Part shown: positions 1 through 64,000 of the stretch, one piece after another | How positions within the stretch are numbered: position 1 is the first letter of the stretch | How the letters are laid out: each line of letters opens with the position of its first letter | Assembly (NCBI RefSeq): GCF_015350975.1 | Contig: NZ_JADKRX010000002.1 | Coordinates: 594,004-658,003, forward strand | Origin: Curtobacterium sp. VKM Ac-1395 | Lineage (GTDB): Bacteria > Actinomycetota > Actinomycetes > Actinomycetales > Microbacteriaceae | Reading direction: 5' to 3' | Length of the DNA stretch: 64,000 bases | Translations under genes and position numbers: made by a program | Notes under the pieces: model-generated | What the model saw: only the letters and a program-made list of their open reading frames with translations | The model's database searches: none | Told to the model about the DNA's origin: nothing

Positions 1-467
1 TGAACCGGCGGCTGCGCACCACCGGTGGAACCGTCTGGTTCACGCCGGAGCTCGTCGTCACCTACCGGCCCCGGCCGAGTCTGAAGCGTCTCATTCGACA
101 GTTCGTCGCCACGGGGCTGTGGCGTGGCGAACTCGCACGACGGTTCCCGGCGGGCAACGGCCTGCGCTACTTCGTGCCCCCGGTGATGGTCGCGGGGCTC
201 GGCCTCGGGCTCGTCGCGGGGATCGTCGGCATCGTCGGCGCGGCTCTCGGCAGCGGTGCCGCCTGGGCGCTGCTCGGCTTCGTCGTCCCGGCGGTCTACC
301 TGGTGTTCGTCGTCGTCGGGGCCCTCGCGGTGTCCCGACGTTCGGACGCGGCCACACGCGCGTGGCTGCTCGTCGTCCTGCCCTGCATCCACATCGGCTG
401 GGGGGTCGGGTTCATCGTCGGGTTCCTGACGCGGACCTCCGAGCTGACGACCCACACCGGACGGTGA
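1..467 (+). CDS. Glycosyltransferase family 2, C-terminal part (cut by window start)
   Basis: An open frame enters at base 3 and ends with TGA at 465-467, giving about 154 residues. The first part carries basic stretches and a PELVVTYRPRPSLKRL segment typical of the region after the catalytic domain of succinoglycan-type GT2 enzymes. It is followed by two or three hydrophobic helices (VMVAGLGLGLVAGIVG, LLGFVVPAVYLVFVVV, HIGWGVGFIVGFL), so this is the membrane-anchored tail. The catalytic DxD domain lies outside the window, so the family call rests on tail architecture and on the neighbouring glycopolymer genes. The next gene starts 5 bases downstream, suggesting one operon. Confidence 0.6.
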   Translation, partial: NRRLRTTGGTVWFTPELVVTYRPRPSLKRLIRQFVATGLWRGELARRFPAGNGLRYFVPPVMVAGLGLGLVAGIVGIVGAALGSGAAWALLGFVVPAVYLVFVVVGALAVSRRSDAATRAWLLVVLPCIHIGWGVGFIVGFLTRTSELTTHTGR

Positions 468-472
468 CGCAC

Positions 473-1300
473 GTGAGCGACCCCCAGCACGACCGCGGCG
501 AACGCGGCTACGCCCACCCCACCTCCATCGCCGAGCTGCGGGCGGTCGCGCAGCCGGACGAGGTCCGAGCGCGCGCCAACGCGGAGCACTGGACCGCGTC
601 GCTGTACCTCCGGGACATCTCGCCGTACCTGACGTGGGTGCTGCTGAAGACCCGTGTCAGCGCGAACCAGGTGACCGGCTTGATGATCCTGGTCGGGTGG
701 TCGGTCGCCGCGGCACTGCTGATCCCGGGGTTCTGGGGCGCCGCACTCGCGCTCGTGCTCGGGCAGCTCCAGATGCTCGTCGACTGCTCGGACGGCGAGG
801 TCGCCCGGTGGCGCGGCACCCGGTCGCCCGCAGGCGTGTTCCTCGACAAGGTCGGGCACTACACGACCGAGGGGCTCATCCCGATCGCCCTCGGTGTCCG
901 TGCGGCGACGTGGCCGATCCACGGCGCGGACTGGATGTGGACGACGATCGGGTGCGCGCTCGGCCTGGTCATCGTGCTGAACAAGGCGCTGAACGACATG
1001 GTGCACGTGGCACGCGCCAACTCCGGCCTGGAGAAGCTGGTCGACCGTCGGGACGCCTCGACGGCACCGTCCGGACGACGCCTCGCCTCGCTGCGCAAGG
1101 TCGCCCGCTTCCTGCCGTTCCACCGGCTGTACCACTCCGTCGAGCTCTCGATCCTGGCGTTCGTCTTCGCACTGATCGGGCTCGTCGTCGGCCACCCGCT
1201 GATCGACCGGGTCCTGGTGGGCGCGCTCCTGCCGCTGGCCGTCATCGCCACCGCCGGACACTTCCTGGCGATCATCTCGTCGAAGCGGGTCCGCGCGTGA
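473..1300 (+). CDS. CDP-alcohol phosphatidyltransferase family protein, variant active site
   Basis: This is an integral membrane enzyme of the family that moves a phospho-alcohol from a CDP-activated donor. The signature DxxDGxxAR...GxxxDxxx is visible as DCSDGEVARWRG (D104, D107) and GVFLDKVGH (D125). The last position, normally the catalytic-base aspartate, is His129. Several hydrophobic helices follow. The GTG at 473 gives 275 residues and sits just after the previous stop; the open frame runs further upstream but there overlaps the GT2 tail. The stop overlaps the next GTG (GTGA). With a nucleotidyltransferase at 5574-6269 in the same locus, it may use a CDP-polyol made nearby to decorate a glycan or lipid (inference). 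Confidence 0.8.
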   Translation: MSDPQHDRGERGYAHPTSIAELRAVAQPDEVRARANAEHWTASLYLRDISPYLTWVLLKTRVSANQVTGLMILVGWSVAAALLIPGFWGAALALVLGQLQMLVDCSDGEVARWRGTRSPAGVFLDKVGHYTTEGLIPIALGVRAATWPIHGADWMWTTIGCALGLVIVLNKALNDMVHVARANSGLEKLVDRRDASTAPSGRRLASLRKVARFLPFHRLYHSVELSILAFVFALIGLVVGHPLIDRVLVGALLPLAVIATAGHFLAIISSKRVRA

Positions 1301-2205
1301 CCCCGGCCACCGCCAGACGCCACGCGGTCCCGCACCGCGAGCGCCCGCGCATCGGGGTCGTCAGCCTGTCCCAGGGCACCCGGCCCGCAGACCTGCGACG
1401 CGGCCTCGACAGCGTGCTCGCGCAGCAGGGCGTCGAGCTCGACGTCGTCTGCGTCGGCAACGGCTGGGAACCGACGGGGCTGCCGGAGGGCGTCCGGTCG
1501 CTGGCCCTGCCGGAGAACGTCGGGATCCCGGCCGGCCGGAACGCCGGCGCCGAGGTCGTCGACGGCGACTACCTGTTCTTCCTCGACGACGACGCGTCCA
1601 TCCCGTCGGCGACGTTCCTGGTGGACGCCGTCGCGCTGTTCGAGCGGGACCCCTCCCTCGGGCTCGTGCAGCCGCGCGTGGTCGACCCGTCCGGCACGGC
1701 GAGCCCCCTGCGATGGGTGCCTCGTATCCGCAAGGGCGACCCCACCGAGTCGTCGCCGGTCTTCTCCGTGTGGGAGGGCGCCGTCGTGCTGCCGATGGAC
1801 GTGTACCGCGCCGTCGGGGGCTGGGGCGCGCCGTACTTCTACGCACACGAGGGCATCGAGCTCGCCTGGCGCGTCTGGGACGCCGGCCGTCGGACCTGGT
1901 ACGCCGGGGACCTCGTCGCGCACCACCCGGCGATCGACCCGGCCCGCCACAGCGAGTACGTCCGGTTGAACGCCCGGAACCGTGTCTGGCTCGCACGGCG
2001 CAACCTGCCGGCGCCGCTCCGCCCGGTGTACGTCGGGTCGTGGGCCGTGATCCAGGTCCTGCGTTGGTGGCGGCACCCCCGCCGACTGCGGGTGTGGTTC
2101 GACGGCGTCCGCGAGGGCTGGACGAGTGACTGCGGTCCGGTCCGACCCATGGGCTGGCTCACCATCGCCCGGATGACCCTGTCCGGCCGTCCACCCGTCG
2201 TCTGA
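1297..2205 (+). CDS. Glycosyltransferase family 2
   Basis: This is a 302-residue GT2 enzyme with a GT-A fold. The N-terminal IGVVSLSQGTRPADLRRGLDSVLAQ segment is the nucleotide-sugar binding strand and helix. LPENVGIPAGRNAG and the metal-binding LFFLDDDA (DxD type) follow. A C-terminal acceptor region contains HEGIELAWRVWDAG. There is no clear transmembrane segment, so it probably acts at the inner membrane face on a lipid-linked glycan. The GTG start overlaps the previous stop by 4 bases, indicating translational coupling with the CDP-alcohol phosphotransferase. Donor and acceptor sugars cannot be read from the sequence. Confidence 0.85.
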   Translation: MTPATARRHAVPHRERPRIGVVSLSQGTRPADLRRGLDSVLAQQGVELDVVCVGNGWEPTGLPEGVRSLALPENVGIPAGRNAGAEVVDGDYLFFLDDDASIPSATFLVDAVALFERDPSLGLVQPRVVDPSGTASPLRWVPRIRKGDPTESSPVFSVWEGAVVLPMDVYRAVGGWGAPYFYAHEGIELAWRVWDAGRRTWYAGDLVAHHPAIDPARHSEYVRLNARNRVWLARRNLPAPLRPVYVGSWAVIQVLRWWRHPRRLRVWFDGVREGWTSDCGPVRPMGWLTIARMTLSGRPPVV

Positions 2206-2241
2206 CCCGATCCCGACCGCACCACGAGAGAGCAGCGCAGC

Positions 2242-3474
2242 ATGTCGATCCTCCGCGACGCCCGCACTGCCGTCCGGCTCGTCCGACGGCTCCTGCGGTC
2301 CCGATCGAGCCGCCGGGCCCTGGCACGCCGGCTCCCCACGCAGGAGCGGCTGGCGCCGGGCAGCATCGAGGTCGCGGTGTACTTCGCCGACGGGCCCGTG
2401 AACATGTACCAGGTGCGGCAGTGGTACGAGCCGCTCGCCGAGCTCTCCCGCACGCACCGGGTCGCGATCGTCTCGCGGAACCCGGGGACGATGCTCACCC
2501 TGCTCGACGAAGCGCCCGTCGCCGCGGTGTATGCCCGACAGGTCGTCGACCTGGAGCGGTTCGTCGACGAGCAGGCGCCGAAGCTGGTGCTGTACGTCAA
2601 CCAGAACGCCCGCAACTTCCAGATGATGCGGTACGGGCGCATGTGGCACGTCTTCGTGAACCACGGCGAGAGCGACAAGATGTACATGACGACGAACCAG
2701 TTCAAGGCGTACGACTACGCCCTGATCGCTGGTGAGGCCGCGCGTGACCGGTTGTCCGAGGCGCTCTGGGACTACGACGTCGAGCACCGGGCGATCGCCA
2801 TCGGGCGCCCACAGGCGGACCACTTCGCGGGGAAGCCGCCGTACCCGGCTGACGACCGCACCGTCGTGCTCTACGCGCCCACCTGGGAGGGGGACCGGGA
2901 GGCCGCCGCCTACGGGTCGATCGCGAGCCACGGCACCACCATCGCCGACCGGGTGCTCGCGTCGCCCCGCCACCGGCTCGTGTACCGCCCGCACCCACGC
3001 AGCGGCGTCGTCGACCCGGCGTACCGGGCCGCGCACGAGCGCATCGTCGCCGCCATCGCAGCCGCCAACACCGCGGACCCGTCGGCGCACCACGTGCACG
3101 ACGACGGGCCCGCGCTGGGCTGGCAGCTCGCCGACGCGGACGTCGCCATCACGGACATCAGCGCGATGATCTACGACCGACTGGCGGTGGGGAAGCCCCT
3201 CATCGTCACCCGCCCGGTGGCGCCGGGTGCCGACGTCGACGAGCGCGGCTACCTGACCGCGGCGAACTGGTTGCTGGCGGAGGACGCGGACCAGGTGGTG
3301 GCCCGCGTGGACGCCGCGGCACACGACGCGAGCCAGCTCGCGGACCTGCGACGGTGGGTGGAGCGGTACTTCGGGGACACGACGCCCGGCACCGCGACGG
3401 CCCGCTTCCACGACGCCGTCGAGCGGCTCATCGCCCGCTGGCACGAGGTCGCGCGGGACCGCGGCACCGCCTGA
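2242..3474 (+). CDS. CDP-glycerol glycerophosphotransferase family protein (TagF-like)
   Basis: At 410 residues it matches the catalytic core of teichoic-acid polymerases and primases that move glycerol-phosphate or a similar phospho-polyol from CDP-glycerol onto a lipid-linked chain. Family motifs are visible: HVFVNHGESDKMY, VVLYAPTWEGDRE, the RPHPRSG box and TDISAMIYDRLAVGKPLIV near the C-terminus. The N-terminus is basic, consistent with peripheral membrane binding. The ATG lies 36 bases after the GT2 stop with a purine-rich stretch (agagagcag) upstream. It ends the plus-strand run; the exporter genes follow on the opposite strand. Confidence 0.85.
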   Translation: MSILRDARTAVRLVRRLLRSRSSRRALARRLPTQERLAPGSIEVAVYFADGPVNMYQVRQWYEPLAELSRTHRVAIVSRNPGTMLTLLDEAPVAAVYARQVVDLERFVDEQAPKLVLYVNQNARNFQMMRYGRMWHVFVNHGESDKMYMTTNQFKAYDYALIAGEAARDRLSEALWDYDVEHRAIAIGRPQADHFAGKPPYPADDRTVVLYAPTWEGDREAAAYGSIASHGTTIADRVLASPRHRLVYRPHPRSGVVDPAYRAAHERIVAAIAAANTADPSAHHVHDDGPALGWQLADADVAITDISAMIYDRLAVGKPLIVTRPVAPGADVDERGYLTAANWLLAEDADQVVARVDAAAHDASQLADLRRWVERYFGDTTPGTATARFHDAVERLIARWHEVARDRGTA

Positions 3475-3510
3475 CGCACAGCGCGCCACCACGACCGGCG
3501 TCGGTCGTCG

Positions 3511-3813
3511 TCAGGGCGCCATGCCGGGCCCGACGAGCGACATGCGCCACAGGTACTCGGAGCGGTCGGGCCGGCGCCAGCGGACGATGACCACGCCGGT
3601 CTCGTCGGGTGCGGCGCCGAACACCGCGATGCCGAGACTGCGACCGGGGTCGAGCCGACGGACGACCAGCGGCGGGCAGTACCCGGTGCCGAGGTGGGTG
3701 AGGCTGAGTCCGTCGACGGGTTCGTCGCCGATGTTGACGAGGTCGTAGCGGCGGGGTGCGGCCGTGCGGTCGACGGCGAAGGGGACAGCGTAGGCGGTTG
3801 GTGTGGTGGGCAT
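3511..3813 (-). CDS. Small protein of unknown function
   Basis: A 100-residue protein starting at ATG 3813 (MPTTPTAYAVPF), last in the minus-strand glycopolymer-export set. It has a beta-rich look: RRYDLVNIGDEPVDGLSL, PPLVVRRLDPGRSLGIAVF, ETGVVIVRWRRPDRSEYLW. There is no signal peptide or membrane segment. I do not recognise the family. It lies 125 bases after the TagH-like ATPase, across a G-rich spacer, so operon membership is uncertain. Codon use is like a real gene (strong GC3), which is the main support for it. Confidence 0.55.
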   Translation of the reverse strand: MPTTPTAYAVPFAVDRTAAPRRYDLVNIGDEPVDGLSLTHLGTGYCPPLVVRRLDPGRSLGIAVFGAAPDETGVVIVRWRRPDRSEYLWRMSLVGPGMAP

Positions 3814-3938
3814 GGTGGTGAGGGTAGGGGGAGGGTCCGACGGTGGCGGCGCGGGGACGGCCCCGGGGGCACGGGGTTGTGGAGGGGGTGCGGGGTGGGC
3901 GGGTTGTGGTGGGGAGGGGAGGCAGGACGCCGCCGCGC

Positions 3939-4709
3939 TCAGACCCCGTAGTCCGCCGAGTACCGCGCCAGCGCGTCCTCGATCGGGCCGTCCAGCTGCA
4001 GACGGCCCTTGTCCAGGTACAGCCCGCGGTCGCAGAAGCGTCGCAGGTCCTTGTCGCTGTGGGACACGAAGAACAGCGTCCGACCGCCGGCGAGCAGCTC
4101 CTCGATGCGCTTGTAGCACTTCTCGCGGAAGGCCTTGTCGCCGACCGCCAGCACCTCGTCGACGAGGATGACCGGCTCGTCCAGCCGGGAGATCACGGCG
4201 AACGCGATCCGCACCTTCATGCCGCTCGACAGGTGCTTGTACGGGGTGTCGACGAAGTCGCCGATCTCCGCGAACTCGATGATCTCGTCGAAGTCGGCAC
4301 GGATCTCCGCACGGGTCATGCCGTGCAGCCCGGCCGTCAGGTAGACGTTGTCGCGCACGGAGAGGTCGCCGACGAACCCGCCGGTGATCTCGATGAGCGG
4401 CGCGACACCCGCACCGACGTGGACCCGGCCCTCGTCCGGCAGCATCACCTGGGCGACGAGCTTCAGCAGGGTCGACTTGCCCTGACCGTTGCGTCCGACG
4501 ACCCCGATGGCCTCACCGGGGCGGACGTCGAACGAGACGTGACGCAGGGCCCAGAACTCGTCGCCGCGCTTGCGTCGCGTCCGACCGGCGAACAGGTCCT
4601 TGAAGCTGCGGCTGGCACGACGGTTGCGCTTGAACCGGATGCCGGCGTCGCGCACGGAGATGACCGGGGCGCCGGCCGTGGTCGACGGGCTGGACTGGGT
4701 GGCGGTCAT
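3939..4709 (-). CDS. Teichoic-acid-type ABC exporter, ATP-binding subunit (TagH/RfbE-like)
   Basis: A 256-residue ATPase. The Walker A is GVVGRNGQGKSTLLK, the signature is HLSSGMKVRIAFA, and the Walker B is VILVDEVLAVGD followed by FVSHSDKDL. The VDEVLAVGD wording and the N-terminal KRNRRASRSFKDLF segment are typical of the polysaccharide and teichoic-acid exporter branch. It powers export of the lipid-linked polymer through the permease encoded directly upstream; the start ATG shares one base with that gene's stop (TGATG). No long C-terminal carbohydrate-binding extension is present. Confidence 0.9.
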   Translation of the reverse strand: MTATQSSPSTTAGAPVISVRDAGIRFKRNRRASRSFKDLFAGRTRRKRGDEFWALRHVSFDVRPGEAIGVVGRNGQGKSTLLKLVAQVMLPDEGRVHVGAGVAPLIEITGGFVGDLSVRDNVYLTAGLHGMTRAEIRADFDEIIEFAEIGDFVDTPYKHLSSGMKVRIAFAVISRLDEPVILVDEVLAVGDKAFREKCYKRIEELLAGGRTLFFVSHSDKDLRRFCDRGLYLDKGRLQLDGPIEDALARYSADYGV

Positions 4710-5533
4710 CAGAGCTCCTTGAGGACGCGGTGCTCGCTGCGCCGGAAGACGACGAGGCCGACGACGACCACGACCGCCGTGATGACGACCGAGACGAGGA
4801 CCTCGAACCAGTCGAGCTGACTCGGGAAGAAGGCCGATCGGTAGATCCCGAAGATGCCGGTCAGCGGGTTGACCGCCGCGAGGTCGTGCAGGGAGTCGGG
4901 GAGCGCCTGGGTGCTGTAGATGATCGGGGAGGCGTAGAACGCGAACCGGAGCACCAGCTTCACGGCACGCTCGAGGTCGCGGAAGAAGACGACCAGGGGA
5001 GCCACGATGAGCCCGAGCCCGTAGACGAGCGCGCACTGGAGCACGATCGCCAGCGGGTAGAGCACGACCTGCCAGTGCACGTGGGCACCGGTCCCGATGA
5101 CGAAGACCGCGAGCACCGGGATGCTCAGGAGGAACTCGATCCCCTTCGACGCGACGATCCTGGCGACCCAGATGCTCCGCGGGATCGTCGTCGAGCGGAT
5201 GAGCTTCGACTCCTTGATGAACGCGCGCGTGGAGTCGGAGACACTGCCCGTGAACCACATCCACGGCAGCAGGGCCGCCAGGAGGAACACGATGTACGGC
5301 TCTTCGCCCACCGAGCCACGGTGGAACACCTGGGTGAAGACGAACCAGTAGATCCCCGACATCACCAGCGGGTCGAGGATCGACCAGACGTAGCCGAGCG
5401 CCGACGTCGAGTAGCGGACGCGCAGGTCGCGCTTGGTCAGCAACCAGAGCGCATGACGATAACGCCGACCTGCACCGCGTGACGCCGGCGGTGCGGCGGT
5501 CACCGGTGCGGTCGGCGCACTCGCTGTCGTCAT
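4709..5533 (-). CDS. Teichoic-acid-type ABC exporter, permease (TagG/ABC-2)
   Basis: A 274-residue ABC-2 permease with about six transmembrane helices. The family segment after the first helix reads WLLTKRDLRVRYSTSALGYVWSI, and the helices include LVMSGIYWFVFTQVF, VLYPLAIVLQCALVYGLGLIVAP and SVVITAVVVVVGLVVF. ASPIIYSTQALP matches the conserved loop of O-antigen and teichoic-acid permeases. The ATG at 5533 has a good ribosome site (GGAAGG, 5 bases upstream). It is 40 bases after the nucleotidyltransferase and overlaps the ATPase start by one base, so the three genes form an operon. Confidence 0.9.
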   Translation of the reverse strand: MTTASAPTAPVTAAPPASRGAGRRYRHALWLLTKRDLRVRYSTSALGYVWSILDPLVMSGIYWFVFTQVFHRGSVGEEPYIVFLLAALLPWMWFTGSVSDSTRAFIKESKLIRSTTIPRSIWVARIVASKGIEFLLSIPVLAVFVIGTGAHVHWQVVLYPLAIVLQCALVYGLGLIVAPLVVFFRDLERAVKLVLRFAFYASPIIYSTQALPDSLHDLAAVNPLTGIFGIYRSAFFPSQLDWFEVLVSVVITAVVVVVGLVVFRRSEHRVLKEL

Positions 5534-5573
5534 GGGGTCCTTCCGGCCGGGATCACCGAGAGGAGACCGATGC

Positions 5574-6269
5574 TCAGGCGAACAGCTCGTTCGCGCGCTC
5601 GAGGTCCTCGGCGAAGTCGATCTCGACCGCGTACAGGTCGGAGATGTCGATCGGCGTCCAGCGTAGACCGTCCTCGGCGATGGCTGCCTCGATGCCGCCC
5701 TCGAAGTACTCCTGGTCGTCGACCCGGCCGAGGTGGTGGATCAGGGCCTGCTTGTCCGCCGCGGCGACGTAGTTGATGCCGACGGCTTCACCGAGGCCAC
5801 CGACGACCTGCTTCGAGAGCTTCTGGATGAAGCCCTCGGCGTCGACGGTGTACTTGACCTCTTCGTCGGAGACCTTCTCGGTGTTCACGCTGACGAAGGA
5901 CCGCTTCTGGTCCATCATGTCGGCGGCGCGGACCAGGGCGCGCGGGTCGAAGACCACGTCGCCGTTCATCCAGAGGACGCCGTCCTTGCCCGTGGCCTTG
6001 AGGGCACGGAGCAGGCTCTTCGAGGTGTTGGTGGAGTCGTAGGACTCGTTGTGCACGAAGGAGGCCTCCGGGAAGGCCTCGATGATGTACTCGGACTTGT
6101 AGCCGACGACGACGGTCACCTTGGCGCTCGAGCCGAACGCTGCGCGGATGTTGTCGAACTGCTGCTGCATGATGGTGCGGCCGTCGCGGAGCTCGGTGAG
6201 CGGCTTCGGCAGGCTGCGCCCGAGGCGGCTGCCCATCCCCGCTGCGAGGATGACGATCTGCGTGGTCAT
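5574..6269 (-). CDS. Sugar/polyol-phosphate nucleotidyltransferase (NTP_transferase, LicC/IPCT-like)
   Basis: A 231-residue single-domain nucleotidyltransferase. The N-terminal signature VILAAGMGSRLGRSLPKPLTEL has the GxG...K pattern that binds the NTP. WMNGDVVFD supplies a metal aspartate and YAVEIDFAEDLERA the second. Single-domain enzymes of this sort activate phosphocholine, inositol-1-phosphate or related polyol phosphates with CTP. Substrate is not readable, but a CDP-alcohol phosphotransferase at 473-1300 in the same locus makes a CDP-polyol product plausible. The start ATG at 6269 follows AAGGGA. It heads the minus-strand export operon. Confidence 0.75.
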   Translation of the reverse strand: MTTQIVILAAGMGSRLGRSLPKPLTELRDGRTIMQQQFDNIRAAFGSSAKVTVVVGYKSEYIIEAFPEASFVHNESYDSTNTSKSLLRALKATGKDGVLWMNGDVVFDPRALVRAADMMDQKRSFVSVNTEKVSDEEVKYTVDAEGFIQKLSKQVVGGLGEAVGINYVAAADKQALIHHLGRVDDQEYFEGGIEAAIAEDGLRWTPIDISDLYAVEIDFAEDLERANELFA

Positions 6270-6543
6270 GGTGGTCCCTTCCGGTGTCCGCCCGCGCGCC
6301 CTGGGGCACGGGCGGGCCTCGTCGAGTCTGCTCCGGATGCATCCGAATTGTCCGTGAGCCGCGCCGGACGGTGCGTCAGGCGGCTGTGCGGTGGTGGAGC
6401 CGGGCAGGTTTCCAAGTGGTGAACACTCCGTCGTGCCCCGGTGAATCATACGGAAAGTCCTGCCCAGAGCGCCCTTCCGTGACGGATCGTGGTCAATTCG
6501 TGACCCTGGGAAGTCCGCTTCGTCGATGGCCCTCCGGCGTTGG

Positions 6544-6549
6544 TACGGT
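6544..6549 (+). promoter_or_regulatory. -10 box (TACGGT) deciding a leaderless GTG start
   Basis: TACGGT fits the actinobacterial TANNNT -10 and ends 6 bases before the in-frame GTG at 6556. No ribosome site is seen before that GTG, the ATG at 6526 or the ATG at 6610. This supports 6556 as a leaderless start of the ABC ATPase. Confidence 0.5.
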
Positions 6550-6555
6550 TGGCGC

Positions 6556-7947
6556 GTGGTGGCTGCTGGGGACGACGAGGACGTGTACACGACGTCGGAT
6601 GCTGCCTGGATGACGGAGACGACCGAGATCGACGACGCGGCCGACGCCGCGGAGGCGGCCGCGGATCGTGAGGCCGTCGGGGGCATGACGGACGACATGG
6701 TCGGGGGCGACCCGGCCGCGCACGACACGGGTGAGATCGACACGGGGGAGAACGATGCGGACGACCGCTCTGGACAGGACGGCATGACCGACGACGACGC
6801 CCCGACGGACGTCCGCGAACCGGCAGTCCTGCCGGCCGTGGTCGCCCCGAGCACGAACGTCGCCCCGAGCACGAAGGGGAAGCCGCGGGCCAAGCGTCCC
6901 GTGCGCGCGACGCGGCCGCAGGGCGCGGCAGCCGCGACCAGGCCGGAGCCGGCCACGGACGCGGCGCAGGCCGACGACGGCAGCCGTGGCGAGCCTCCCG
7001 TCCGGGACGGAGCGACCGGTCCCGACGATGCGACGCGCGATGCCGGGAGGCCCGGTGACGGTCCACGGGACGAGCACGGGACCGGCGCGGCGTCGCGACC
7101 GACCAAGAAGGCGACCGGGGCGACCGCGAAGAAGCGGGCCCCGAAGCAGACGTCCACCCAGCGTCCGGGCACGTCCGCCCCGCAGCAGCCCGTCGTGCTC
7201 CGCGCGGACGGCCTGGTGAAGCGGTACGGCCAGACCCTCGCCGTCGACGCCGTGGACCTCGAGATCCGCCGTGGCTCGCTCTTCGGCGTCGTCGGCCCGA
7301 ACGGCGCCGGCAAGACCACGACGCTCTCGATGCTCACCGGCCTGCTGCGTCCCGACGCCGGCACCGCGACCGTGCTCGACCACGACGTGTGGGCCGACCC
7401 CGCCGCCGCGAAGCGCAGCATGGGCGTGCTGCCCGACCGGCTGCGGCTGTTCGACCGGCTCACCGGGGCGCAGCTGCTGTACTACTCGGCGACCCTCCGC
7501 GGGCTGGACGGCCGGACCGCCCGTGCCCGGAGCGCGGACCTCGCCGAGGCCTTCGGGCTCGGGGACGCGCTCGGACGCCAGGTCGCGGACTACTCCGTCG
7601 GCATGGCGAAGAAGATCGCCCTCGCCGCCACCCTGATCCACTCGCCGCGCGTGCTCGTGCTCGACGAACCGTTCGAGTCCGTCGACCCGGTCAGCTCGGC
7701 CACCATCGTCGAGGTCCTCCGCCGGTACACGCGGGGCGGCGGGACCGTCGTCCTGTCGAGTCACTCGATGGAGCTCGTCCAGCGCACGTGCGACTCCGTG
7801 GCGATCATCGTCGGCGGCAAGGTGCTCGCGTCGGGGACCATGCCGGCGGTCCGCGGGCGGAAGAGCCTCGAGGACAAGTTCGTCGAACTCGCCGGCGGAC
7901 GCGTCGTCGCAGAGAGCATGGAATGGTTGCACAGCTTCTCCGGCTGA
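6556..7947 (+). CDS. ABC transporter ATP-binding protein with long disordered N-terminus
   Basis: The last 250 residues are a standard ABC-2 exporter ATPase: Walker A VVGPNGAGKTTTLSM, signature DYSVGMAKKIALA, Walker B VLVLDEPFESVDP, then LSSHSMELVQ. About 210 residues before it are low-complexity: first acidic (Asp, Glu, Ala), then rich in Lys, Arg, Ala and Pro, with no predicted fold. The start is ambiguous among ATG 6526, GTG 6556 and ATG 6610; I chose 6556 because a -10 box ends 6 bases upstream. The end overlaps the permease start by 25 bases, so they are coupled. Substrate unknown. Confidence 0.8.
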   Translation: MVAAGDDEDVYTTSDAAWMTETTEIDDAADAAEAAADREAVGGMTDDMVGGDPAAHDTGEIDTGENDADDRSGQDGMTDDDAPTDVREPAVLPAVVAPSTNVAPSTKGKPRAKRPVRATRPQGAAAATRPEPATDAAQADDGSRGEPPVRDGATGPDDATRDAGRPGDGPRDEHGTGAASRPTKKATGATAKKRAPKQTSTQRPGTSAPQQPVVLRADGLVKRYGQTLAVDAVDLEIRRGSLFGVVGPNGAGKTTTLSMLTGLLRPDAGTATVLDHDVWADPAAAKRSMGVLPDRLRLFDRLTGAQLLYYSATLRGLDGRTARARSADLAEAFGLGDALGRQVADYSVGMAKKIALAATLIHSPRVLVLDEPFESVDPVSSATIVEVLRRYTRGGGTVVLSSHSMELVQRTCDSVAIIVGGKVLASGTMPAVRGRKSLEDKFVELAGGRVVAESMEWLHSFSG

Positions 7948-9497
7948 GGGCCGACCTGCTCGCGGGCGAGGTCCGCGGCGGCGCCAGGCGCTCGGTGCTC
8001 GTGGTCCTCGGCAGCCTCGTCGGACTCCTCGTCGCCGTCCTGGTGGCGATGGCCGTCATCGACCTCCGGACCGTCGACCCCGTCGCGGCCCGTGCCGTGA
8101 TCGTGCCCGTGGGCATGCTCGTCACCCTCGGGTTCACCTTCGTCCCGTTCGCACTCGGGGGCGCCGACCAGTTCGACCCCCGACGGTTCGCGGTCTTCGG
8201 GCTGGGTCGGCGCGAACTGACGACCGGGCTCGCCCTGGCGGGACTGCTCGGCGTGCCGGTCGTCGGCGTCGCGGTCGTCGCGGTGGCGCAGTCCGTCGCC
8301 TGGATGCGCGGGGCCGGCAGCGGGGTGCTCGGGATCGTCGCGGCGCTGCTCGTCATCGCCACGTGCGGGCTGCTCGTCCGCGTCGGGTGCACGCTCGGTG
8401 CGTGGCTGATCGGGTCGCACCGACCGGGTCGCGACGCCGGCTGGTTCGTGGCGTTCGTCGTGGTCGTGCTGCTCGTGCCGGCCGTCCCCCTGCTGCTCGG
8501 CGCGGACTGGCTCGACCCGCGGAGCGCCGAGCTCCAGCGCATCGCCGACGTCGCCGGGTGGACGCCGTGGGGCGCCGCCTGGGCAGCACCGGCCGACGTC
8601 GCCGCCGGGCACGCGGGCCAGGGCGTGGCGAAGCTCCTCATCGCAGTCGGGGTCGTCGCGCTGCTGGCGTGGGCGTGGTGGGCACTCGTCGGGCGCCTGA
8701 CGCGGACCGTCGACGACCGCACGACCGCGCGCACCCACCGTGGGCTGGGGTGGTTCGACCGTCTGGGCTCCGCACCGGTCGCCGCCGTCGCGGCCCGCGC
8801 GCTGACCTACTGGGGGCGTGACCCGCGGTACCGCACGTCCTACGTGATCCTGCTCTTCGTGCCGATCGTCGTCGTCCCGCTCGGGGTCGCCGGGGTCCCC
8901 TGGCACTGGACGGCACTCGTCCCGCTGCCGCTCATGGCCGTGATCGCGGGCTTCCTGCCCCACAACGACGTCGCCTACGACAACACGGCGGTCTGGCTGC
9001 ACGTGGCGTCGGGCGCTCCCGGGTGGAGCGACCGGCTCGGACGGCTCACCCCGCTGCTCGTCGTCGGTGTCCCGGTCGTCGTCGCCGGCTCGTGGCTCTC
9101 CGCGTGGCTCTTCGGCGACCTGGCGGCGTTCCCGGTGCTGGTTGGCGTGTGCGTGGGGGCGCTGCTCATCGGGCTCGGGATCTCCAGCGTGGTGTCCGTC
9201 CTGCTGGCCTACCCGACGGTCCGACCGGGCGACCGACCGTTCCAGCAGCCGCAGGCCGCCGGCGTCAAGTCGACGGTGTCGCAGGCCGTGACGATCATCG
9301 GGATCCTGGTCTTCTCGGTGCCGGCCGGCTGGCTCGCGGTGCTGGCGTTCGTGGACGACTCCCGGTCCTCCGGCGTGCTGACGCTGGTCGTCGGACTCGC
9401 CGTCGGGGTGGTCGTGCTCGTGGTCGGGGTGTTCGCCGGTGGACGGGCCTTCGACCGCCGCGGGCCCGACCTGCTCGCAGCGGCGCTGCGCAACTAG
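7923..9497 (+). CDS. ABC-2 type transporter permease
   Basis: About 524 residues with roughly 10-12 hydrophobic helices, for example SVLVVLGSLVGLLVAVLVAM, VIVPVGMLVTLGFTFVPFAL, LLIAVGVVALLAWAWWALV and VTIIGILVFSVPAGWLAVLA. It is the membrane partner of the upstream ATPase, since its ATG at 7923 lies inside that gene. The length and even helix spacing suggest a fused double-permease of the actinobacterial ABC-2 exporter kind. A soluble stretch in the middle (residues about 255-295, TRTVDDRTTARTHRG) probably faces the cytoplasm. Nothing indicates the cargo. Confidence 0.8.
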   Translation: MVAQLLRLRADLLAGEVRGGARRSVLVVLGSLVGLLVAVLVAMAVIDLRTVDPVAARAVIVPVGMLVTLGFTFVPFALGGADQFDPRRFAVFGLGRRELTTGLALAGLLGVPVVGVAVVAVAQSVAWMRGAGSGVLGIVAALLVIATCGLLVRVGCTLGAWLIGSHRPGRDAGWFVAFVVVVLLVPAVPLLLGADWLDPRSAELQRIADVAGWTPWGAAWAAPADVAAGHAGQGVAKLLIAVGVVALLAWAWWALVGRLTRTVDDRTTARTHRGLGWFDRLGSAPVAAVAARALTYWGRDPRYRTSYVILLFVPIVVVPLGVAGVPWHWTALVPLPLMAVIAGFLPHNDVAYDNTAVWLHVASGAPGWSDRLGRLTPLLVVGVPVVVAGSWLSAWLFGDLAAFPVLVGVCVGALLIGLGISSVVSVLLAYPTVRPGDRPFQQPQAAGVKSTVSQAVTIIGILVFSVPAGWLAVLAFVDDSRSSGVLTLVVGLAVGVVVLVVGVFAGGRAFDRRGPDLLAAALRN

Positions 9498-9550
9498 CGC
9501 GGCTGGCTCTCCGCCCCCACACGCGCACGACGCACCATGCGGGACCGTCG

Positions 9551-9556
9551 TACTCT
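9551..9556 (+). promoter_or_regulatory. -10 box (TACTCT) of the DUF3039 gene
   Basis: TACTCT ends 6 bases before ATG 9563 and there is no ribosome site, so transcription probably starts at the start codon. Confidence 0.55.
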
Positions 9557-9562
9557 TGGAGC

Positions 9563-9826
9563 ATGAGCATGACGGAACCCGGCGGCGGCGGACTCGACGT
9601 GATGGACCGCGAGCTCGAGAAGCTCCTCGAGGAAGAGGCGATCGAGCCCGGCGACCACGAGCGGTTCTCGCACTACGTCAAGAAGGACAAGATCCTGCAG
9701 TCGGCCCTGAGCGGCAAGCCCGTCAAGGCCCTGTGCGGCAAGAAGTGGATCCCGGGCCGCGACCCGGAGAAGTTCCCGGTCTGCCCCGACTGCAAGGCCA
9801 TCTACGAGAAGATGAAGTCCGAGTAG
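9563..9826 (+). CDS. DUF3039 family protein
   Basis: An 87-residue protein matching the small actinobacterial DUF3039 family. The N-terminal half is an acidic helix (DRELEKLLEEEAIEPGDHERFSHYV). The C-terminal half has ALCGKKWIPGRDPEKFPVCPDCKAIYEKMK, with cysteines spaced C...CxxC like a small zinc-binding knuckle. Function is unknown. It appears leaderless. Its stop is 3 bases from the stop of the convergent pncB, with no obvious terminator hairpin between them. Confidence 0.85.
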   Translation: MSMTEPGGGGLDVMDRELEKLLEEEAIEPGDHERFSHYVKKDKILQSALSGKPVKALCGKKWIPGRDPEKFPVCPDCKAIYEKMKSE

Positions 9827-9829
9827 GCG

Positions 9830-11116
9830 CTAGTCGATCAGGGTCGGGATCGCCGGGTCACCCCGGCCGATCCGGGCCGCGTCCGCGGGCAGCTCGGCCT
9901 TGGCGCCCTTGTGGTGGGCCCGCGCGGCCTCGACCCCGCGCTCACCGAGGAACGCCGGGTCGACCTCGCCGTGCGTGACGACGGGCACCATGAGCGCCCG
10001 CTCGTCCGCGCCGAGGGAGCCCGACGTCCGGACGACCTCGGCCGTCGCGATGCCGTTGCGGAGTCGCCGTCCGGCGTCCTTCCGGCCACCGACGGAGGCC
10101 TTCTCGGCGGACTTCTTCGCCACCGACACCCACTCGCCGGCCTCGGTCTGGTGCGCGACGAGCTTGAACACCATGCCGGCGGCCGGGTGACCGGAGCCGG
10201 AGACGACCGACGTGCCGACGCCGTACGAGTCGACGGGGGCCGCTCGCAGGGCAGCGATCGTGTACTCGTCGAGGTCGTTCGTCACGGTGATCTTCGTCGA
10301 CGTCGCGCCGAGCCGGTCGAGCTGCGCACGGACCGCGGCCACGACCGAGGGCAGGTCTCCGCTGTCGATCCGGACGGCCCCGAGCCGGCCGGAGGTCAGG
10401 CGGACGGCGGTGTCGACGGCCGCCTCGATGTCGTAGGTGTCGACGAGCAGGGTGGTGCCGTCCCCGAGGGCGTCGAGCTGCGACCGGAAGGCCGTCTCCT
10501 CGGAGTCGTGCAGCAGGGTGAACGCGTGCGCCGCGGTGCCCATCGTCGGGATGCCCCAGGTGCGCCCCGCCTCGAGGTTGCTCGTCGCACCGAACCCGGC
10601 GATGTACGCGGCGCGGGCAGCGGCGACCGCGTTCCACTCGCCCGTGCGGCGGGAACCCATTTCGGCGAGCGGGCGACGGTCGGCGGCGGACACCATGCGC
10701 GCGGCAGCCGAGGCGATGGCGGAGTCGGCGTTGAAGATCGACAGGGCGAGGGTCTCGAGCAGCACGGACTCGGCGAAGGTGCCCTCGATCTGCAGCACGG
10801 GGGAGTTCGGGAAGAACACCTCGCCCTCGCGGTACGCCCGGACGTCGCCGGTGAACCGGTAGTCGGCCAGCCACGAGGCGGTGCCCCCGTCGATGACGCC
10901 ACGACCCTGCAGGAACGCGATCTCGTCGTCGCCGAACCGGAAGTCGGTGAGCGCGGTCAGGAAGCGACCGAGCCCCGCCGCGACGCCGTAGCGACGCCCG
11001 TCGGGCAGTCGCCTGGCGAACACCTCGAAGACGCAGCGCCGGTCGGCCGTGCCGTCCTTCAGGGCGGCGTCGACCATGGTGAGTTCGTACTGGTCCGTCA
11101 GGAGCGCGGTGGTCAC
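9830..11116 (-). CDS. pncB: Nicotinate phosphoribosyltransferase
   Basis: Makes nicotinate mononucleotide from nicotinate and PRPP in the NAD salvage pathway, with ATP-stimulated turnover; cytoplasmic. The 428 residues match the family. The N-terminus LLTDQYELTMVDAAL is the hallmark, followed by FEVFARRLPDGRRYGVAAGL. The MGTAAHAFTLLHDSEETAF segment holds the conserved regulatory histidine. VRIDSGDL and YGVGTSVVSGSGHPAAGMVFKLV form the phosphoribosyl-binding end. I chose GTG 11116 because TAGTGT (11124-11129, minus strand) ends 7 bases upstream, a leaderless arrangement. Confidence 0.95.
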   Translation of the reverse strand: MTTALLTDQYELTMVDAALKDGTADRRCVFEVFARRLPDGRRYGVAAGLGRFLTALTDFRFGDDEIAFLQGRGVIDGGTASWLADYRFTGDVRAYREGEVFFPNSPVLQIEGTFAESVLLETLALSIFNADSAIASAAARMVSAADRRPLAEMGSRRTGEWNAVAAARAAYIAGFGATSNLEAGRTWGIPTMGTAAHAFTLLHDSEETAFRSQLDALGDGTTLLVDTYDIEAAVDTAVRLTSGRLGAVRIDSGDLPSVVAAVRAQLDRLGATSTKITVTNDLDEYTIAALRAAPVDSYGVGTSVVSGSGHPAAGMVFKLVAHQTEAGEWVSVAKKSAEKASVGGRKDAGRRLRNGIATAEVVRTSGSLGADERALMVPVVTHGEVDPAFLGERGVEAARAHHKGAKAELPADAARIGRGDPAIPTLID

Positions 11117-11123
11117 GCGATCG

Positions 11124-11129
11124 ACACTA
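11124..11129 (-). promoter_or_regulatory. -10 box (TAGTGT) of pncB
   Basis: On the minus strand TAGTGT lies 7 bases before the GTG at 11116. It is divergent from the murI promoter at 11243-11248, leaving a 113-base intergenic core. Confidence 0.5.
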
Positions 11130-11242
11130 CAGAAACCCTGACTGTGGGCCCACGCCGCCGGTTCCGGGGCGACGCGCCAGCGGCGGCCCGGCCGTGCCGG
11201 TGGGGAGGCTCGGGTGACGCCCGGCACGTCGGCGCGCGTCGG

Positions 11243-11248
11243 TAGGCT
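11243..11248 (+). promoter_or_regulatory. -10 box (TAGGCT) of murI
   Basis: TAGGCT ends 7 bases before the GTG at 11256, which is in frame with the conserved [12 protein letters not shown] start of glutamate racemase. Leaderless start. Confidence 0.55.
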
Positions 11249-11255
11249 GGTCGCC

Positions 11256-12095
11256 GTGACGGATGCACCGATCGGAGTCTTCGACAGCGGCGTCGGTGGC
11301 CTGACGGTCGCCCGCGCGATCATCGACCAGCTCCCGCGCGAGAGCATCCGGTACGTCGGGGACACCCTGCACTCCCCGTACGGCCCGAAGCCGATCGCCG
11401 ACGTCCGCCGCTACGCCCTGCAGGTCATGGACGACCTGGTCGAGCAGGGCGTGAAGGCCCTCGTGATCGCGTGCAACACGGCGTCCTCCGCGGTGCTCCG
11501 CGACGCCAGGGAACGCTACGAGCAGGCGTACGGCATCCCCGTGGTCGAGGTCATCCAGCCCGCGGCCCGTGCCGCCGTCAAGCAGACCAGGACGGGCCGG
11601 ATCGGCGTCATCGGCACGGTCGGCACGATCGCGTCCCGCTCGTACGAGGACGCCTTCGCGGTCGCCGCCGACGTCACCCTGTCGCTCGCCGCCTGCCCGC
11701 GGTTCGTCGAGTTCGTCGAGGCCGGGGACACCTCCTCGCCCCAGCTCCGCGAGGTCGCCGCCGGGTACCTCGCGCCGATCCGGGCCGCCGACGTCGACAC
11801 CCTCGTGCTCGGGTGCACCCACTACCCGCTGATGTCCGCGGCGATCCAGTACGTGATGGGGCCGGACGTCACGCTGGTGTCGAGCGCCGAGGAGACCGCG
11901 AACGACGTCTACCGCCGCCTGGTCGAACACGGCCTGGAGCGAACCACCACCGAACCCCCGAGCTACGCGTTCGAGGCCACCGGCGACGACGAGGACGCCT
12001 TCCTGCGGCTCGCCCGCCGATTCCTCGGCCCCGAGATCGTCAACGTCGGCCACCTCGAGACCGGCGCCATCACGCTTCCCCGCGGGCGGCTCTGA
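11256..12095 (+). CDS. murI: Glutamate racemase
   Basis: Supplies D-glutamate for peptidoglycan, cofactor-independent and cytoplasmic. The 279 residues carry the full signature: [14 protein letters not shown] at the N-terminus, catalytic Cys73 in [10 protein letters not shown], and Cys187 in [10 protein letters not shown]. The GTG at 11256 is chosen over the ATG at 11214 because the family begins a few residues before the FDSGVGG motif and a -10 box sits 7 bases upstream. rph follows after 75 bases with its own ribosome site; murI, rph and rdgB are a common actinobacterial grouping. Confidence 0.96.
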
Positions 12096-12170
12096 GCGGC
12101 GACCAGCCGCCTGCCGCTGCCCGCCCCGACCACCCGCACCGAGCCTCCAGGCCGGACCGAGAGGAACACC

Positions 12171-12902
12171 ATGACCACCCGCATCGACGGCCGCCAGGCC
12201 GAGGAACACCGTCCCGTCACGATCGAACGCGGCTGGAGCACCCAGGCCGAGGGCAGCGCACTCATCTCGTTCGGCAACACGAAGGTGCTCTGCACCGCGT
12301 CCTTCACCAACGGTGTGCCGCGCTGGATGGCCGGCAAGGGCAGCGGCTGGGTCACCGCCGAGTACTCGATGCTGCCGCGCTCGACGAACGAGCGCATGCA
12401 GCGCGAGTCGATCAAGGGCAAGGTCGGGGGTCGGACCCACGAGATCTCGCGGCTCATCGGGCGCTCGCTCCGCGCGGTCGTCGACATGAAGGCGCTCGGC
12501 GAGAACACGCTCGTGCTCGACTGCGACGTGCTCCAGGCCGACGGTGGCACCCGCACCGCGTCGATCACCGGGGCCTACGTGGCGATGGCCGACGCGATCG
12601 AGTGGGGCCGGGGCAAGGGCTTCATCGCGAAGAAGGCGACGCCGCTGACGGACAGCGTGCAGGCCATCTCCGTCGGGATCGTCAAGGGCGAGCCGATGCT
12701 CGACCTGGCCTACACCGAGGACTCCAGCGCCGACACGGACATGAACATCGTCACGACCGGTTCGGGGAAGTTCATCGAGGTGCAGGGCACCGCGGAGCAC
12801 GCGCCGTTCGACCGTGACGAGCTGAACGTGCTGCTCGACCTCGGGCTCGCCGGCAACACCTCGCTCGCGGCCATCCAGAAGACCGCACTGGGGCTCGCGT
12901 GA
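12171..12902 (+). CDS. rph: Ribonuclease PH
   Basis: Phosphorolytic 3'-5' exoribonuclease that trims tRNA 3' ends. The 243 residues are the normal length. Family motifs are [54 protein letters not shown] and [26 protein letters not shown]. The ATG has a GAGAGG ribosome site. The 3' end overlaps rdgB by 4 bases (GTGA), so the two are translationally coupled. Confidence 0.96.
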
Positions 12903-13489
12903 GCCGCGCCGTCGTCCTGGCCACCCACAACCAGGGCAAGGTCGTCGAGCTGCGGGACATCCTCGGCGACGCCCTGGGCGACGGCGTGGAGCTGCAGGGC
13001 TACGACGGGCCCGAGCCCGTCGAGGACGGCGACACCTACGCCGCGAACGCGCTGATCAAGGCGCGGGCAGCGGTCGCGCACACGGGGCTGCCCGCGCTGG
13101 CGGACGACTCCGGCATCGCGGTCGACGTGCTCGGCGGAGCGCCGGGCATCCACTCGGCGCGCTACGCGGGCACCCGGTCGGACGCGGACAACATCGCGCT
13201 GCTGCTGACGAACCTCGAGGGCGTCGTGGAGCGCACGGCGGCCTTCGTCTGCGCCGCGGCGTTCGTCACGCCCGCGGGGGTCGAGCACGTGGTCGAGGCC
13301 GTGTGGAACGGCGAGGTCCTCACCGCGCCCGTCGGCGACGGCGGCCACGGGTACGACCCCGTCTTCAAGCCGGACGACGCGGACCGCTCCTCGGCGGAGC
13401 TGACGCGGGCGGAGAAGAACGCGCTCTCGCACCGGGCCAAGGCGTTCCGGGGGATCGCCCCGATCGTGCGGGAGTACTTCACGGAGTAG
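12899..13489 (+). CDS. rdgB: Non-canonical purine NTP pyrophosphatase (RdgB/HAM1)
   Basis: Hydrolyses XTP and dITP to monophosphates and so keeps deaminated purines out of DNA and RNA. The 196 residues show the N-terminal [16 protein letters not shown] nucleotide-binding segment, [36 protein letters not shown] and the C-terminal [13 protein letters not shown]. The GTG start overlaps the rph stop. A strong terminator hairpin follows within 40 bases. Confidence 0.95.
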
Positions 13490-13523
13490 GGGCGGCGGCG
13501 GCGCCGGCGGTGTCCGCTGGATC

Positions 13524-13585
13524 CGCACAACAGAAACCGCCTCGCGCCCCGGAAGTCCGTGGTGCGAGGCGGTTCGTGTTGTGCG
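13524..13585. terminator. Bidirectional terminator between rdgB and the DedA gene
   Basis: Inner arms AACCGCCTCGC (13535-13545) and GCGAGGCGGTT (13564-13574) are extended by outer arms CGCACAACA (13524-13532) and TGTTGTGCG (13577-13585), separated by a 2-base mismatch. Two convergent genes end on either side. There is no long U-run on either strand. Confidence 0.8.
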
Positions 13586-13598
13586 GGGTCGGTCGGCG

Positions 13599-14285
13599 CT
13601 ACTCGGCGGTGGAGATGCCCTGCTCGTGCTTCTTCGCCTTGCGCACGTTCCGCACGTAGGTGAGCACCATCGGCACGACCGTGACGACGACGGCGGCGAG
13701 CAGGATCACGTCGATGTACTCGCGGACGATGTGCGCCACGAACGGGATGTGCCCGATGAAGTACCCGAGGAACGTCACGCCGACGCCCCAGATGACCGCG
13801 CCGACGGCGTTGTACAGCGAGTACTTCTTGTAGTTCATGCGCCCGACACCGGCGGCGATCGGCGCGAACGTGCGCACGACGGGCACGAAGCGCGCGAGGA
13901 TCACGGCGAGGGCGCCGAAGCGGTGGAAGAAGGCGTTCGTGCGGTCGACGTTCGCCTTGGAGAACAGACCGCTCTCCTTGCGCTCGAAGATCGGCGGCCC
14001 GGCCTTCTTGCCGATGAGGTAGCCGAGCTCACCACCGAGGAACGCGGACGCGCCGATCATCAGCGCGGCGACCCAGATCGGGATCCCGCCGATCTCCCCG
14101 CCGCGGTCGAACGCGAACAGGCCGGTGATGACGAGCAGGCTGTCGCCCGGGAACACGAAGCCGATCAGCAGGCCGGTCTCGGCGAACACGATCGCGCAGA
14201 CCACGAGCACGGCCACGGCCCCGAAGTGGTCGAGGATGTACTGCGGATCCAGCCATGGGATCAGGGCGAGTGCGACGCTGTGCAT
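13599..14285 (-). CDS. DedA family membrane protein (SNARE-associated/VTT domain)
   Basis: A 228-residue integral membrane protein of the DedA superfamily, whose members act in undecaprenyl-phosphate or phospholipid recycling and envelope homeostasis. Visible are the acidic motif ETGLLIGFVFPGDSLL and FLGGELGYLIGKKAGPPIF. The basic motif FHRFGALAVILARFVPVVRTFAPIAAGVGRM carries the conserved Arg pair, and GVTFLGYFIGHIPF follows. The ATG at 14285 has 5 residues before the first helix. A short basic C-terminal tail follows the last helix. Confidence 0.9.
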   Translation of the reverse strand: MHSVALALIPWLDPQYILDHFGAVAVLVVCAIVFAETGLLIGFVFPGDSLLVITGLFAFDRGGEIGGIPIWVAALMIGASAFLGGELGYLIGKKAGPPIFERKESGLFSKANVDRTNAFFHRFGALAVILARFVPVVRTFAPIAAGVGRMNYKKYSLYNAVGAVIWGVGVTFLGYFIGHIPFVAHIVREYIDVILLAAVVVTVVPMVLTYVRNVRKAKKHEQGISTAE

Positions 14286-14398
14286 GCTTCTTCCGTCGTG
14301 CTGGTGCGGAGACGGGAGGGTCACCCGCAGGACGAGGGTACAGCGCGGGCGTGTCCGGCCGGTCCTCCGATCGGACGAGATGCGGGAGGACGCAGCAC

Positions 14399-14481
14399 TG
14401 GTGCGGAAGGAGGGACTCGAACCCTCACGCCTGAGCACAGGAACCTAAATCCTGCGTGTCTACCGATTCCACCACTCCCGC
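14399..14481 (-). tRNA. tRNA-Leu (anticodon UAG)
   Basis: The minus strand folds as a class II tRNA. The acceptor stem GCGGGAG pairs with CTTCCGC, then the discriminator A and an encoded CCA (14401-14399). The anticodon stem CAGGA/TCCTG encloses loop TTTAGGT, giving anticodon TAG, which reads CUA leucine codons. A long variable arm precedes the T arm GAGGGTTCGAGTCCCTC. Without the CCA it spans 14402-14481. Confidence 0.95.
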
Positions 14482-14544
14482 GAGCACCGACAGCGTACCG
14501 AGCCGGGGCCGCCGAGCGCTCAGCGCTCCGGGGTGGCCGAGCGC

Positions 14545-15852
14545 TCAGCGCAGGCGACGGGGGAGGTACCGCGGCACGTAGCGGAGCAGGACGCCGGCCC
14601 CGACGAGTCCGAGCACGCCCATCACCCCGCTGGCGACGGCGATCGTGGCCACGGCCGTGATGCCCGAGATGAGGAGCGGTGCCGCGGCCTGCCCGAGGTC
14701 GCCGGTGAACCGCCACGCCCCGAGGAACGGTGCCGGGTTCCCCCGCGGGGCGAGGTCCGCCCCGAGGGTCATCAGGATCCCGGACCCGACGCCGTTCGCC
14801 AGCGACATGCCCATGGCGATCCCGACGAACCACCCCACCCGCGCGTCGAGGTGCCCGCTCCACGCGAGCAGGAAGTAGCTGATGCTGAGCCCGAGCATGC
14901 ACGGCAGGGCGCTCGCGAGCCGTCCCCACCGGTCCATGATCTGGCCGCTCGTGTAGAACAGCGCGAAGTCGACGGCACCCGCGATGCCGATGACCAGGGC
15001 TGCGGTCGCGTCGTCGAGCCCGACACTGACCGCCCAGAGCGGCAGGATCACCTGCCGCCCGGCACGCATCGCACCGATCAGGCCCGCCCCGCTGCCGAGT
15101 CGCAGCAGCACGGCCCGGTTCGCGGCGATGGTGCGGAACAGGCCGTGCGACTCCTGCTGCACCAGGACCGCGCCCGTGTCGGTCGCGTCGCCGGCGGCGG
15201 TCGACCCGTCGTCGCGCCCGTCCTGTCGGTCCGGACGGGAGGCTCGGTTCGGCCGTCGCAGACCGCGCACGCCCGTCGCGGGGTCGCGCAGCACGAGCAG
15301 GGTCACCGCCGCCGCGAGGCAGCAGACGACGTGGATCCAGAACGCGCTCTGGGTGGTGCCGGTGAGGTGGACGACGCCGGCGGCGATGAACGGGCCGACG
15401 AAGTACCCGAAGCGGAAGACGCCGCCGAGGCTCGACAGCGCCCGGGCCCGGACGGCGAGGGGGATCGCGGTGGTCATGTAGGCGTGCCGGGCCAGGGCGA
15501 ACACGGCGGTGGACAGCCCGACGAGGAACACCCCGACCGCGAGCACGACGGGGTTCGGCGCGACCGTGCAGACGACCAGGCCGACGACGGAGACCAGCGC
15601 GGCGCCGATCATCGCGTTGCGCTCGCCGATCCGCGCCACGACGACGCCGGACGGCACGTCGCCGATGAGCTCGCCGACCAGGATGAGCGACGCGACGAAC
15701 CCGGCGATCGCCAGGCTGGCCCCGAGGGAGTCGGCGGCGATCGGGATGATCGGGATGATCGCGCCCTCGCCGATCGCGAAGAGCGCGGCGGGCAGGAACC
15801 CGGACAGCAGGACGGCCTTGAAGTCGAAGGGGGAGGGCTCGGCAGTCGTCAT
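14545..15852 (-). CDS. Major facilitator superfamily transporter
   Basis: A 435-residue, 12-helix MFS protein. N-terminal helices include [24 protein letters not shown] and the motif-A-like [23 protein letters not shown]. The second half carries [21 protein letters not shown] long hydrophilic loop between helices 6 and 7 ([24 protein letters not shown]...) contains one arm of the dispersed GGAGGCTCGG repeat. ATG 15852 has GGAG upstream; a GTG 12 bases earlier is also possible. TACCGT at 15863-15868 (minus) is the likely -10. Substrate unknown; resembles drug/proton antiporters. Confidence 0.85.
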
Positions 15853-15862
15853 CGCGGACTCC

Positions 15863-15889
15863 ACGGTACGCCCGGGGCGGAGTTACCCT
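15863..15889. promoter_or_regulatory. Divergent promoter pair of the MFS gene and mnmA
   Basis: TACCGT on the minus strand (15863-15868) serves the MFS gene. TACCCT on the plus strand (15884-15889) lies 6 bases before the mnmA ATG at 15896, which has no ribosome site. The two -10 boxes are only 15 bases apart, so the polymerase footprints must overlap. Confidence 0.5.
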
Positions 15890-15895
15890 GGACGC

Positions 15896-17002
15896 ATGCG
15901 TGTTCTGGCGGCGATGAGCGGTGGTGTCGACTCGGCGGTGGCCGCGGCCCGGGCGGTCGATGACGGCCACGACGTGGTCGGGGTGCACCTGGCGCTGAGC
16001 CGGATGCCCGGGACCCTCCGCACCGGCAGCCGTGGGTGCTGCACCATCGAGGACTCGATGGACGCCCAGCGCGCCGCGTCGGCCCTCGGGATCCCGTACT
16101 ACGTGTGGGACTTCTCGGCACGGTTCAAGGAGGACGTCGTCGACGACTTCGTGGCCGAGTACCAGGCCGGTCGCACCCCGAACCCCTGCATGCGCTGCAA
16201 CGAGCGGATCAAGTTCGCCGCGCTCCTCGAGAAGGCACTGGCCCTCGGCTTCGACGCCGTCTGCACCGGGCACTACGCCTCGATGGTCACCGGGCCCGAC
16301 GGCTCCCGCGAGCTCCACCGCTCGGCGGCGTGGGCGAAGGACCAGTCCTACGTGCTCGGCGTGCTGACGGCCGAGCAGCTCCAGCACGCGATGTTCCCCC
16401 TCGGGGCCACCCCGTCCAAGGACGAGGTCCGAGCCGAGGCCGCGGCCAGGGGCCTGACGGTCGCGCAGAAGCCCGACTCCTACGACATCTGCTTCATCCC
16501 CGACGGTGACACCCGGGGCTGGCTCGCCGACCGCGTGGGGCCCGCCCCCGGTGACGTGGTCGAGCGCGACGGCACGGTCGTCGGCGCGCACGACGGCGCC
16601 ACGGGCTACACCGTCGGACAGCGCCGCGGGCTGGCGCTCGGTCGGCCGGCACCGGACGGCAAGCCCCGGTTCGTGCTGGAGATCCGCCCGAAGGACAACA
16701 CCGTCGTCGTCGGACCGAAGGAGGCGCTCGCCGTGTCCTCGATGGCCGGCTCCCGGTTCACCTGGGCGGGCTCTGCTCCCGCCGACCCGACGACCCCCTT
16801 CGCGTGCGACGTGCAGATCCGCGCGCACGCCGACCCGGTGCCCGCGACCGCCCGGGTGGACGACGGCACGCTCGTCATCGACGTCGACGAGCCGCTGCAC
16901 GGGGTGGCCCCCGGCCAGACCGCGGTGGTCTACGTCGGCACGCGGGTGCTCGGCCAGTGCACGATCGACACCACGGTCAGCGCCGTCCCCGTCGAGGCCT
17001 GA
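15896..17002 (+). CDS. mnmA: tRNA-specific 2-thiouridylase
   Basis: Installs the 2-thio group on wobble uridine of Lys, Glu and Gln tRNAs. The 368 residues have the N-terminal PP-loop [17 protein letters not shown], the catalytic Cys98 in [14 protein letters not shown] and the second catalytic Cys199 in [23 protein letters not shown] and a beta-barrel C-terminal domain complete the enzyme. The ATG at 15896 is leaderless. Its next neighbour ligA is 88 bases downstream with its own start region. Confidence 0.96.
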
Positions 17003-17081
17003 CCCGGGGCGTGTCGCTGGGTCCGAGCCGCCGCTCCCGGGGTGCGTGGCCGCTGACGCCAGGGTCGGTGGCTCCCTGTAG

Positions 17082-19445
<2,364 letters not shown>

Positions 19446-19461
19446 CCCGCCGGACAAGCAC

Positions 19462-19498
19462 GTTCCGGCCTCGAGCGCACGCTTCGACGCGCCGGAAC
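19462..19498 (+). terminator. Candidate terminator after ligA
   Basis: Arms GTTCCGGC (19462-19469) and GCCGGAAC (19491-19498) flank a 21-base loop, 17 bases after the ligA stop. There is no U-run. Confidence 0.4.
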
Positions 19499-19558
19499 CC
19501 GGTCCCCAATTCGGGGTACAAGTTGCAACGAGCACGGGCTGATCTGCCCGATTCTCCG

Positions 19559-19603
19559 TAGACTCGACAGAGCATCACCTGTCGTCTGCAGGGAGACGAC
19601 AGG
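19559..19603 (+). promoter_or_regulatory. Promoter and start-site hairpin of the DUF1023 hydrolase gene
   Basis: TAGACT (19559-19564) is a good -10 and predicts a transcript of about 33 untranslated bases. Most of that leader is a perfect inverted repeat, CCTGTCGTCT (19578-19587) and AGACGACAGG (19594-19603), ending directly before the ATG at 19604. The GGGAG ribosome site starts in the 6-base loop and runs into the right arm. The structure could hide the ribosome site or act as a dimeric operator in the DNA. Confidence 0.5.
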
Positions 19604-20989
19604 ATGGCCTTCCCGGGGGAGACCGGTTTGCTGTTCGTCGCCGCTGCTTTGTTCACCGCCTCGATCCACTCTCTCGGAGTGCTCGAGACGTCCATCGCGC
19701 CCGTGGTCACCGCGCACTCCGCAGTGCACGTGGCCGCCGATCCGCATGATCCAGGAACCGCGCCCGGGCTGGTCATGACCGGGGGACGAACGACGCTCGC
19801 CGACCTCGCAGGTTCGCGCGGCCGTCCGTACCTCGACGACCTCGTGTCGCTCGCCCCGGACACCCTCGCCGCCGCCGACCGGGACGACCGTGTCGTGGCG
19901 ACGGCGATGGACGACCCGCCCGCGCCGGCGACGGTCGCGACGTGGTGGTCCGGCCTCCGCGGTGCCGACCAGACGCGGCTCGAACAGGACGCACCCGTCG
20001 TGGTCGGGAACCTCGAGGGGGTCCCGTACGCCGTCCGCGGCCGGGCGAACCGCGCCGTGCTCGACGCGGGGCTGCGTGACCCGCACGCGGACGCGTCCCG
20101 GGTGGCGATGCTCGGACAGGTCCGTGACGCCCTGGTGCAGGAGGCCACCGGTGCCCGTCGCTCCCTCATCACCCTCGACACGCGTGGTGCCGGGCGCGCG
20201 GCGATCGCGATCGGTGACCTCGACACCGCCGCCGACGTCACGGTGGTCGTCCCCGGGATGTTCTTCACCGTGACCGGGCAGATGGCCGACTTCACGAACA
20301 CCGCGAACACGCTCTGGGGCGAGCAGGCGACCCTCGCGCCCGTCGCGGCCCCGGCAGCGGGCACCGGCGTCGCGGTCGTCGCCTGGATGGGCTACCGCAC
20401 GCCCGACCTGTCGAACATCCTCTCGCTCGACCTCGCCAGGAGCGGCGCCGTCCGGCTCGAACGGGCGGTCGGCGGTCTCCGGGAGGTCCGGGACGGCGCC
20501 CAGCCCCGGCTCGGGATCGTCGCGCACTCGTACGGGTCGACGACGGCCCTCATGGCGCTGGCGTCCGGACGGATGAGCGCGGACAGCCTCACCGTGCTGG
20601 GGTCCCCGGGCAGCGACGTCCGGAACGCCTCCGACCTCGCCGTCGCCGCCGGGCAGGTCTTCGTCGGGGGAGCGCACTGGGACCCCATCGCCGGGTCCGG
20701 GTACTTCGGCACCGACCCGGGCTCCGCCGGGTTCGGCTCCACGGTGCTCGACCTGGCCGGGGGCGTCGACCCCGAGGACGCCGGGGACGCGTTCCGCCGA
20801 CCGGTCGGCCACAACGACTACCTCAAGCCCGGCACGGCGTCGCTGCACGACGTCGCCCTCATCGCCGTGGGGCGTGGCGACCTGGTCCGCGACGGCGTGC
20901 GGCACGGCGGCGGCCGCGGCGACGGCGTCGTGCAGGCCTCACCCGACATGTACCTCGTCCGCCCACAGGACCTGCAGCCCCGCGACTGA
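19604..20989 (+). CDS. Alpha/beta hydrolase, DUF1023 type
   Basis: A 461-residue protein with an N-terminal hydrophobic segment (GLLFVAAALFTASIHSL) that may be a membrane anchor or non-cleaved signal. The catalytic module lies in the C-terminal half. VTVVVPGMFFTV is the first strand, VVAWMGYRTPD follows, and the nucleophile elbow is GIVAHSYGSTTALMAL (GxSxG type). GHNDYLKPGT near the end contains a candidate catalytic His. DUF1023 proteins are actinobacterial hydrolases of mostly unknown substrate. The gene stands alone with its own promoter. Confidence 0.8.
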   Translation: MAFPGETGLLFVAAALFTASIHSLGVLETSIAPVVTAHSAVHVAADPHDPGTAPGLVMTGGRTTLADLAGSRGRPYLDDLVSLAPDTLAAADRDDRVVATAMDDPPAPATVATWWSGLRGADQTRLEQDAPVVVGNLEGVPYAVRGRANRAVLDAGLRDPHADASRVAMLGQVRDALVQEATGARRSLITLDTRGAGRAAIAIGDLDTAADVTVVVPGMFFTVTGQMADFTNTANTLWGEQATLAPVAAPAAGTGVAVVAWMGYRTPDLSNILSLDLARSGAVRLERAVGGLREVRDGAQPRLGIVAHSYGSTTALMALASGRMSADSLTVLGSPGSDVRNASDLAVAAGQVFVGGAHWDPIAGSGYFGTDPGSAGFGSTVLDLAGGVDPEDAGDAFRRPVGHNDYLKPGTASLHDVALIAVGRGDLVRDGVRHGGGRGDGVVQASPDMYLVRPQDLQPRD

Positions 20990-21167
20990 CCTGCGCTGAC
21001 CACCCCTCCGGCGGACGTGACCCGATCGTGACCGCACGCGGCGGGACGGGCCCGAGCCCAGCCTCCAGGCCGATCCGCGGGGGGTGACGGACCGCACCTG
21101 GAGGAGAACCTGAGCGGCGGTGCAGCCAGGGCGGCCGATGGAGCGGCCCCGACCCAGGACCGCTCCC
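20990..21167. other. Spacer before the penicillin-binding protein gene
   Basis: No gene is visible. It holds AGCCTCCAGG (21059-21068), part of the GGAGGCNCGG repeat family, with CCTGGAGGAG near 21098-21107 as a possible opposite arm. I see no riboswitch that I recognise. Confidence 0.4.
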
Positions 21168-21173
21168 TACCGT
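21168..21173 (+). promoter_or_regulatory. -10 box (TACCGT) of the penicillin-binding protein gene
   Basis: TACCGT ends 7 bases before ATG 21181. An upstream in-frame GTG at 21172 lies inside this box and so is unlikely to be the start. Confidence 0.55.
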
Positions 21174-21180
21174 GCGGACC

Positions 21181-23562
21181 ATGCGTGTAGTCCAGTGGCC
21201 CGGCGCCCTCCTGATGTTCGTCGTGATGTCCGCGCTCGCCGGTCTGCTCGTCGCGGTCGCGGTGACCCCGGCGGTCGCCGTCGCGGGCGAGGGGACGTCG
21301 GGTGCGGCGGCGTTCTTCGAGGACCTGCCGAGCTACCTCGACGTCCAGACACCGCAGCAGGTGTCGTCGGTGTACGCCGAGCAGGGCGGGCAGCAGGTCA
21401 AGATCGCGTCCTTCTACGCCGAGAACCGCACCATCGTGCGTGCTGACCAGATCGCGACGAGCCTGAAGCAGGCCGCGATCGACACCGAGGACCCGCGCTT
21501 CCACGACGAGGGCGGCATCGACGTGATCGGCACCCTCCGTGGCGCTGCTGCCACCGCGGTCGGCGGGGACGTCCAGGGCGGCTCGAGCATCACCCAGCAG
21601 TACGTCAAGAACGTGCTCGTGCAGCAGTGCGAGCAGCTGACCGGGAAGGACGCCGCGGCGACGCAGGCGAAGATCGACGCCTGTTACCACGACGCCGCCG
21701 GGGTCACGCCCCAGCGCAAGCTGCAGGAGATCCGCTACGCGATCGCGGTGAACAAGAAGTACACGAAGACGCAGATCCTGACCGGGTACCTCAACATCGT
21801 CGGGCTCGGCGGGCGGGTCTACGGCGCGGAGGCCGGCGCCGAGTACTACTTCGGCGTGCACGCGAAGGACCTCTCGCTGGTGCAGTCGGCGACCCTCGTC
21901 GCGATCCTCAACAACCCCGCGAACCTGCGCATCGACCAGCCGTCCGACGCGGACAACGGATCGGCGAACGGGTACGAGGCCACCAAGCAGCGTCGCGACT
22001 ACGTGCTGCGGCGGATGGCCGCGCACCACTCGATCACCGCGGCCGCGGCACGGCAGGCGATCGCGACGCCGGTGCAGCCCCACGTCACGCAGACCGCGAA
22101 CGGCTGCTCCGCCGCCGCGACGGACCACGACGCCGGGTACTTCTGCGACTACGTCCGTGCCCAGGTGCTGCGGGACCCGGCCTTCGGCACGACGGCGGCT
22201 GACCGCATCGCGACCCTCGACACGAAGGGGCTGCAGATCCACACCTCGCTCGACCTGGACCTGCAGGGGCAGGCGCAGAACGCGCTGTCCTCGTACGTCC
22301 CCACGACGATGGCGGGCGTCGACGCGGGCGGGTCGAACGTCACCGTCGAGCCCGGCACCGGTCGGATCCTGTCGATGGTGCAGAACACGACCTACACCCA
22401 GTCCGACTCGGCGACGCGTGGCCAGACCGCGGTGAACTACAGCGCCGACGAGGGCTTCGGCAACTCGACCGGGTTCCAGACCGGGTCGACCTACAAGGTG
22501 TTCACGCTCGCCGAGTGGCTGGCGAGCGGGCACACGCTGTCCGAGTCGGTGCCGACCACCGAACACACCTTCCAGAACTCCGAGTTCACGAACTCGTGCG
22601 AGAACGTCTCCGGCGGCACCTGGCCCGTCGCGAACGCCGAGAACGTCCCCGCATCGATGACCGTGCAGGACGCGACGACCGAGTCCATCAACACCGCGTT
22701 CGGCGCGATGGGCAAGCAGCTCGACCTGTGCAAGATCGCCGAGCTCGCGAAGTCGATGGGGATCCACCGGGCCGACGGTGCCGCGCTCGGCCAGACCCCG
22801 TCCTCGATCCTCGGCGTGAACGAGCTGTCGCCGATCGACCTCGCCGAGGCGTACGCCGGGTTCGCGAACGGCGGCACCGTGTGCACCCCGACCGCGATCG
22901 ACTCCGTCACCACCGCCGACGGCACGAAGATCACCCCGACCCCGGCGTCGTGCACGCGGGGCGTCTCGGCCGAGGTCGCCGGCACCGTCGACTACGCGCT
23001 GCAGGGCGTGCTCAGCGGGAAGGGCACCGCCGCGACCGCGAACCCCGGGGACAGCACGCCGAAGTTCGCCAAGACGGGCACCACCGACGGCGACGTGCAG
23101 AACTGGCTCGTCGCGTCGAGCACGAAGTACACGAACGCGACCTGGATCGGCAACGTCCTGGGCTCGGTCCACCTGGCGAACTGGCCGTTCCTGCAGGGCA
23201 CCACCGGGTACAGCGCGAAGTTCGGGGTCGCGAAGTCGATGATGGGCTACCTCGACGCGCACGTCGGCGGGGACGCGCTGCCGGCTCCGGACCAGGCGCT
23301 CATCGGGACGCCGGCGCACGCGAAGGCCGCGCCCGGGGCAGCCGCGAGCGGCGGAGCGGCCGCGACCGGTGCTGCCGGCGGTGCTGCTGCTGGTGGTGCG
23401 GCAGACGGTGCTGGTGCGGCCGGCGGCGCCCCGGCTGCCGGGGCCACCCCGGCCGGTGGCACCACCCCGGCCGCCGGGGCCGCTGCGGGCGCAGCCCCGG
23501 CTCCCGGATCCGCTGCCGCAGCCGTCGCCGGTGCGGTCGCCGGTGCCGGTTCCGGGCACTGA
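21181..23562 (+). CDS. Class A (bifunctional) penicillin-binding protein
   Basis: Polymerises and cross-links peptidoglycan outside the membrane. The 793 residues begin with one transmembrane helix (LLMFVVMSALAGLLVAVAV). The GT51 domain has catalytic Glu103 in IDTEDPRFHDEGGID and GSSITQQYVKNVL. The transpeptidase domain shows Ser436 in the SxxK motif GSTYK, SIN as SxN, and Lys631 in KTGTTDG. The last 80 residues are a repetitive Ala, Gly and Pro tail with no fold, which varies between relatives of such proteins. The start is the leaderless ATG 21181. A hairpin of the GGAGGC family follows the stop by 4 bases. Confidence 0.93.
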   Translation: MRVVQWPGALLMFVVMSALAGLLVAVAVTPAVAVAGEGTSGAAAFFEDLPSYLDVQTPQQVSSVYAEQGGQQVKIASFYAENRTIVRADQIATSLKQAAIDTEDPRFHDEGGIDVIGTLRGAAATAVGGDVQGGSSITQQYVKNVLVQQCEQLTGKDAAATQAKIDACYHDAAGVTPQRKLQEIRYAIAVNKKYTKTQILTGYLNIVGLGGRVYGAEAGAEYYFGVHAKDLSLVQSATLVAILNNPANLRIDQPSDADNGSANGYEATKQRRDYVLRRMAAHHSITAAAARQAIATPVQPHVTQTANGCSAAATDHDAGYFCDYVRAQVLRDPAFGTTAADRIATLDTKGLQIHTSLDLDLQGQAQNALSSYVPTTMAGVDAGGSNVTVEPGTGRILSMVQNTTYTQSDSATRGQTAVNYSADEGFGNSTGFQTGSTYKVFTLAEWLASGHTLSESVPTTEHTFQNSEFTNSCENVSGGTWPVANAENVPASMTVQDATTESINTAFGAMGKQLDLCKIAELAKSMGIHRADGAALGQTPSSILGVNELSPIDLAEAYAGFANGGTVCTPTAIDSVTTADGTKITPTPASCTRGVSAEVAGTVDYALQGVLSGKGTAATANPGDSTPKFAKTGTTDGDVQNWLVASSTKYTNATWIGNVLGSVHLANWPFLQGTTGYSAKFGVAKSMMGYLDAHVGGDALPAPDQALIGTPAHAKAAPGAAASGGAAATGAAGGAAAGGAADGAGAAGGAPAAGATPAGGTTPAAGAAAGAAPAPGSAAAAVAGAVAGAGSGH

Positions 23563-23566
23563 CGGC

Positions 23567-23624
23567 GACCGCCTGGAGGTTTCGACACCCGTCCGGTGGA
23601 CCGGCACCGGGCCTCCAGGCGGTC
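23567..23624 (+). terminator. Terminator hairpin after the penicillin-binding protein gene
   Basis: Perfect 13-base arms GACCGCCTGGAGG (23567-23579) and CCTCCAGGCGGTC (23612-23624) surround a 32-base loop. It starts 4 bases after the stop codon and belongs to the GGAGGC palindrome family. Confidence 0.65.
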
Positions 23625-23687
23625 CTCCCCAGGGCACGGGTCGGCCCCGTCGTCCACAGGCGTCCGGACCCCGCTCGGCCCGCCCAA

Positions 23688-23735
23688 TAGACTGGTGCGC
23701 ACATGACGAACCGATCGACGGAGCACCATGCCTGA
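23688..23735 (+). promoter_or_regulatory. gatCAB promoter with a 10-codon upstream ORF
   Basis: TAGACT (23688-23693) is the -10. An ATG at 23703, about where the transcript should begin, opens [10 protein letters not shown] and stops at TGA 23733-23735, overlapping the gatC ATG (23728) by a few bases in another frame. The gatC ribosome site GGAG lies inside this mini-ORF. If translated, it would couple or compete with gatC initiation. Confidence 0.4.
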
Positions 23736-24027
23736 CATCACGAGCGAGCAGGTCGCCCACCTGGCGAACCTCGCACGTATCGCACTCACGCCCGACGAGA
23801 TCGAGAAGCTGACCGGGGAGCTGTCGCACATCGTCGACAGCGTCGCGAAGGTGACCGAGGTCGCCACGCCGGACGTCCCCGCGACCAGCCACCCGGTCAC
23901 GCTGCCGAACGTCCTCCGACCCGACGTGGTCGGCGAGACGCTGACCCAGGAGCAAGCGCTGTCCGGCGCCCCCGACTCCGACGGCGAGCGGTTCCGCGTG
24001 ACGGCGATCCTTGGAGAAGAGCAGTGA
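23728..24027 (+). CDS. gatC: Aspartyl/glutamyl-tRNA amidotransferase subunit C
   Basis: Small 99-residue stabilising subunit of GatCAB, which converts Glu-tRNA(Gln) or Asp-tRNA(Asn) to the amide form. The N-terminal [29 protein letters not shown] is the family signature, and [29 protein letters not shown] the conserved C-terminal end. The ATG has GGAG upstream. The end overlaps gatA by 4 bases. Confidence 0.96.
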
Positions 24028-25571
24028 CCGACGACATCACGAAGCTGAGCGCCGCGGCGCTCGCCGACGCCCTCGTGGCGCGCGACGTCTCCAGCGTCGA
24101 GGCCACCCAGGCCCACCTGGACCGCATCGCCGCCGTCGACGGCGACGTGCACGCGTTCCTGCACGTCAACCAGAACGCCCTCGGCGTCGCGAAGTCGATC
24201 GACTCCCGCCGCGCCGCCGGTGACGACCTCGGCCCCCTCGCCGGCGTGCCGGTCGCCATCAAGGACGTGCTCTGCACCATCGACATGCCCTCGACCTCCG
24301 GGTCGAAGATCCTCGAGGGCTGGGTGCCGCCGTACGACGCCACCACGGTGCTCAAGCTCCGCCGCGCCGGCCTGGTGCCGCTCGGCAAGACCAACATGGA
24401 CGAGTTCGCGATGGGCTCGACCACCGAGTTCTCCGCGTACGGCCCGACGCACAACCCGTGGGACCTCGACCGGATCCCCGGCGGGTCCGGCGGTGGGTCG
24501 GCCGCCGCGGTCGCCGCGCACGAAGCCCCGCTCGCCCTCGGGTCGGACACGGGCGGCTCGATCCGCCAGCCGGGTGCCGTCACGGGCACCGTCGGCGTCA
24601 AGCCGACCTACGGCGGGGTGAGCCGCTACGGCGCGATCGCGCTGGCGTCCAGCCTCGACCAGGTCGGACCGGTCGCCCGGACCGTCCTCGACGCCGCGCT
24701 CCTGCACGACGTCATCGGCGGGCACGACCCGAAGGACTCCACCTCGATCCGCGACGCATGGCCCTCGTTCGCCGCTGCCGCGCGTGACGGGCTGCAGGCC
24801 GACACCCTCCGGGGCCTGCGCGTCGGCGTCGTCAAGGAGCTCGCCGGCGGCGACGGCTTCCAGGCGGGCGTCGTGCAGCGCTTCCAGGAGTCCGTCGCGA
24901 TCCTGCAGGCAGCGGGTGCCGAGGTCGTCGAGATCGACGCCCCGAGCTTCGCGTACGCCATCAGCGCGTACTACCTGATCCTCCCGGCCGAGGCCTCCTC
25001 GAACCTCGCCAAGTTCGACTCCGTGCGCTTCGGCCTGCGGGTCACGCCCGAGGGCGGCGCCACGGTCGAGGACGTCATGGCCGCCACGCGTGAAGCCGGC
25101 TTCGGACCAGAGGTCAAGCGCCGCATCATCCTCGGCACGTACGCCCTGAGCGCCGGGTACTACGACGCCTACTACGGCAGCGCGCAGAAGGTCCGGACGC
25201 TCGTGCAGCGCGACTTCGACGCAGCGTTCGAGCAGGTCGACCTGCTCATCAGCCCGTCGGCACCGACCACGGCGTTCCCGCTCGGCGAGCGGATCGACGA
25301 CCCGCTGTCGATGTACCTCAACGATCTCACCACGATCCCGGCGAACCTGGCCGGCGTCCCCGGGATGAGCATCCCGAACGGTCTGGCTCCAGAGGACGGC
25401 CTGCCGACCGGCATCCAGCTCATGGCCCCGCAGCGTGAGGACGCCCGGCTCTACCGCTACGGCGCCGCCCTCGAGCGCCTGCTCGAGCAGCAGTGGGGCG
25501 CTCCGCTCATCTCCCGGATCCCCGACCTCGACCTCGGTCAGCAGTCGGCAGCAGAGGAAGGTGTGGTCTGA
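24024..25571 (+). CDS. gatA: Glutamyl-tRNA(Gln) amidotransferase subunit A
   Basis: The amidase subunit that releases ammonia from glutamine. The 515 residues hold the Ser-Ser-Lys catalytic set: the Lys in [10 protein letters not shown], and the serines in the Gly/Ser-rich signature [13 protein letters not shown] and [13 protein letters not shown]. Start is GTG 24024 inside the gatC end (GTGA). The stop overlaps the gatB ATG by one base (TGATG). Confidence 0.97.
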
Positions 25572-27073
25572 TGGCCGCCAAGGACGCACTCATGGACTTC
25601 GACGAGGCGCTGAAGCGCTTCGAACCGGTCCTCGGCTTCGAGGTCCACGTCGAGCTCGCGACCGCGACGAAGATGTTCTCCGACGCCCCGAACTTCTTCG
25701 GTGGCGAGCCGAACACGAACGTCACGCCGGTGGACCTCGGGCTGCCCGGGTCGCTCCCCGTCGTGAACGAGCAGGCCGTGCGGTTCTCGGTCAGCCTGGG
25801 CCTGGCCCTCGGCTGCTCGATCGCCGAGTCCTCGCGGTTCTCGCGGAAGAACTACTTCTACCCGGACAACCCGAAGAACTACCAGATCTCCCAGTACGAC
25901 GAGCCCATCGCCTACGAGGGCGAGGTCGAGGTCGAGCTCGCCGACGGCACGCTGTTCCAGATCCCGATCGAGCGCGCCCACATGGAAGAGGACGCCGGCA
26001 AGCTGACGCACGTCGGCGGTGCCACGGGCCGCATCCAGGGCGCCGAGTACTCGCTCGTCGACTACAACCGCGCCGGTGTGCCGCTCGTCGAGATCGTCAC
26101 GAAGCCGATCGTCGGGGCCGCCCACCGCGCGCCGGAGCTCGGCGCCGCCTACGTCCAGGTCATCCGCGACCTGGTCCGTGCCCTCGGGGTGTCCGAGGCC
26201 CGCATGGAGCGCGGCAACCTGCGCTGCGACGCCAACATCTCGCTGCGTCCGTGGGGCCAGGAGAAGCTCGGCACCCGCACCGAGACGAAGAACGTCAACT
26301 CCTTCCGTGCCGTCGAGCGGGCCATCCGCTACGAGATCCAGCGCCAGGCGGCGATCCTCGCCGACGGCGGGACGATCACGCAGGAGACCCGGCACTGGCA
26401 CGAGGACACCGGGCGTACGTCGGCCGGACGCCCGAAGTCGGACGCCGACGACTACCGCTACTTCCCCGAGCCCGACCTGTTGCCGGTCGTCCCGGACCCC
26501 GCGATGATCGAGGAACTCCGTGCCGCCCTGCCCGAGGCCCCCGTGGCCCGGCGCCGTCGGCTCAAGGGCGACTGGGGCTTCGCGGACCTGGAGTTCCAGG
26601 ACGTCGTCAACGGCGGGCTGCTCGACGAGGTCGAGGCCACCGTCGCCGCCGGTGCCGCACCGCAGTCGGCGCGCAAGTGGTGGACCGGCGAGATCAGCCG
26701 CGTCGCCAACTCCCGCGACACCACCCCCGCCGAACTGGTGTCGCCCGCGCACGTCGCGGAGCTCATCACGCTCGTCGAGTCCGGCGAGCTGACCGACCGA
26801 CTCGCACGCCAGGTGCTCGAGGGCGTCATCGCCGGAGAGGGCTCCCCGTCCGCCGTCGTCGAGTCCCGCGGGCTCAAGGTCGTCTCGGACGACTCGGCCC
26901 TCACCGCCGCGGTCGACCAGGCACTCGCGGCCCAGCCCGACGTCCTCGCGAAGATCCGCGACGGCAAGGTGCAGGCCGCCGGCGCGATCATCGGTGCGGT
27001 CATGAAGGCCATGCAGGGCCAGGCGGACGCCGCCCGCGTCCGTGAGCTCGTGCTCGAGCGCGCTCAGGCGTAG
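25571..27073 (+). CDS. gatB: Aspartyl/glutamyl-tRNA amidotransferase subunit B
   Basis: The kinase and tRNA-binding subunit of GatCAB. The 500 residues show [66 protein letters not shown] and the C-terminal YqeY-like tail ending in the [16 protein letters not shown] and [16 protein letters not shown] segments. The ATG at 25571 overlaps the gatA stop, so it is preferred to the upstream in-frame start at 25493. A perfect 14-base-pair hairpin follows. Confidence 0.97.
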
Positions 27074-27087
27074 CGGCGGACACCACA

Positions 27088-27118
27088 GGAGGCACCCGGC
27101 GACGCGCCGGGTGCCTCC
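27088..27118 (+). terminator. Terminator hairpin after gatB
   Basis: Perfect arms GGAGGCACCCGGCG (27088-27101) and CGCCGGGTGCCTCC (27105-27118) with a 3-base loop, 14 bases after the gatB stop. Its GGAGGC ends resemble the dispersed palindromes. Confidence 0.75.
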
Positions 27119-27162
27119 GTCGTTCCTGAGCACCTGGACACGACCCGGTGACAGGATGAGGC

Positions 27163-28290
27163 GTGTCAGCAACCATCCGCGCCATCGGGACCGCCGTCCC
27201 CACCACGACCCTCCAGCAGGACGCCGTGCGGGACCTCTTCTCCGCCCAGCCGGGCCTCGGACGACTCGGCAGCCGGATCGTCCCCGCCGCGTTCGACGCC
27301 TCCGCGGTGGAGCACCGGCACACTGTCCTCGGGGAGCTCGACAGCGCCGCTGCGCCCGGCACCTTCCGCGACGCCGACGGGGTCCTGCACTCGCCGTCCA
27401 CCGGCACGCGGAACGACCGGTACCGCGAGCTCGCACCGGCGCTGTTCGTCGAGTCCGCACGGGACGCCCTCGAGCGTGCCGGGGTCGACGCCGCCGACGT
27501 GACCCACGTCGTGACCGTCTCGTGCACGGGCTTCACCCAGCCCGGCCCCGACCTGGCGATCGTCGCGGAGCTGGGTCTCCGCCGCACGGTCTTCCGGCAC
27601 CACATCGGGTTCATGGGCTGCTGCGCCGCGTTCCCGGCGCTGCGGAGCGCCGCCGCGTTCGCCGAGGCCGACCCGACCGCCGTGGTGCTCGTCGTGTGCG
27701 CCGAGCTCTGCACGCTGCACGTCCGCGCGTCGGACGACCCCGACCAGATCGTCGCGAACAGCGTCTTCGGTGACGGTGCGGCCGCTGCCGTCGTGACCGC
27801 GGACGGTGCCGGGCTGCGGCTCGACGCGTTCGCCACGACCGTCGTGCCCGAAGGCGCCTCGGAGATGGCGTGGAACATCGGGGACGAGGGCTTCGAGATG
27901 GTCCTCAGCACCGCGGTCCCGAAGCTCGTCGGTGCCACGGTCGCCGAGGCCGTCGGTCCGCTGCTCGACGGTCCTGCCGCCGACGTCCCCGTGTGGGCGG
28001 TCCACCCCGGCGGACGCGCGATCCTCGACCGCACGCAGGACGCCCTCGGGCTGCCCGACTCGGCGATGGTGAGCAGCCGCGCCGTGCTCCGCGACCACGG
28101 CAACATGTCGAGCGCCACCGTGCTGTTCGTAATCCGCCACGCCCTCGACGCCGGCATCGAGGACGGGACCCCCGTCGTCGCGCTCGCGTTCGGCCCCGGT
28201 CTCACGGTGGAGAGCGCCGCGCTCACCGCGGTCGGGACGTCCGTCGCGGTGGCGAGCGAGGCCCTGGACCTGGCCACGGTCGCGTCGTGA
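27163..28290 (+). CDS. Type III polyketide synthase (chalcone/stilbene-synthase-like)
   Basis: A homodimeric condensing enzyme that extends a CoA starter with malonyl-CoA and cyclises the chain. The 375 residues contain the catalytic triad of the family: Cys153 in GFMGCCAAF, the His in VWAVHPGGRAIL and the Asn in RDHGNMSSATVLFV. CTGFTQPGPDLAIV and NSVFGDGAAAAVV are also typical. It starts at GTG 27163 and overlaps the methyltransferase gene by 4 bases. In actinobacteria such pairs make methylated alkylpyrones or alkylresorcinols, but the product cannot be read here. Confidence 0.9.
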   Translation: MSATIRAIGTAVPTTTLQQDAVRDLFSAQPGLGRLGSRIVPAAFDASAVEHRHTVLGELDSAAAPGTFRDADGVLHSPSTGTRNDRYRELAPALFVESARDALERAGVDAADVTHVVTVSCTGFTQPGPDLAIVAELGLRRTVFRHHIGFMGCCAAFPALRSAAAFAEADPTAVVLVVCAELCTLHVRASDDPDQIVANSVFGDGAAAAVVTADGAGLRLDAFATTVVPEGASEMAWNIGDEGFEMVLSTAVPKLVGATVAEAVGPLLDGPAADVPVWAVHPGGRAILDRTQDALGLPDSAMVSSRAVLRDHGNMSSATVLFVIRHALDAGIEDGTPVVALAFGPGLTVESAALTAVGTSVAVASEALDLATVAS

Positions 28291-29009
28291 GCCGACCGGA
28301 CGACGGCGGGGCGAGCCTCCTGGCCGTCGACCTGCGCGTCCGCGACCTGGAGCTCCGCGAACTCATGGACGACCCGGACTGCGATCCGCGAGCGCTCGCG
28401 CGGACCTTCCGGCGCTTCGCCCTGGTGAACGCGCTCGTCAGCGGCTGGCGGTCGGTGTGGCGGACGCACGTCGTGCCCGCGCTGCCGGCGGACGGCCAGG
28501 GACGCGTGCTCGATCTCGGCTGCGGTGGCGGCGACCTCGCCCGCGCAATCTCGCGGTGGGCGGCGAGCGACGGCTTCGACGTCGAGGTCGTGGGCGTCGA
28601 CCCGGACCCGCGCGCGATCGACGCCGCGACCCGTCGGGCACCCCGGGGCGTGACCTTCCGCGAGCAGTCCAGCGGCGACCTGGTGACGTCAGGGGAGCGG
28701 TTCGACGTCGTCGTGTCGAACCACGTGCTGCACCACCTCGGGGACGAGGAGCGCGCCGGGTTCCTCGCCGACTCCGAGGCCCTGGCGACCACTCGGAGCC
28801 TGCACTCCGACATCCGTCGGTCGGCTGCCGCGTACCGGGCCTACGCGCTCGGGTCGACCCTGGTCTCCGCGGGCACGTTCGTCCGCGTGGACGGGCTGCG
28901 TTCGATCCGGCGGAGCTTCACGGTGCCGGAGCTCAGCGCTGCGCTGCCGTCGGGATGGCGTGCGGAGCAGGCGGCCCCGCACCGCGTGCTCGCGATCCGC
29001 GACGCCTGA
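28287..29009 (+). CDS. SAM-dependent methyltransferase (class I), polyketide partner
   Basis: A 240-residue class I methyltransferase. Motif I is RVLDLGCGGGDLARAI, the acidic end of strand 2 is VVGVDPDPRAIDAA, and motif IV is FDVVVSNHVLHHLGDEE. It is coupled to the polyketide synthase by a GTGA overlap, so it probably methylates that enzyme's product. The expected third partner of such operons, a flavin-dependent oxidoreductase, is not present downstream; a repeat-rich spacer follows instead. Confidence 0.85.
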   Translation: MSRPDDGGASLLAVDLRVRDLELRELMDDPDCDPRALARTFRRFALVNALVSGWRSVWRTHVVPALPADGQGRVLDLGCGGGDLARAISRWAASDGFDVEVVGVDPDPRAIDAATRRAPRGVTFREQSSGDLVTSGERFDVVVSNHVLHHLGDEERAGFLADSEALATTRSLHSDIRRSAAAYRAYALGSTLVSAGTFVRVDGLRSIRRSFTVPELSAALPSGWRAEQAAPHRVLAIRDA

Positions 29010-29057
29010 GCCGAGCGCGAGCGCGCTCCCGGCGCGCGCTGTCGCGACCGCAGCCGC

Positions 29058-29128
29058 GCCGAGACTCGGTCATGCGGACAGGTCGCGGCGTTCGTACGCC
29101 GAATCGTGTCCGCATGGCCGAGACTCGG
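29058..29128. repeat. Palindrome flanked by direct repeats, likely terminator
   Basis: Arms CATGCGGACA (29071-29080) and TGTCCGCATG (29107-29116) are flanked on both outer sides by the 12-base sequence GCCGAGACTCGG in the same orientation (29058-29069 and 29117-29128). It lies between convergent genes, the methyltransferase and the BadF-type kinase. A run of GGGCC repeats (29135-29160) follows. Confidence 0.55.
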
Positions 29129-29220
29129 GCAGCGCGGGCCGGGCCGGGCCGGGCCGCGCCACGCACACCGCACATCGCGGGCCGCGGGCCGGGCCGCGCG
29201 GCTCCCGCACCGCGGCCCGC

Positions 29221-30318
29221 TCAGCGGATGAGGGACGTCGTCGACGCGAACTCCTGCGAGAGCACCGCCGCGCGGTACCGCTCGAGCGCCGCGGCCCCCG
29301 CGCCGACGGACTCCAGCGCCGCGAACCCCGCACCGAGCACCGGCGGGACCGTCACCCAGGTGGGCACCGCGCCGGGGACCCGGGCGGCCAGGCCGTCCAC
29401 GACCGCGTCGACGAGCAGCGGGTGCCGCGCCGCGAGCACGCCACCGCCGAGCACGACGGGCACCGGCACCGCTGCCGACCCGCCGAGTCCGAGCCGTTCG
29501 AGCGCGACGGCCGCCAGCAGGACGATCTCCTCCGCCTGGCGGGCCACGACCCCGGCGGCGACGGCGTCACCGGCTCCCGCGACCGCGAACAGCACGGGGC
29601 AGAGCCGGTTCACCACGCCCGGGTCGAGCCGGCCGAAGTGGATGCCCTCGGTGACCGCGCGCACGGTGTCGAGCCCGAGTGCCGCCGGCACCGCGGCCTC
29701 GAGTGCCGTCGCCGGGCCACGACCGTCCTCGGCGCGTGCCGCGTGCCAGAGCGCCCGGTTGCCGAGGTAGGCGCCGCCACCCCAGTCGCCGGAGACGTCG
29801 CCGATCGCCGGGAACCGGGAGGTCTCGCCGTCAGCACGGACCGCGAGGGCGTTGATGCCCGTGCCGCACACGACCGCGGCGGCGTCCGGCGACAGGGTGC
29901 CCGCCCGCAGCAGCGCGAACAGGTCGTTGTCGAGGACGTCCGGCGCGCCGCCGTCGTCGGCCCAGTGAGCCAGGGCCGCCTCGGCCGCGACGAGTTCGTC
30001 GTGCAGGTCGAGCCCGGCCAGGTACACGTGCGTGGTCAGGATCCGGGCACCGCCGAGCGAGCGCACCACCCGTCCGCGCACGTCGTCGAGGATCGGCCCC
30101 GCCAGCTCCCACCCGCGTGTCTGCGGGTTCGAGCCAGGGCCGCGCGCGTGGCCGACGATGGAGCCGTCCAGTGCGACCGCGACGACGTCGGTCTTGCTGC
30201 CGCCGCCGTCGACGGCGAGCACGACGTCCGCCGCCTGCGGTGCGGCGGTCCGTGGGGGAGCCGCCGGACGGGAGGCTCGGGCCGTCCCCGCCTCGCCGGC
30301 TCGGCTCAACCCGCCCAC
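29221..30318 (-). CDS. BadF/BadG/BcrA/BcrD-type sugar kinase (N-acetylglucosamine-kinase-like)
   Basis: An ASKHA-fold ATPase of 365 residues. The phosphate-1 loop is VVLAVDGGGSKTDVVAV, phosphate-2 is AAVVCGTGINALAV followed by IGDVSGDWGGGAYLG, and the adenosine loop is VVLGGGVLAA. This family phosphorylates amino sugars and other glycosides. GTG 30318 is chosen because GGAG lies 8 bases upstream; TTG 30309 is the alternative. An arm of the GGAGGCTCGG repeat lies in the N-terminal linker (encoding RASRP). As the last gene of the sugar operon it may make the phosphorylated substrate for the GH4 enzyme. Confidence 0.8.
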   Translation of the reverse strand: MGGLSRAGEAGTARASRPAAPPRTAAPQAADVVLAVDGGGSKTDVVAVALDGSIVGHARGPGSNPQTRGWELAGPILDDVRGRVVRSLGGARILTTHVYLAGLDLHDELVAAEAALAHWADDGGAPDVLDNDLFALLRAGTLSPDAAAVVCGTGINALAVRADGETSRFPAIGDVSGDWGGGAYLGNRALWHAARAEDGRGPATALEAAVPAALGLDTVRAVTEGIHFGRLDPGVVNRLCPVLFAVAGAGDAVAAGVVARQAEEIVLLAAVALERLGLGGSAAVPVPVVLGGGVLAARHPLLVDAVVDGLAARVPGAVPTWVTVPPVLGAGFAALESVGAGAAALERYRAAVLSQEFASTTSLIR

Positions 30319-31613
30319 GAGACCTGCTCCGATCGCGCCCACGGGATGTGGTCCGCGTTCGCGGCCAGCAGCAGGTCGGTCAGCTTCTCGGCCTTGTCGA
30401 GCTGCCCGACGAGCGGGTGCGCCCACATCGCGCGGAGCACCCGGTCGCGGCCGCCGTGCACGGCAGCGTCGAGGGCCAGGCGCTCGTAGCCGGCGACGTG
30501 GGCGACGAGCCCCGCCATGTCGGGGTCGAGCGGGCGCACGGGCAGCGGGGTGATCGCCTGCCGGGTGACGCGCGCCGGGACCTCGATGACGTGGTCGTCG
30601 GGGAGGAACGGGAAGGTGCCGTCGTTGCGGACGTTGAGCACCTGCACGTCGCCGCGGTCGCTGAGGATCGAGGAGAGCACGTCGATCGCGGCCTCGGAGT
30701 AGTACGCACCGCCGCGCTGCTCGAGCTCGACCGGCTTCGTGACGACGGACGGGTCCGCGTACTTCGCCAGCAGTGCCCGTTCGGTCTCCATCACGGCCTC
30801 GGCACGGGTGGGCTCGTGGAGCTGTTCCTCGAGCACGACGTCGTGGCTGTAGAAGTAGCGCAGGTAGTACGAGGGGATCGCGTGCTGGAGCCGGATGAGG
30901 TCCTCGCCCATGTGCACGCTCTCGGACATCCGGGCGAGGGCGCCGCCGTCCGGGCTGAGCAGCTCGTCGATGACGTCGCGCGAGGACCCGTCGGCACCCG
31001 TGACGTGCACGCCGCGCTCCCACGTCAGGTGGTTCAGCCCGACGTGGTCGAGTCGCACGTGGTCCGGGGCGACGCCGAACTCCTTCGCGAAGCGCCGCTG
31101 GAAGCCGATCGCCACGTTGCACAGCCCGACAGCGCGGTGCCCGGCCTCGAGCAGTGCCCGCGTGACGATGCCGACCGGGTTCGTGAAGTCGACGATCCAG
31201 GCGTCGGGCTTGGCGTGCTTGCGGACGAGCTCGGCGTACTCGAGCACCACGGGCACGGTGCGCAGCGCCTTCGCGAAGCCGCCGGGCCCGGTGGTCTCCT
31301 GCCCGATGCAGCAGGCCTCGTGCGGCCAGGTCTCGTCCTGCTGCCGTGCCGCCTGCCCGCCGATGCGGAGCTGGAACATCACGGCGTCGGCGTCGGTCAC
31401 GCCCGCGACGACGTCGTCGGTGACGTGCACGGTGCCCGGGTGGCCGGCGTGGGCGAACATCCGCTTGGCCACACCGCCGACGAGTTCCCGGCGGACGGGG
31501 TCGGGGTCGACGAGCCAGAGCTCGTCGATCGGGAGCTGGTCGCGGAGCCGGGCGAAGCCGTCCACGAGTTCGGGGGTGTAGGTGGAACCGCCACCGACGA
31601 CTGTGAGTTTCAC
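30306..31613 (-). CDS. Glycoside hydrolase family 4, 6-phospho-beta-glucosidase type
   Basis: NAD- and metal-dependent hydrolase that splits phosphorylated disaccharides by an oxidation-elimination mechanism. The 435 residues begin with the Rossmann motif KLTVVGGGSTYTPEL. The metal-binding Cys is in VGLCNVAIGF and the His in HVGLNHLTWERG; DFTNPVGIVTRAL is also conserved. Start is GTG 31613. It ends inside the kinase start (13-base overlap) and lies 6 bases after the permease stop. Because ABC importers do not phosphorylate their cargo, a kinase is needed, and one is encoded next door. Confidence 0.9.
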   Translation of the reverse strand: MKLTVVGGGSTYTPELVDGFARLRDQLPIDELWLVDPDPVRRELVGGVAKRMFAHAGHPGTVHVTDDVVAGVTDADAVMFQLRIGGQAARQQDETWPHEACCIGQETTGPGGFAKALRTVPVVLEYAELVRKHAKPDAWIVDFTNPVGIVTRALLEAGHRAVGLCNVAIGFQRRFAKEFGVAPDHVRLDHVGLNHLTWERGVHVTGADGSSRDVIDELLSPDGGALARMSESVHMGEDLIRLQHAIPSYYLRYFYSHDVVLEEQLHEPTRAEAVMETERALLAKYADPSVVTKPVELEQRGGAYYSEAAIDVLSSILSDRGDVQVLNVRNDGTFPFLPDDHVIEVPARVTRQAITPLPVRPLDPDMAGLVAHVAGYERLALDAAVHGGRDRVLRAMWAHPLVGQLDKAEKLTDLLLAANADHIPWARSEQVSWAG

Positions 31614-31619
31614 TGGTGC

Positions 31620-32510
31620 TTATCCCTTCACGCCGGTGAGCGCGATGCCCTCGACGAATGCCTTCTGTGCGAAGAAGAAGATGACGACGACCGGGACCAT
31701 GACGACGACGGTCATCGCCATCGTCATCGACCAGTCGGTGCCGTGCTGTCCGCGGAACGTGGCCAGTCCGTACGCCACCGGCCAGGCGGCCTGGTTCTCG
31801 GACGCGTAGAGGAGCGGGCCGTAGTAGTCGTTCCACGAGTGGAAGAACATGAAGATGGCGGCGGACGCGATGCCCGGTCGGGCCATCGGCACGATCACGC
31901 GCCAGAGCACCCGCCACTCACCGCAGCCGTCGATGCGTGCGGCGTCGCCGTACTCCTTCGGGATGGTCATGAAGAACTGCCGGAGCAGGAAGATGCTGAA
32001 GGCGTCCCCGAGCAGGTTCGGCAGGATCAGCGGCCACAGCGTGCCGGTCAGGTGCAGGTGCGACCACATCACGTAGACCGGCACCGCGGTGACCTGCGGG
32101 GGCAGGAGCATCGCGACGATGATCACGGTGAAGACGAGGTTCGCGCCCTTGAACTTGATCTGGGCGAGCGCGTACGCCGCGGGCACCGAGCTGACGAGCA
32201 TGAACGCGGTGGCGAGCACGGCGTACAGCGCCGAGTTGCCGAACCACTGCGCGAGCGGCAGCTGCGTGAAGACCTTGCCGTAGTTGCTCAGGTCGAACGG
32301 CTTCGGGATGATCGACGCCGTCAGGGCCTGGTTGCTCGACATCAGCGACGTCAGGACCACGAACAGGATCGGCGCGATCGTCAGGACACCGACCGCGACG
32401 AGTGCGGCGTGCTCGGCGACCCACAGGAGCGCGTTGCGGCGGGGCTTCCCGGTTCGGGGAGCGGCGCCGCGTGGTGCTCGGGCGAGCGGGGACTGGGAGA
32501 CGGCGGTCAT
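31620..32510 (-). CDS. Sugar ABC transporter permease (MalG type)
   Basis: A 296-residue inner membrane subunit of a CUT1 carbohydrate importer with six helices (for example HAALVAVGVLTIAPILFVVLTSL and LVFTVIIVAMLLPPQV). The EAA loop is EYGDAARIDGCGEWRVLWRVIVPMARPGIASA, where it contacts the ATPase. No ATPase gene lies in this locus, so a shared MsiK-type ATPase elsewhere is expected (inference from the family). The start follows GAGGAG. Confidence 0.92.
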   Translation of the reverse strand: MTAVSQSPLARAPRGAAPRTGKPRRNALLWVAEHAALVAVGVLTIAPILFVVLTSLMSSNQALTASIIPKPFDLSNYGKVFTQLPLAQWFGNSALYAVLATAFMLVSSVPAAYALAQIKFKGANLVFTVIIVAMLLPPQVTAVPVYVMWSHLHLTGTLWPLILPNLLGDAFSIFLLRQFFMTIPKEYGDAARIDGCGEWRVLWRVIVPMARPGIASAAIFMFFHSWNDYYGPLLYASENQAAWPVAYGLATFRGQHGTDWSMTMAMTVVVMVPVVVIFFFAQKAFVEGIALTGVKG

Positions 32511-32535
32511 CAGGACTCCTCGGGACGGGCAGTGC

Positions 32536-33582
32536 TCATTGGTCGGCCTCCGGCCTGAAGACAGAGATTCGTCGCAGCGTGAACACGAGCACGACGGCGG
32601 TGACCACGAACAGCACGACGGCCATCGCGGAGGCGTACCCGAACTGGAAGTTCGCGAACCCGTGCTGGTACAGCAGCTCGGTGTAGGTCAGCAGCGACGT
32701 GCCCGGGTACCCGAGCAGTGCCGCCGTGCCACCGCCGATCGTGGCCTTGCCGGACGCGACGCTCGACGCGACCGCGGCCTCGGTGAAGTACTGCAGGGCG
32801 GCGATCACCCCGGTCACGGCCGCGAACCCGATCACGGGCGAGATGGTCGGCAGCGTGATGTGTCGGACCTGCTGCATCCCGGTCGCGCCGTCGAGCGACG
32901 CGGCCTCGTACAGGTCGCGCGGCACGTCGAGCAGGGACGCCAGGAAGATGATCATGATGTCGCCCATCACCCAGACGCCGAGGATCACGAGCGAGGGCTT
33001 CGACCACGACGGGTCGTTGAACCACAGCGGACCGTCGATGCCGAAGACCCGCAGGATCTGGTTCACCGGCCCGGTGCCGGGGTTGAACAGGAACACGAAC
33101 GCCACGACGCTCGCCACCGGCGGCACCAGGGCGGGCAGGTAGAACAGCGTCCGCCAGAACCCGGTCATGGTCTTCGCGCGGCTGAGCAGCCCCGCGACGA
33201 GCAGGCCGAAGACGATGCGGACCGGTACCAGGATGACGACGAACCAGATCGTGTTGAGGACCGCCGGGCCGATCTGCGGGTCCTGGGTGAACAGGAACCG
33301 GTAGTTGAGCAGTCCGACGAACTGCGGTTCCTGCAGCTGGTTGTACCGCGTGAACGAGTAGAAGACCGATGCCACGAGCGGGTAGGCGAAGAAGACCGCC
33401 AGGCCCGCCAGGGCCGGTGCCAGCATGCCGAGTGCGACGAGACGGCGGCGCGACTCGGCGGAGCGGCGCCGACGGGGCGGTGCCGGAGTGGGCGCTGCAC
33501 CGGACCCCGTCGGGTCCGCGGGCCGGGAGGAGCGGCCGAGCCGAGCCTCCCGGCCGGAGGCGGTCCTGGTGGGCGCGCTCAT
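32536..33582 (-). CDS. Sugar ABC transporter permease (MalF type)
   Basis: A 348-residue permease with six helices and the EAA loop DLYEAASLDGATGMQQVRHITLPTISPVIGF. The first 45 residues are a cytoplasmic Arg, Pro and Ser-rich extension that includes a palindromic GGAGGCTCGG-type repeat at 33521-33555 (encoding GREARLGRSSRP). ATG 33582 overlaps the binding-protein stop by one base; GTG 33585 is equally placed. It pairs with the MalG-type permease 25 bases downstream. Confidence 0.92.
   Translation of the reverse strand: MSAPTRTASGREARLGRSSRPADPTGSGAAPTPAPPRRRRSAESRRRLVALGMLAPALAGLAVFFAYPLVASVFYSFTRYNQLQEPQFVGLLNYRFLFTQDPQIGPAVLNTIWFVVILVPVRIVFGLLVAGLLSRAKTMTGFWRTLFYLPALVPPVASVVAFVFLFNPGTGPVNQILRVFGIDGPLWFNDPSWSKPSLVILGVWVMGDIMIIFLASLLDVPRDLYEAASLDGATGMQQVRHITLPTISPVIGFAAVTGVIAALQYFTEAAVASSVASGKATIGGGTAALLGYPGTSLLTYTELLYQHGFANFQFGYASAMAVVLFVVTAVVLVFTLRRISVFRPEADQ
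33521..33555. repeat. Palindromic repeat inside the MalF-type permease gene
   Basis: Arms GGCCGGGAGG (33521-33530) and CCTCCCGGCC (33546-33555). It lies in the disordered N-terminal coding region and keeps the frame open. Confidence 0.6.
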
Positions 33583-34922
33583 CACGGACCCGCCAGCTGG
33601 TTCGCGTTGTCGATGTCCGAGTCCAGCTTCTTCAGCTTGGCGTCGAGGTCCCCGCCGTTCTGCTGGTACGCCTGCCAGAACTTCGTGAAGGTGCCGATGT
33701 AGGCGGCGCCGTCCGCGGTCGCGGGGGAGGTGATCGTCTTCGGGTCACCGGCGACGTCGACGAAGGTCTTGTAGTTCGCGTCCACCTCGAGGTCGGGGGA
33801 CTGCAGGGCGGACGTGATGGTCGGGATGTTCTTCAGCCCGTTGCCGAGCGTGACCTGCGCGTCCGTGTTCGTCGACAGGTACTTCAGCAGTGCCCAGGCG
33901 AGCTCGGGGTTCTTCGAGCCCTTCGCGACACCCGCCACGTTGCCGGCGATGTAGGTCGAGCCGTAGTTGCCGACACCCTCGAGCACCGGGGTGGGGGCGG
34001 TGCCGTAGTCGAGGTCCGGCTTCTGGTCCTTGATGAACGCCGTGCGGTACTCGCCGTCGATCTGCATCGCGACCTGGCCGGTCTGGAACGCGTTGTCCGC
34101 GGCGAACTCCTGCCCGAGGCCGGAGGTGAAGGCCTTGAGCTTGTCGTAGCCGATCGCGTCGACGTAGCCCTTCTGCCACGTGATCAGCTTCTTCCAGGCG
34201 GCGGAGGTCCCGATCTCGCTGTTGCCCTGCTTGTCGAGCCAGGTGCCGTTGATCATCGGGGCGAAGTGCTCGGGCGAGTTCTCGTAGAAGTCGATGAGCG
34301 GGTTGAAGCCGAGCTGCTTGATCGAGCCGTCGGCGTTGTACGTCGTCAGCTTCAGGCCGTCCGCCTTGAGCTCGTCGAGGGTCTTCGGCGGCGTGGTGAT
34401 CCCCGCCTTCGCGAACGCCGCCTTGTTGTACATCAGCGCGCTGACGTCGGCGAGGGCCGGGAGCGTGCACCGCTTGCCCTTGTAGGCCGTGTAGCCCTGC
34501 ACCGCCTTCGGGATGTCGGAGAGGTCCACCTTGTCGCGCTTGATGTACGGCGACAGGTCGCGGAAGGCACCGGAGGAACAGAAGCTGCCGACGATCGCGG
34601 TCGAGTACGACAGCCCCACGTCGATGTTCTGGCCCGAGGAGATCGCCTTCTGCAGCTTCTCGTCGTCCTGCCCCGCGTGGATGTCGACCGTCACCCCGGG
34701 GTTGGCCTTCTCGAAGCCGTCGACGGCGCTCTTCACGACGCCGGCCTCGCGACCGGTGAAGAAGTGCCACAGGGACACGGTGCCCTTGAGTTCCTTGGGC
34801 GCGGACTCGTCGATCGACGCCGCGCTGCTGCCGGAGCTGCAGCCGGCCATCACGAGGGCGCCGGTGGCGGCGACGGCGGTCGCGGTGACGATCCGCCGGA
34901 TGGTGGGACGGGGGAGTGACAT
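33582..34922 (-). CDS. Sugar ABC transporter substrate-binding lipoprotein
   Basis: A 446-residue cluster-B binding protein. The signal peptide RRIVTATAVAATGALVMAGCSS ends in the lipobox MAGC, so it is anchored to the membrane outer face. The mature part has GTVSLWHFFTGREAGVVKSAVDGFEKANPGVTV at the start and ALMYNKAAFAKAGI and NPELAWALLKYLS further on, all typical of CUT1 binding proteins. First gene after the ROK regulator; the 157-base gap holds a hairpin and a palindrome. Ligand unknown, probably a beta-glucoside given the GH4 gene. Confidence 0.92.
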   Translation of the reverse strand: MSLPRPTIRRIVTATAVAATGALVMAGCSSGSSAASIDESAPKELKGTVSLWHFFTGREAGVVKSAVDGFEKANPGVTVDIHAGQDDEKLQKAISSGQNIDVGLSYSTAIVGSFCSSGAFRDLSPYIKRDKVDLSDIPKAVQGYTAYKGKRCTLPALADVSALMYNKAAFAKAGITTPPKTLDELKADGLKLTTYNADGSIKQLGFNPLIDFYENSPEHFAPMINGTWLDKQGNSEIGTSAAWKKLITWQKGYVDAIGYDKLKAFTSGLGQEFAADNAFQTGQVAMQIDGEYRTAFIKDQKPDLDYGTAPTPVLEGVGNYGSTYIAGNVAGVAKGSKNPELAWALLKYLSTNTDAQVTLGNGLKNIPTITSALQSPDLEVDANYKTFVDVAGDPKTITSPATADGAAYIGTFTKFWQAYQQNGGDLDAKLKKLDSDIDNANQLAGP

Positions 34923-34964
34923 GCGGTACTCGCTCTCTGGTCTCGCTCCGCGTGCCCGGGTGGC

Positions 34965-34997
34965 GCCCGCCGCACGGACGTCGTCCGTGCGGCGGGC
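34965..34997 (-). terminator. Terminator-like hairpin between the ROK and binding-protein genes
   Basis: Perfect 15-base arms GCCCGCCGCACGGAC (34965-34979) and GTCCGTGCGGCGGGC (34983-34997) with a 3-base loop, between two same-strand genes. It could end ROK transcription or act in the leader of the importer operon. Confidence 0.6.
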
Positions 34998-35018
34998 CCG
35001 GTTCCGGGCGCGACGAAG

Positions 35019-35035
35019 AGCCCTGTGACAGGGCT
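35019..35035. promoter_or_regulatory. Candidate operator of the sugar-importer operon
   Basis: AGCCCTGT-G-ACAGGGCT is a 17-base near-perfect palindrome upstream of the binding-protein gene. Its size suits a dimeric repressor, but I recognise no specific consensus. Confidence 0.35.
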
Positions 35036-35079
35036 GGGGTGGATGTGCCTCGAGTGGTGCGGGTGGGAGTGGTGCTGGT

Positions 35080-36321
35080 CTAGGTGCGCCGGACGGTGTC
35101 CGGCTCGGGCGCATCGTCGGTGATGGTCTCGAGTCGGTCGCCGAGCGCGGACCGCACGACGTCGATGAGGACGTGTCGTGCGCCGTGGAGGACGGGGGTG
35201 TCGGGGACGCCGGGTGCCACCACGGCCGTGGACCAGCGCGAGCGGGTCCGGAGCCAGGCGGTCACGGCGGCGGCCAGCGCGGGGCCGCCCGCGATCCCGG
35301 TCGGGCCGTGCAGCACGACCGTCTCGGGGTCGGCGACGGCGAGGGCGGGGAGCACGTTGTGCCCGACGCGCTCGCCGAGGGCGGTCGTGAAGGGGTGCTG
35401 CGCGGGGAGTCCCGGCAGCTGCGGGAGCACCTGACGCCAGTCGGCAGCACTGCCGTCCGGTGCGGTGATCCCGTGTTCGGCGGCGAGGGCGATGATCGCG
35501 GACTCGGAGATGAGGTCCGCGACGATCGTCGCCGTCGGGTCGAGGGGGAGCGCGTCGGCGGGCACGCTCAGGTAGCCGATCTCGCCCGCGGCGCCGGAGG
35601 CCCCGGCGTGCAGGCGGCCGTCGAGGTCGAGCGCCATGCCGAGGCCCTCCGCCATCCAGAACAGCGCGAAGGAGCCGGGGGTCCGGCCTGCGCCCATGTT
35701 CCGCTCGGCGATCGCCGCGAGGTTGGCGTCGTTCTCGATGACGACCCGCACGCCGAGGGCGTCCGACAGGGTCCGGGAGACCTGCTCGCGCGGCCACCCG
35801 GGCAGGCCGTCGGTGAAGATGAGGGTGTCCGTTGCGTGGTCGACGCTGGCCTGCACGCCGACGGCCACCGCGGTGACCAGGTCGGGGTCGATGCCGGCGG
35901 CCGCGGCGGCACGGCTGACGGCAGCCGCGACGATGTCCTCGCCGGGAGCGCGCATCTCGTGCTCGTCCATCCGGTGCTCGGCCACCGGGTAGGACCGGCC
36001 GCTCGCGTCCACGACGGTGGAGCGGACGTCCACGAGCTGGACGTCCACGGCGACGGCGAGGTCGCGGTCGGTGATGGCCTCGTACACGACGGCGCTCGGG
36101 CCGCGGCGGCCGGCCTGGGAGGCGGTGCCGGCTTCGCGGAGGAGCCCGGCGGCTTCGAGTCGGCGGATGATCTCCGCGGCGGTCGGCTTGCTGAGGCCGG
36201 TGCGCTGGGCGATCTCGTTGCGGGTCATCGGGCCGTCGTCGAGCAGCAGGCTGAGGGCGGCTCGGTCGTTGAGCACGCGGAGGAGGGCCGGCTGCCCTGG
36301 GGTGCGTCCTCGTGGTGTCAT
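35080..36321 (-). CDS. ROK-family transcriptional regulator (NagC/XylR type)
   Basis: A 413-residue sugar-responsive regulator. The N-terminal winged helix-turn-helix reads LLDDGPMTRNEIAQRTGLSKPTAAEIIRRLEAAGLL. The ROK domain follows with DVQLVDVRSTVVDASG and VIENDANLAAIAERN. The usual zinc-binding CxCGxxGC motif of ROK proteins is not visible after the ASGAAGEIGYL segment, as in some divergent regulators. ATG 36321 is leaderless, with TACAGT 7 bases upstream. It likely controls the importer operon downstream and itself. Confidence 0.88.
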   Translation of the reverse strand: MTPRGRTPGQPALLRVLNDRAALSLLLDDGPMTRNEIAQRTGLSKPTAAEIIRRLEAAGLLREAGTASQAGRRGPSAVVYEAITDRDLAVAVDVQLVDVRSTVVDASGRSYPVAEHRMDEHEMRAPGEDIVAAAVSRAAAAAGIDPDLVTAVAVGVQASVDHATDTLIFTDGLPGWPREQVSRTLSDALGVRVVIENDANLAAIAERNMGAGRTPGSFALFWMAEGLGMALDLDGRLHAGASGAAGEIGYLSVPADALPLDPTATIVADLISESAIIALAAEHGITAPDGSAADWRQVLPQLPGLPAQHPFTTALGERVGHNVLPALAVADPETVVLHGPTGIAGGPALAAAVTAWLRTRSRWSTAVVAPGVPDTPVLHGARHVLIDVVRSALGDRLETITDDAPEPDTVRRT

Positions 36322-36328
36322 GTCGAGG

Positions 36329-36361
36329 ACTGTAACGGACAACCTTCTTTACTGAAAGGTT
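36329..36361 (-). promoter_or_regulatory. ROK promoter with inverted-repeat operator
   Basis: TACAGT (36329-36334, minus) is the -10. Just upstream, AACCTT (36341-36346) and AAGGTT (36356-36361) form an inverted repeat over the expected -35 position. ROK repressors use AT-rich sites of this look, so autoregulation is likely. A diverged copy lies at 37759-37784. Confidence 0.5.
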
Positions 36362-36540
36362 TGTTCACAGTTCCGAAACACGCGTTCCGCTGGGCGAAAC
36401 ACGGGCGCTGCGCCCCGCGACGGCGGTGGGTGGTCGTTTCGCGCGCGGCGGGTCGTTTCGCGCGTAGGAGGTCGTTCCTTCCGACCCGCTACGCGCGATC
36501 CCGCCTGCCAGCGCGCGCGTCGCTCCACCATGGGAACGTG

Positions 36541-36993
36541 ATGAGTTGGGTCGCCGGGGAAGAGCGAGTCGAGCGGATCGCGCAGTTCGGCATCCGGCAG
36601 CGGGTGGACGACGACCCGGAGCGTGACACCAAGACCGTCGTCTGGGGCGGGCGGTCGTCGATCGACGCCGACATCGACGATCTCCTGGCGGATCTGCCGG
36701 CGCATCTCGGGTGGCACGTGACGATCGACGTCGATGTCCTTGATCCCGCGTACATGCCGAGCACGGGCACTCCCGTACCCGGAGGGTTCAGCACCCCCGA
36801 GCTCATCGACCTCGTGTGTCGGCTGGTGTCACGACGCCGGATCGTGGGCGTCGACATCGTCGAACTCATCGGCGAGGGCGAGGGCGCTCAGCGATCGGCG
36901 CTCGCAGCCGCGGACGTGCTGGCTCGGACGCTCGACGCCGCGCTCAGGCCGTCAGCGCATCGTCTGACAGGAACGGCGTGGTCGTCCCACTGA
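36541..36993 (+). pseudogene. Ureohydrolase (arginase/agmatinase) C-terminal fragment
   Basis: The frame encodes HVTIDVDVLDPAYMPSTGTPVPGG, the hallmark metal-binding segment of arginase-family enzymes (DxDxLDPA), and the following helix-rich end STPELIDLVCRLVSRRRIVGVDIVELIGEGE. The first 130 or so residues of the enzyme, with the GDH and DAHxD metal motifs, are missing. Upstream are short repeats (GGTCGTTTCGCGCG at 36432 and 36451) instead of a start region. The 3' end overlaps the convergent acetyltransferase gene by 50 bases. I read it as a broken remnant. Confidence 0.7.
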
Positions 36994-37495
36994 GGTGGTC
37001 CTCGCGGAGGATCCCGTACGCAACGGAGTCCCTCGGCGCCCCGTCGTCCACCGGCCACGTCCGCCGGTAGTGCGCCTCCTTCACCCACCCGTTCCGTACG
37101 AGTGATCTGCGCATGGCGACGTTGTCGTCGCGGGTCTGGGCCTCGATCCGTGTCACGTCGGGGAACGCAGCGAAGACGTGGTCGGCGAGCACGCGGATGA
37201 GTACGGTGCCGATGCCCTGCCCACGCGAACGCTCTGAGAGGCGGACGTCGATCATCGGAGCGGAGTCGTCGAGGTCATCGAGCACCACGATGCCGGTGAA
37301 CGCCCCGTCCACGTCGACCCGGAGCAGCGCATGCTCGGGCGCGGAGAACGCACCGTCGTCGATCCGCCTCTCGATGGCGTCGCGCGTCGGCGTGGAGGAC
37401 ACGTGGAACGGGAACCGGTTCGTGGTCAGGAACTCGATGAGGACGGCTCGGTCCGATGGGCCGGTCGTGTCCATCGGGTGGAGTTTCAGTTCCAT
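36944..37495 (-). CDS. GNAT family N-acetyltransferase
   Basis: A 183-residue acetyl-CoA-dependent acetyltransferase. The acetyl-CoA loop is SERSRGQGIGTVLIRVLADHVF, preceded by IVVLDDLDDSAPMIDVRLSE. The later motif VTRIEAQTRDDNVAMRRSLVRNGWVKEAHYRR is typical of the RimJ/RimL-like branch, so a protein N-terminus or small amine could be the substrate. ATG 37495 is leaderless (TACGGT, 37502-37507 minus, 6 bases upstream). It lies in the disturbed block between the ROK gene and the scar at 37537. Confidence 0.85.
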   Translation of the reverse strand: MELKLHPMDTTGPSDRAVLIEFLTTNRFPFHVSSTPTRDAIERRIDDGAFSAPEHALLRVDVDGAFTGIVVLDDLDDSAPMIDVRLSERSRGQGIGTVLIRVLADHVFAAFPDVTRIEAQTRDDNVAMRRSLVRNGWVKEAHYRRTWPVDDGAPRDSVAYGILREDHLSGTTTPFLSDDALTA

Positions 37496-37536
37496 GCAAT
37501 GACCGTACAGGCATCGCGCGAGGACGACGGGCGCTC

Positions 37537-37845
37537 CGCTCGTGCGGGTGGACGAGGACCGGTACGGCGGCGCCGTGCTCTCGGGCGACTGGCGCTCGCG
37601 GGGCGTGAAGAAGGTGCGGCAGGTGCCGCTCGAGCGGGACATGGTGCTCGAGGACCCGGCCTCCGGCTGGGCCGGCGCGGCGGCTCGGTCGTCGAGCACA
37701 CGGAGGAGGGCCGGCTGCCTGGGGCGCGTCCTCGTGGTGTCCTGTCGAGGACTGTGACGGACGACCTTCTTCACTGAAAGGGTTGTTCACAGTTCTGGAT
37801 CACGCGTTCCGCTGGGCGAAACACGGGCGCTGCGCCCCGGGACGG
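37537..37845. pseudogene. Chimeric scar: DUF3097 gene 5' end fused to ROK gene 5' end
   Basis: 37537-37681 matches the start of the DUF3097 gene (from 39077) almost base for base, with one difference seen in about 144. At about 37678-37683 it switches to a copy of the ROK gene 5' end and upstream region (matching about 36256-36420) with about 13 differences in 165. The ROK start codon is destroyed (ATG to AGG) and the DUF3097 promoter is absent. GCGG is shared at the junction. Neither part can be expressed as a full gene. Confidence 0.85.
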
Positions 37846-37888
37846 ACAGGAGGCTCGGTGCCGGCTGGCACCGAGCCTCCTGTCCGTC
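37841..37888. terminator. GGAGGC-family palindrome, terminator of the alcohol dehydrogenase gene
   Basis: Perfect 22-base arms (37841-37862 and 37867-37888) with loop GGCT; the arm ends in GGAGGCTCGGTGCC. It begins 25 bases after the minus-strand stop at 37913. Best example of the family in this window. Confidence 0.75.
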
Positions 37889-37912
37889 ACCTGGTCGCGT
37901 CGGACGCGACCG

Positions 37913-38965
37913 CTACGGGCGCAGCAGCACCTTGATCGCGCGACGCTCGTCCATGGCGGCGTACGCCTCGGCGGCCTGCTCCAGCGGCAGCTCGAGGTCG
38001 AAGACCCGCCCCGGGTCGACCGCACCGGAGAGCACGTCGGGGAGCAGCTCCTCGATGTACGCGCGCGCCGGGGCCATGCCACCGCCGACCGTGATGTTCT
38101 TCGCGAACAGGAACGGCATCGGCAGCTCCGGGTCGCCGGCGGGCACGCCGACGTAGCCGACCGCACCACCGGGGCGGACGACGCGGAGGGCCTGGTCCAT
38201 GCTCTCCGCGGTGCCGACGGCCTCGAGGGCGCAGTCGGCCAGGTCGCCGTCGAGCAGGTCGCGGACGGCCTGCACACCCTCGTCGCCGCGGGTGTCGACG
38301 ACGTCGCTCGCGCCGAAGTCGCGGGCCAGTGCCTGCCGGTCGGCGTGCCGGCTCATCGCGATGATGCGCTCGGCGCCGAGCCGCTTCGCCGCGAGGACCG
38401 CGGACAGCCCGACCGCGCCGTCGCCGACCACGACGACGGTCTTGCCCGGGCCGACGCCCGCCGAGACCGCTGCGTGGTGGCCGGTGGAGAACACGTCGGA
38501 GAGGGTGAGGAGCGAGGGCACCAGCGCGTCGTCCACCGGGCCCGGCACGACGACGAGCGTCGCCGCGGCGTCCGGCACGCGGACGTACTCGGCCTGGGCG
38601 CCGCCGAGGGGCAGGCCGTACGCGTCCGGCGTCACGCCGAACGTGGAGCCGTGCTCGCACCCGGACGTCATGCCGTGGGCGCAGGCCTGGCAGGTGCCGT
38701 CGTTCGTGGTGAACGGCGCGATCACGAAGTCGCCCTGACGGAGCGACCCGGCCGCGTCGCCGACCTGTTCGACGACGCCGACGAACTCGTGGCCGATCGC
38801 CCGGGGCTCCTTCGTGTCGCGGACACCGCGGTAGGGCCAGAGGTCGGAGCCGCACACACAGGCGGCGACGACGCGGACGACGGCGTCGGTGGGAGCGAGG
38901 AGCTGGGGGCTGTCGCGGTCCTCGACACGGATGTCACGAGGGGCGTGGATGACTGCTGCGCGCAC
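37913..38965 (-). CDS. Zinc-dependent alcohol dehydrogenase (MDR family)
   Basis: A 350-residue medium-chain dehydrogenase. Catalytic zinc ligands are in ACVCGSDLWPYRG and IGHEFVG. The structural-zinc lobe is reduced to CQACAHGMTSGCEHG, with three cysteines where four are usual. The NAD(P) Rossmann fold is VVVVGDGAVGLSAVLAAKRLG. The substrate is unknown; sequences of this type are often annotated as IMP-dehydrogenase-like or threonine-dehydrogenase-like. GTG start. It lies alone between the scar and the DUF3097 gene. Confidence 0.88.
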   Translation of the reverse strand: MRAAVIHAPRDIRVEDRDSPQLLAPTDAVVRVVAACVCGSDLWPYRGVRDTKEPRAIGHEFVGVVEQVGDAAGSLRQGDFVIAPFTTNDGTCQACAHGMTSGCEHGSTFGVTPDAYGLPLGGAQAEYVRVPDAAATLVVVPGPVDDALVPSLLTLSDVFSTGHHAAVSAGVGPGKTVVVVGDGAVGLSAVLAAKRLGAERIIAMSRHADRQALARDFGASDVVDTRGDEGVQAVRDLLDGDLADCALEAVGTAESMDQALRVVRPGGAVGYVGVPAGDPELPMPFLFAKNITVGGGMAPARAYIEELLPDVLSGAVDPGRVFDLELPLEQAAEAYAAMDERRAIKVLLRP

Positions 38966-39074
38966 GGGAGTTGCCTTTCAGTTGCGGTGTTCGTACCGGC
39001 GCGTGGGGACGCGCCGGGTGACGGAGCGTGGGGAACGCGCCGTCTGCCGGCGCCGTTGCGGGACCACTCGACAG

Positions 39075-39080
39075 TACGCT
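39075..39080 (+). promoter_or_regulatory. -10 box (TACGCT) of the DUF3097 gene
   Basis: TACGCT ends 7 bases before GTG 39088. In the duplicated copy at 37537 the corresponding bases read CTCCGCT, so the promoter was not copied. Confidence 0.55.
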
Positions 39081-39087
39081 CGTGCGG

Positions 39088-40041
39088 GTGGACGAGGACC
39101 GGTACGGCGGCGACGTGCTCTCGGGCGACTGGCGCTCGCGGGGCGTGAAGAAGGTGCGGCAGGTGCCGCTCGAGCGGGACATGGTGCTCGAGGACCCGGC
39201 CTCCGGCTGGGCCGGCGCGGTCGTCGGGCTCGAAGCCGGGAACATCGCGCTCGAGGACTGGAAGGGCCGCACCCGCGCCTTCCCCTTCGAGGGGCAGTTC
39301 CTGCTCGAGGGCGAACTCGTCACGCTCGGCCGTCCGCAGGCCCCGGTCGGGCGGTCTGCCGCCGCTGCTGCTGCTCGCGGTGGTCCCGCTGGGCCTGTCG
39401 GTTCCGTCCATGCGGACTGGAGGCCCGGGGCTGCGCCGGCTGTCCGGCAGGCGTCCGACGGTGGTCGCCTCCGCACCGCGTCGGGGTCGTTCGCGGTCGA
39501 GCAGCAGCGCGCCCGCGTGGCGCTGCCCTCGCGGATCATGGTCGAGGGCAAGCACGACGCCGAGCTCGTGGAGAAGGTCTGGGGAGCGGACCTGCGCGTG
39601 GAGGGCGTCGTCGTCGAGGAGCTCTCCGGCGTGGACAACCTCGCTTCCGTGCTGGACGACTTCCAGCCCTCTCGCGAGCGTCGGGTCGGGGTGCTCGTCG
39701 ACCACCTGGTGCCCGGGTCGAAGGAGTCCCGCTTCGCCGACGCCGTGATGCGCGGGAAGTGGGGTGCGCACGTGCTCGTCGTCGGGCACCCCTTCGTCGA
39801 CGTCTGGCAGTCGGTGAAGCCCGCGCGCGTGGGCCTGCAGGCGTGGCCGACGATCCCGCGGTCGATCGAGTGGAAGGCCGGCATCTGCCAGGCGCTCGGG
39901 TGGCCGCACGCGGAGCAGGCCGACATCGCCAGGGCCTGGCAGCGGATCCTCGGGCAGGTGCGCACGTTCGCCGACCTCGAGCCGCAGCTGCTCGGCCGGG
40001 TCGAGGAGCTCATCGACTTCGTCACCGAGCCGGTCACCTAG
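39088..40041 (+). CDS. DUF3097 family protein, TOPRIM-like segment
   Basis: A 317-residue protein conserved in actinobacteria, function unknown. The N-terminal 70 residues (GDWRSRGVKKVRQVPLERDMVLEDPASGWAGAVVGLE) look like a small beta domain. A Gly/Ala-rich linker (about residues 92-130) contains one arm of the dispersed repeat (encoding ADWRPG). The second domain has RIMVEGKHDAELVEKVWG and VGVLVDHLV, the EGKxD pattern and acidic strand end of TOPRIM nucleases, followed by VLVVGHPFVDVWQSVKP. Leaderless GTG. A near-identical fragment of its 5' end lies at 37537-37681. Confidence 0.82.
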   Translation: MDEDRYGGDVLSGDWRSRGVKKVRQVPLERDMVLEDPASGWAGAVVGLEAGNIALEDWKGRTRAFPFEGQFLLEGELVTLGRPQAPVGRSAAAAAARGGPAGPVGSVHADWRPGAAPAVRQASDGGRLRTASGSFAVEQQRARVALPSRIMVEGKHDAELVEKVWGADLRVEGVVVEELSGVDNLASVLDDFQPSRERRVGVLVDHLVPGSKESRFADAVMRGKWGAHVLVVGHPFVDVWQSVKPARVGLQAWPTIPRSIEWKAGICQALGWPHAEQADIARAWQRILGQVRTFADLEPQLLGRVEELIDFVTEPVT

Positions 40042-40064
40042 CCCCGTGCCGAGCCCGCCGTCCG

Positions 40065-40070
40065 TATCGT
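40065..40070 (+). promoter_or_regulatory. -10 box (TATCGT) of the gene at 40077
   Basis: TATCGT ends 6 bases before ATG 40077; no ribosome site is present. Confidence 0.55.
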
Positions 40071-40076
40071 TGGACC

Positions 40077-40727
40077 ATGGACGGCATCGACGGACGCGTG
40101 CGGGGCGCCGTCGACGTGTGGCTGCGGTGGCTGCCGCGGTGGCAGATCGGCACCGCACGCCCGCGCACGCGGATCTGTCGGAAGTGCACCGGGTCCCCGA
40201 TCGCGAGCGCCGCCGGCTTCGGGCCCGACGTGCCGCACCCCGTCCAGCACGCGTTGATCGGCCGGATGTCGGCGATCGTCGAGGACGCCGTCGACGACTA
40301 CACCGCCAAGAACCTGCCGCTGCTGCACCGGGAGCTCGAGCGGGCCGCGGCACGGAAGCGGCACGCGGGGTACCAGCCCGCCGAGGGGCTGTCGCCGGAG
40401 TTCCAGGGCCTCGACGTCGATCCGCAGCCGCAGGACGGGTCGCCGTTCCTGTTCACGCTCGAGGGACTCGCGGGGACCGGGGCGTCGTCGGACACCGTGC
40501 CGCGTGAACCGTTGTCCGACGAGGCCAAGGCCGCGCTCCGACACGAGATCGAGCTGTCCGACGAGTGCGCCAGGGCGACGGGGACGGCGGTGTGCCTCGC
40601 GCTCATCGACCACCGGCCGCGGATCGCCGAGGCCGTCGAACGGCTGGTCGAGCCGCAGATCGAGGCCCTGGTGTCGGACATGTTCCGCGGGCTCGACGGC
40701 GACGAGCCGCGCGGCGGGTTGTTCTAG
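40077..40727 (+). CDS. Conserved actinobacterial protein of unknown function
   Basis: A 216-residue soluble protein following the DUF3097 gene by 35 bases with its own promoter. It starts MDGIDGRVRGAVDVWLRWLP and has one CxxC (RICRKCTG) near residue 35. Long charged helices follow (MSAIVEDAVDDYTAKNLPLLHRELERAAARK and the C-terminal RIAEAVERLVEPQIEALVSDMF). No signal peptide or enzyme motif is recognisable. The codon pattern and promoter support a real gene. Confidence 0.7.
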   Translation: MDGIDGRVRGAVDVWLRWLPRWQIGTARPRTRICRKCTGSPIASAAGFGPDVPHPVQHALIGRMSAIVEDAVDDYTAKNLPLLHRELERAAARKRHAGYQPAEGLSPEFQGLDVDPQPQDGSPFLFTLEGLAGTGASSDTVPREPLSDEAKAALRHEIELSDECARATGTAVCLALIDHRPRIAEAVERLVEPQIEALVSDMFRGLDGDEPRGGLF

Positions 40728-40760
40728 CGGAGGCACGGCGGCCTGGTGCGGAGGGGGGTG

Positions 40761-41174
40761 TCAGGCCTCGCGGGTCGACGGCGTCCGGCGGGTGCGGAGC
40801 CGGATGACGCCCCGCGCGACGGCGCGCCACCCGAGCAGGAACACACCCAGAACGATGGTGGCGACGATGAGGAACGAGATCGGCAGCGGGTTGCCGTCGA
40901 CGACGCCCTGCCCGGTCGCGACGCGGATCGCCATGCCGACGAACACGGTCAGGATCCACGCGACGACGCCGGTCGGCCAGAACCGCAACGGACGTGCCCA
41001 GGCGCCGCTGGTGACGTAGGCGATCGCCCAGCCGGCCAGGAACGGGTACGCGGTGGTCCAGAGGGCCAGCGGTGCGTTCGCCTCGCCGTGCGAGGACCGC
41101 CCGATGAGCGCGAAGACGACGATGAGCACGACGTCGATGACGGCTGCGAGCCAACCCCAGGTGCGTACGGTCAC
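40761..41174 (-). CDS. DUF3054 family membrane protein
   Basis: About 137 residues with four transmembrane helices: WGWLAAVIDVVLIVVFALIG, AYPFLAGWAIAYV, WPTGVVAWILTVFVGMAIRV and ISFLIVATIVLGVFLLGW. The IDVVLIVVFALIGRSSHGE opening is typical of DUF3054. GTG 41174 is preferred because GACAAT, a possible -10, lies 7 bases upstream; ATG 41183 and ATG 41195 are alternatives. Function unknown; short basic C-terminal tail. Confidence 0.8.
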   Translation of the reverse strand: MTVRTWGWLAAVIDVVLIVVFALIGRSSHGEANAPLALWTTAYPFLAGWAIAYVTSGAWARPLRFWPTGVVAWILTVFVGMAIRVATGQGVVDGNPLPISFLIVATIVLGVFLLGWRAVARGVIRLRTRRTPSTREA

Positions 41175-41264
41175 GCCTTCCATTGTCGCAGGCACGGCGG
41201 CACGCTCGGGCAGCGTTCACCCGGAGGACACCGGGGGTTCGCGCAGGGACGGGAGCATGACCGG

Positions 41265-42884
41265 ATGACGACGACGGTCCGGACCTCTGACGCGCCCGTG
41301 CTCGACACCGACACCGACGCCGACACCGCCGCCCGCCGCACCACCGATGCCGCGCCGACGTCCCGGCAGCCGCGCCTCGTCGCCCACCGCGGGGCACCCC
41401 GGGTCCGGCGCGAGAACACCCTGCCCGCCGTCGCAGTGGCCGAGGCCCTCGGCGCGGACGTCATCGCGGTCGACGTCCGCCGCACCGCGGACGACGTCGC
41501 CGTGTTGCTCCACGACGAGACCCTGGGCCGGATGTGGGGCGACGCCCGCCGGGTCCGGGACGTGGCCTGGTGCGACGTCGCCCGGCTCGGCAACGGCCTG
41601 GACCGCATCCCGCGGCTCGACGGCGTCTTGGAACGACTCGACGGCTGCCGGTCCTCGCTCCTCGTCACCGTGGTGGACCCGCTCGACGCCGTCGTGGCCG
41701 CGCAGACCGTGTCCGCGTCGCCGTGGGCCGTCGCGGTGGCCTGGTGTGGTGACCCCGAGGCCGTCGCCGCGGTCCGGACCGTGCTGCCGGAGGCCGACGT
41801 GTGGCTGGCATGGGAGTCGCTCGAGCCCCCGACCGCCGAGGCCGTCGCCGCGCTGAGCCCGTCCACGCTGCACCTCGACGTGGCGTTCCTCACCCCGAGG
41901 ACCGTCGCCGCGGCGCACGCACTTGGGCTGCAGGTGGCCGTGTGGACGGTCGACGACCCCGAGCCCGCGCTGTGGGCGGTCCGCCTCGGTGCCGACCTGG
42001 TCACGACGAACGACGTCGCCACGATCCGCGCCGCCCTCGCCGCCGCAGAGCGCGACGGCTGGCCGCAGCCCGACCGTGAACCGACCGAGGCCGAGGTCGC
42101 CGGACGCGCCCAGGCCCTCGCGCACCGCATCGCGCACGAGGTCATCGCCTTCACCCGGGAACACCCGGTCGGCTCGGTGTCGACGAAGACCCACCCGGCC
42201 GACCTCGTCACGGACGTCGACCGCCTCGTCGAGCAGCACGTCCGCGGCCGGGTCCGCGCCGCGTTCCCGACGCACGGCTTCTCGGGCGAGGAGTACGGCG
42301 ACGCCCCGGGCGACCGACACCGCTGGTACCTCGACCCCGTCGACGGCACGACGAACCTGGCGAACGGCATCCCCTGGACGAGCACGTCGCTGTGCCTCAC
42401 CCGGAACGGCGCACCCGTCGTCGGGGTGGTCGCGGACCCGTGGCGGGGGGAGGTCCTCGAGGCCCGACGCGGCCGGGGTGCGAGCGTCCGCGACCGGCAG
42501 CTCCGACTCGACGACGCGCCGCGTGCGCTCGCCGGTGCGGTCGTGGGCACCGAGCTCGACGGGCACCGGCCGTGGCCGGGCTTCGGCGCGTTCCTCGACG
42601 CCCTCGCGGCCCGGTCCTGCACGGTGCGCGTCCAGGGGTCGAGCACGCTGACCATCGCCCAGGTCGCCGCGGGCCGGGGGATCGGGGCGTGTGTGCCGAC
42701 CTTCGACCCGATCGACCACGGCGCCGCGGTGCTGCTCGTGCACGAGGCCGGCGGGGTCGTCATGACCGAGGCCGGACCGGTGTCCGGCTTCCCGGACCTC
42801 GGCGCGCCGTTCCTGGTGGCGCACCCGGGGGCTGCGGACGAACTGCACCAGGTGTGGACGGGCGCGTTGCGCGCCGGCCGCTGA
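41265..42884 (+). CDS. Fusion of a GDPD-like domain and inositol-monophosphatase-family phosphatase
   Basis: 539 residues. Residues 37-255 resemble glycerophosphodiester phosphodiesterase: LVAHRGAPRVRRENTLP (His41, Glu50) and VAVLLHDETLGRM (His83). The metal Glu of the ExD motif is Ala68 (IAVDV), and the later ExK segment reads VTVVDP, so the domain is probably inactive. Residues 275-539 form a complete IMPase-type phosphatase: DLVTDVD, GEEYG, DPVDGTTNLANGIPW and DPIDHGAAVLLVHEAGG. The ATG at 41265 has a GGGAG site 10-15 bases upstream. The IMPase may act on myo-inositol or another sugar phosphate. Confidence 0.85.
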   Translation: MTTTVRTSDAPVLDTDTDADTAARRTTDAAPTSRQPRLVAHRGAPRVRRENTLPAVAVAEALGADVIAVDVRRTADDVAVLLHDETLGRMWGDARRVRDVAWCDVARLGNGLDRIPRLDGVLERLDGCRSSLLVTVVDPLDAVVAAQTVSASPWAVAVAWCGDPEAVAAVRTVLPEADVWLAWESLEPPTAEAVAALSPSTLHLDVAFLTPRTVAAAHALGLQVAVWTVDDPEPALWAVRLGADLVTTNDVATIRAALAAAERDGWPQPDREPTEAEVAGRAQALAHRIAHEVIAFTREHPVGSVSTKTHPADLVTDVDRLVEQHVRGRVRAAFPTHGFSGEEYGDAPGDRHRWYLDPVDGTTNLANGIPWTSTSLCLTRNGAPVVGVVADPWRGEVLEARRGRGASVRDRQLRLDDAPRALAGAVVGTELDGHRPWPGFGAFLDALAARSCTVRVQGSSTLTIAQVAAGRGIGACVPTFDPIDHGAAVLLVHEAGGVVMTEAGPVSGFPDLGAPFLVAHPGAADELHQVWTGALRAGR

Positions 42885-42890
42885 CGCGTC

Positions 42891-42932
42891 GGACAGGAGG
42901 CTCGTGGCGGCGCCGCGACGAGCCTCCAGTCC
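42891..42932. terminator. GGAGGC-family palindrome after the GDPD/IMPase gene
   Basis: 15-base arms with one mismatch, GGACAGGAGGCTCGT (42891-42905) and ACGAGCCTCCAGTCC (42918-42932), 7 bases after the stop. Confidence 0.65.
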
Positions 42933-42994
42933 GCTGGTGGGTGACGTCCACCGCATTCTGTGCGGCCACACAGTCATCGCCCGCCGCGCGACCA

Positions 42995-43035
42995 TACTGT
43001 GGCAGTCCACGGACACGGTGTCCGTGCCGAAGGAG
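42995..43035 (+). promoter_or_regulatory. Promoter and ribosome site of the gene at 43043
   Basis: TACTGT (42995-43000) is the -10, giving a leader of about 36 bases. AAGGAG (43030-43035) lies 7 bases before the ATG, one of the few strong ribosome sites in the window. Confidence 0.55.
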
Positions 43036-43042
43036 CAACGAC

Positions 43043-43828
43043 ATGGGATTCCTCGACCGCCTGCTCGGCCGTGAGGACCGACAGCAGCCGCAGGGCTGGA
43101 ACGCGCCCCGGCAGCAGCAGCAGCCCCAGCAGCAGGGCTACCAGTACGGCCAGCAGTCCTACAACGCCCCGACCCCCGGGTACGGCGCGCCGCAGGGCCA
43201 GTACGGCGCGCCGCAGGGCGGCGACGGCCGGTCCCAGGACCAGCAGGCCGTCGACCGCTACCGCTACCTGCTCCGGACGGCACCGCCCGAGCGCATCGAG
43301 GAGGTCCACGCCGAGGCCTTCGAGCGACTGACCCCCGAGCAGCGCCGGATGGTCTACGACGAGTTCACCCGCACGGCCCCGACGGGTGAAGCACCCCGCG
43401 GGGACGACGCCCGCTCGCTCGCCCAGGCCGCGACCCGCTCGGAGATCCGGCAGCCCGGGTTCATGGAGCGCTCGCTCGGCGGCATGAACGGCGGTGGCAT
43501 GAACGGCGGCATGGGCGGCCGCGGAGGCTTCGGCGGCCGCCAGGGACCGTCGTTCGGCGGCATGATGGGCGCCTCGATCCTCGGCACCGTGGCCGGCTAC
43601 GTCATCGGTTCGACGCTGATGAGCGCCTTCCTGCCGGACCCGTCGTCCTTCGACGGCGGAACGGACGCATCGGGGGATGCGGGTGACGGCGGTTCGGGGG
43701 ACACTGGTGCTGACTCCGGTGACGGCGGCGCAGCCGACGGCGGCGGGTACGAGAACGCGGGCTGGGACGACGCCGGGTCAGACACCGGTGGCGGCTTCGG
43801 CGACTTCGGTGGCGACTTCGACGTGTGA
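43043..43828 (+). CDS. Glycine-rich protein of unknown function with one membrane helix
   Basis: A 261-residue protein. The N-terminus MGFLDRLLGRED is followed by a Gln, Gly and Tyr-rich segment (QQQQPQQQGYQYGQQSY, then GYGAPQGQ repeats). A compact helical middle reads DRYRYLLRTAPPERIEEVHAEAFERLTPEQRRMVYDEF. After Gly/Met-rich repeats a helix, MMGASILGTVAGYVIGSTLMSAFL, could span the membrane. The C-terminal 60 residues are Asp/Gly-rich. I do not assign a family. Strong promoter and ribosome site suggest good expression. Confidence 0.75.
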   Translation: MGFLDRLLGREDRQQPQGWNAPRQQQQPQQQGYQYGQQSYNAPTPGYGAPQGQYGAPQGGDGRSQDQQAVDRYRYLLRTAPPERIEEVHAEAFERLTPEQRRMVYDEFTRTAPTGEAPRGDDARSLAQAATRSEIRQPGFMERSLGGMNGGGMNGGMGGRGGFGGRQGPSFGGMMGASILGTVAGYVIGSTLMSAFLPDPSSFDGGTDASGDAGDGGSGDTGADSGDGGAADGGGYENAGWDDAGSDTGGGFGDFGGDFDV

Positions 43829-43883
43829 CCCACGTCGGGCCGTGCCGGTCACCTGACCTGTTGAGTCGCGACCAGGGAGCGAC

Positions 43884-44912
43884 ATGGCCATCATCGAGGC
43901 CTCCGGCCTGACCAAGACCTACCGATCCAAGTCGGGACCCGTCCACGCGCTGGCGGGTCTCGACCTCTCCGTCCCGCAGGGCACCGTCACGGCGCTGCTC
44001 GGCCCGAACGGTGCCGGCAAGACCACCACCGTCAAGGTGCTGACGACGCTCGTCAAGCCCGACAGCGGCACGGCGTCCATCGCCGGCGTCGACGTCGTCG
44101 CGGACCCCCAGGCGACGCGTCGCTCGATCGGCGTCTCCGGGCAGTACGCCGCCGTCGACGAGAACCTCACCGGGTTCGAGAACCTCGAGATGATCGGGCG
44201 GCTCTACCACCTCGGTGGCCGGGCCTCCCGAGCCCGGGCCCGGGAGCTCATCGACGTGTTCGACCTGGCCGAGGCCGGGGACCGACCCGTGAAGGGGTTC
44301 TCCGGCGGCATGCGGCGGCGGATCGACCTCGCCGGGGCCCTCGTGATGAACCCGAGCGTCCTGTTCCTCGACGAGCCGACGACGGGCCTCGACCCCCGGA
44401 GCCGACTGGCGCTGTGGGGGATCATCGAGCACCTGGTGGCCGACGGGGCCACGGTGCTGCTGACCACGCAGTACCTCGAAGAGGCGGACCGTCTCGCCGA
44501 CGACATCGCGGTCATCGACGACGGCCACGTCATCGCCGAGGGCACCGCCGACCAGCTCAAGGCGCAGGTCGGCGGACACCGGGTGGTCGTGACGCTCGTC
44601 GACGACGCCGACGGGGACGCCGCCACGACGGTGCTCCGGCGGTACGGCGTCGGGGACGTGGAGACCTCGGGGGACGGCCGCACCCGGGCCGTCGCGGTGG
44701 AAGCCGGCCCGGCCGCGCTGCAGCACGTGCTCGCCGACCTCGGAGACGCCGGCATCGAGCTGCACGACGCCGGCATGCGCCGCCCGACGCTCGACGACGT
44801 GTTCCTCCGGCTGACCGGACACGCGGCCACAGACGACGACGACGACGCCGGTGCTGGCGGCGCCCGCGGCGGCTCGTCCGTCGTCGCCGAGCAGCAGGAG
44901 CCGGTCCGATGA
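43884..44912 (+). CDS. ABC transporter ATP-binding protein (DrrA type)
   Basis: A 342-residue ATPase of the daunorubicin-resistance branch. Walker A is LLGPNGAGKTTTVKVL, the signature is FSGGMRRRIDLAGAL, and Walker B is VLFLDEPTTGLDPRSR. The C-terminal extension typical of DrrA (HDAGMRRPTLDDVFLRLTGHA) is present. The GGGAG site lies before the ATG. Its stop overlaps the permease ATG by 4 bases. Cargo unknown; drug or lipid export is usual for the family. Confidence 0.92.
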   Translation: MAIIEASGLTKTYRSKSGPVHALAGLDLSVPQGTVTALLGPNGAGKTTTVKVLTTLVKPDSGTASIAGVDVVADPQATRRSIGVSGQYAAVDENLTGFENLEMIGRLYHLGGRASRARARELIDVFDLAEAGDRPVKGFSGGMRRRIDLAGALVMNPSVLFLDEPTTGLDPRSRLALWGIIEHLVADGATVLLTTQYLEEADRLADDIAVIDDGHVIAEGTADQLKAQVGGHRVVVTLVDDADGDAATTVLRRYGVGDVETSGDGRTRAVAVEAGPAALQHVLADLGDAGIELHDAGMRRPTLDDVFLRLTGHAATDDDDDAGAGGARGGSSVVAEQQEPVR

Positions 44913-45757
44913 CCGCCACCGCGACCACACCCGGCCGCCAGCTGCCCGTCGTCGTCACGGCGCCGCTCGCCGTGTGGTTCGAGGACGGCTGGACCGTCAC
45001 CAAGCGGAACCTCATCAAGATCAAGCGGTCGCCGGACATGCTCGTCTTCGCGGTCCTGCAGCCGATCATGTTCGTGCTGCTCTTCAGCCAGGTCTACGGC
45101 GGCGCGATCGCGGTCCAGGGCACGGACTACACGCAGTTCCTGATGGCCGGCATCTTCGCCCAGACGGTCGTCTTCGGGGCGACGTTCTCCGGGTCCGCGA
45201 TGGCGCAGGACCTCAAGGAAGGGCTCATCGACCGCTTCCGAACGCTGCCGATGTCGGCGTCGGCGGTGCTCGTCGGACGGACGAACAGCGACCTCGTCCT
45301 CAACACGATCTCGATGGTCATCATGATGGCCACCGGCTTGGCGGTCGGGTGGCGCGTGAACTCGTCGCCGCTGGAGTTCCTGGCCGGCGTCGCCCTGCTG
45401 CTGCTGTTCAGCTACGCCTTCAGCTGGGTGATGGCGTTGCTCGGGATGAGCGTGAAGACCCCGGAGGTCATCAACAACGCCTCGTTCATGATCCTGTTCC
45501 CGCTGACGTTCATCTCGAACGCGTTCGTGCCGAGCGACACCCTGCCGCTCGTGCTCCGCGTGTTCGCCGAGTGGAACCCGGTGTCCTCGCTCGTGCAGGC
45601 CGCGCGCGAGCTGTTCGGCAACGTGGGGTCGGCGCCCGTGCCCGACATCTGGACGATGCAGCACCCGGTGGTGACGGTGCTCATCGGCATCGCGGTGCTG
45701 CTGGTCGTGTTCGTGCCGTGGGCGGTGAACAAGTACACGCGGATCAGCTCGAAGTAG
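44909..45757 (+). CDS. ABC-2 permease (DrrB type)
   Basis: A 282-residue ABC-2 permease with six helices. Typical segments are [36 protein letters not shown] and the conserved [61 protein letters not shown] matches the DrrB signature near the end. It is translationally coupled to the ATPase gene (ATGA). Together they form an exporter. Confidence 0.92.
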
Positions 45758-45809
45758 CCCGCTGTCCACCGGGGCGTCCGGGGAGTGCGTCGCCGCCACC
45801 CGGACGCCC

Positions 45810-45815
45810 TACGAT
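45810..45815 (+). promoter_or_regulatory. -10 box (TACGAT) of the APC permease gene
   Basis: TACGAT ends 6 bases before GTG 45822; leaderless start. Confidence 0.55.
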
Positions 45816-45821
45816 CAGCGT

Positions 45822-47753
45822 GTGACCGCGACAGATGCCCGGATCAGACGCTGGATGCTCCAGGACGACAGCGGCGCCGACCACCAGGGCCCCCACCAGG
45901 TCGAGGTCGACAAGACCCACCCGTGGTGGCGGGTGATGTGCCTGACGGGCGTCGACTACTTCTCCACCCTCGGCTACCAGCCCGCGATCGCCGCGCTCGC
46001 CGCCGGGCTGCTGTCCCCGATCGCGACGATCGTGCTCGTCCTCGTGACGCTGTTCGGCGCCCTGCCCGTGTACCGCCGGGTGGCGCAGGACAGCTTCCGC
46101 GGCGCCGGGTCGATCATGATGCTCGAGAAGCTGCTGCCCTGGTGGGCGGGCAAGCTGCTCGTGCTGGTCCTGCTCGGGTTCGCCGTGACGGACTTCATGA
46201 TCACGATGACGCTCTCCGCCGCCGACGCGACCGCGCACATCGCCGAGAACCCCTTCACCCCGCACTGGTTCACCGAGATCCCGGTGCCGATCACCCTCGT
46301 GCTGCTGCTCCTGCTCGGCGTCGTGTTCCTCCGCGGGTTCAAGGAGGCCATCGGCATCGCCACGGGGCTCGTCGCGGTGTTCCTCGCGCTGAACGCCGTC
46401 GTGGTCGTCGTCGCACTGCTCCACGTGGCCGAGCGCCCGACCGTCGCCAGTGACTGGTGGAGCGGCCTGACCGCGCAGCACAGCAGCCCGCTCGCCATGG
46501 TCGGCATCGCCCTGCTGGTCTTCCCGAAGCTCGCGCTCGGCCTGTCCGGGTTCGAGACCGGCGTCGCGGTGATGCCGCAGGTCCGGGGGGACGCTGCCGA
46601 CGAGGGGCAGCCCCGACCGCTCGGGCGCATCCGCGGCACGCAGCGGCTGCTGACGGTCGCGGCCGTCATCATGAGCACGTTCCTCATCACGTCGTCGATC
46701 GCGACGACGTTCCTCATCCCGCAGCACGAGTTCCAGCCGGGCGGCCAGGCGAACGGGCGCGCCCTGGCGTTCCTGGCGCACGAGTACCTCGGGCCGGCGT
46801 TCGGCACCGTGTACGACGTCTCGACGGTCGCGATCCTGTGGTTCGCCGGCGCGAGCGCGATGGCCGGGCTCCTCAACCTCGTGCCGCGCTTCCTGCCGCG
46901 GTACGGCATGGCGCCGCAGTGGGCCCGGGCGACCCGACCGCTCGTGGTCATCTTCACGCTCATCGCCTTCGTGATCACGCTCATCTTCCAGGCCAGCGTC
47001 GACGCGCAGGGCGGCGCGTACGCCACGGGTGTCCTCGTGCTCATCACCAGCGCAGCCGTCGCGGTGACGCTGTCAGCGCGTCGTCGGCAGCAGCGGAAGC
47101 GCACGATCGCCTACGCCGTCATCGCGGTCGTGTTCATCTACACGACGATCGCCAACGTCATCGAGCGGCCCGACGGCGTCCGGATCGCGGCCGTCTTCAT
47201 CGTCGCGATCGTCGTCGTGTCGCTGGTCTCGCGGGTCCGGCGGTCGTTCGAGCTGCGGGCATCGTCGATCGAGCTCGACGCCACCGCACGGCAGTTCGTC
47301 GAGGCCGACGCCGACCAGTTCAGTTCCGTGTGCATCATCGCGAACGAACCCGGAGCCGGCACCGCGGCGGCGTACCGGGCGAAGGGGCGCGAGGAACGCC
47401 GCGACTCCGGCATCCCGGCCCGCGTGCCCACGATGTTCCTCGAGGTCCTGCCCGCCGACTCGTCCGACTTCGAGGAGGACCTGGTCGTCGAGGGCCACGT
47501 CGTGCACGGGCACCGCGTGCTCCGGGTCCGCTCCGGCAACGTGCCGAACACGATCGCGTCGACGCTGCTGGCCATCCGCGACATCGCCGGGGTCGTCCCG
47601 AGCATCTACTTCGAGTGGAACGAGGGCAGCCCGATCCGCAACGCGATCCGCTTCGTCTTCACGGGCGTCGGGGACGTCGCCCCGGTGACACGCGAGGTCC
47701 TGCGCGAGGCCGAACCCGAGGTGGGCCGCCGGCCGAGCGTCCACGTGTCCTGA
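45822..47753 (+). CDS. APC-superfamily amino acid permease with soluble C-terminus
   Basis: 643 residues. The first 470 hold about 11-12 helices of an APC transporter, opening with [30 protein letters not shown], where the unwound helix 1 ([11 protein letters not shown]) binds substrate. The last 170 residues are soluble and include [12 protein letters not shown] and [20 protein letters not shown]. Such a domain is seen in actinobacterial APC proteins of unknown substrate. Amino acid import is the default prediction. Convergent with the ligase gene. Confidence 0.85.
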
Positions 47754-47824
47754 CGCCCAGCCCAGCCCAGCCCCGGACGGGGCGCGCGGTGCCCTGCCAG
47801 CGCGGGGCGGGCCTCCCGTCTGGA

Positions 47825-49510
47825 CTACTTGCCCAGGATCTGGTCCCGCACCTTGCGCCGCAGGACCTTGCCGATCATGGAACGGGGCAGGTCCTCGACC
47901 ACGACGACCCGGCGCGGCACCTTGTACGCCGCCATGTGCTCGCGGGCGTAGGCCCGGAGCGCGTCGGGGTCGAACGTGGCGGGGTCGGTCGGCACGACCG
48001 CGGCGACGACCTGCTCGTTGCCACCGGTGGTGATGCCGACGACGGCGACCTCGCGGACGCTGGGGTGCTTGACGAGGGTGTCCTCGACCTCGGTCGGGGC
48101 GACGTTGAAGCCGCCCGTGATGATGAGCTCCTTGAGGCGGTCGACGATGTGCACGAAGCCGTCGGCGTCGATCGCGACGATGTCACCGGTGCGGAACCAG
48201 CCGTCGGCGGTGAAGACCTCGTCCGTCGCCTCGGCCTTGCCCCAGTAGCCGCTGAACACCTGCGGGCCGCGGACCTGGAGCTCGCCGGCCTCGTCGGTGC
48301 CGAGGACCTTGGAGGCGTCGTCCGGGTCGACCACACGGGCCTCGGTGGAGGGCAGCGGCAGCCCGACCGCGCCGAGTCGTCGGGAGTCGGCGACGGGGTT
48401 GGCCATGAGCACGGGGGAGCACTCGGACAGGCCGTAGCCCTCCACGAGGTAGCCGCCGGTGCGGGCCTCCCACGGTTCGATGACGTCCTGGGAGAGCGGC
48501 ATCGCGCCGGAGATGCCGATGGCGATGCCCTTGAGCGAGACCTTCTTCGAGTCTGCGGCGTGCTGCAGCCGGGTGTAGATCGGCGGCACGGCGGGCAGGA
48601 ACGTCGGCGGACGCTTCTTGATCGCGGCCAGGACGAGGTCCGGGTCGAACGCGGGGAAGAGCACGAGGCGTCCGGCGATGCTCATCGCGAAGGTCAGGCA
48701 GAGCGTCAGGCCGTAGGCGTGGAACATCGGCAGGACCGCGTGCACGACGCTGTTGTCACCGGCCTGGATCTGCGGGATCCAGGCACGCGCCTGTGCGGCG
48801 TTCGCCATCAGGTTGCCGTGGCTGAGGACCGCGCCCTTCGGGGTGCCCGTCGTGCCGGAGGTGTACTGGATCAGCGCGACGTCGTTCGTCGTCGGGCGCG
48901 GGTGGCGCTTCGGCAGGCGGCGGGTGTACACGAGGTCGTCCCACGTCGTCGTCCCGCGGACCTTCGTCGTGAGCTTCGCGCGGGACTCGCGTGCCTTCGC
49001 GACCGGCAGCGACAGGGCCAGGCGGGTGGTGCGGGGCATCGCACGGGTCAGGTCGACCGACACGACGGCGTCGAGGGCGACGTCGGCGGGGAAGTCCTGC
49101 AGCGTCGCGACGGACTTGTCCCAGACGACGGCGACACGTGCTCCGTGGTCCTCGAACTGGTGGCGGAGCTCGCGCGGCGTGTAGAGCGGGTTGTGCTCGA
49201 CGACGATCGCCCCGAGCCGCAGGATCGCGTAGAACGCCACGACGTGCTGCGGGCAGTTCGGCAGGACCAGGGCCACGCGGTCACCGGCAGTCACGCCGAG
49301 CTTGCGGAGGCCGTTCGCCGCGCGGAGGACCTGCTCCTCGAGGTCGGCGTACGAGGTGGTCCGGCCGAAGAACTCCAGCGCGACGAACTTCGGGAACCGC
49401 GTCGCGGAGGTCTCCACGAGGTCGAAGAGCGACCCCGTCTGCTCCTCGATGTCGTCCGGGACCCCGGAGGCGTAGGCGGCAAGCCAGGGACGGTCGTTGT
49501 CGATGCTCAC
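47825..49510 (-). CDS. Long-chain fatty acid-CoA ligase (AMP-binding)
   Basis: Activates fatty acids to acyl-CoA through an acyl-adenylate. The 561 residues carry the P-loop-like LIQYTSGTTGTPKGAVLSHGN, the linker YGLSECSPVLMANP, GWFRTGDIVAIDADGFVHIVDRLKELI and the C-terminal catalytic lysine in RSMIGKVLRRKVRDQIL. The GTG at 49510 reads VSIDNDRPW and is leaderless (TAGGTT, 49517-49522 minus, 6 bases upstream). The chain-length range cannot be judged. A small CCCCG/CGGGG hairpin (47771-47782) lies between it and the convergent permease gene. Confidence 0.92.
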   Translation of the reverse strand: MSIDNDRPWLAAYASGVPDDIEEQTGSLFDLVETSATRFPKFVALEFFGRTTSYADLEEQVLRAANGLRKLGVTAGDRVALVLPNCPQHVVAFYAILRLGAIVVEHNPLYTPRELRHQFEDHGARVAVVWDKSVATLQDFPADVALDAVVSVDLTRAMPRTTRLALSLPVAKARESRAKLTTKVRGTTTWDDLVYTRRLPKRHPRPTTNDVALIQYTSGTTGTPKGAVLSHGNLMANAAQARAWIPQIQAGDNSVVHAVLPMFHAYGLTLCLTFAMSIAGRLVLFPAFDPDLVLAAIKKRPPTFLPAVPPIYTRLQHAADSKKVSLKGIAIGISGAMPLSQDVIEPWEARTGGYLVEGYGLSECSPVLMANPVADSRRLGAVGLPLPSTEARVVDPDDASKVLGTDEAGELQVRGPQVFSGYWGKAEATDEVFTADGWFRTGDIVAIDADGFVHIVDRLKELIITGGFNVAPTEVEDTLVKHPSVREVAVVGITTGGNEQVVAAVVPTDPATFDPDALRAYAREHMAAYKVPRRVVVVEDLPRSMIGKVLRRKVRDQILGK

Positions 49511-49618
49511 AGGTCCAACCTAGCGGCGGGGCCCGCGGCAGGCTGTGAGCCACGGCCCGTCATCCGGGGCACGCGTCGCGTGCGGCCCGCTGTCAGGGGT
49601 CGGACGGACGATGGGAGC

Positions 49619-50554
49619 ATGTCCTTCGTCACCGGTGCGTTCCGCTCCCGCCTCCAGGCCACCTTCACGGGCAGCGACCAGGGCAGCCCGGCATGGGTCG
49701 ACGAACTCGAGCAGGGCACGGACGCGGGCTTCTTCGGCCCGGGCAGCGCGACGTGGTCGGTGCACGGCGGCCAGCAGACGATCGTCGCCGGCGTCCGCGC
49801 GCTCCTCGTGCAGGCCCTGCACCCCGGTGCCCTCGCCGGCGTGGCCGACCACTCCCGCTACCGCGAGGACCCCTTCGGCCGCCTCGCCGGCACCATCCGC
49901 TGGATCTACACGGTCTCGCACGGCGACACCGCCACGGCGACCGGGGCGAGCAACTGGGTGCTGCGCCTGCACGAGCGTGTCCGCGGGCAGTACGTCGACG
50001 GCCACGGCGTGACGAAGGACTACGCCGCGAACGACCCCGACCTGGCCCGCTGGGTCCACCTGGCCTTCACCGACGCCTTCCTCCGCGCCGCGCAGCAGTG
50101 GGGCGAACCGATCCCCGGCGGCGCCGACGCCTACGTCCGCGAGTGGGCGATCGCCGGACGCCTGATGCACGTCGAGGACGCCCCCGAGTCCGAAGCCGAG
50201 CTGCGCGCCCAGATGGACGGGTACCTCGACCGCGGCGAACTCGCGGTCACGCCCCGCACGCGCGAGGTCGTCCGCTTCATCAGGAACCCGCCGCTCGCCC
50301 GCATGCTCCGGCCGGGCTACCAGGCGCTGTTCCAGGGTGCCGTGTCGACGCTCGACCCGCGGCACCGGTCGATGCTCGGCCTGCGGTCGCCCGGTGTCGG
50401 TCCGGTCGAGTTCCCCGTCGCCAGGACGACGGGCCTGGTCCTCGACGGCATCGGCGCCGTGCTCGGCAACCAGACCGGCACGGAGCGCGCAGCGCTCACG
50501 CGCATCGCGCGGCTGGAACGCGAGGCGGGGAGCCCGGAGCAGCCGGCGGCCTGA
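49619..50554 (+). CDS. DUF2236 (oxygenase MpaB-like) protein
   Basis: A 311-residue protein of the DUF2236 family, related to the fungal MpaB and latex-clearing oxygenases that bind heme. Family segments are ALLVQALHPGALAGVADHSRYREDPFGRLAGTIRWI, with histidines that may bind heme, WVHLAFTDAFLRAAQQWG and VVRFIRNPPLARMLRPGYQALFQGAVSTL. Its reaction in bacteria is not established. The ATG is followed from GACGAT, a poor -10, at 6 bases; a weak GGGAG also lies there. A GGAGGC palindrome follows. Confidence 0.82.
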   Translation: MSFVTGAFRSRLQATFTGSDQGSPAWVDELEQGTDAGFFGPGSATWSVHGGQQTIVAGVRALLVQALHPGALAGVADHSRYREDPFGRLAGTIRWIYTVSHGDTATATGASNWVLRLHERVRGQYVDGHGVTKDYAANDPDLARWVHLAFTDAFLRAAQQWGEPIPGGADAYVREWAIAGRLMHVEDAPESEAELRAQMDGYLDRGELAVTPRTREVVRFIRNPPLARMLRPGYQALFQGAVSTLDPRHRSMLGLRSPGVGPVEFPVARTTGLVLDGIGAVLGNQTGTERAALTRIARLEREAGSPEQPAA

Positions 50555-50568
50555 CACGCCCACAGACG

Positions 50569-50608
50569 GACGGGAGGCCCGGTGTCAGCTGACACCGGGC
50601 CTCCCGTC
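50569..50608. terminator. GGAGGC-family perfect palindrome between convergent genes
   Basis: Forty bases, perfectly self-complementary: arms from GACGGGAGGCCCGGTGTC (50569-50586) around AGCT. It separates the DUF2236 gene from the convergent aldo-keto reductase gene. Confidence 0.75.
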
Positions 50609-50623
50609 TGCTCCGTGGTGGCG

Positions 50624-51715
50624 TCAGAAACCGGACGGCACCCGAGGCGTGTAGGCGGACTCGAGTCGCGTGACCTCGTCCTCGGTGAGCTCGATCGCGG
50701 ACGCGGCGACCGCGTCGTCGATGTGGTGCTCCTTGGTCGCGCCGATGATCGGCGCGGTGACGGCGTCCTTGCCGGCGACCCAGGCGAGTGCGATCTGCGC
50801 CATGCTGACGCCCCGCTCCGCGGCGATCGACTCGACGGCGCCGACGATCGTGCGGTTGGCGTCCTCGTCCTGGCGGTAGAGGGTCTTGCCGAACTCGTCG
50901 GTGGTGGACCGCGAGCCGGAGCCCTCGGCGTCCCAGGGGCGGGTGACCTTGCCGCGGGCCAGGGGGCTCCACGGGATCACGCCCACACCGGTGGCGGCGC
51001 AGAAGGGGTGCATCTCGCGCTCCTCCTCGCGCTCGAGCAGGTTGTACTGGTCCTGCATGCTCACGAACTTGGTCCAGCCGTGCAGCTCGGCGGTGTGCTG
51101 CATCTGGGCGAACTGCCACGCCCACATGCTGCTGGCACCGATGTAGCGCGCCTTGCCGGCCTTGACGACGTCGTGGAGGGCCTCCATCGTCTCCTCGACC
51201 GGGGTCAGCGGGTCGAAGCGGTGGATCTGGTACAGGTCGACGTAGTCCGTGCCGAGGCGGGTCAGCGAGGCGTCGATCTCGTGCATGATCGCGACGCGGG
51301 ACAGGCCGGCACCGTTCTTGCCGGGGCGCATCCGGTTGAAGACCTTCGTGAAGACCTGGACGTCCTCACGCGGGGCGAGCTCCTTGAGGAGCGTCCCGGT
51401 GATCTCCTCGCTCGAGCCGTCGGAGTACACGTTGGCGGTGTCGAACGTCGTGATGCCGGCGTCGAACGCACGGCGGACGAAGGGCCTCGCGGCGTCGATG
51501 TCCACGCTCCAGGCGTGGGAGCCGCGGTCCGGGTCGCCGTAGGACATCATCCCGAGGACGACGTTGCTGATCTCGAGTCCGGTGTGGCCGAGGCGCACCG
51601 TCCCCGCCGTGGTGCTGCTGTCGTTCGTGGTGCTGGTGGTGTCGTTCGTGGTGCTGGTGGTGTCGTTCGTGGTGGTGCCTGCGCTTCCGGGTGTCGTGTC
51701 GCTCGTGGAGGTCAT
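50624..51715 (-). CDS. Aldo/keto reductase with repeat-bearing N-terminus
   Basis: A 363-residue NADPH-dependent reductase (TIM barrel). Motifs: GITTFDTANVYSDGSSEEI with the Asp and Tyr of the catalytic tetrad, GTDYVDLYQIHRFDPLTPVEETMEAL, VSMQDQYNLLEREEEREM and GVIPWSPLARGKV. The first 36 residues are a low-complexity Thr, Asn and Asp stretch from a 21-base tandem repeat at 51621-51676 (TTNDTTS units). The ATG at 51715 overlaps the stop of the DinB-type gene by 4 bases, so they form an operon. Substrate unknown. Confidence 0.9.
   Translation of the reverse strand: MTSTSDTTPGSAGTTTNDTTSTTNDTTSTTNDSSTTAGTVRLGHTGLEISNVVLGMMSYGDPDRGSHAWSVDIDAARPFVRRAFDAGITTFDTANVYSDGSSEEITGTLLKELAPREDVQVFTKVFNRMRPGKNGAGLSRVAIMHEIDASLTRLGTDYVDLYQIHRFDPLTPVEETMEALHDVVKAGKARYIGASSMWAWQFAQMQHTAELHGWTKFVSMQDQYNLLEREEEREMHPFCAATGVGVIPWSPLARGKVTRPWDAEGSGSRSTTDEFGKTLYRQDEDANRTIVGAVESIAAERGVSMAQIALAWVAGKDAVTAPIIGATKEHHIDDAVAASAIELTEDEVTRLESAYTPRVPSGF
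51621..51676 (-). repeat. 21-base tandem repeat, 2.7 copies, coding TTNDTTS
   Basis: Units at 51621-51641 and 51642-51662 and a partial third, inside the 5' end of the aldo/keto reductase gene; all in frame. Confidence 0.85.
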
Positions 51716-52278
51716 GCAGCCACTCTGGCATCGCGCCCTGTGACGGCGAGCAGGCGGACCTGGAGCGGGGCGTCCTCGCCGACCTCGACCGGCGCGGCGT
51801 ACAGCCCGGTCTCCGCGAGGGACTCGATCTGCGGTTCGAAGTGGTGCCACACCGCGCGGACGAGTTCGTCCGGCAGGGTCTCGTCGCTGCCGGTTGCCCG
51901 GGCGAGGTCCCACGTGTGGATCGCGATGTCCGAGGTCTGCTCCGCGAGGTACTCACCCGCCGGCACCACGTCCGTCGCCAGGTGCACGGGGGTGTCCTGC
52001 GGTGCCTTCGCCCAGGCCTCGGTCGCGGCGCTCGCGAAGCGCTGCCACTCGGCCACGAGGTCCTCGCCCACGGGCTCCAGGTCCGCCTTCGCCTGCTCGT
52101 GGTCGCACCCGGTGAGCAGGTGCGGGATCCACCGCTGCTCGTCGATGACGTGCGTGACGAGGTCCCTGGTGGTCCATTCGGAGTCGGGCGTCGAGGCGTC
52201 CCACGCGGTGACGGCGGCGACGCGGCGGCCGAACTCGGCTGCCGCCAGTGCTTGCAACGCGATCCAGTCGGTGGCCAT
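51712..52278 (-). CDS. DinB-like metal-binding protein (TIGR03086/mycothiol-dependent maleylpyruvate isomerase N-domain type)
   Basis: A 188-residue four-helix-bundle protein. WTTRDLVTHVIDEQRWIPHLL contains the first metal His, and EQTSDIAIHTWDLARATG the HxxDLA-type second site of TIGR03086 proteins. Members of this class are thought to be mycothiol-linked transferases in actinobacteria. ATG 52278 has AGGAG 8 bases upstream, which favours it over the ATG at 52299. TACCGT (52357-52362 minus) is the probable -10. Co-operonic with the aldo/keto reductase. Confidence 0.82.
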   Translation of the reverse strand: MATDWIALQALAAAEFGRRVAAVTAWDASTPDSEWTTRDLVTHVIDEQRWIPHLLTGCDHEQAKADLEPVGEDLVAEWQRFASAATEAWAKAPQDTPVHLATDVVPAGEYLAEQTSDIAIHTWDLARATGSDETLPDELVRAVWHHFEPQIESLAETGLYAAPVEVGEDAPLQVRLLAVTGRDARVAA

Positions 52279-52533
52279 GGGGGTGCTCCTGTTCGTCATG
52301 GTGTGGCGTGCAACCGGCCTGGCGCGCTGCGGATTCCCGCGCCCGGCCGTGGTGCCACGGTAGCGGGGTGGGCGCGGGCGCGGCGCGCGGGCGGTTGCGG
52401 GTGCGGCGGTCGCGGGTGCGGGGGCGCGGCGCGCGGGCGGTTGCGGGTGCGGCGGGGTCCGGGCGCGGGCGCGCGGGCGGGTGGGGGTGCGTGGGTGGGC
52501 GGGCGGGTGCGGGTGGGTGAGTGCCCCGGGCCC

Positions 52534-52594
52534 GCGAGCGGGCGAAACACCGTGGTGGGTTGGATGAGCGACCCGGCGGTTCCGCCCGCTCACC
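52534..52594. repeat. GAGCGGGCG-family palindrome, copy A
   Basis: Arms GAGCGGGCG (52536-52544) and CGCCCGCTC (52583-52591); inner sequence starts AAACACCGTGGTG. Confidence 0.75.
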
Positions 52595-52729
52595 CGGCCG
52601 GGTCAGGCAAGTGGAGGCCCAAGCGCGGAATCGGGCAGGTGACGCAGGCGGATGAGGGCGGCCGCGGCGCGGCGCACCCGGACGCGGGAGACCGTGGCAC
52701 ACGTGGCACCCGCGGCACCCGTGGCACCC

Positions 52730-52789
52730 GTGAGCGGGCGAAATACCGCGGTACGCGGGCGGGCTGACCCTGCACTTCCGCCCGCTCAC
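52730..52789. repeat. GAGCGGGCG-family palindrome, copy B
   Basis: Arms GTGAGCGGGCG (52730-52740) and CGCCCGCTCAC (52779-52789); inner sequence starts AAATACCGCGGT. Confidence 0.75.
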
Positions 52790-52892
52790 CCGTTGGGTGG
52801 TGCCGCCTGGAGGCTCGGCTCGGCTCCCCGACGCCGGCCCGCGACGATCGTGCGTCTCCCGCGGAAGCGAGTGATCGAGCGGGTGAGCGGGT

Positions 52893-52948
52893 GAGCGGGC
52901 GGAAGAGCGCAGTGCGTTGACCGAGCGACCACGGTGTTCCGCCCGCTC
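52893..52948. repeat. GAGCGGGCG-family palindrome, copy C (reverse orientation)
   Basis: Perfect 12-base arms GAGCGGGCGGAA (52893-52904) and TTCCGCCCGCTC (52937-52948). Read on the minus strand its inner part (CACCGTGGT) matches copy A. Confidence 0.75.
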
Positions 52949-53052
52949 GCCCAACCGCAGGAGGGCCCACGGGGTACGTCATTGTGGAAGCGGTCGGAGT
53001 ACCGGCGTGCAGAACGACCTTGCTCGCTCAACGCCTGGCAGCGCATCCGGAC

Positions 53053-53095
53053 ACGACGAAGCCCCGGCGCCGCAAGGGCGTCGGGGCTTCGTCGT
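53053..53095 (-). terminator. Terminator hairpin of yceI
   Basis: Arms ACGACGAAGCCCCG (53053-53066) and CGGGGCTTCGTCGT (53082-53095), extended inwards by GCGCC/GGGCG with small mismatches. It starts 48 bases after the stop at 53144. Confidence 0.75.
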
Positions 53096-53143
53096 GCTGG
53101 GTGAGGAGTGTTCGTGCTCTCAGTCAGCGAGTGGATCCGAGGA

Positions 53144-53704
53144 CTACGCCGCCTGGAGGACGAACTGGACGTCGAGGTTGATCGTGACGTCGTTGCCGAG
53201 GGTGAAGCCGCCGGCCTCGAGGGCCGCGTTCCAGTTCACGCCGAACTCGGTGCGGTCGATCTTGGTGGTCGCCTCGGCGCCGAGCTTGGTCTGGCCGTAG
53301 CCGTCGGTGGTCACGCCGCCGAACTCGGTCTTCAGGGTGACGTTCTTGGTGACGCCGCGCAGCGAGAGCTCGCCGTCGATGAGCATGTCGTCGCCGTCCT
53401 CGCGGATGCCGGTGGAACGGAACGTCATGTGCGGGTGCTCCTCAGTGAGGAAGAAGTCACCGGTGGCCAGGTGCTGGTCGCGCTGCGGCTGGTTCGTGTT
53501 GATGCTGGAGACGTCGATCGAGGCCTCGAGCGTGGTGTCGAGGGGGTTCTCGGCGGTGACCAGGGTGGCGTCGAACTGCTCGAACTTGCCCTTGACCTTG
53601 CTGATCGCGAGGTGGCGGACCGAGAAGCTGACCTCGGAGTGGGTCGGGTCGACCTTCCAGGTGCCGGTGACGTAGCCGGGGATGGCGGAAGCGGTGAGAG
53701 CCAT
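53144..53704 (-). CDS. YceI family lipid-binding protein
   Basis: A 186-residue lipocalin-like beta-barrel that binds isoprenoid or other lipids in its family. Signature segments: GTWKVDPTHSEVSFSVRHLAISKVKGKFEQFDATL, HPHMTFRSTGI, GELSLRGVTKNVTLKTEFGG and TKIDRTEFGVNWN. There is no signal peptide, so it should stay in the cytoplasm. The ATG has a GGAAGG site. A possible MarR-type operator lies about 105 bases upstream. Confidence 0.92.
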   Translation of the reverse strand: MALTASAIPGYVTGTWKVDPTHSEVSFSVRHLAISKVKGKFEQFDATLVTAENPLDTTLEASIDVSSINTNQPQRDQHLATGDFFLTEEHPHMTFRSTGIREDGDDMLIDGELSLRGVTKNVTLKTEFGGVTTDGYGQTKLGAEATTKIDRTEFGVNWNAALEAGGFTLGNDVTINLDVQFVLQAA

Positions 53705-53808
53705 GGTGTTGTCCTTCCGGGACGACGGAGTCTGAGCGACGCGAGCGAACCGGAGGCCGATCCATGCGCCCGCATCGAGGTGATGCTACGCCATTCTGCA
53801 CCTGTTTA

Positions 53809-53822
53809 GTTGAAGCGTCAAC
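53809..53822. promoter_or_regulatory. Possible MarR-type operator upstream of yceI
   Basis: GTTGA-AGCG-TCAAC, an inverted repeat in an AT-richer patch (TAGTTGAAGCGTCAACCA), sits between the AbiEi-like gene stop and yceI. MarR-family sites often look like this and often control yceI, but no regulator gene is adjacent. Confidence 0.35.
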
Positions 53823-53828
53823 CATTGT

Positions 53829-54761
53829 TCACGCAAGCGTGGCCAGACGTCTGTCGTGGGGCCCCCGCCGACCAGCCTCGAGCAACCGACGGACGCGCCA
53901 CACGAAGCGTTCGACACCGCGTCCCACATCGTCCCCGGTCGTCCGGACCAACCACCAGTCGACGTCCTTCAGGTGCTCACCGCGCGTGAGGTCCTTCTTG
54001 AACGTGTCCGGATCGGTCCGGTGGAGGTCGCTCTCGTACTCGATCGCCACTCGGGCCTCGGGATACGCGAGGTCGACGCACGCGATCCACTGTCCGTCGA
54101 CCACGACGTCGTGGTTGAGCACGGGCTCCGGGAGCCCACGGCGGACCAGCGCCAGCCGCGCACGAGTCTCGCCGGGCGACCTGGACCCGACTCGGATCTC
54201 CTCGAGTGCCGCACGGAGGTTCACGATCCCTCGGATCCCGCGCCGCCGCCGGACTGCCGCCACGAGCTCGTCCAGTGTCACCCAGCGGAGCCAACCGACG
54301 AGCGCGTCACCGGCGATGACCAGTTCGTCGAGTGTGAGCATCGCGCCGAGCGCGACGAACGTGTCCGCCGGGCTGCTGATCGGGACGCCTCTGGCCTGCG
54401 AGCGGCGGACTGTCCCGGATCGGGCCCGATGCCCCTTGGCCCCCCGGACGCGCAGTGCCTGGTCGACGCCGATGGTGGTCACGTGCAGACGGAGGTCCCG
54501 CTCGATGCGCCGGGGGAGCGGCACGCCGAGGATCGCTGCGGCAGTCGTGTGGCTGAAGACCTGGTCGGGACGGAGGCGCGGTGCGAGTGCGCGGGCACGT
54601 TCGTCCACGGCGGTTGGTTGCGTCGCGGAGCGGGTCCCGTGGAATGCCCGGACGAGGTCCTTCGCCTCGAGCCGGCCGCGCGAGACGCCTCGGTGGAGTG
54701 CGTCCCGAACCCGGAACGAGGCGTCTCGCAGCACCATCGGGAGCGGTCGTCGTGCGGTCAT
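53829..54761 (-). CDS. AbiEi-antitoxin-like protein with endonuclease-fold C-terminus
   Basis: A 310-residue protein. The middle HTTAAAILGVPLPRRIERDLRLHVTT and RVRGAKGHR match the winged-helix and substrate-like region of actinobacterial proteins labelled type IV AbiEi antitoxin domain. The last 100 residues resemble a very-short-patch or DUF559 endonuclease fold: VVVDGQWIACVDLAYPEARVAIEYESDLHRTD, with D...ExE-like acids, then DVDWWLVRTTGDD. No partner AbiEii toxin gene is adjacent, so a toxin-antitoxin role is not supported here. ATG 54761; no clear -10 seen. Confidence 0.65.
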   Translation of the reverse strand: MTARRPLPMVLRDASFRVRDALHRGVSRGRLEAKDLVRAFHGTRSATQPTAVDERARALAPRLRPDQVFSHTTAAAILGVPLPRRIERDLRLHVTTIGVDQALRVRGAKGHRARSGTVRRSQARGVPISSPADTFVALGAMLTLDELVIAGDALVGWLRWVTLDELVAAVRRRRGIRGIVNLRAALEEIRVGSRSPGETRARLALVRRGLPEPVLNHDVVVDGQWIACVDLAYPEARVAIEYESDLHRTDPDTFKKDLTRGEHLKDVDWWLVRTTGDDVGRGVERFVWRVRRLLEAGRRGPHDRRLATLA

Positions 54762-54860
54762 CACCACATGCTCGTGCCGAGCCGTCGTCGGGAGGCCGGC
54801 CCGAGCCTCCCGAGTGCATGACTGTTGACGCGACCTGGCTGTGGAGGAACGCCGGCTCGC

Positions 54861-54919
54861 GCGAGCGGGCGCTTCCTCGGGGTCGCTCCGAGGACCGCCC
54901 TGGTGTTTCGCCCGCTCGC
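54861..54919. repeat. GAGCGGGCG-family palindrome, copy D
   Basis: Arms GCGAGCGGGCG (54861-54871) and CGCCCGCTCGC (54909-54919). On the minus strand the inner part begins AAACACCA, like copy A. Confidence 0.7.
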
Positions 54920-54926
54920 GGGAGAC

Positions 54927-54975
54927 GCACCCCGCACCCCGCACCCCGCACCCCGCACCCCGCACCCCGCACCCA
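54927..54975. repeat. 7-base tandem repeat GCACCCC, seven units
   Basis: Six perfect units and one ending in A, in the spacer before the aldo/keto reductase at 55051. Length variation by slippage is likely. Confidence 0.9.
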
Positions 54976-55050
54976 CCCCCGCACCCCCCTCCGCAACCAG
55001 GCACCCGCAGGGCCCCGCAGCCCCTCGGTGGAACCACTAACGTCGGAGCC

Positions 55051-56055
55051 ATGGAATTCAGGTACCTGGGCAACTCCGGACTCAAGATCTCCGAGATCAC
55101 CTACGGCAACTGGCTGACGCACGGCTCGCAGGTCGAGAACGACGTCGCCACCCAGTGCGTGCGGGCAGCGCTCGATGTCGGCATCACGACGTTCGACACC
55201 GCCGACACGTACGCCAACACGGCCGCCGAGACCGTCCTCGGCGAAGCGCTCAAGGGGGAGCGCCGGCAGTCCCTCGAGATCCTCACGAAGGTGTACTGGC
55301 CGACCGGGCCGATGGGGCACAACGACGTCGGCCTCAGCCGCAAGCACGTCATGGAGTCGATCAACGGCTCGCTCGAGCGTCTGCAGACCGACTACGTCGA
55401 CCTCTACCAGGCCCACCGCTACGACTACGAGACCCCGCTCGAAGAGACCATGCAGGCCTTCGCGGACGTCGTCCGACAGGGCAAGGCGCTCTACATCGGC
55501 GTCAGTGAGTGGACCGCCGAGCAGATCCGCGCGGGTGCCGCACTGGCGAAGGAGCTCGGCTTCCAGCTCATCTCGAACCAGCCGCAGTACTCGATGCTCT
55601 GGCGTGTGATCGAAGGCGAGGTCGTCCCCGCCTCGAAGCAGCTCGGCCTCTCGCAGATCGTCTTCTCGCCGATCGCGCAGGGCGTGCTCACCGGCAAGTA
55701 CAAGCCCGGTCAGCCGCTCCCCGAGGGCTCCCGCGCCACGGACGAGAAGGGCGGCGCGGACATGATCAAGCGGTACATGCGCGACGACGTCCTCGAGGCC
55801 GTCCAGCGCCTGCAGCCCGTCGCCGACCAGGCCGGCCTGACGCTGGCCCAGCTCGCGATCGCCTGGACGCTGCAGAACGACAACGTCGCGTCGGCGATCG
55901 TCGGCGCCTCGCGTCCGGCGCAGGTCACCGACAACGTGAAGGCGGTGGGGGTGAAGCTCGACGCCGACGCCCTCGCGGCCATCGACGACGCCCTGGGGGA
56001 CATCCCCGAGCGCGACTCCTCGAAGAGCGTCAGCCCCACGAGCCGCCCCGCGTAA
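55051..56055 (+). CDS. Aldo/keto reductase (potassium-channel beta-subunit-like branch)
   Basis: A 334-residue NADPH-dependent reductase. MEFRYLGNSGLKISEITYGNWL opens the barrel. Catalytic Asp and Tyr are in ITTFDTADTYANTAAETVLGEAL, the Lys in EILTKVYWPTG and the His in YVDLYQAHRYD. ISNQPQYSMLWR and VFSPIAQGVLTGKY complete the cofactor site. ATG 55051 is leaderless (TAACGT at 55038-55043, 7 bases upstream). Physiological substrate unknown. A perfect palindrome follows 43 bases after the stop. Confidence 0.92.
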   Translation: MEFRYLGNSGLKISEITYGNWLTHGSQVENDVATQCVRAALDVGITTFDTADTYANTAAETVLGEALKGERRQSLEILTKVYWPTGPMGHNDVGLSRKHVMESINGSLERLQTDYVDLYQAHRYDYETPLEETMQAFADVVRQGKALYIGVSEWTAEQIRAGAALAKELGFQLISNQPQYSMLWRVIEGEVVPASKQLGLSQIVFSPIAQGVLTGKYKPGQPLPEGSRATDEKGGADMIKRYMRDDVLEAVQRLQPVADQAGLTLAQLAIAWTLQNDNVASAIVGASRPAQVTDNVKAVGVKLDADALAAIDDALGDIPERDSSKSVSPTSRPA

Positions 56056-56098
56056 GCGAGCAACACGCACAAGCAACACGCAACACGCAAGAACCTCC

Positions 56099-56140
56099 GG
56101 ACGGGAGGCGCGGTGCCAGCTGGCACCGCGCCTCCCGTCC
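56099..56140. terminator. GGAGGC-family perfect palindrome after the aldo/keto reductase gene
   Basis: Forty-two bases, fully self-complementary; each half carries GGACGGGAGGCGCGGTGCC. A run of CAACACGCAA-like repeats (56061-56090) precedes it. Confidence 0.75.
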
Positions 56141-56302
56141 GTCGTTCCCGAGCCGCTTACACGACGCACCGCGTTCCTGCGCCGGAACGTCCGCAATGCG
56201 CCGGAACCAGGCCGTCGGACGTACCCCTCGTGAACGGCAGGAGTCCGGGACCTGGCAGACGGCTGGGCAACCGTGTACCCCACCCAAACCACCGAGGCGA
56301 CA

Positions 56303-56317
56303 CCCCCGAATCGGGGG
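56303..56317. promoter_or_regulatory. Palindrome CCCCCGA-A-TCGGGGG at the GtrA start
   Basis: A 15-base palindrome one base before the GtrA ATG (56319). It covers the ribosome-site position, so it could be an operator or a translation-blocking hairpin for the whole surface-glycan operon. A related CCCC-AATTC-GGGG lies near 19504-19516. Confidence 0.4.
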
Positions 56318-56318
56318 C

Positions 56319-56834
56319 ATGACCTCGACCGACACCCTCGTTGTGGTGCCACCCGAACGGGTGGTCCCCACCGGCCGTCTGACGCGGCTGATCGCGACCT
56401 CGCGGCAGCTGGTGTCCTTCGGCGCCATCGGCGCGTTCTGCTTCCTCGTCGACCTGGGCGTCTACAACCTGCTGCGCATCACGGTCCTCGACGACAAGCC
56501 GATCGCGGCGAAGGTGGGGTCCGCCGTGATCTCGACCGCGGTGGCGTGGGTCCTCAACCGGTCCATCACGTTCCGGGCGGAGCGCACCTCCGGACGCCGC
56601 GAGACGCTCCGCGAGGGTGCCCTCTTCGCACTCACGAACCTGATCGGCCTCGGCATCGCCGCCGCCTGCCTGTTCGTCTCGCACTACCTGCTCGGTTTCA
56701 CCAGCACCCTCGCCGACAACGTCGCCGGCAACGGGGTCGGTCTCGTCCTCGGCACCGTGTTCCGGTTCGCCGCGTACAAGGCCCTCGTCTTCCGTTCCCG
56801 GGACGCACGTCGCACGAAGGAGCTCACAGAATGA
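56319..56834 (+). CDS. GtrA family membrane protein
   Basis: A 171-residue, four-helix protein of the GtrA/DPMS family, members of which help flip or position polyprenyl-phosphate sugars. Helices include LVSFGAIGAFCFLVDLGVYNLL, VGSAVISTAVAWVLNR, ALFALTNLIGLGIAAACLFVSHYLL and GNGVGLVLGTVFRFAAYKALVF. WVLNRSITFRAER and the ending FRFAAYKALVFR are family hallmarks. The stop overlaps the GT2 start by 4 bases. First gene of the surface-glycan operon. Confidence 0.9.
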   Translation: MTSTDTLVVVPPERVVPTGRLTRLIATSRQLVSFGAIGAFCFLVDLGVYNLLRITVLDDKPIAAKVGSAVISTAVAWVLNRSITFRAERTSGRRETLREGALFALTNLIGLGIAAACLFVSHYLLGFTSTLADNVAGNGVGLVLGTVFRFAAYKALVFRSRDARRTKELTE

Positions 56835-58381
56835 CCATGTTGACCACGCTGGTCGCGGCCGCCGGGCCGCTGCTGCAGCCGAACGACCCCACCGGTCCCC
56901 GGGGCGGCGTCCCGAACCGGGGCACCACCGACGTCCCGACGGGAGGCTCGGGCCAGGCCGCGCAGGCCGCCTGGTCGGTGGGCGAGTGGATCGGCTACTC
57001 GGCCCTCGTCGCCATCTCGGTCCTGCTCACGCTGGTCGCGCTGAGCACCCTGTGGTGGATGCTGCACGCGTGGCGCTCCCGCTCGGCGCTGCGCGCCACG
57101 AGCTTCAGCCAGACGCCGCGCCCCGCCGCCCACCGCTTCACGCTGCTCGTTCCCGGTCGGCACGAGGAGGAGGTCATGGGGCAGACGCTCGAGATGCTCA
57201 CCACGCAGGACCACCCCGACTTCGAGATCATCGCGATCGTCGGTGAGGACGACCCGGGCACCGAGCGTGTCGTGCGCGAGGCCGCTGCCCGCCACCCCGA
57301 CCTGATCCGCGTGGTGGTCGACGACACCCTGCCGAAGAACAAGCCCAAGGCGATGAACCTGGCGCTGCAGTACGCGACCGGTGACATCGTGGGCGTGTTC
57401 GACGCCGAGGACGAGGTCTACCCGCGTCTGCTGAGCCTCGTCGACTCCCGCTTCCAGGAGACCGACGCCGACGTCGTGCAGGGCGGCGTGCAGCTGATGA
57501 ACTTCCGCTCCAGCTGGTGGTCGCTCCGCAACGTGCTCGAGTACTACTTCTGGTTCCGCTCGCGCCTGCACTTCCATGCCGAGTCGAAGTTCATCCCGCT
57601 CGGCGGCAACACCGTCTTCGTGACCAAGGAGCGCCTGGACTGGTCGAACGGCTGGGACGCGCACTGCCTCGCCGAGGACTGCGAGCTCGGCGTCCGCCTG
57701 TCGGCCGACAACGCCAAGGTCGTCGTCGCGTACAGCCCCGAGGCGGTCACCCGCGAGGAGACCCCGCCCACCTTCGCGTCGCTCCTGAAGCAGCGCACCC
57801 GGTGGAACCAGGGATTCCTGCAGGTCCTCGGCAAGGGGGAGTGGAAGAAGCTGCCGACGTTCAAGCAGCGCTTCTTCGCCCGGTACCTGCTGACGATGCC
57901 GTTCATCCAGGCGGCCACCGGGCTCCTCATCCCGCTCAGCGTGATCATGATCGCGTTCGTCAAGGTCCCGACGGCCATCGCCCTGATCTCCTTCATCCCG
58001 CTCGCCCCGACGCTCATGCTCCTGGCGGTCGAGATCGCCGGGCTCGGCGAGTTCGGCCGGCTCTACAAGGAGAAGGTCCGCGTCCGCGACTACGTGAAGC
58101 TCGTGCTCGGCCTGGTGCCGTACCAGGTGTTCCTCGCCGCAGCAGCTGTCCGTGCCGTCATCCGCCACTCCCGCGGGCAGAACGGCTGGGAGAAGACCGA
58201 GCACACCGGCCAGCACCGCGGAGCCCAGCCCGAGGTCGTCGGCTTCCCGTCCGCGGTGACCGAGCCCGACACCGCGGCACAGCCGCAGACCCAGACCCAG
58301 ACCCAGACGCAGACCCAGCCCGACTCCGAACCCGCCCTCGCGTCCGCAGGGGCCCCCTCGACAGGAGGTGACGACCGATGA
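56831..58381 (+). CDS. Processive glycosyltransferase family 2 (BcsA/cellulose-synthase-like)
   Basis: A 516-residue membrane GT2. One N-terminal helix (YSALVAISVLLTLVALSTLWWML) is followed by the GT-A domain: TLLVPGRHEEEVMGQTLEML, the DxD-like FDAEDEVYP, the acceptor acid in LAEDCELGVRLS and the processive QxxRW box as LLKQRTRWNQGF. Two to three C-terminal helices form the exit channel. The end is a (QT)n stretch from a CAGACC hexamer repeat (58285-58318). No PilZ domain. An arm of the GGAGGCTCGG repeat lies in the N-terminal linker. A beta-linked glucan-type product is suggested by the GH8 gene nearby. Confidence 0.85.
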   Translation: MTMLTTLVAAAGPLLQPNDPTGPRGGVPNRGTTDVPTGGSGQAAQAAWSVGEWIGYSALVAISVLLTLVALSTLWWMLHAWRSRSALRATSFSQTPRPAAHRFTLLVPGRHEEEVMGQTLEMLTTQDHPDFEIIAIVGEDDPGTERVVREAAARHPDLIRVVVDDTLPKNKPKAMNLALQYATGDIVGVFDAEDEVYPRLLSLVDSRFQETDADVVQGGVQLMNFRSSWWSLRNVLEYYFWFRSRLHFHAESKFIPLGGNTVFVTKERLDWSNGWDAHCLAEDCELGVRLSADNAKVVVAYSPEAVTREETPPTFASLLKQRTRWNQGFLQVLGKGEWKKLPTFKQRFFARYLLTMPFIQAATGLLIPLSVIMIAFVKVPTAIALISFIPLAPTLMLLAVEIAGLGEFGRLYKEKVRVRDYVKLVLGLVPYQVFLAAAAVRAVIRHSRGQNGWEKTEHTGQHRGAQPEVVGFPSAVTEPDTAAQPQTQTQTQTQTQPDSEPALASAGAPSTGGDDR

Positions 58382-60366
58382 CCGCCAGCATCACCAACAC
58401 GACCGGCATCCCGATCCGCGGTGCCAGGTCCTCGTCCGCCGCCGGCACGTGGTTCCGCGTGCACGCCAGGAGCCTCGTCTGGCTCCTCCCCGTCCTGGCC
58501 GTCGCCGTGGCCGTGCAGTCCTGGAACATGGGCGGCACCCCGCAGCGCATCGACGACGAGGGCACGTACACCGCCCAGGCGTGGTCGATCACGCACCTCG
58601 GCGAGCTCACCCACTACACGTACTGGTACGACCACCCGCCGCTCGGCTGGATCCAGATCGCCGGGTACACGCAGCTGACCGGCGCCTTCGCCCGCTACGC
58701 CTTCGCGGTCGAGGCAGCACGGGAGTCGATGGTGTTCTTCGCCGCCGTCTCCGCGGTGCTCCTCTTCGTGCTGATGCGTCGGCTCGGCGGCTCCCGCCCC
58801 ACCGCCGCGGTCGCGGTCCTCGTCTTCGGACTCTCCCCGCTGGCGCTGCAGTACCACCGCACCGTCTACATCGACAACGTCGCGACGCCGTGGCTCCTCG
58901 CCGCGTTCGTCCTCGTGCTCAGCCGTCGCCAGCAGCTGGCCGGGTTCGTCGGTGCTGCCGCGTGCCTCGGGATCGCCGTGCTCAGCAAGGAGACCTACCT
59001 GCTGGCGCTGCCGTTCCTCATCTGGATGGCCGTCCGTCGGGCCGACCCGAGCACCCGCCGGTACACGCTCAGCGTCGCCGGAGCCGTCCTCGCCGTCATC
59101 GGTGGCGGGTACATCCTGCTCGCCGCGGTCAAGGGCGAACTCCTGCCCAGCGCCGGCAAGGTCAGCCTGCTCGAGGGCATCACGTACCAGCTCGGCAGCC
59201 GTCAGGCCAGCGGCTCGGTGTTCTCCGGCGGGAGCCTGGCGAACGACGCCGCTGCCCAGTGGTGGGCGCTCGACCCGGTGTTCATCGTGCTCGGCTCCGC
59301 CGCCGCCGTCGTGGGGCTGTTCCTGCGCCGGGTCCGCCCGATCGCCGCGATGCTCGTCTTCCTGCTCGCGTTCATGTTCCGCCCGAACGGGTACCTGCCC
59401 GTGCCGTACGTGATCATGCTCGTGCCGTTCGCCGCCCTGCTCGTCGCGTTCGTCGGGGAGCGTGCCGTGCTCGCCGTGTCCGGCATCACCGCCTTCCGGC
59501 CGAAGAGCCGGCTCCGTGGGGTCAGCCGCCGTGTCCTCGGTGGCACCTGGGCCCTCGTCACCGCCGCCGCCCTGGTCGTCGCGGTCCCGCTCTGGGGATC
59601 GCAGCTCCGTGGGTTCCTCATCACCGACCTGGACAAGCCGATGGCACAGGCGGAGAACTGGATCGGCGACAACGTCGACAAGAGCTCCCGGATGCTCGTC
59701 GACGACGCCATGTGGGTCGACCTCGTCGACGACGGCTTCGCCCGCGACAACGTGGTCTGGTACTACAAGCTCGACACCGACGGAGCCGTGCAGCGCCAGT
59801 CGCCGAACGGCTGGAAGGACTCCGACTACGTCGTCACGACGGACTCGATGCGCACCGGCGGCAACTCGTCGAAGGACGTGCGTGACGCGATCCAGAACTC
59901 CACCGTCGTCGCGTCGTTCGGCACCGGCAACCAGATGGTCGACGTCCGCCAGATCCACCCGCAGGGGCAGCAGGCCGCCGACCGGGAGATCACCGCGGCG
60001 AGCAACGTCCGCAAGACGCTCGGCACCCAGCTCGCGCAGAACCCCGCACTCCGGGCCGACGCCGGCACGAAGTCGCAGTTCCGCGCCGGCCAGGTCGACT
60101 CCCGCGCCATGATCGCCCTCGGGCAGGTGCTCGCCGACCGGTTCGTGCAGGTCGACCGCTTCACCCCGCTCACCGGCGAGGAGGGCCGCTCGTTCCGACG
60201 GGTCGTCCTGCACACCGCCAGCCCGACCGCCGCCGTGAACACCGAGAAGACCCTCGACGCTCTGGCGAAGGACTACCGCGCCGAGTCGGTCGAACGCGAC
60301 GGCGACACCCTGACCGTCACCTGGTCGCCCATGGACCCGACGACGACCGCCGTCACCGCGTCCTGA
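58378..60366 (+). CDS. Glycosyltransferase family 39-like (PMT, GT-C fold) membrane protein
   Basis: A 662-residue protein with about 10-12 helices and a soluble C-terminal third. The first outer loop has RIDDEGTYTAQAWSI, the acidic pair typical of GT-C enzymes, and HYTYWYDHPPLGWIQIAGYTQLTG, the PMT-family motif. These enzymes take a sugar from a polyprenyl-phosphate donor and add it to a protein or glycan outside the membrane. The polyprenol-phosphate mannose synthase gene at 63678 could provide the donor. It overlaps the GT2 stop by 4 bases. Confidence 0.88.
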   Translation: MTASITNTTGIPIRGARSSSAAGTWFRVHARSLVWLLPVLAVAVAVQSWNMGGTPQRIDDEGTYTAQAWSITHLGELTHYTYWYDHPPLGWIQIAGYTQLTGAFARYAFAVEAARESMVFFAAVSAVLLFVLMRRLGGSRPTAAVAVLVFGLSPLALQYHRTVYIDNVATPWLLAAFVLVLSRRQQLAGFVGAAACLGIAVLSKETYLLALPFLIWMAVRRADPSTRRYTLSVAGAVLAVIGGGYILLAAVKGELLPSAGKVSLLEGITYQLGSRQASGSVFSGGSLANDAAAQWWALDPVFIVLGSAAAVVGLFLRRVRPIAAMLVFLLAFMFRPNGYLPVPYVIMLVPFAALLVAFVGERAVLAVSGITAFRPKSRLRGVSRRVLGGTWALVTAAALVVAVPLWGSQLRGFLITDLDKPMAQAENWIGDNVDKSSRMLVDDAMWVDLVDDGFARDNVVWYYKLDTDGAVQRQSPNGWKDSDYVVTTDSMRTGGNSSKDVRDAIQNSTVVASFGTGNQMVDVRQIHPQGQQAADREITAASNVRKTLGTQLAQNPALRADAGTKSQFRAGQVDSRAMIALGQVLADRFVQVDRFTPLTGEEGRSFRRVVLHTASPTAAVNTEKTLDALAKDYRAESVERDGDTLTVTWSPMDPTTTAVTAS

Positions 60367-60482
60367 CCGCGCCGCCCGGCCAGCGCCGACCCTGCCGCTG
60401 GCCACCCCGACCGCACGACCAGCACCCGCACCACGATCGCCCTGATCGCACCAGCACCGCCCCGACCCGAAGGAGCACCATC

Positions 60483-61313
60483 ATGACCGCCTCCCTCCGC
60501 ACCCCTCGCCGCCGCATCGTCGTCGTCGGCGCCCTCGCCGCGACCCTCGTCGCCGCGACCGTCGGCCTCGCCCCGCAGACCGCCAGCGCCGCCACCGCCG
60601 CCCCGCAGGACGGCTGGCTCCGCGTCGGGCACCTCTCGCCGGACACGAAGGGCGTCGACGTCGAACTGTCGAGCCTGGCCGGCGGCAAGACCGTCTTCGA
60701 GCTCGACGACGTGACCTACGGCCAGGTCAGCCCCTACAAGGAGCTGCCGACCGGCACCTACGTGCTCTCGATGCGGGCCTCCGACGCACCCGACTCCACC
60801 CCGGTCATCTCCACCGACGTCACCGTGCAGGGCGGCAACGCCAGCACCGTCGTCGCCTACGGCAAGAACACCTCGCTGAAGACCGCCGCGTTCACCGACG
60901 ACCTGCAGCAGCCCGGCGACGGCAAGGCCAAGCTCCGGCTCGTCCAGGCCGCCACCACGGCCAAGACGGTCGACGTCAGCACCTCCGAGGGCACCGCGAT
61001 CGCCTCCGACGCGAAGTTCGGCACCGCGACGAAGTACGCCACGGTCGGCGCCGGCAAGTGGAACCTCGACCTCAGCGGCGGTGGACAGGTCGGCAGCGCC
61101 GACGTGGACCTCGCCGGCAACACCGTCTCCACCCTGTTCGTCCTCGACGACAGCAAGGGCGACCTCACGGTCGTGCCCGTCACCGACGCGGCCGCGACCG
61201 CGCAGACCCCGGCCGGCGGCGTGCAGACCGGCGGCGGCGGCACGGCCGCCGAGCGCCCCTCCACCGACGCGTTCCACGCCCTCGTCCGCACGATCCGCGG
61301 CCTCTTCAACTGA
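60483..61313 (+). CDS. Secreted DUF4397-domain protein
   Basis: 276 residues. A clear signal peptide (RRRIVVVGALAATLVAATVGLA...QTASAA) is cleaved near residue 40. The domain at about 45-230 has repeated beta segments: WLRVGHLSPDTKGVDVELSSLAGG, LPTGTYVLSMRASD and RLVQAATTAKTVDVSTSEGTAIASD, typical of DUF4397. The C-terminus is Gly/Ala-rich followed by a short amphipathic end (ALVRTIRGLFN); no LPxTG-type sorting signal is visible. The AAGGAG site is 8 bases before the ATG. It is 116 bases after the GT39 gene. Confidence 0.85.
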   Translation: MTASLRTPRRRIVVVGALAATLVAATVGLAPQTASAATAAPQDGWLRVGHLSPDTKGVDVELSSLAGGKTVFELDDVTYGQVSPYKELPTGTYVLSMRASDAPDSTPVISTDVTVQGGNASTVVAYGKNTSLKTAAFTDDLQQPGDGKAKLRLVQAATTAKTVDVSTSEGTAIASDAKFGTATKYATVGAGKWNLDLSGGGQVGSADVDLAGNTVSTLFVLDDSKGDLTVVPVTDAAATAQTPAGGVQTGGGGTAAERPSTDAFHALVRTIRGLFN

Positions 61314-61322
61314 CCGTCGCCT

Positions 61323-61468
61323 GACCGGCGGTCGTCCCGCCTGATCGAGGGATGTCTCGTCCGATCGGCGGTCGTCCCGCCTGATCGGAGGATGTCTCGT
61401 CCGATCGGCGGTCGTCCCGCCTGATCGGAGGATGTCTCGTCCGATCGGCGGTCGTGCCGCCCGACCCG
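61323..61468. repeat. 20-base tandem repeat (40-base higher-order unit), about 7 copies
   Basis: The 40-base unit repeats at 61323, 61363, 61403 and partly 61443. Each unit is two related 20-mers with consensus GATCGGNGGNNGTCNCGNCN. GATCGG and CCGATC/CCTGATC at unit borders let neighbouring copies fold as hairpins. Sits between the DUF4397 and GH8 genes. Confidence 0.9.
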
Positions 61469-61526
61469 GACTGGAGGCCCGCCCCACGTGCGCCGATCCG
61501 CGCACCTGGTCCGAGCCTCCAGTCCG
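61467..61526. repeat. GGAGGC-family inverted repeat before the GH8 gene
   Basis: Arms CGGACTGGAGGC (61467-61478) and GCCTCCAGTCCG (61515-61526) around 36 bases. It directly follows the tandem repeats; transcription of the GH8 gene may need a promoter after it. Confidence 0.7.
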
Positions 61527-61559
61527 CACGCCCCAGCCACCAGCAGAGAGCGAGCCCGC

Positions 61560-62717
61560 ATGACCCGCAGGAACTGGATCCCCGTCACCGCCGTGGCGCT
61601 CGCCGCGGTCCTCGTCGCCGGCGGCATCGCCGTCGCCGCGGTCCGACCGTGGTCCGACCGCGCGCCGGACGCCGGCGGCGTTTCGACGCCGACCTCGACC
61701 ACCGCCCCCGACGGCACCCGCACGCCGGCGCAGCTGCGCACCGCGTTCCTCGACCGGTACGTCGAGGACGGCCGCGTCGTCCGCAAGGACCAGGGCAACG
61801 ACACCGTCAGCGAGGGACAGGCCTACGGGCTGCTCATCGCCTACGCCGCTGGTGACCGCGACCGCTTCGGCGACATCTGGTCGTGGACCAAGCGCCACCT
61901 GCTCACCGACGACCAGCTGCTCGCCTGGCGCTGGACCCCGGACGGCGGCGTCTCGGACGCACAGTCCGCGAGCGACGCCGACCTCGACACCGCCAGGGCC
62001 CTCGTGCTCGCGGGCGACGCCTGGGACGACGAGCGCTACACCGCCGCCGGCAAGCGGATGGCCGCGGCCGTGCTCGACCACGAGACGGCCAGGACGGACC
62101 TCGGGCTGATCCTGCTCCCGGGACCGTGGGCCGACTCCGAGCCGTACCGGTACAACGCCTCCTACGCCTCACCGGCCGCCTACCGGGTGCTCGCCGCCGC
62201 GACGCAGGACGACCGCTGGAAGGAGCTCGAGACGAGCTCCACCGCGGTGACCCGTGCCGTGCTCGAGAAGTCCGACCTGCCGAGCGACTGGTCGCAGGTG
62301 CACGCCGACGGCACCGTCGACCCGATGCCCGCCACCGGGGACGACGCCCGGGTGCTCTACGGGTACGACGCCATGCGGATGCCGCTGCGCTACGCCGAGG
62401 CCTGCACGGCTCCCGACCGCGCGCTCGCCGCGTCGATCGCGCCCACGCTCCGCCGGACGACGCAGCTCGCCGCGCAGCTCGACCTCGGCGGCACGGCCGT
62501 CACGGGGGACCGGAGCGCGCTGGCGTACGCGGCGCGAGCCGCTGCGGAGCAGGCGGCCGGGGCGACCGGTGCCGCGCGGGCCGACCTGGAGCGTGCTGAC
62601 CGGACCTCGGCCACGACGCCGACCTACTACGGGGACGCGTGGGCAGCGCTCGGCGCGACCATGTTGACGTCGGACGTGCTCGGCGGCTGCGCGACCGCGG
62701 GCGGGGGTGCGTCGTGA
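61560..62717 (+). CDS. Glycoside hydrolase family 8 (endoglucanase-like, membrane-anchored)
   Basis: A 385-residue protein. The N-terminal helix WIPVTAVALAAVLVAGGIAVAAV anchors or exports it. The (alpha/alpha)6 domain carries the proton donor Glu85 in DTVSEGQAYGLLIAYAAGD, then DIWSWTKRHLL, LLAWRWTPDGG and the ASDADLDTARALVLAGD segment holding the catalytic acid of the family. YYGDAWAALGATM near the end is also typical. In cellulose operons the GH8 enzyme (BcsZ) trims the polymer made by the GT2, matching this context. ATG 61560; the end overlaps the sortase GTG by 4 bases. Confidence 0.85.
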   Translation: MTRRNWIPVTAVALAAVLVAGGIAVAAVRPWSDRAPDAGGVSTPTSTTAPDGTRTPAQLRTAFLDRYVEDGRVVRKDQGNDTVSEGQAYGLLIAYAAGDRDRFGDIWSWTKRHLLTDDQLLAWRWTPDGGVSDAQSASDADLDTARALVLAGDAWDDERYTAAGKRMAAAVLDHETARTDLGLILLPGPWADSEPYRYNASYASPAAYRVLAAATQDDRWKELETSSTAVTRAVLEKSDLPSDWSQVHADGTVDPMPATGDDARVLYGYDAMRMPLRYAEACTAPDRALAASIAPTLRRTTQLAAQLDLGGTAVTGDRSALAYAARAAAEQAAGATGAARADLERADRTSATTPTYYGDAWAALGATMLTSDVLGGCATAGGGAS

Positions 62718-63631
62718 GCGGGGAGCGCGGGCGGCGGTCGGCCGGGCGCGGCGGCGCTGGCGCGGCTGGTGGCGCTGGCCCGGCTGGCGGCGGCGGCGCG
62801 GCTGGTGGCGCTGGCCCGGCTGGTGGCGCTGGCGCGGCTGGTGGCGGCGAGTCTCGCTCTGGCGGACATGCTGCGGCTGCCGGAGCCCGCACGGTGTCCC
62901 TGGCGGCGAGACTCGGACGGCGCTGGGTCGTCGTCGGGACCGCGGCGGCCGTCGTGGTTGCGGCGGGAGCCGTGGCGACCGGGGTGGCCGTGGCCGTCGG
63001 GGACCGTGACGGTGCCGCCCTCCCGGCCAGCTCGGCGTCGTCGAGCGCCGGTGCCGCTGCCGGTGCTGCCGGTTCCGCGGCTGCTGGTTCCACGGCCGGT
63101 TCCGCTGCTGGTTCCGCGGCGGCCGGGAGCGGCGACCGGGACATCACCGGGTTCCAGGACCCGGCCGCTCCCGAAGCCCGCTCCGACGCCACCCCGACCC
63201 GGGTGACGATCCCGGCCATCGGGGTCGACGCCTCGCTCGAGGACCTGCACCGTGGCGCCGCCGGCGAGCTCGACCCGCCGAAGGGGTGGGACAACGCCGG
63301 CTGGTTCAGCGACGGCATCGTCCCCGGGCAGGTCGGTCCGTCGGTCATCGCCGGGCACGTCGACAGCCCCACCAGCGCCGCCGTGTTCTTCCGGCTCGAC
63401 GAGCTGGTTGCCGGAGACCAGGTCCACGTCGCCATGACGGACGGCAGCAGCCGCACCTTCACCGTCGAGAAGACCGAACGAGCGTCGAAGTCGGCCTTCC
63501 CGACGAGCGACGTGTACGGCACCACCCCCACGCCCACGCTGCGGCTCATCACGTGCGACGGCACGTTCGACACGGCAACCGGGCACTACACCGACAATCT
63601 GATCGTCTTCGCAGACCTGTCGGACGGGTGA
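62714..63631 (+). CDS. Sortase (class E/F-like), catalytic arginine not evident
   Basis: A 305-residue protein. The cytoplasmic N-terminus is a Gly/Ala repeat from GGCGCTGGC-type DNA repeats. It is followed by a helix (WVVVGTAAAVVVAAGAVATGVAVAV), an Ala/Ser/Gly spacer and the sortase domain. His215 is in VIAGHVDSP and Cys281 in LRLITCDGTF. Sortases normally have an Arg soon after the Cys, but DGTFDTATGHYTDNLIVFA contains none. It may still act as a transpeptidase or be altered. Coupled to the GH8 gene by GTGA. Substrate proteins are not visible in the window. Confidence 0.85.
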   Translation: MSGERGRRSAGRGGAGAAGGAGPAGGGGAAGGAGPAGGAGAAGGGESRSGGHAAAAGARTVSLAARLGRRWVVVGTAAAVVVAAGAVATGVAVAVGDRDGAALPASSASSSAGAAAGAAGSAAAGSTAGSAAGSAAAGSGDRDITGFQDPAAPEARSDATPTRVTIPAIGVDASLEDLHRGAAGELDPPKGWDNAGWFSDGIVPGQVGPSVIAGHVDSPTSAAVFFRLDELVAGDQVHVAMTDGSSRTFTVEKTERASKSAFPTSDVYGTTPTPTLRLITCDGTFDTATGHYTDNLIVFADLSDG

Positions 63632-63647
63632 ACCAGCACCCGACCGA

Positions 63648-63653
63648 TATGTT
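63648..63653 (+). promoter_or_regulatory. -10 box (TATGTT) of the mannose synthase gene
   Basis: TATGTT precedes a leader of about 18 bases with the GAGGAG ribosome site at 63668-63673. Confidence 0.45.
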
Positions 63654-63677
63654 CGATCGAACCATCCGAGGAGCACC

Positions 63678-64000
63678 ATGAGCGACACCCTGGTCATCAT
63701 CCCGACCTACGACGAAGCGGAGAACGTCCGCCCCATCGTCGAGCGCACCCTCGCCGCGACCGACGACCACGTCCACGTGCTCGTCGTCGACGACAACTCG
63801 CCCGACGGCACCGGTGACATCGCCGACGCGATCGCCCGCGAGACCGACCGGGTGCACGTGCTGCACCGGACGGTGAAGGACGGCCTCGGCGGCGCCTACC
63901 TGAGCGGCTTCGCCTGGGGGCTCGAGCAGGGCTACGACAAGCTCGTGGAGATGGACGCCGACGGCTCCCACCATCCCGAGTACCTGCCGTGGCTGATCGA
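63678..64000 (+). CDS. Polyprenol-phosphate mannose synthase (DPM1-like GT2), N-terminal part
   Basis: The first 107 residues, cut by the window end. TLVIIPTYDEAENVRPIVERTLA is the GT2 opening, VLVVDDNSPDGTGDIAD the UDP/GDP-binding DDxSxDGT motif, and KLVEMDADGSHHPEYLPWLI the DxD region typical of dolichol/polyprenol-phosphate mannose synthases. It would make the lipid-linked sugar donor for GT-C enzymes such as the GT39 protein at 58378. Own promoter and a good GAGGAG site. Confidence 0.9.
   Translation, partial: MSDTLVIIPTYDEAENVRPIVERTLAATDDHVHVLVVDDNSPDGTGDIADAIARETDRVHVLHRTVKDGLGGAYLSGFAWGLEQGYDKLVEMDADGSHHPEYLPWLI

Follow-up and report, generated by a model that had tools for sequence, protein, structure and literature searches.

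To our knowledge, tandem duplications that hold two alleles are unstable and are mostly known from selection experiments. Single-crossover (Campbell-type) integration places its insert between direct repeats of the target, and homology-facilitated illegitimate recombination combines homologous exchange on one side with a join of almost no homology on the other. One report on the latter process describes integrated segments of 3 to 10 bp (PMC6382021). The pneumococcal transformant R3022 carries codY+ and codY::trim adjoining in a 3,276-bp tandem duplication without flanking repeats (PMC3784515). No relevant Curtobacterium precedent was recognised in literature searches confined to open-licence papers, which is no proof of absence.

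The window analysed here is a 64,000-nt stretch of the Curtobacterium sp. VKM Ac-1395 genome. In + strand order, it carries the genes for a solute-binding protein (-) and a ROK-family regulator (-), an arginase-family fragment (+), a GNAT acetyltransferase gene (-), a scar in which truncated copies of the DUF3097 gene start (B') and the ROK gene start (A') abut, a hairpin, a zinc-type alcohol dehydrogenase (ADH) gene (-) and the DUF3097 gene (+) (Table 1). By whichever route, it is very probable that two alleles of one slot have been stacked at this locus. As in Campbell-type integration, the block is flanked by target repeats, B' and B; unlike in that process, no vector or integrase was found in the block, where a copy of the other anchor lies instead. 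One feature of homology-facilitated illegitimate recombination is also present, since the ADH gene and its upstream sequence are of G001 type and the DUF3097 gene is of G033/G053 type from about 39075, as for homologous exchange on one side. On the other side, the B'/A' join has a 2-bp overlap, and A' looks older than B'. This age difference argues that the join need not be the integration event, and the block is larger than 1.3 kb, unlike the 3- to 10-bp segments described for that process (PMC6382021). R3022 is the nearest experimental analogue found. Like the window, it holds alternative alleles of one locus in tandem, and it arose after transformation with DNA of the other allele; unlike the recent, laboratory-selected duplication described there (PMC3784515), the scar in the window would be natural and eroded, the genes held by its two copies differ, and competence is only putative.

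Table 1. Features of the ROK-DUF3097 region in the window and of the G055 locus (L085, own coordinates)
Feature	Position	Strand	Remarks
ROK-family regulator gene, left anchor, intact	35080..36342	-	Pfam ROK and HTH; in tree with G053 and G033, 100/100
A, original copy of ROK 5' end and promoter	36256..36423	-	98% to G053, 97% to G033 over 150 bp
Intergenic repeat of a dispersed family, right of A	36432..36521		~7.4-kb deletion relative to G053 ends here
Arginase-family C-terminal 150 aa	36541..36993	+	Pfam Arginase, profile 150-276 of 280; 94% aa to G053
GNAT acetyltransferase gene (interval X)	36944..37495	-	Pfam Acetyltransf_1/_3
B', truncated copy of DUF3097 gene start	37537..37680	+	99% to 39077-39220
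B'/A' join, 2-bp overlap GG	37679..37680		None of 65 further genus genomes has a match through it
A', copy of ROK 5' end and promoter, truncated and decayed	37679..37845	-	92% to A; both candidate start codons lost, 1-nt deletion
Perfect 22-bp hairpin	37841..37888	-	Inverted repeat; -57.9 kcal/mol folded with flanks; probable terminator of ADH gene
Zinc-type alcohol dehydrogenase gene, ADH (interval Y)	37913..38965	-	Pfam ADH_N, ADH_zinc_N; in tree with G001, 100/99
ADH/DUF3097 intergenic sequence, G001 type	38966..39076		G033/G053 similarity begins about 39075
B, original DUF3097 gene start	39077..39220	+	154/154 identical to G033 from 39077
Intact DUF3097 gene, right anchor	39082..40041	+	Pfam DUF3097_N and _C
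G055, ADH 3' part	6662-7093		
G055, U' (copies of upstream sequence U)	7094-7249 and 7341-8100		
G055, ROK promoter-region remnant	about 8105-8231		76% to G048 over 127 nt

A mechanical direct-repeat search was employed to delimit the copies. B' is identical to B at 143 of 144 positions (99%), and A' matches A over 168 nt with 92% identity; these pairs are the only direct repeats of at least 100 nt in the window (self-comparison, E 1e-8). The two copies are joined tail to head: the match of B' to B ends at 37680 and that of A' to A begins at 37679, leaving GG shared. The downstream anchor, the DUF3097 start, thus precedes the upstream anchor, the ROK start, which is the order of a tandem duplication. 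With the 309-bp scar as query against its own 3.9-Mb genome (E 0.001), the only matches were the scar itself, B (1e-68) and A (2e-64), two other places instead of the many copies of a dispersed repeat, and the scar is therefore neither a chance resemblance nor a dispersed repeat. A 161-bp query across the join gave matches in 64 of the 66 genus genomes, and the match ran through the join in this genome alone; in other genomes, the matches carrying copied parts lie on one side of the join each, with an overrun of at most 17 bases. The duplicated anchors are not intact in both copies. Only 144 bp (B') and 168 bp (A') of the second anchors are left, and the claim is therefore one of a merodiploid scar, not of a living merodiploid; intact duplicated anchors would be true of a fresh merodiploid and are not expected in an old, eroded one.

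The arginase-family fragment is a remnant of a gene cluster that G053 keeps whole. Two dispersed families adjoin the scar, at 36432-36521 and 37841-37889. No integrase or recombinase was found in the block: Pfam at 0.001 returned the arginase fragment, GNAT and ADH only, in a scan that covered ORFs of at least 80 aa except one frame overlapping ADH (37887-38855, -), and 10 further overlapping ORFs returned the same GNAT and nothing else. Selection on B' within an extended GNAT frame (ORF 36944-37774) was considered and set aside, the G053 frame being likewise open across its DUF3097 start. The original prediction, made from the sequence alone, had described copies of the two gene starts, the ROK copy including its promoter, in the junction order of a tandem duplication, and this description holds. 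Its difference counts are close to ours (one base in the DUF3097 parts, here 1/144; about 13 in the ROK parts, here 12/159), and Pfam agrees with the gene contents it gave, an arginase-family C-terminal fragment with GNAT in one interval and a zinc-type ADH in the other. A widely dispersed repeat, which it had named beforehand as a refuting outcome, was not what the own-genome search returned, since the scar matches only A and B elsewhere.

To understand the origin of the two intervals, their borders were compared with those of relatives. Up to 36521, the A-X border shows the same order of sequence as G053 and G033; beyond that point, the window is without ~7.4 kb present in G053. The X-B' border is collinear with G033 (92%) and G053 (87%) over about 240 bp, the A'-Y border with the five ROK-ADH genomes tried (76-83%; G058 83% over 430 bp), and the Y-B border with G001 (94% over 332 bp). 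Because all four of these borders are collinear with relatives, B'/A' is the only border without a counterpart, barring the internal deletion in X.

Trees were prepared from matches with a protein coverage of at least 85%, giving 61 rows for ADH, 64 for DUF3097, 8 for GNAT and 37 for ROK (window included). The window falls with G053 and G033 in the ROK tree and with G033/G053 in the DUF3097 tree (92/99, not starred), and is paired with G001 in the ADH tree. For DUF3097, the AU test rejected a grouping of the window with G001 (p 0.014; group chosen after the tree was seen, G002 left out). The genome background, taken at 45000-60000 of the window, shows 92-95% identity to G033 and G053 over most of its length and 86% in one stretch; against G001, the two longest matches in that part are 83% and 81%, and the next ones 82-91%. 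Over 38946-39045, which lies mostly upstream of ADH, identity is 95% to G001, 76-81% to G027 and G028, and 48-62% to the others with an aligned value. The dS to G001 is 0.305 for ADH and 0.384 for DUF3097, and the dS to G033/G053 is 0.10-0.17 for ROK, DUF3097 and the solute-binding gene. These sequence comparisons support a phylogenetic source of ADH that differs from that of the anchors. A recent import of ADH from G001 was rejected on its dS of 0.305. The GNAT dS (0.30 to G053, 0.38 to G033) exceeds the anchor dS to the same genomes, so that X has a history of exchange separate from theirs.

The region left of DUF3097 was fetched from 65 other genus genomes. DUF3097 was found there in 64, G059 had no match and was excluded, and the 64 loci were sorted by eye from gene layout. 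ADH alone occupies the slot in 54 of the 64: 27 have the order ROK-ADH-DUF3097 (with ROK broken in G010 and a gap of 0.8 kb in G031), and 27 have ADH-DUF3097 and no ROK as far as the fetched sequence reaches, which in some is a short way (G065 just 3 kb). X alone lies between ROK and DUF3097 in two, G033 and G053, the nearest kin of the window in the anchor trees. The G033 slot is ROK-GNAT-DUF3097, and G053 has ~8 kb between ROK and GNAT, with the cluster ending in a full arginase-family gene. ROK and DUF3097 lie 180 bp apart in G025 and G026, with none of these gene sets between them; in G062, G052 and G030, ADH and GNAT share one interval; in G048, ROK and ADH are separated by other genes; G055 is a case of its own, described below; and the G011 locus is divided over two contigs. 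The species of the window is represented by one strain, and the single-occupant alleles were seen in other genomes of the genus, not in the species itself. The expectation that each interval would be found alone between the same anchors is borne out, ROK-ADH-DUF3097 by 27 genomes and X by only two. Relatives that all show the present order, with no single-interval version, had been given as a refuting outcome, and the 64 genomes present a different picture. The view that two alternative occupants of one slot now stand side by side is thereby upheld, with ADH grouping with G001.

Relics of the anchors were also searched for in the relatives. Used as blastn queries (E 1e-4), A and A' matched 37 loci, every one with ROK, and found no A relic in genomes without ROK. 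In local alignments against 200 shuffles, covering 22 stretch-query pairs in all and with the scar of the window serving as positive control, the G062, G052 and G030 stretches yielded no relic of A or B. G055 against A and G025 against A scored above all 200 shuffles, the latter by the design of its stretch. Since G030, G052 and G062 hold X and Y without an A or B relic found, stacking with a scar is not the sole route.

The two relics differ in the changes they carry. Over 36256-36414, 12 of 159 sites distinguish A' from A, the 1-nt deletion included, and nine of the 12 A' states are absent from all 37 relatives. At the 78 sites invariant in these relatives, A' departs at seven (5.9 expected for constraint-blind changes) and A at none (P 0.014). 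A Fisher P of 0.0016 was discarded, as it set A' against sites many of which were non-invariant by construction; the fair test is the one with P 0.014. Both candidate ROK start codons are lost in A'. These changes look like decay, and A' appears to be a decayed relic rather than a donor-like sequence. A and A' also have bases in common that G033 and G053 lack, namely 36262 T (present in 2/37 relatives) and five sites in 36406-36414, and A' is thus most likely from this lineage. Donor divergence as the source of the A/A' differences was rejected on these shared bases and the nine private changes. The original prediction had concluded from the unequal divergence that the anchors have different histories; this part does not stand, because the divergence fits decay of A' and different histories are not needed for it.

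B' carries one extra change just upstream, at 37536, where it reads TCCGCT and G033/G053 read TACGCT, a putative -10 element. The change load of A' (12/159) exceeds that of B' (1/144) with a Fisher P of 0.003, or 0.012 with B' counted as 2/150. A' thus looks older than B', and such a gap is not expected if a single event made both relics. Gene conversion of B' by B is another possible source of the age difference.

The reading we favour, at slightly better than an even chance, is the scar of a natural tandem merodiploid formed in two steps, in which a larger duplication with both alleles was later trimmed. It builds on the tandem order, the borders, the single-occupant relatives, the discordant trees with the separate ADH source, and the decay of A'. 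In this lineage, the slot between ROK (A) and DUF3097 (B) would have been occupied in either of two ways, by X, a gene cluster, now an arginase-family fragment, plus GNAT, or by Y, the ADH gene. Recombination with incoming DNA bearing the other occupant would have produced the tandem ROK-A-X-B' then A'-Y-B-DUF3097. The duplicated unit was most likely larger at first, with second ROK and DUF3097 copies, and the spare ROK copy would have been the first to decay. A recent deletion with a 2-bp overlap may then have cut out the redundant middle, creating B'/A' and leaving working copies of ROK (left) and DUF3097 (right), with both cargo genes open. The greater apparent age of A' is the reason for favouring a larger duplication later trimmed over one crossover. 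Points that speak against this reading are the single strain of the species, in which neither single-occupant allele is seen, the possible gene conversion of B', the dS values of ADH to G001 and of X to G053/G033, and the three genomes that hold X and Y without a relic found. The genome encodes Ku, so end joining may be available. A ComEC-family protein is encoded as well; it says little on competence, because the same search was positive in 10 of 14 control genomes, including E. coli.

The same join could have formed in one step, by an additive integration in which incoming A'-Y underwent homologous exchange at the DUF3097 start and was end-joined, with the 2-bp overlap, to resident B'. Such a route would be homology-facilitated illegitimate recombination or involve a circularised fragment, and it equals the single crossover with incoming DNA of the original prediction. 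It creates a single new border, G033/G053 similarity resumes at about 39075, where the exchange would be expected, the join has the 2-bp overlap, and Ku is encoded. Relics of equal age would then be expected, yet A' and B' are unequally changed, and the route requires either that B later converted B' or that ROK was already a relic in the donor. We regard it as possible but doubtful; the unequal ages find a simpler explanation in an older, larger duplication later trimmed to this join than in a single crossover.

Both occupants may instead have been present before the duplication, in an ancestor arranged as G062 is (ROK-ADH-cluster-GNAT-DUF3097), with ADH and the cluster then lost from copy 1 and the cluster and GNAT from copy 2. 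ADH followed by GNAT in one interval is indeed seen in G062 and G052, but this origin is improbable: the ADH/DUF3097 border is collinear with G001 (332 bp, 94%), a border that secondary deletion is not expected to restore, and the window ADH is far from the G062 ADH (dS 0.49) and elsewhere in the tree. An assembly artefact, from mixed-culture alleles or mis-joined contigs, comes to mind for a draft genome of 18 contigs and is very improbable for a scar that lies within an 835-kb contig, in an assembly with a contamination estimate of 0.27; a 2-bp overlap could hardly mislead an assembler, and A' has changes seen in none of the 37 relatives. Chance resemblance or a widely dispersed repeat, which the two dispersed families next to the scar might suggest, has a negligible probability and is refuted by the copied parts matching only their partners in the genome (1e-68, 2e-64).

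The two-step formation favoured here can be compared with a second case, G055 (L085), in which the order is U, solute-binding protein, ROK, ADH 3' part, U', ROK promoter remnant, 3.4 kb, full ADH and DUF3097. The 3.4-kb stretch is 92% identical to the G048 interval, and the identity within G055 is 93% for the ADH parts and 90% for the U parts. Six relatives stand on both best-match lists; identity to them is 83-86% for U' and 88-89% for U, the lower value of U' being what decay would give. The promoter remnant matches window A at 23 of 26 positions, above all 200 shuffles (one of the 22 pairs tried). The G055 join is in tandem-duplication order, and its copies have different cargo; it differs from the window in its breakpoints and in its larger, half-eroded unit, from which the second-copy ROK and solute-binding genes are lost. 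In our reading, G055 shows the process inferred for the window at an intermediate stage. When the fetched regions were compared with themselves (100 nt, 80%, E 1e-12), no further direct repeats were found between ROK and DUF3097.

The scar is a well preserved natural fossil of a known kind of recombination event, and not a new system or element. The duplication in the window has been frozen long enough that the two alleles, the join between them and the order in which the parts decayed can be read, and G055 has the same architecture at the same locus. Together they provide a concrete case of an alternative-cargo slot coming to hold two, at a locus that is traceable in strain collections. More speculatively, and on balance rather unlikely, competing cargo, including whole biosynthetic clusters, may have been repeatedly stacked in the ROK-DUF3097 slot by incoming DNA and then trimmed, so that the window and G055 scars would be stages before erasure and G030, G052 and G062 finished products. 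If true, stacking would be a regular route that turns either/or cargo into both in these bacteria.

A RiPP-like gene cluster occupies the interval between the ROK and DUF3097 genes in the genomes G053 and G062, and a remnant of this same cluster is found in the window. The components of the cluster are listed below together with the other features of the locus.

Features of the ROK-DUF3097 locus and related sites
Feature	Coordinates	Description
RiPP-like cluster, G053	L042:4799-12314	
RiPP-like cluster, G062	L067:4836-12308	
Cluster remnant	window 36541-36993	
72-aa ORF		C-terminal end ...LGGSRPRQIS
PLP enzyme		Orn/Arg-decarboxylase type
475-aa protein		no Pfam or NCBIfam family (G053 copy)
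ABC exporters		two
Arginase-family protein		N-terminal extension of ~115 aa
Dispersed family 1	window 36432-36521	~90-bp repeat, TTTCGCGCG-rich
Dispersed family 2	window 37841-37889	long perfect hairpin
Adjoining repeat/hairpin copies	C14:66869 and 66991	example
Adjoining repeat/hairpin copies	C11:434566 and 434656	example
Adjoining repeat/hairpin copies	C11:79079 and 79186	example
Motif before DUF3097 GTG	window 39075-39080	TACGCT
Counterpart at B'	window 37535-37540	TCCGCT
Stacked duplication, G055	L085:6662-11658	
Paired GNAT copies, G027	L102:5322-12260	~6 kb between
Paired GNAT copies, G028	L103:5211-12172	~6 kb between
Split frames, G010	L097:8566-11276	

The genome of the window carries two dispersed intergenic families, each with a copy beside the scar, and members of the two adjoin each other at several genome sites, including sites on C11 and C14. 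The motif beginning 7 bases upstream of the DUF3097 start, also present in G033 and G053, resembles the -10 element that a leaderless transcript would have; B' is the truncated copy of this gene start. A second stacked duplication at the locus, larger than that of the window, was found in G055, containing a partial alcohol dehydrogenase gene, sequence copied from upstream and what is left of the G048 interval. In G010, both ROK and the solute-binding protein are split into several frames, perhaps through sequencing errors.

Searching 299 genomes sampled from the taxonomic family with the arginase-family protein at E 1e-60 gave a match in a single one, namely the fragment in the window; the sample evidently did not include G053 and G062, which both carry its cluster. 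Elsewhere on the chromosome, the doubled acetyltransferase (GNAT) genes of G027 and G028, 666-bp direct repeats of 90% identity, adjoin an arginase-family gene. The protein-family scan covered the G053 copy of the cluster. The cluster possibly encodes a pathway of the peptide-arginase type whose core would be very short.
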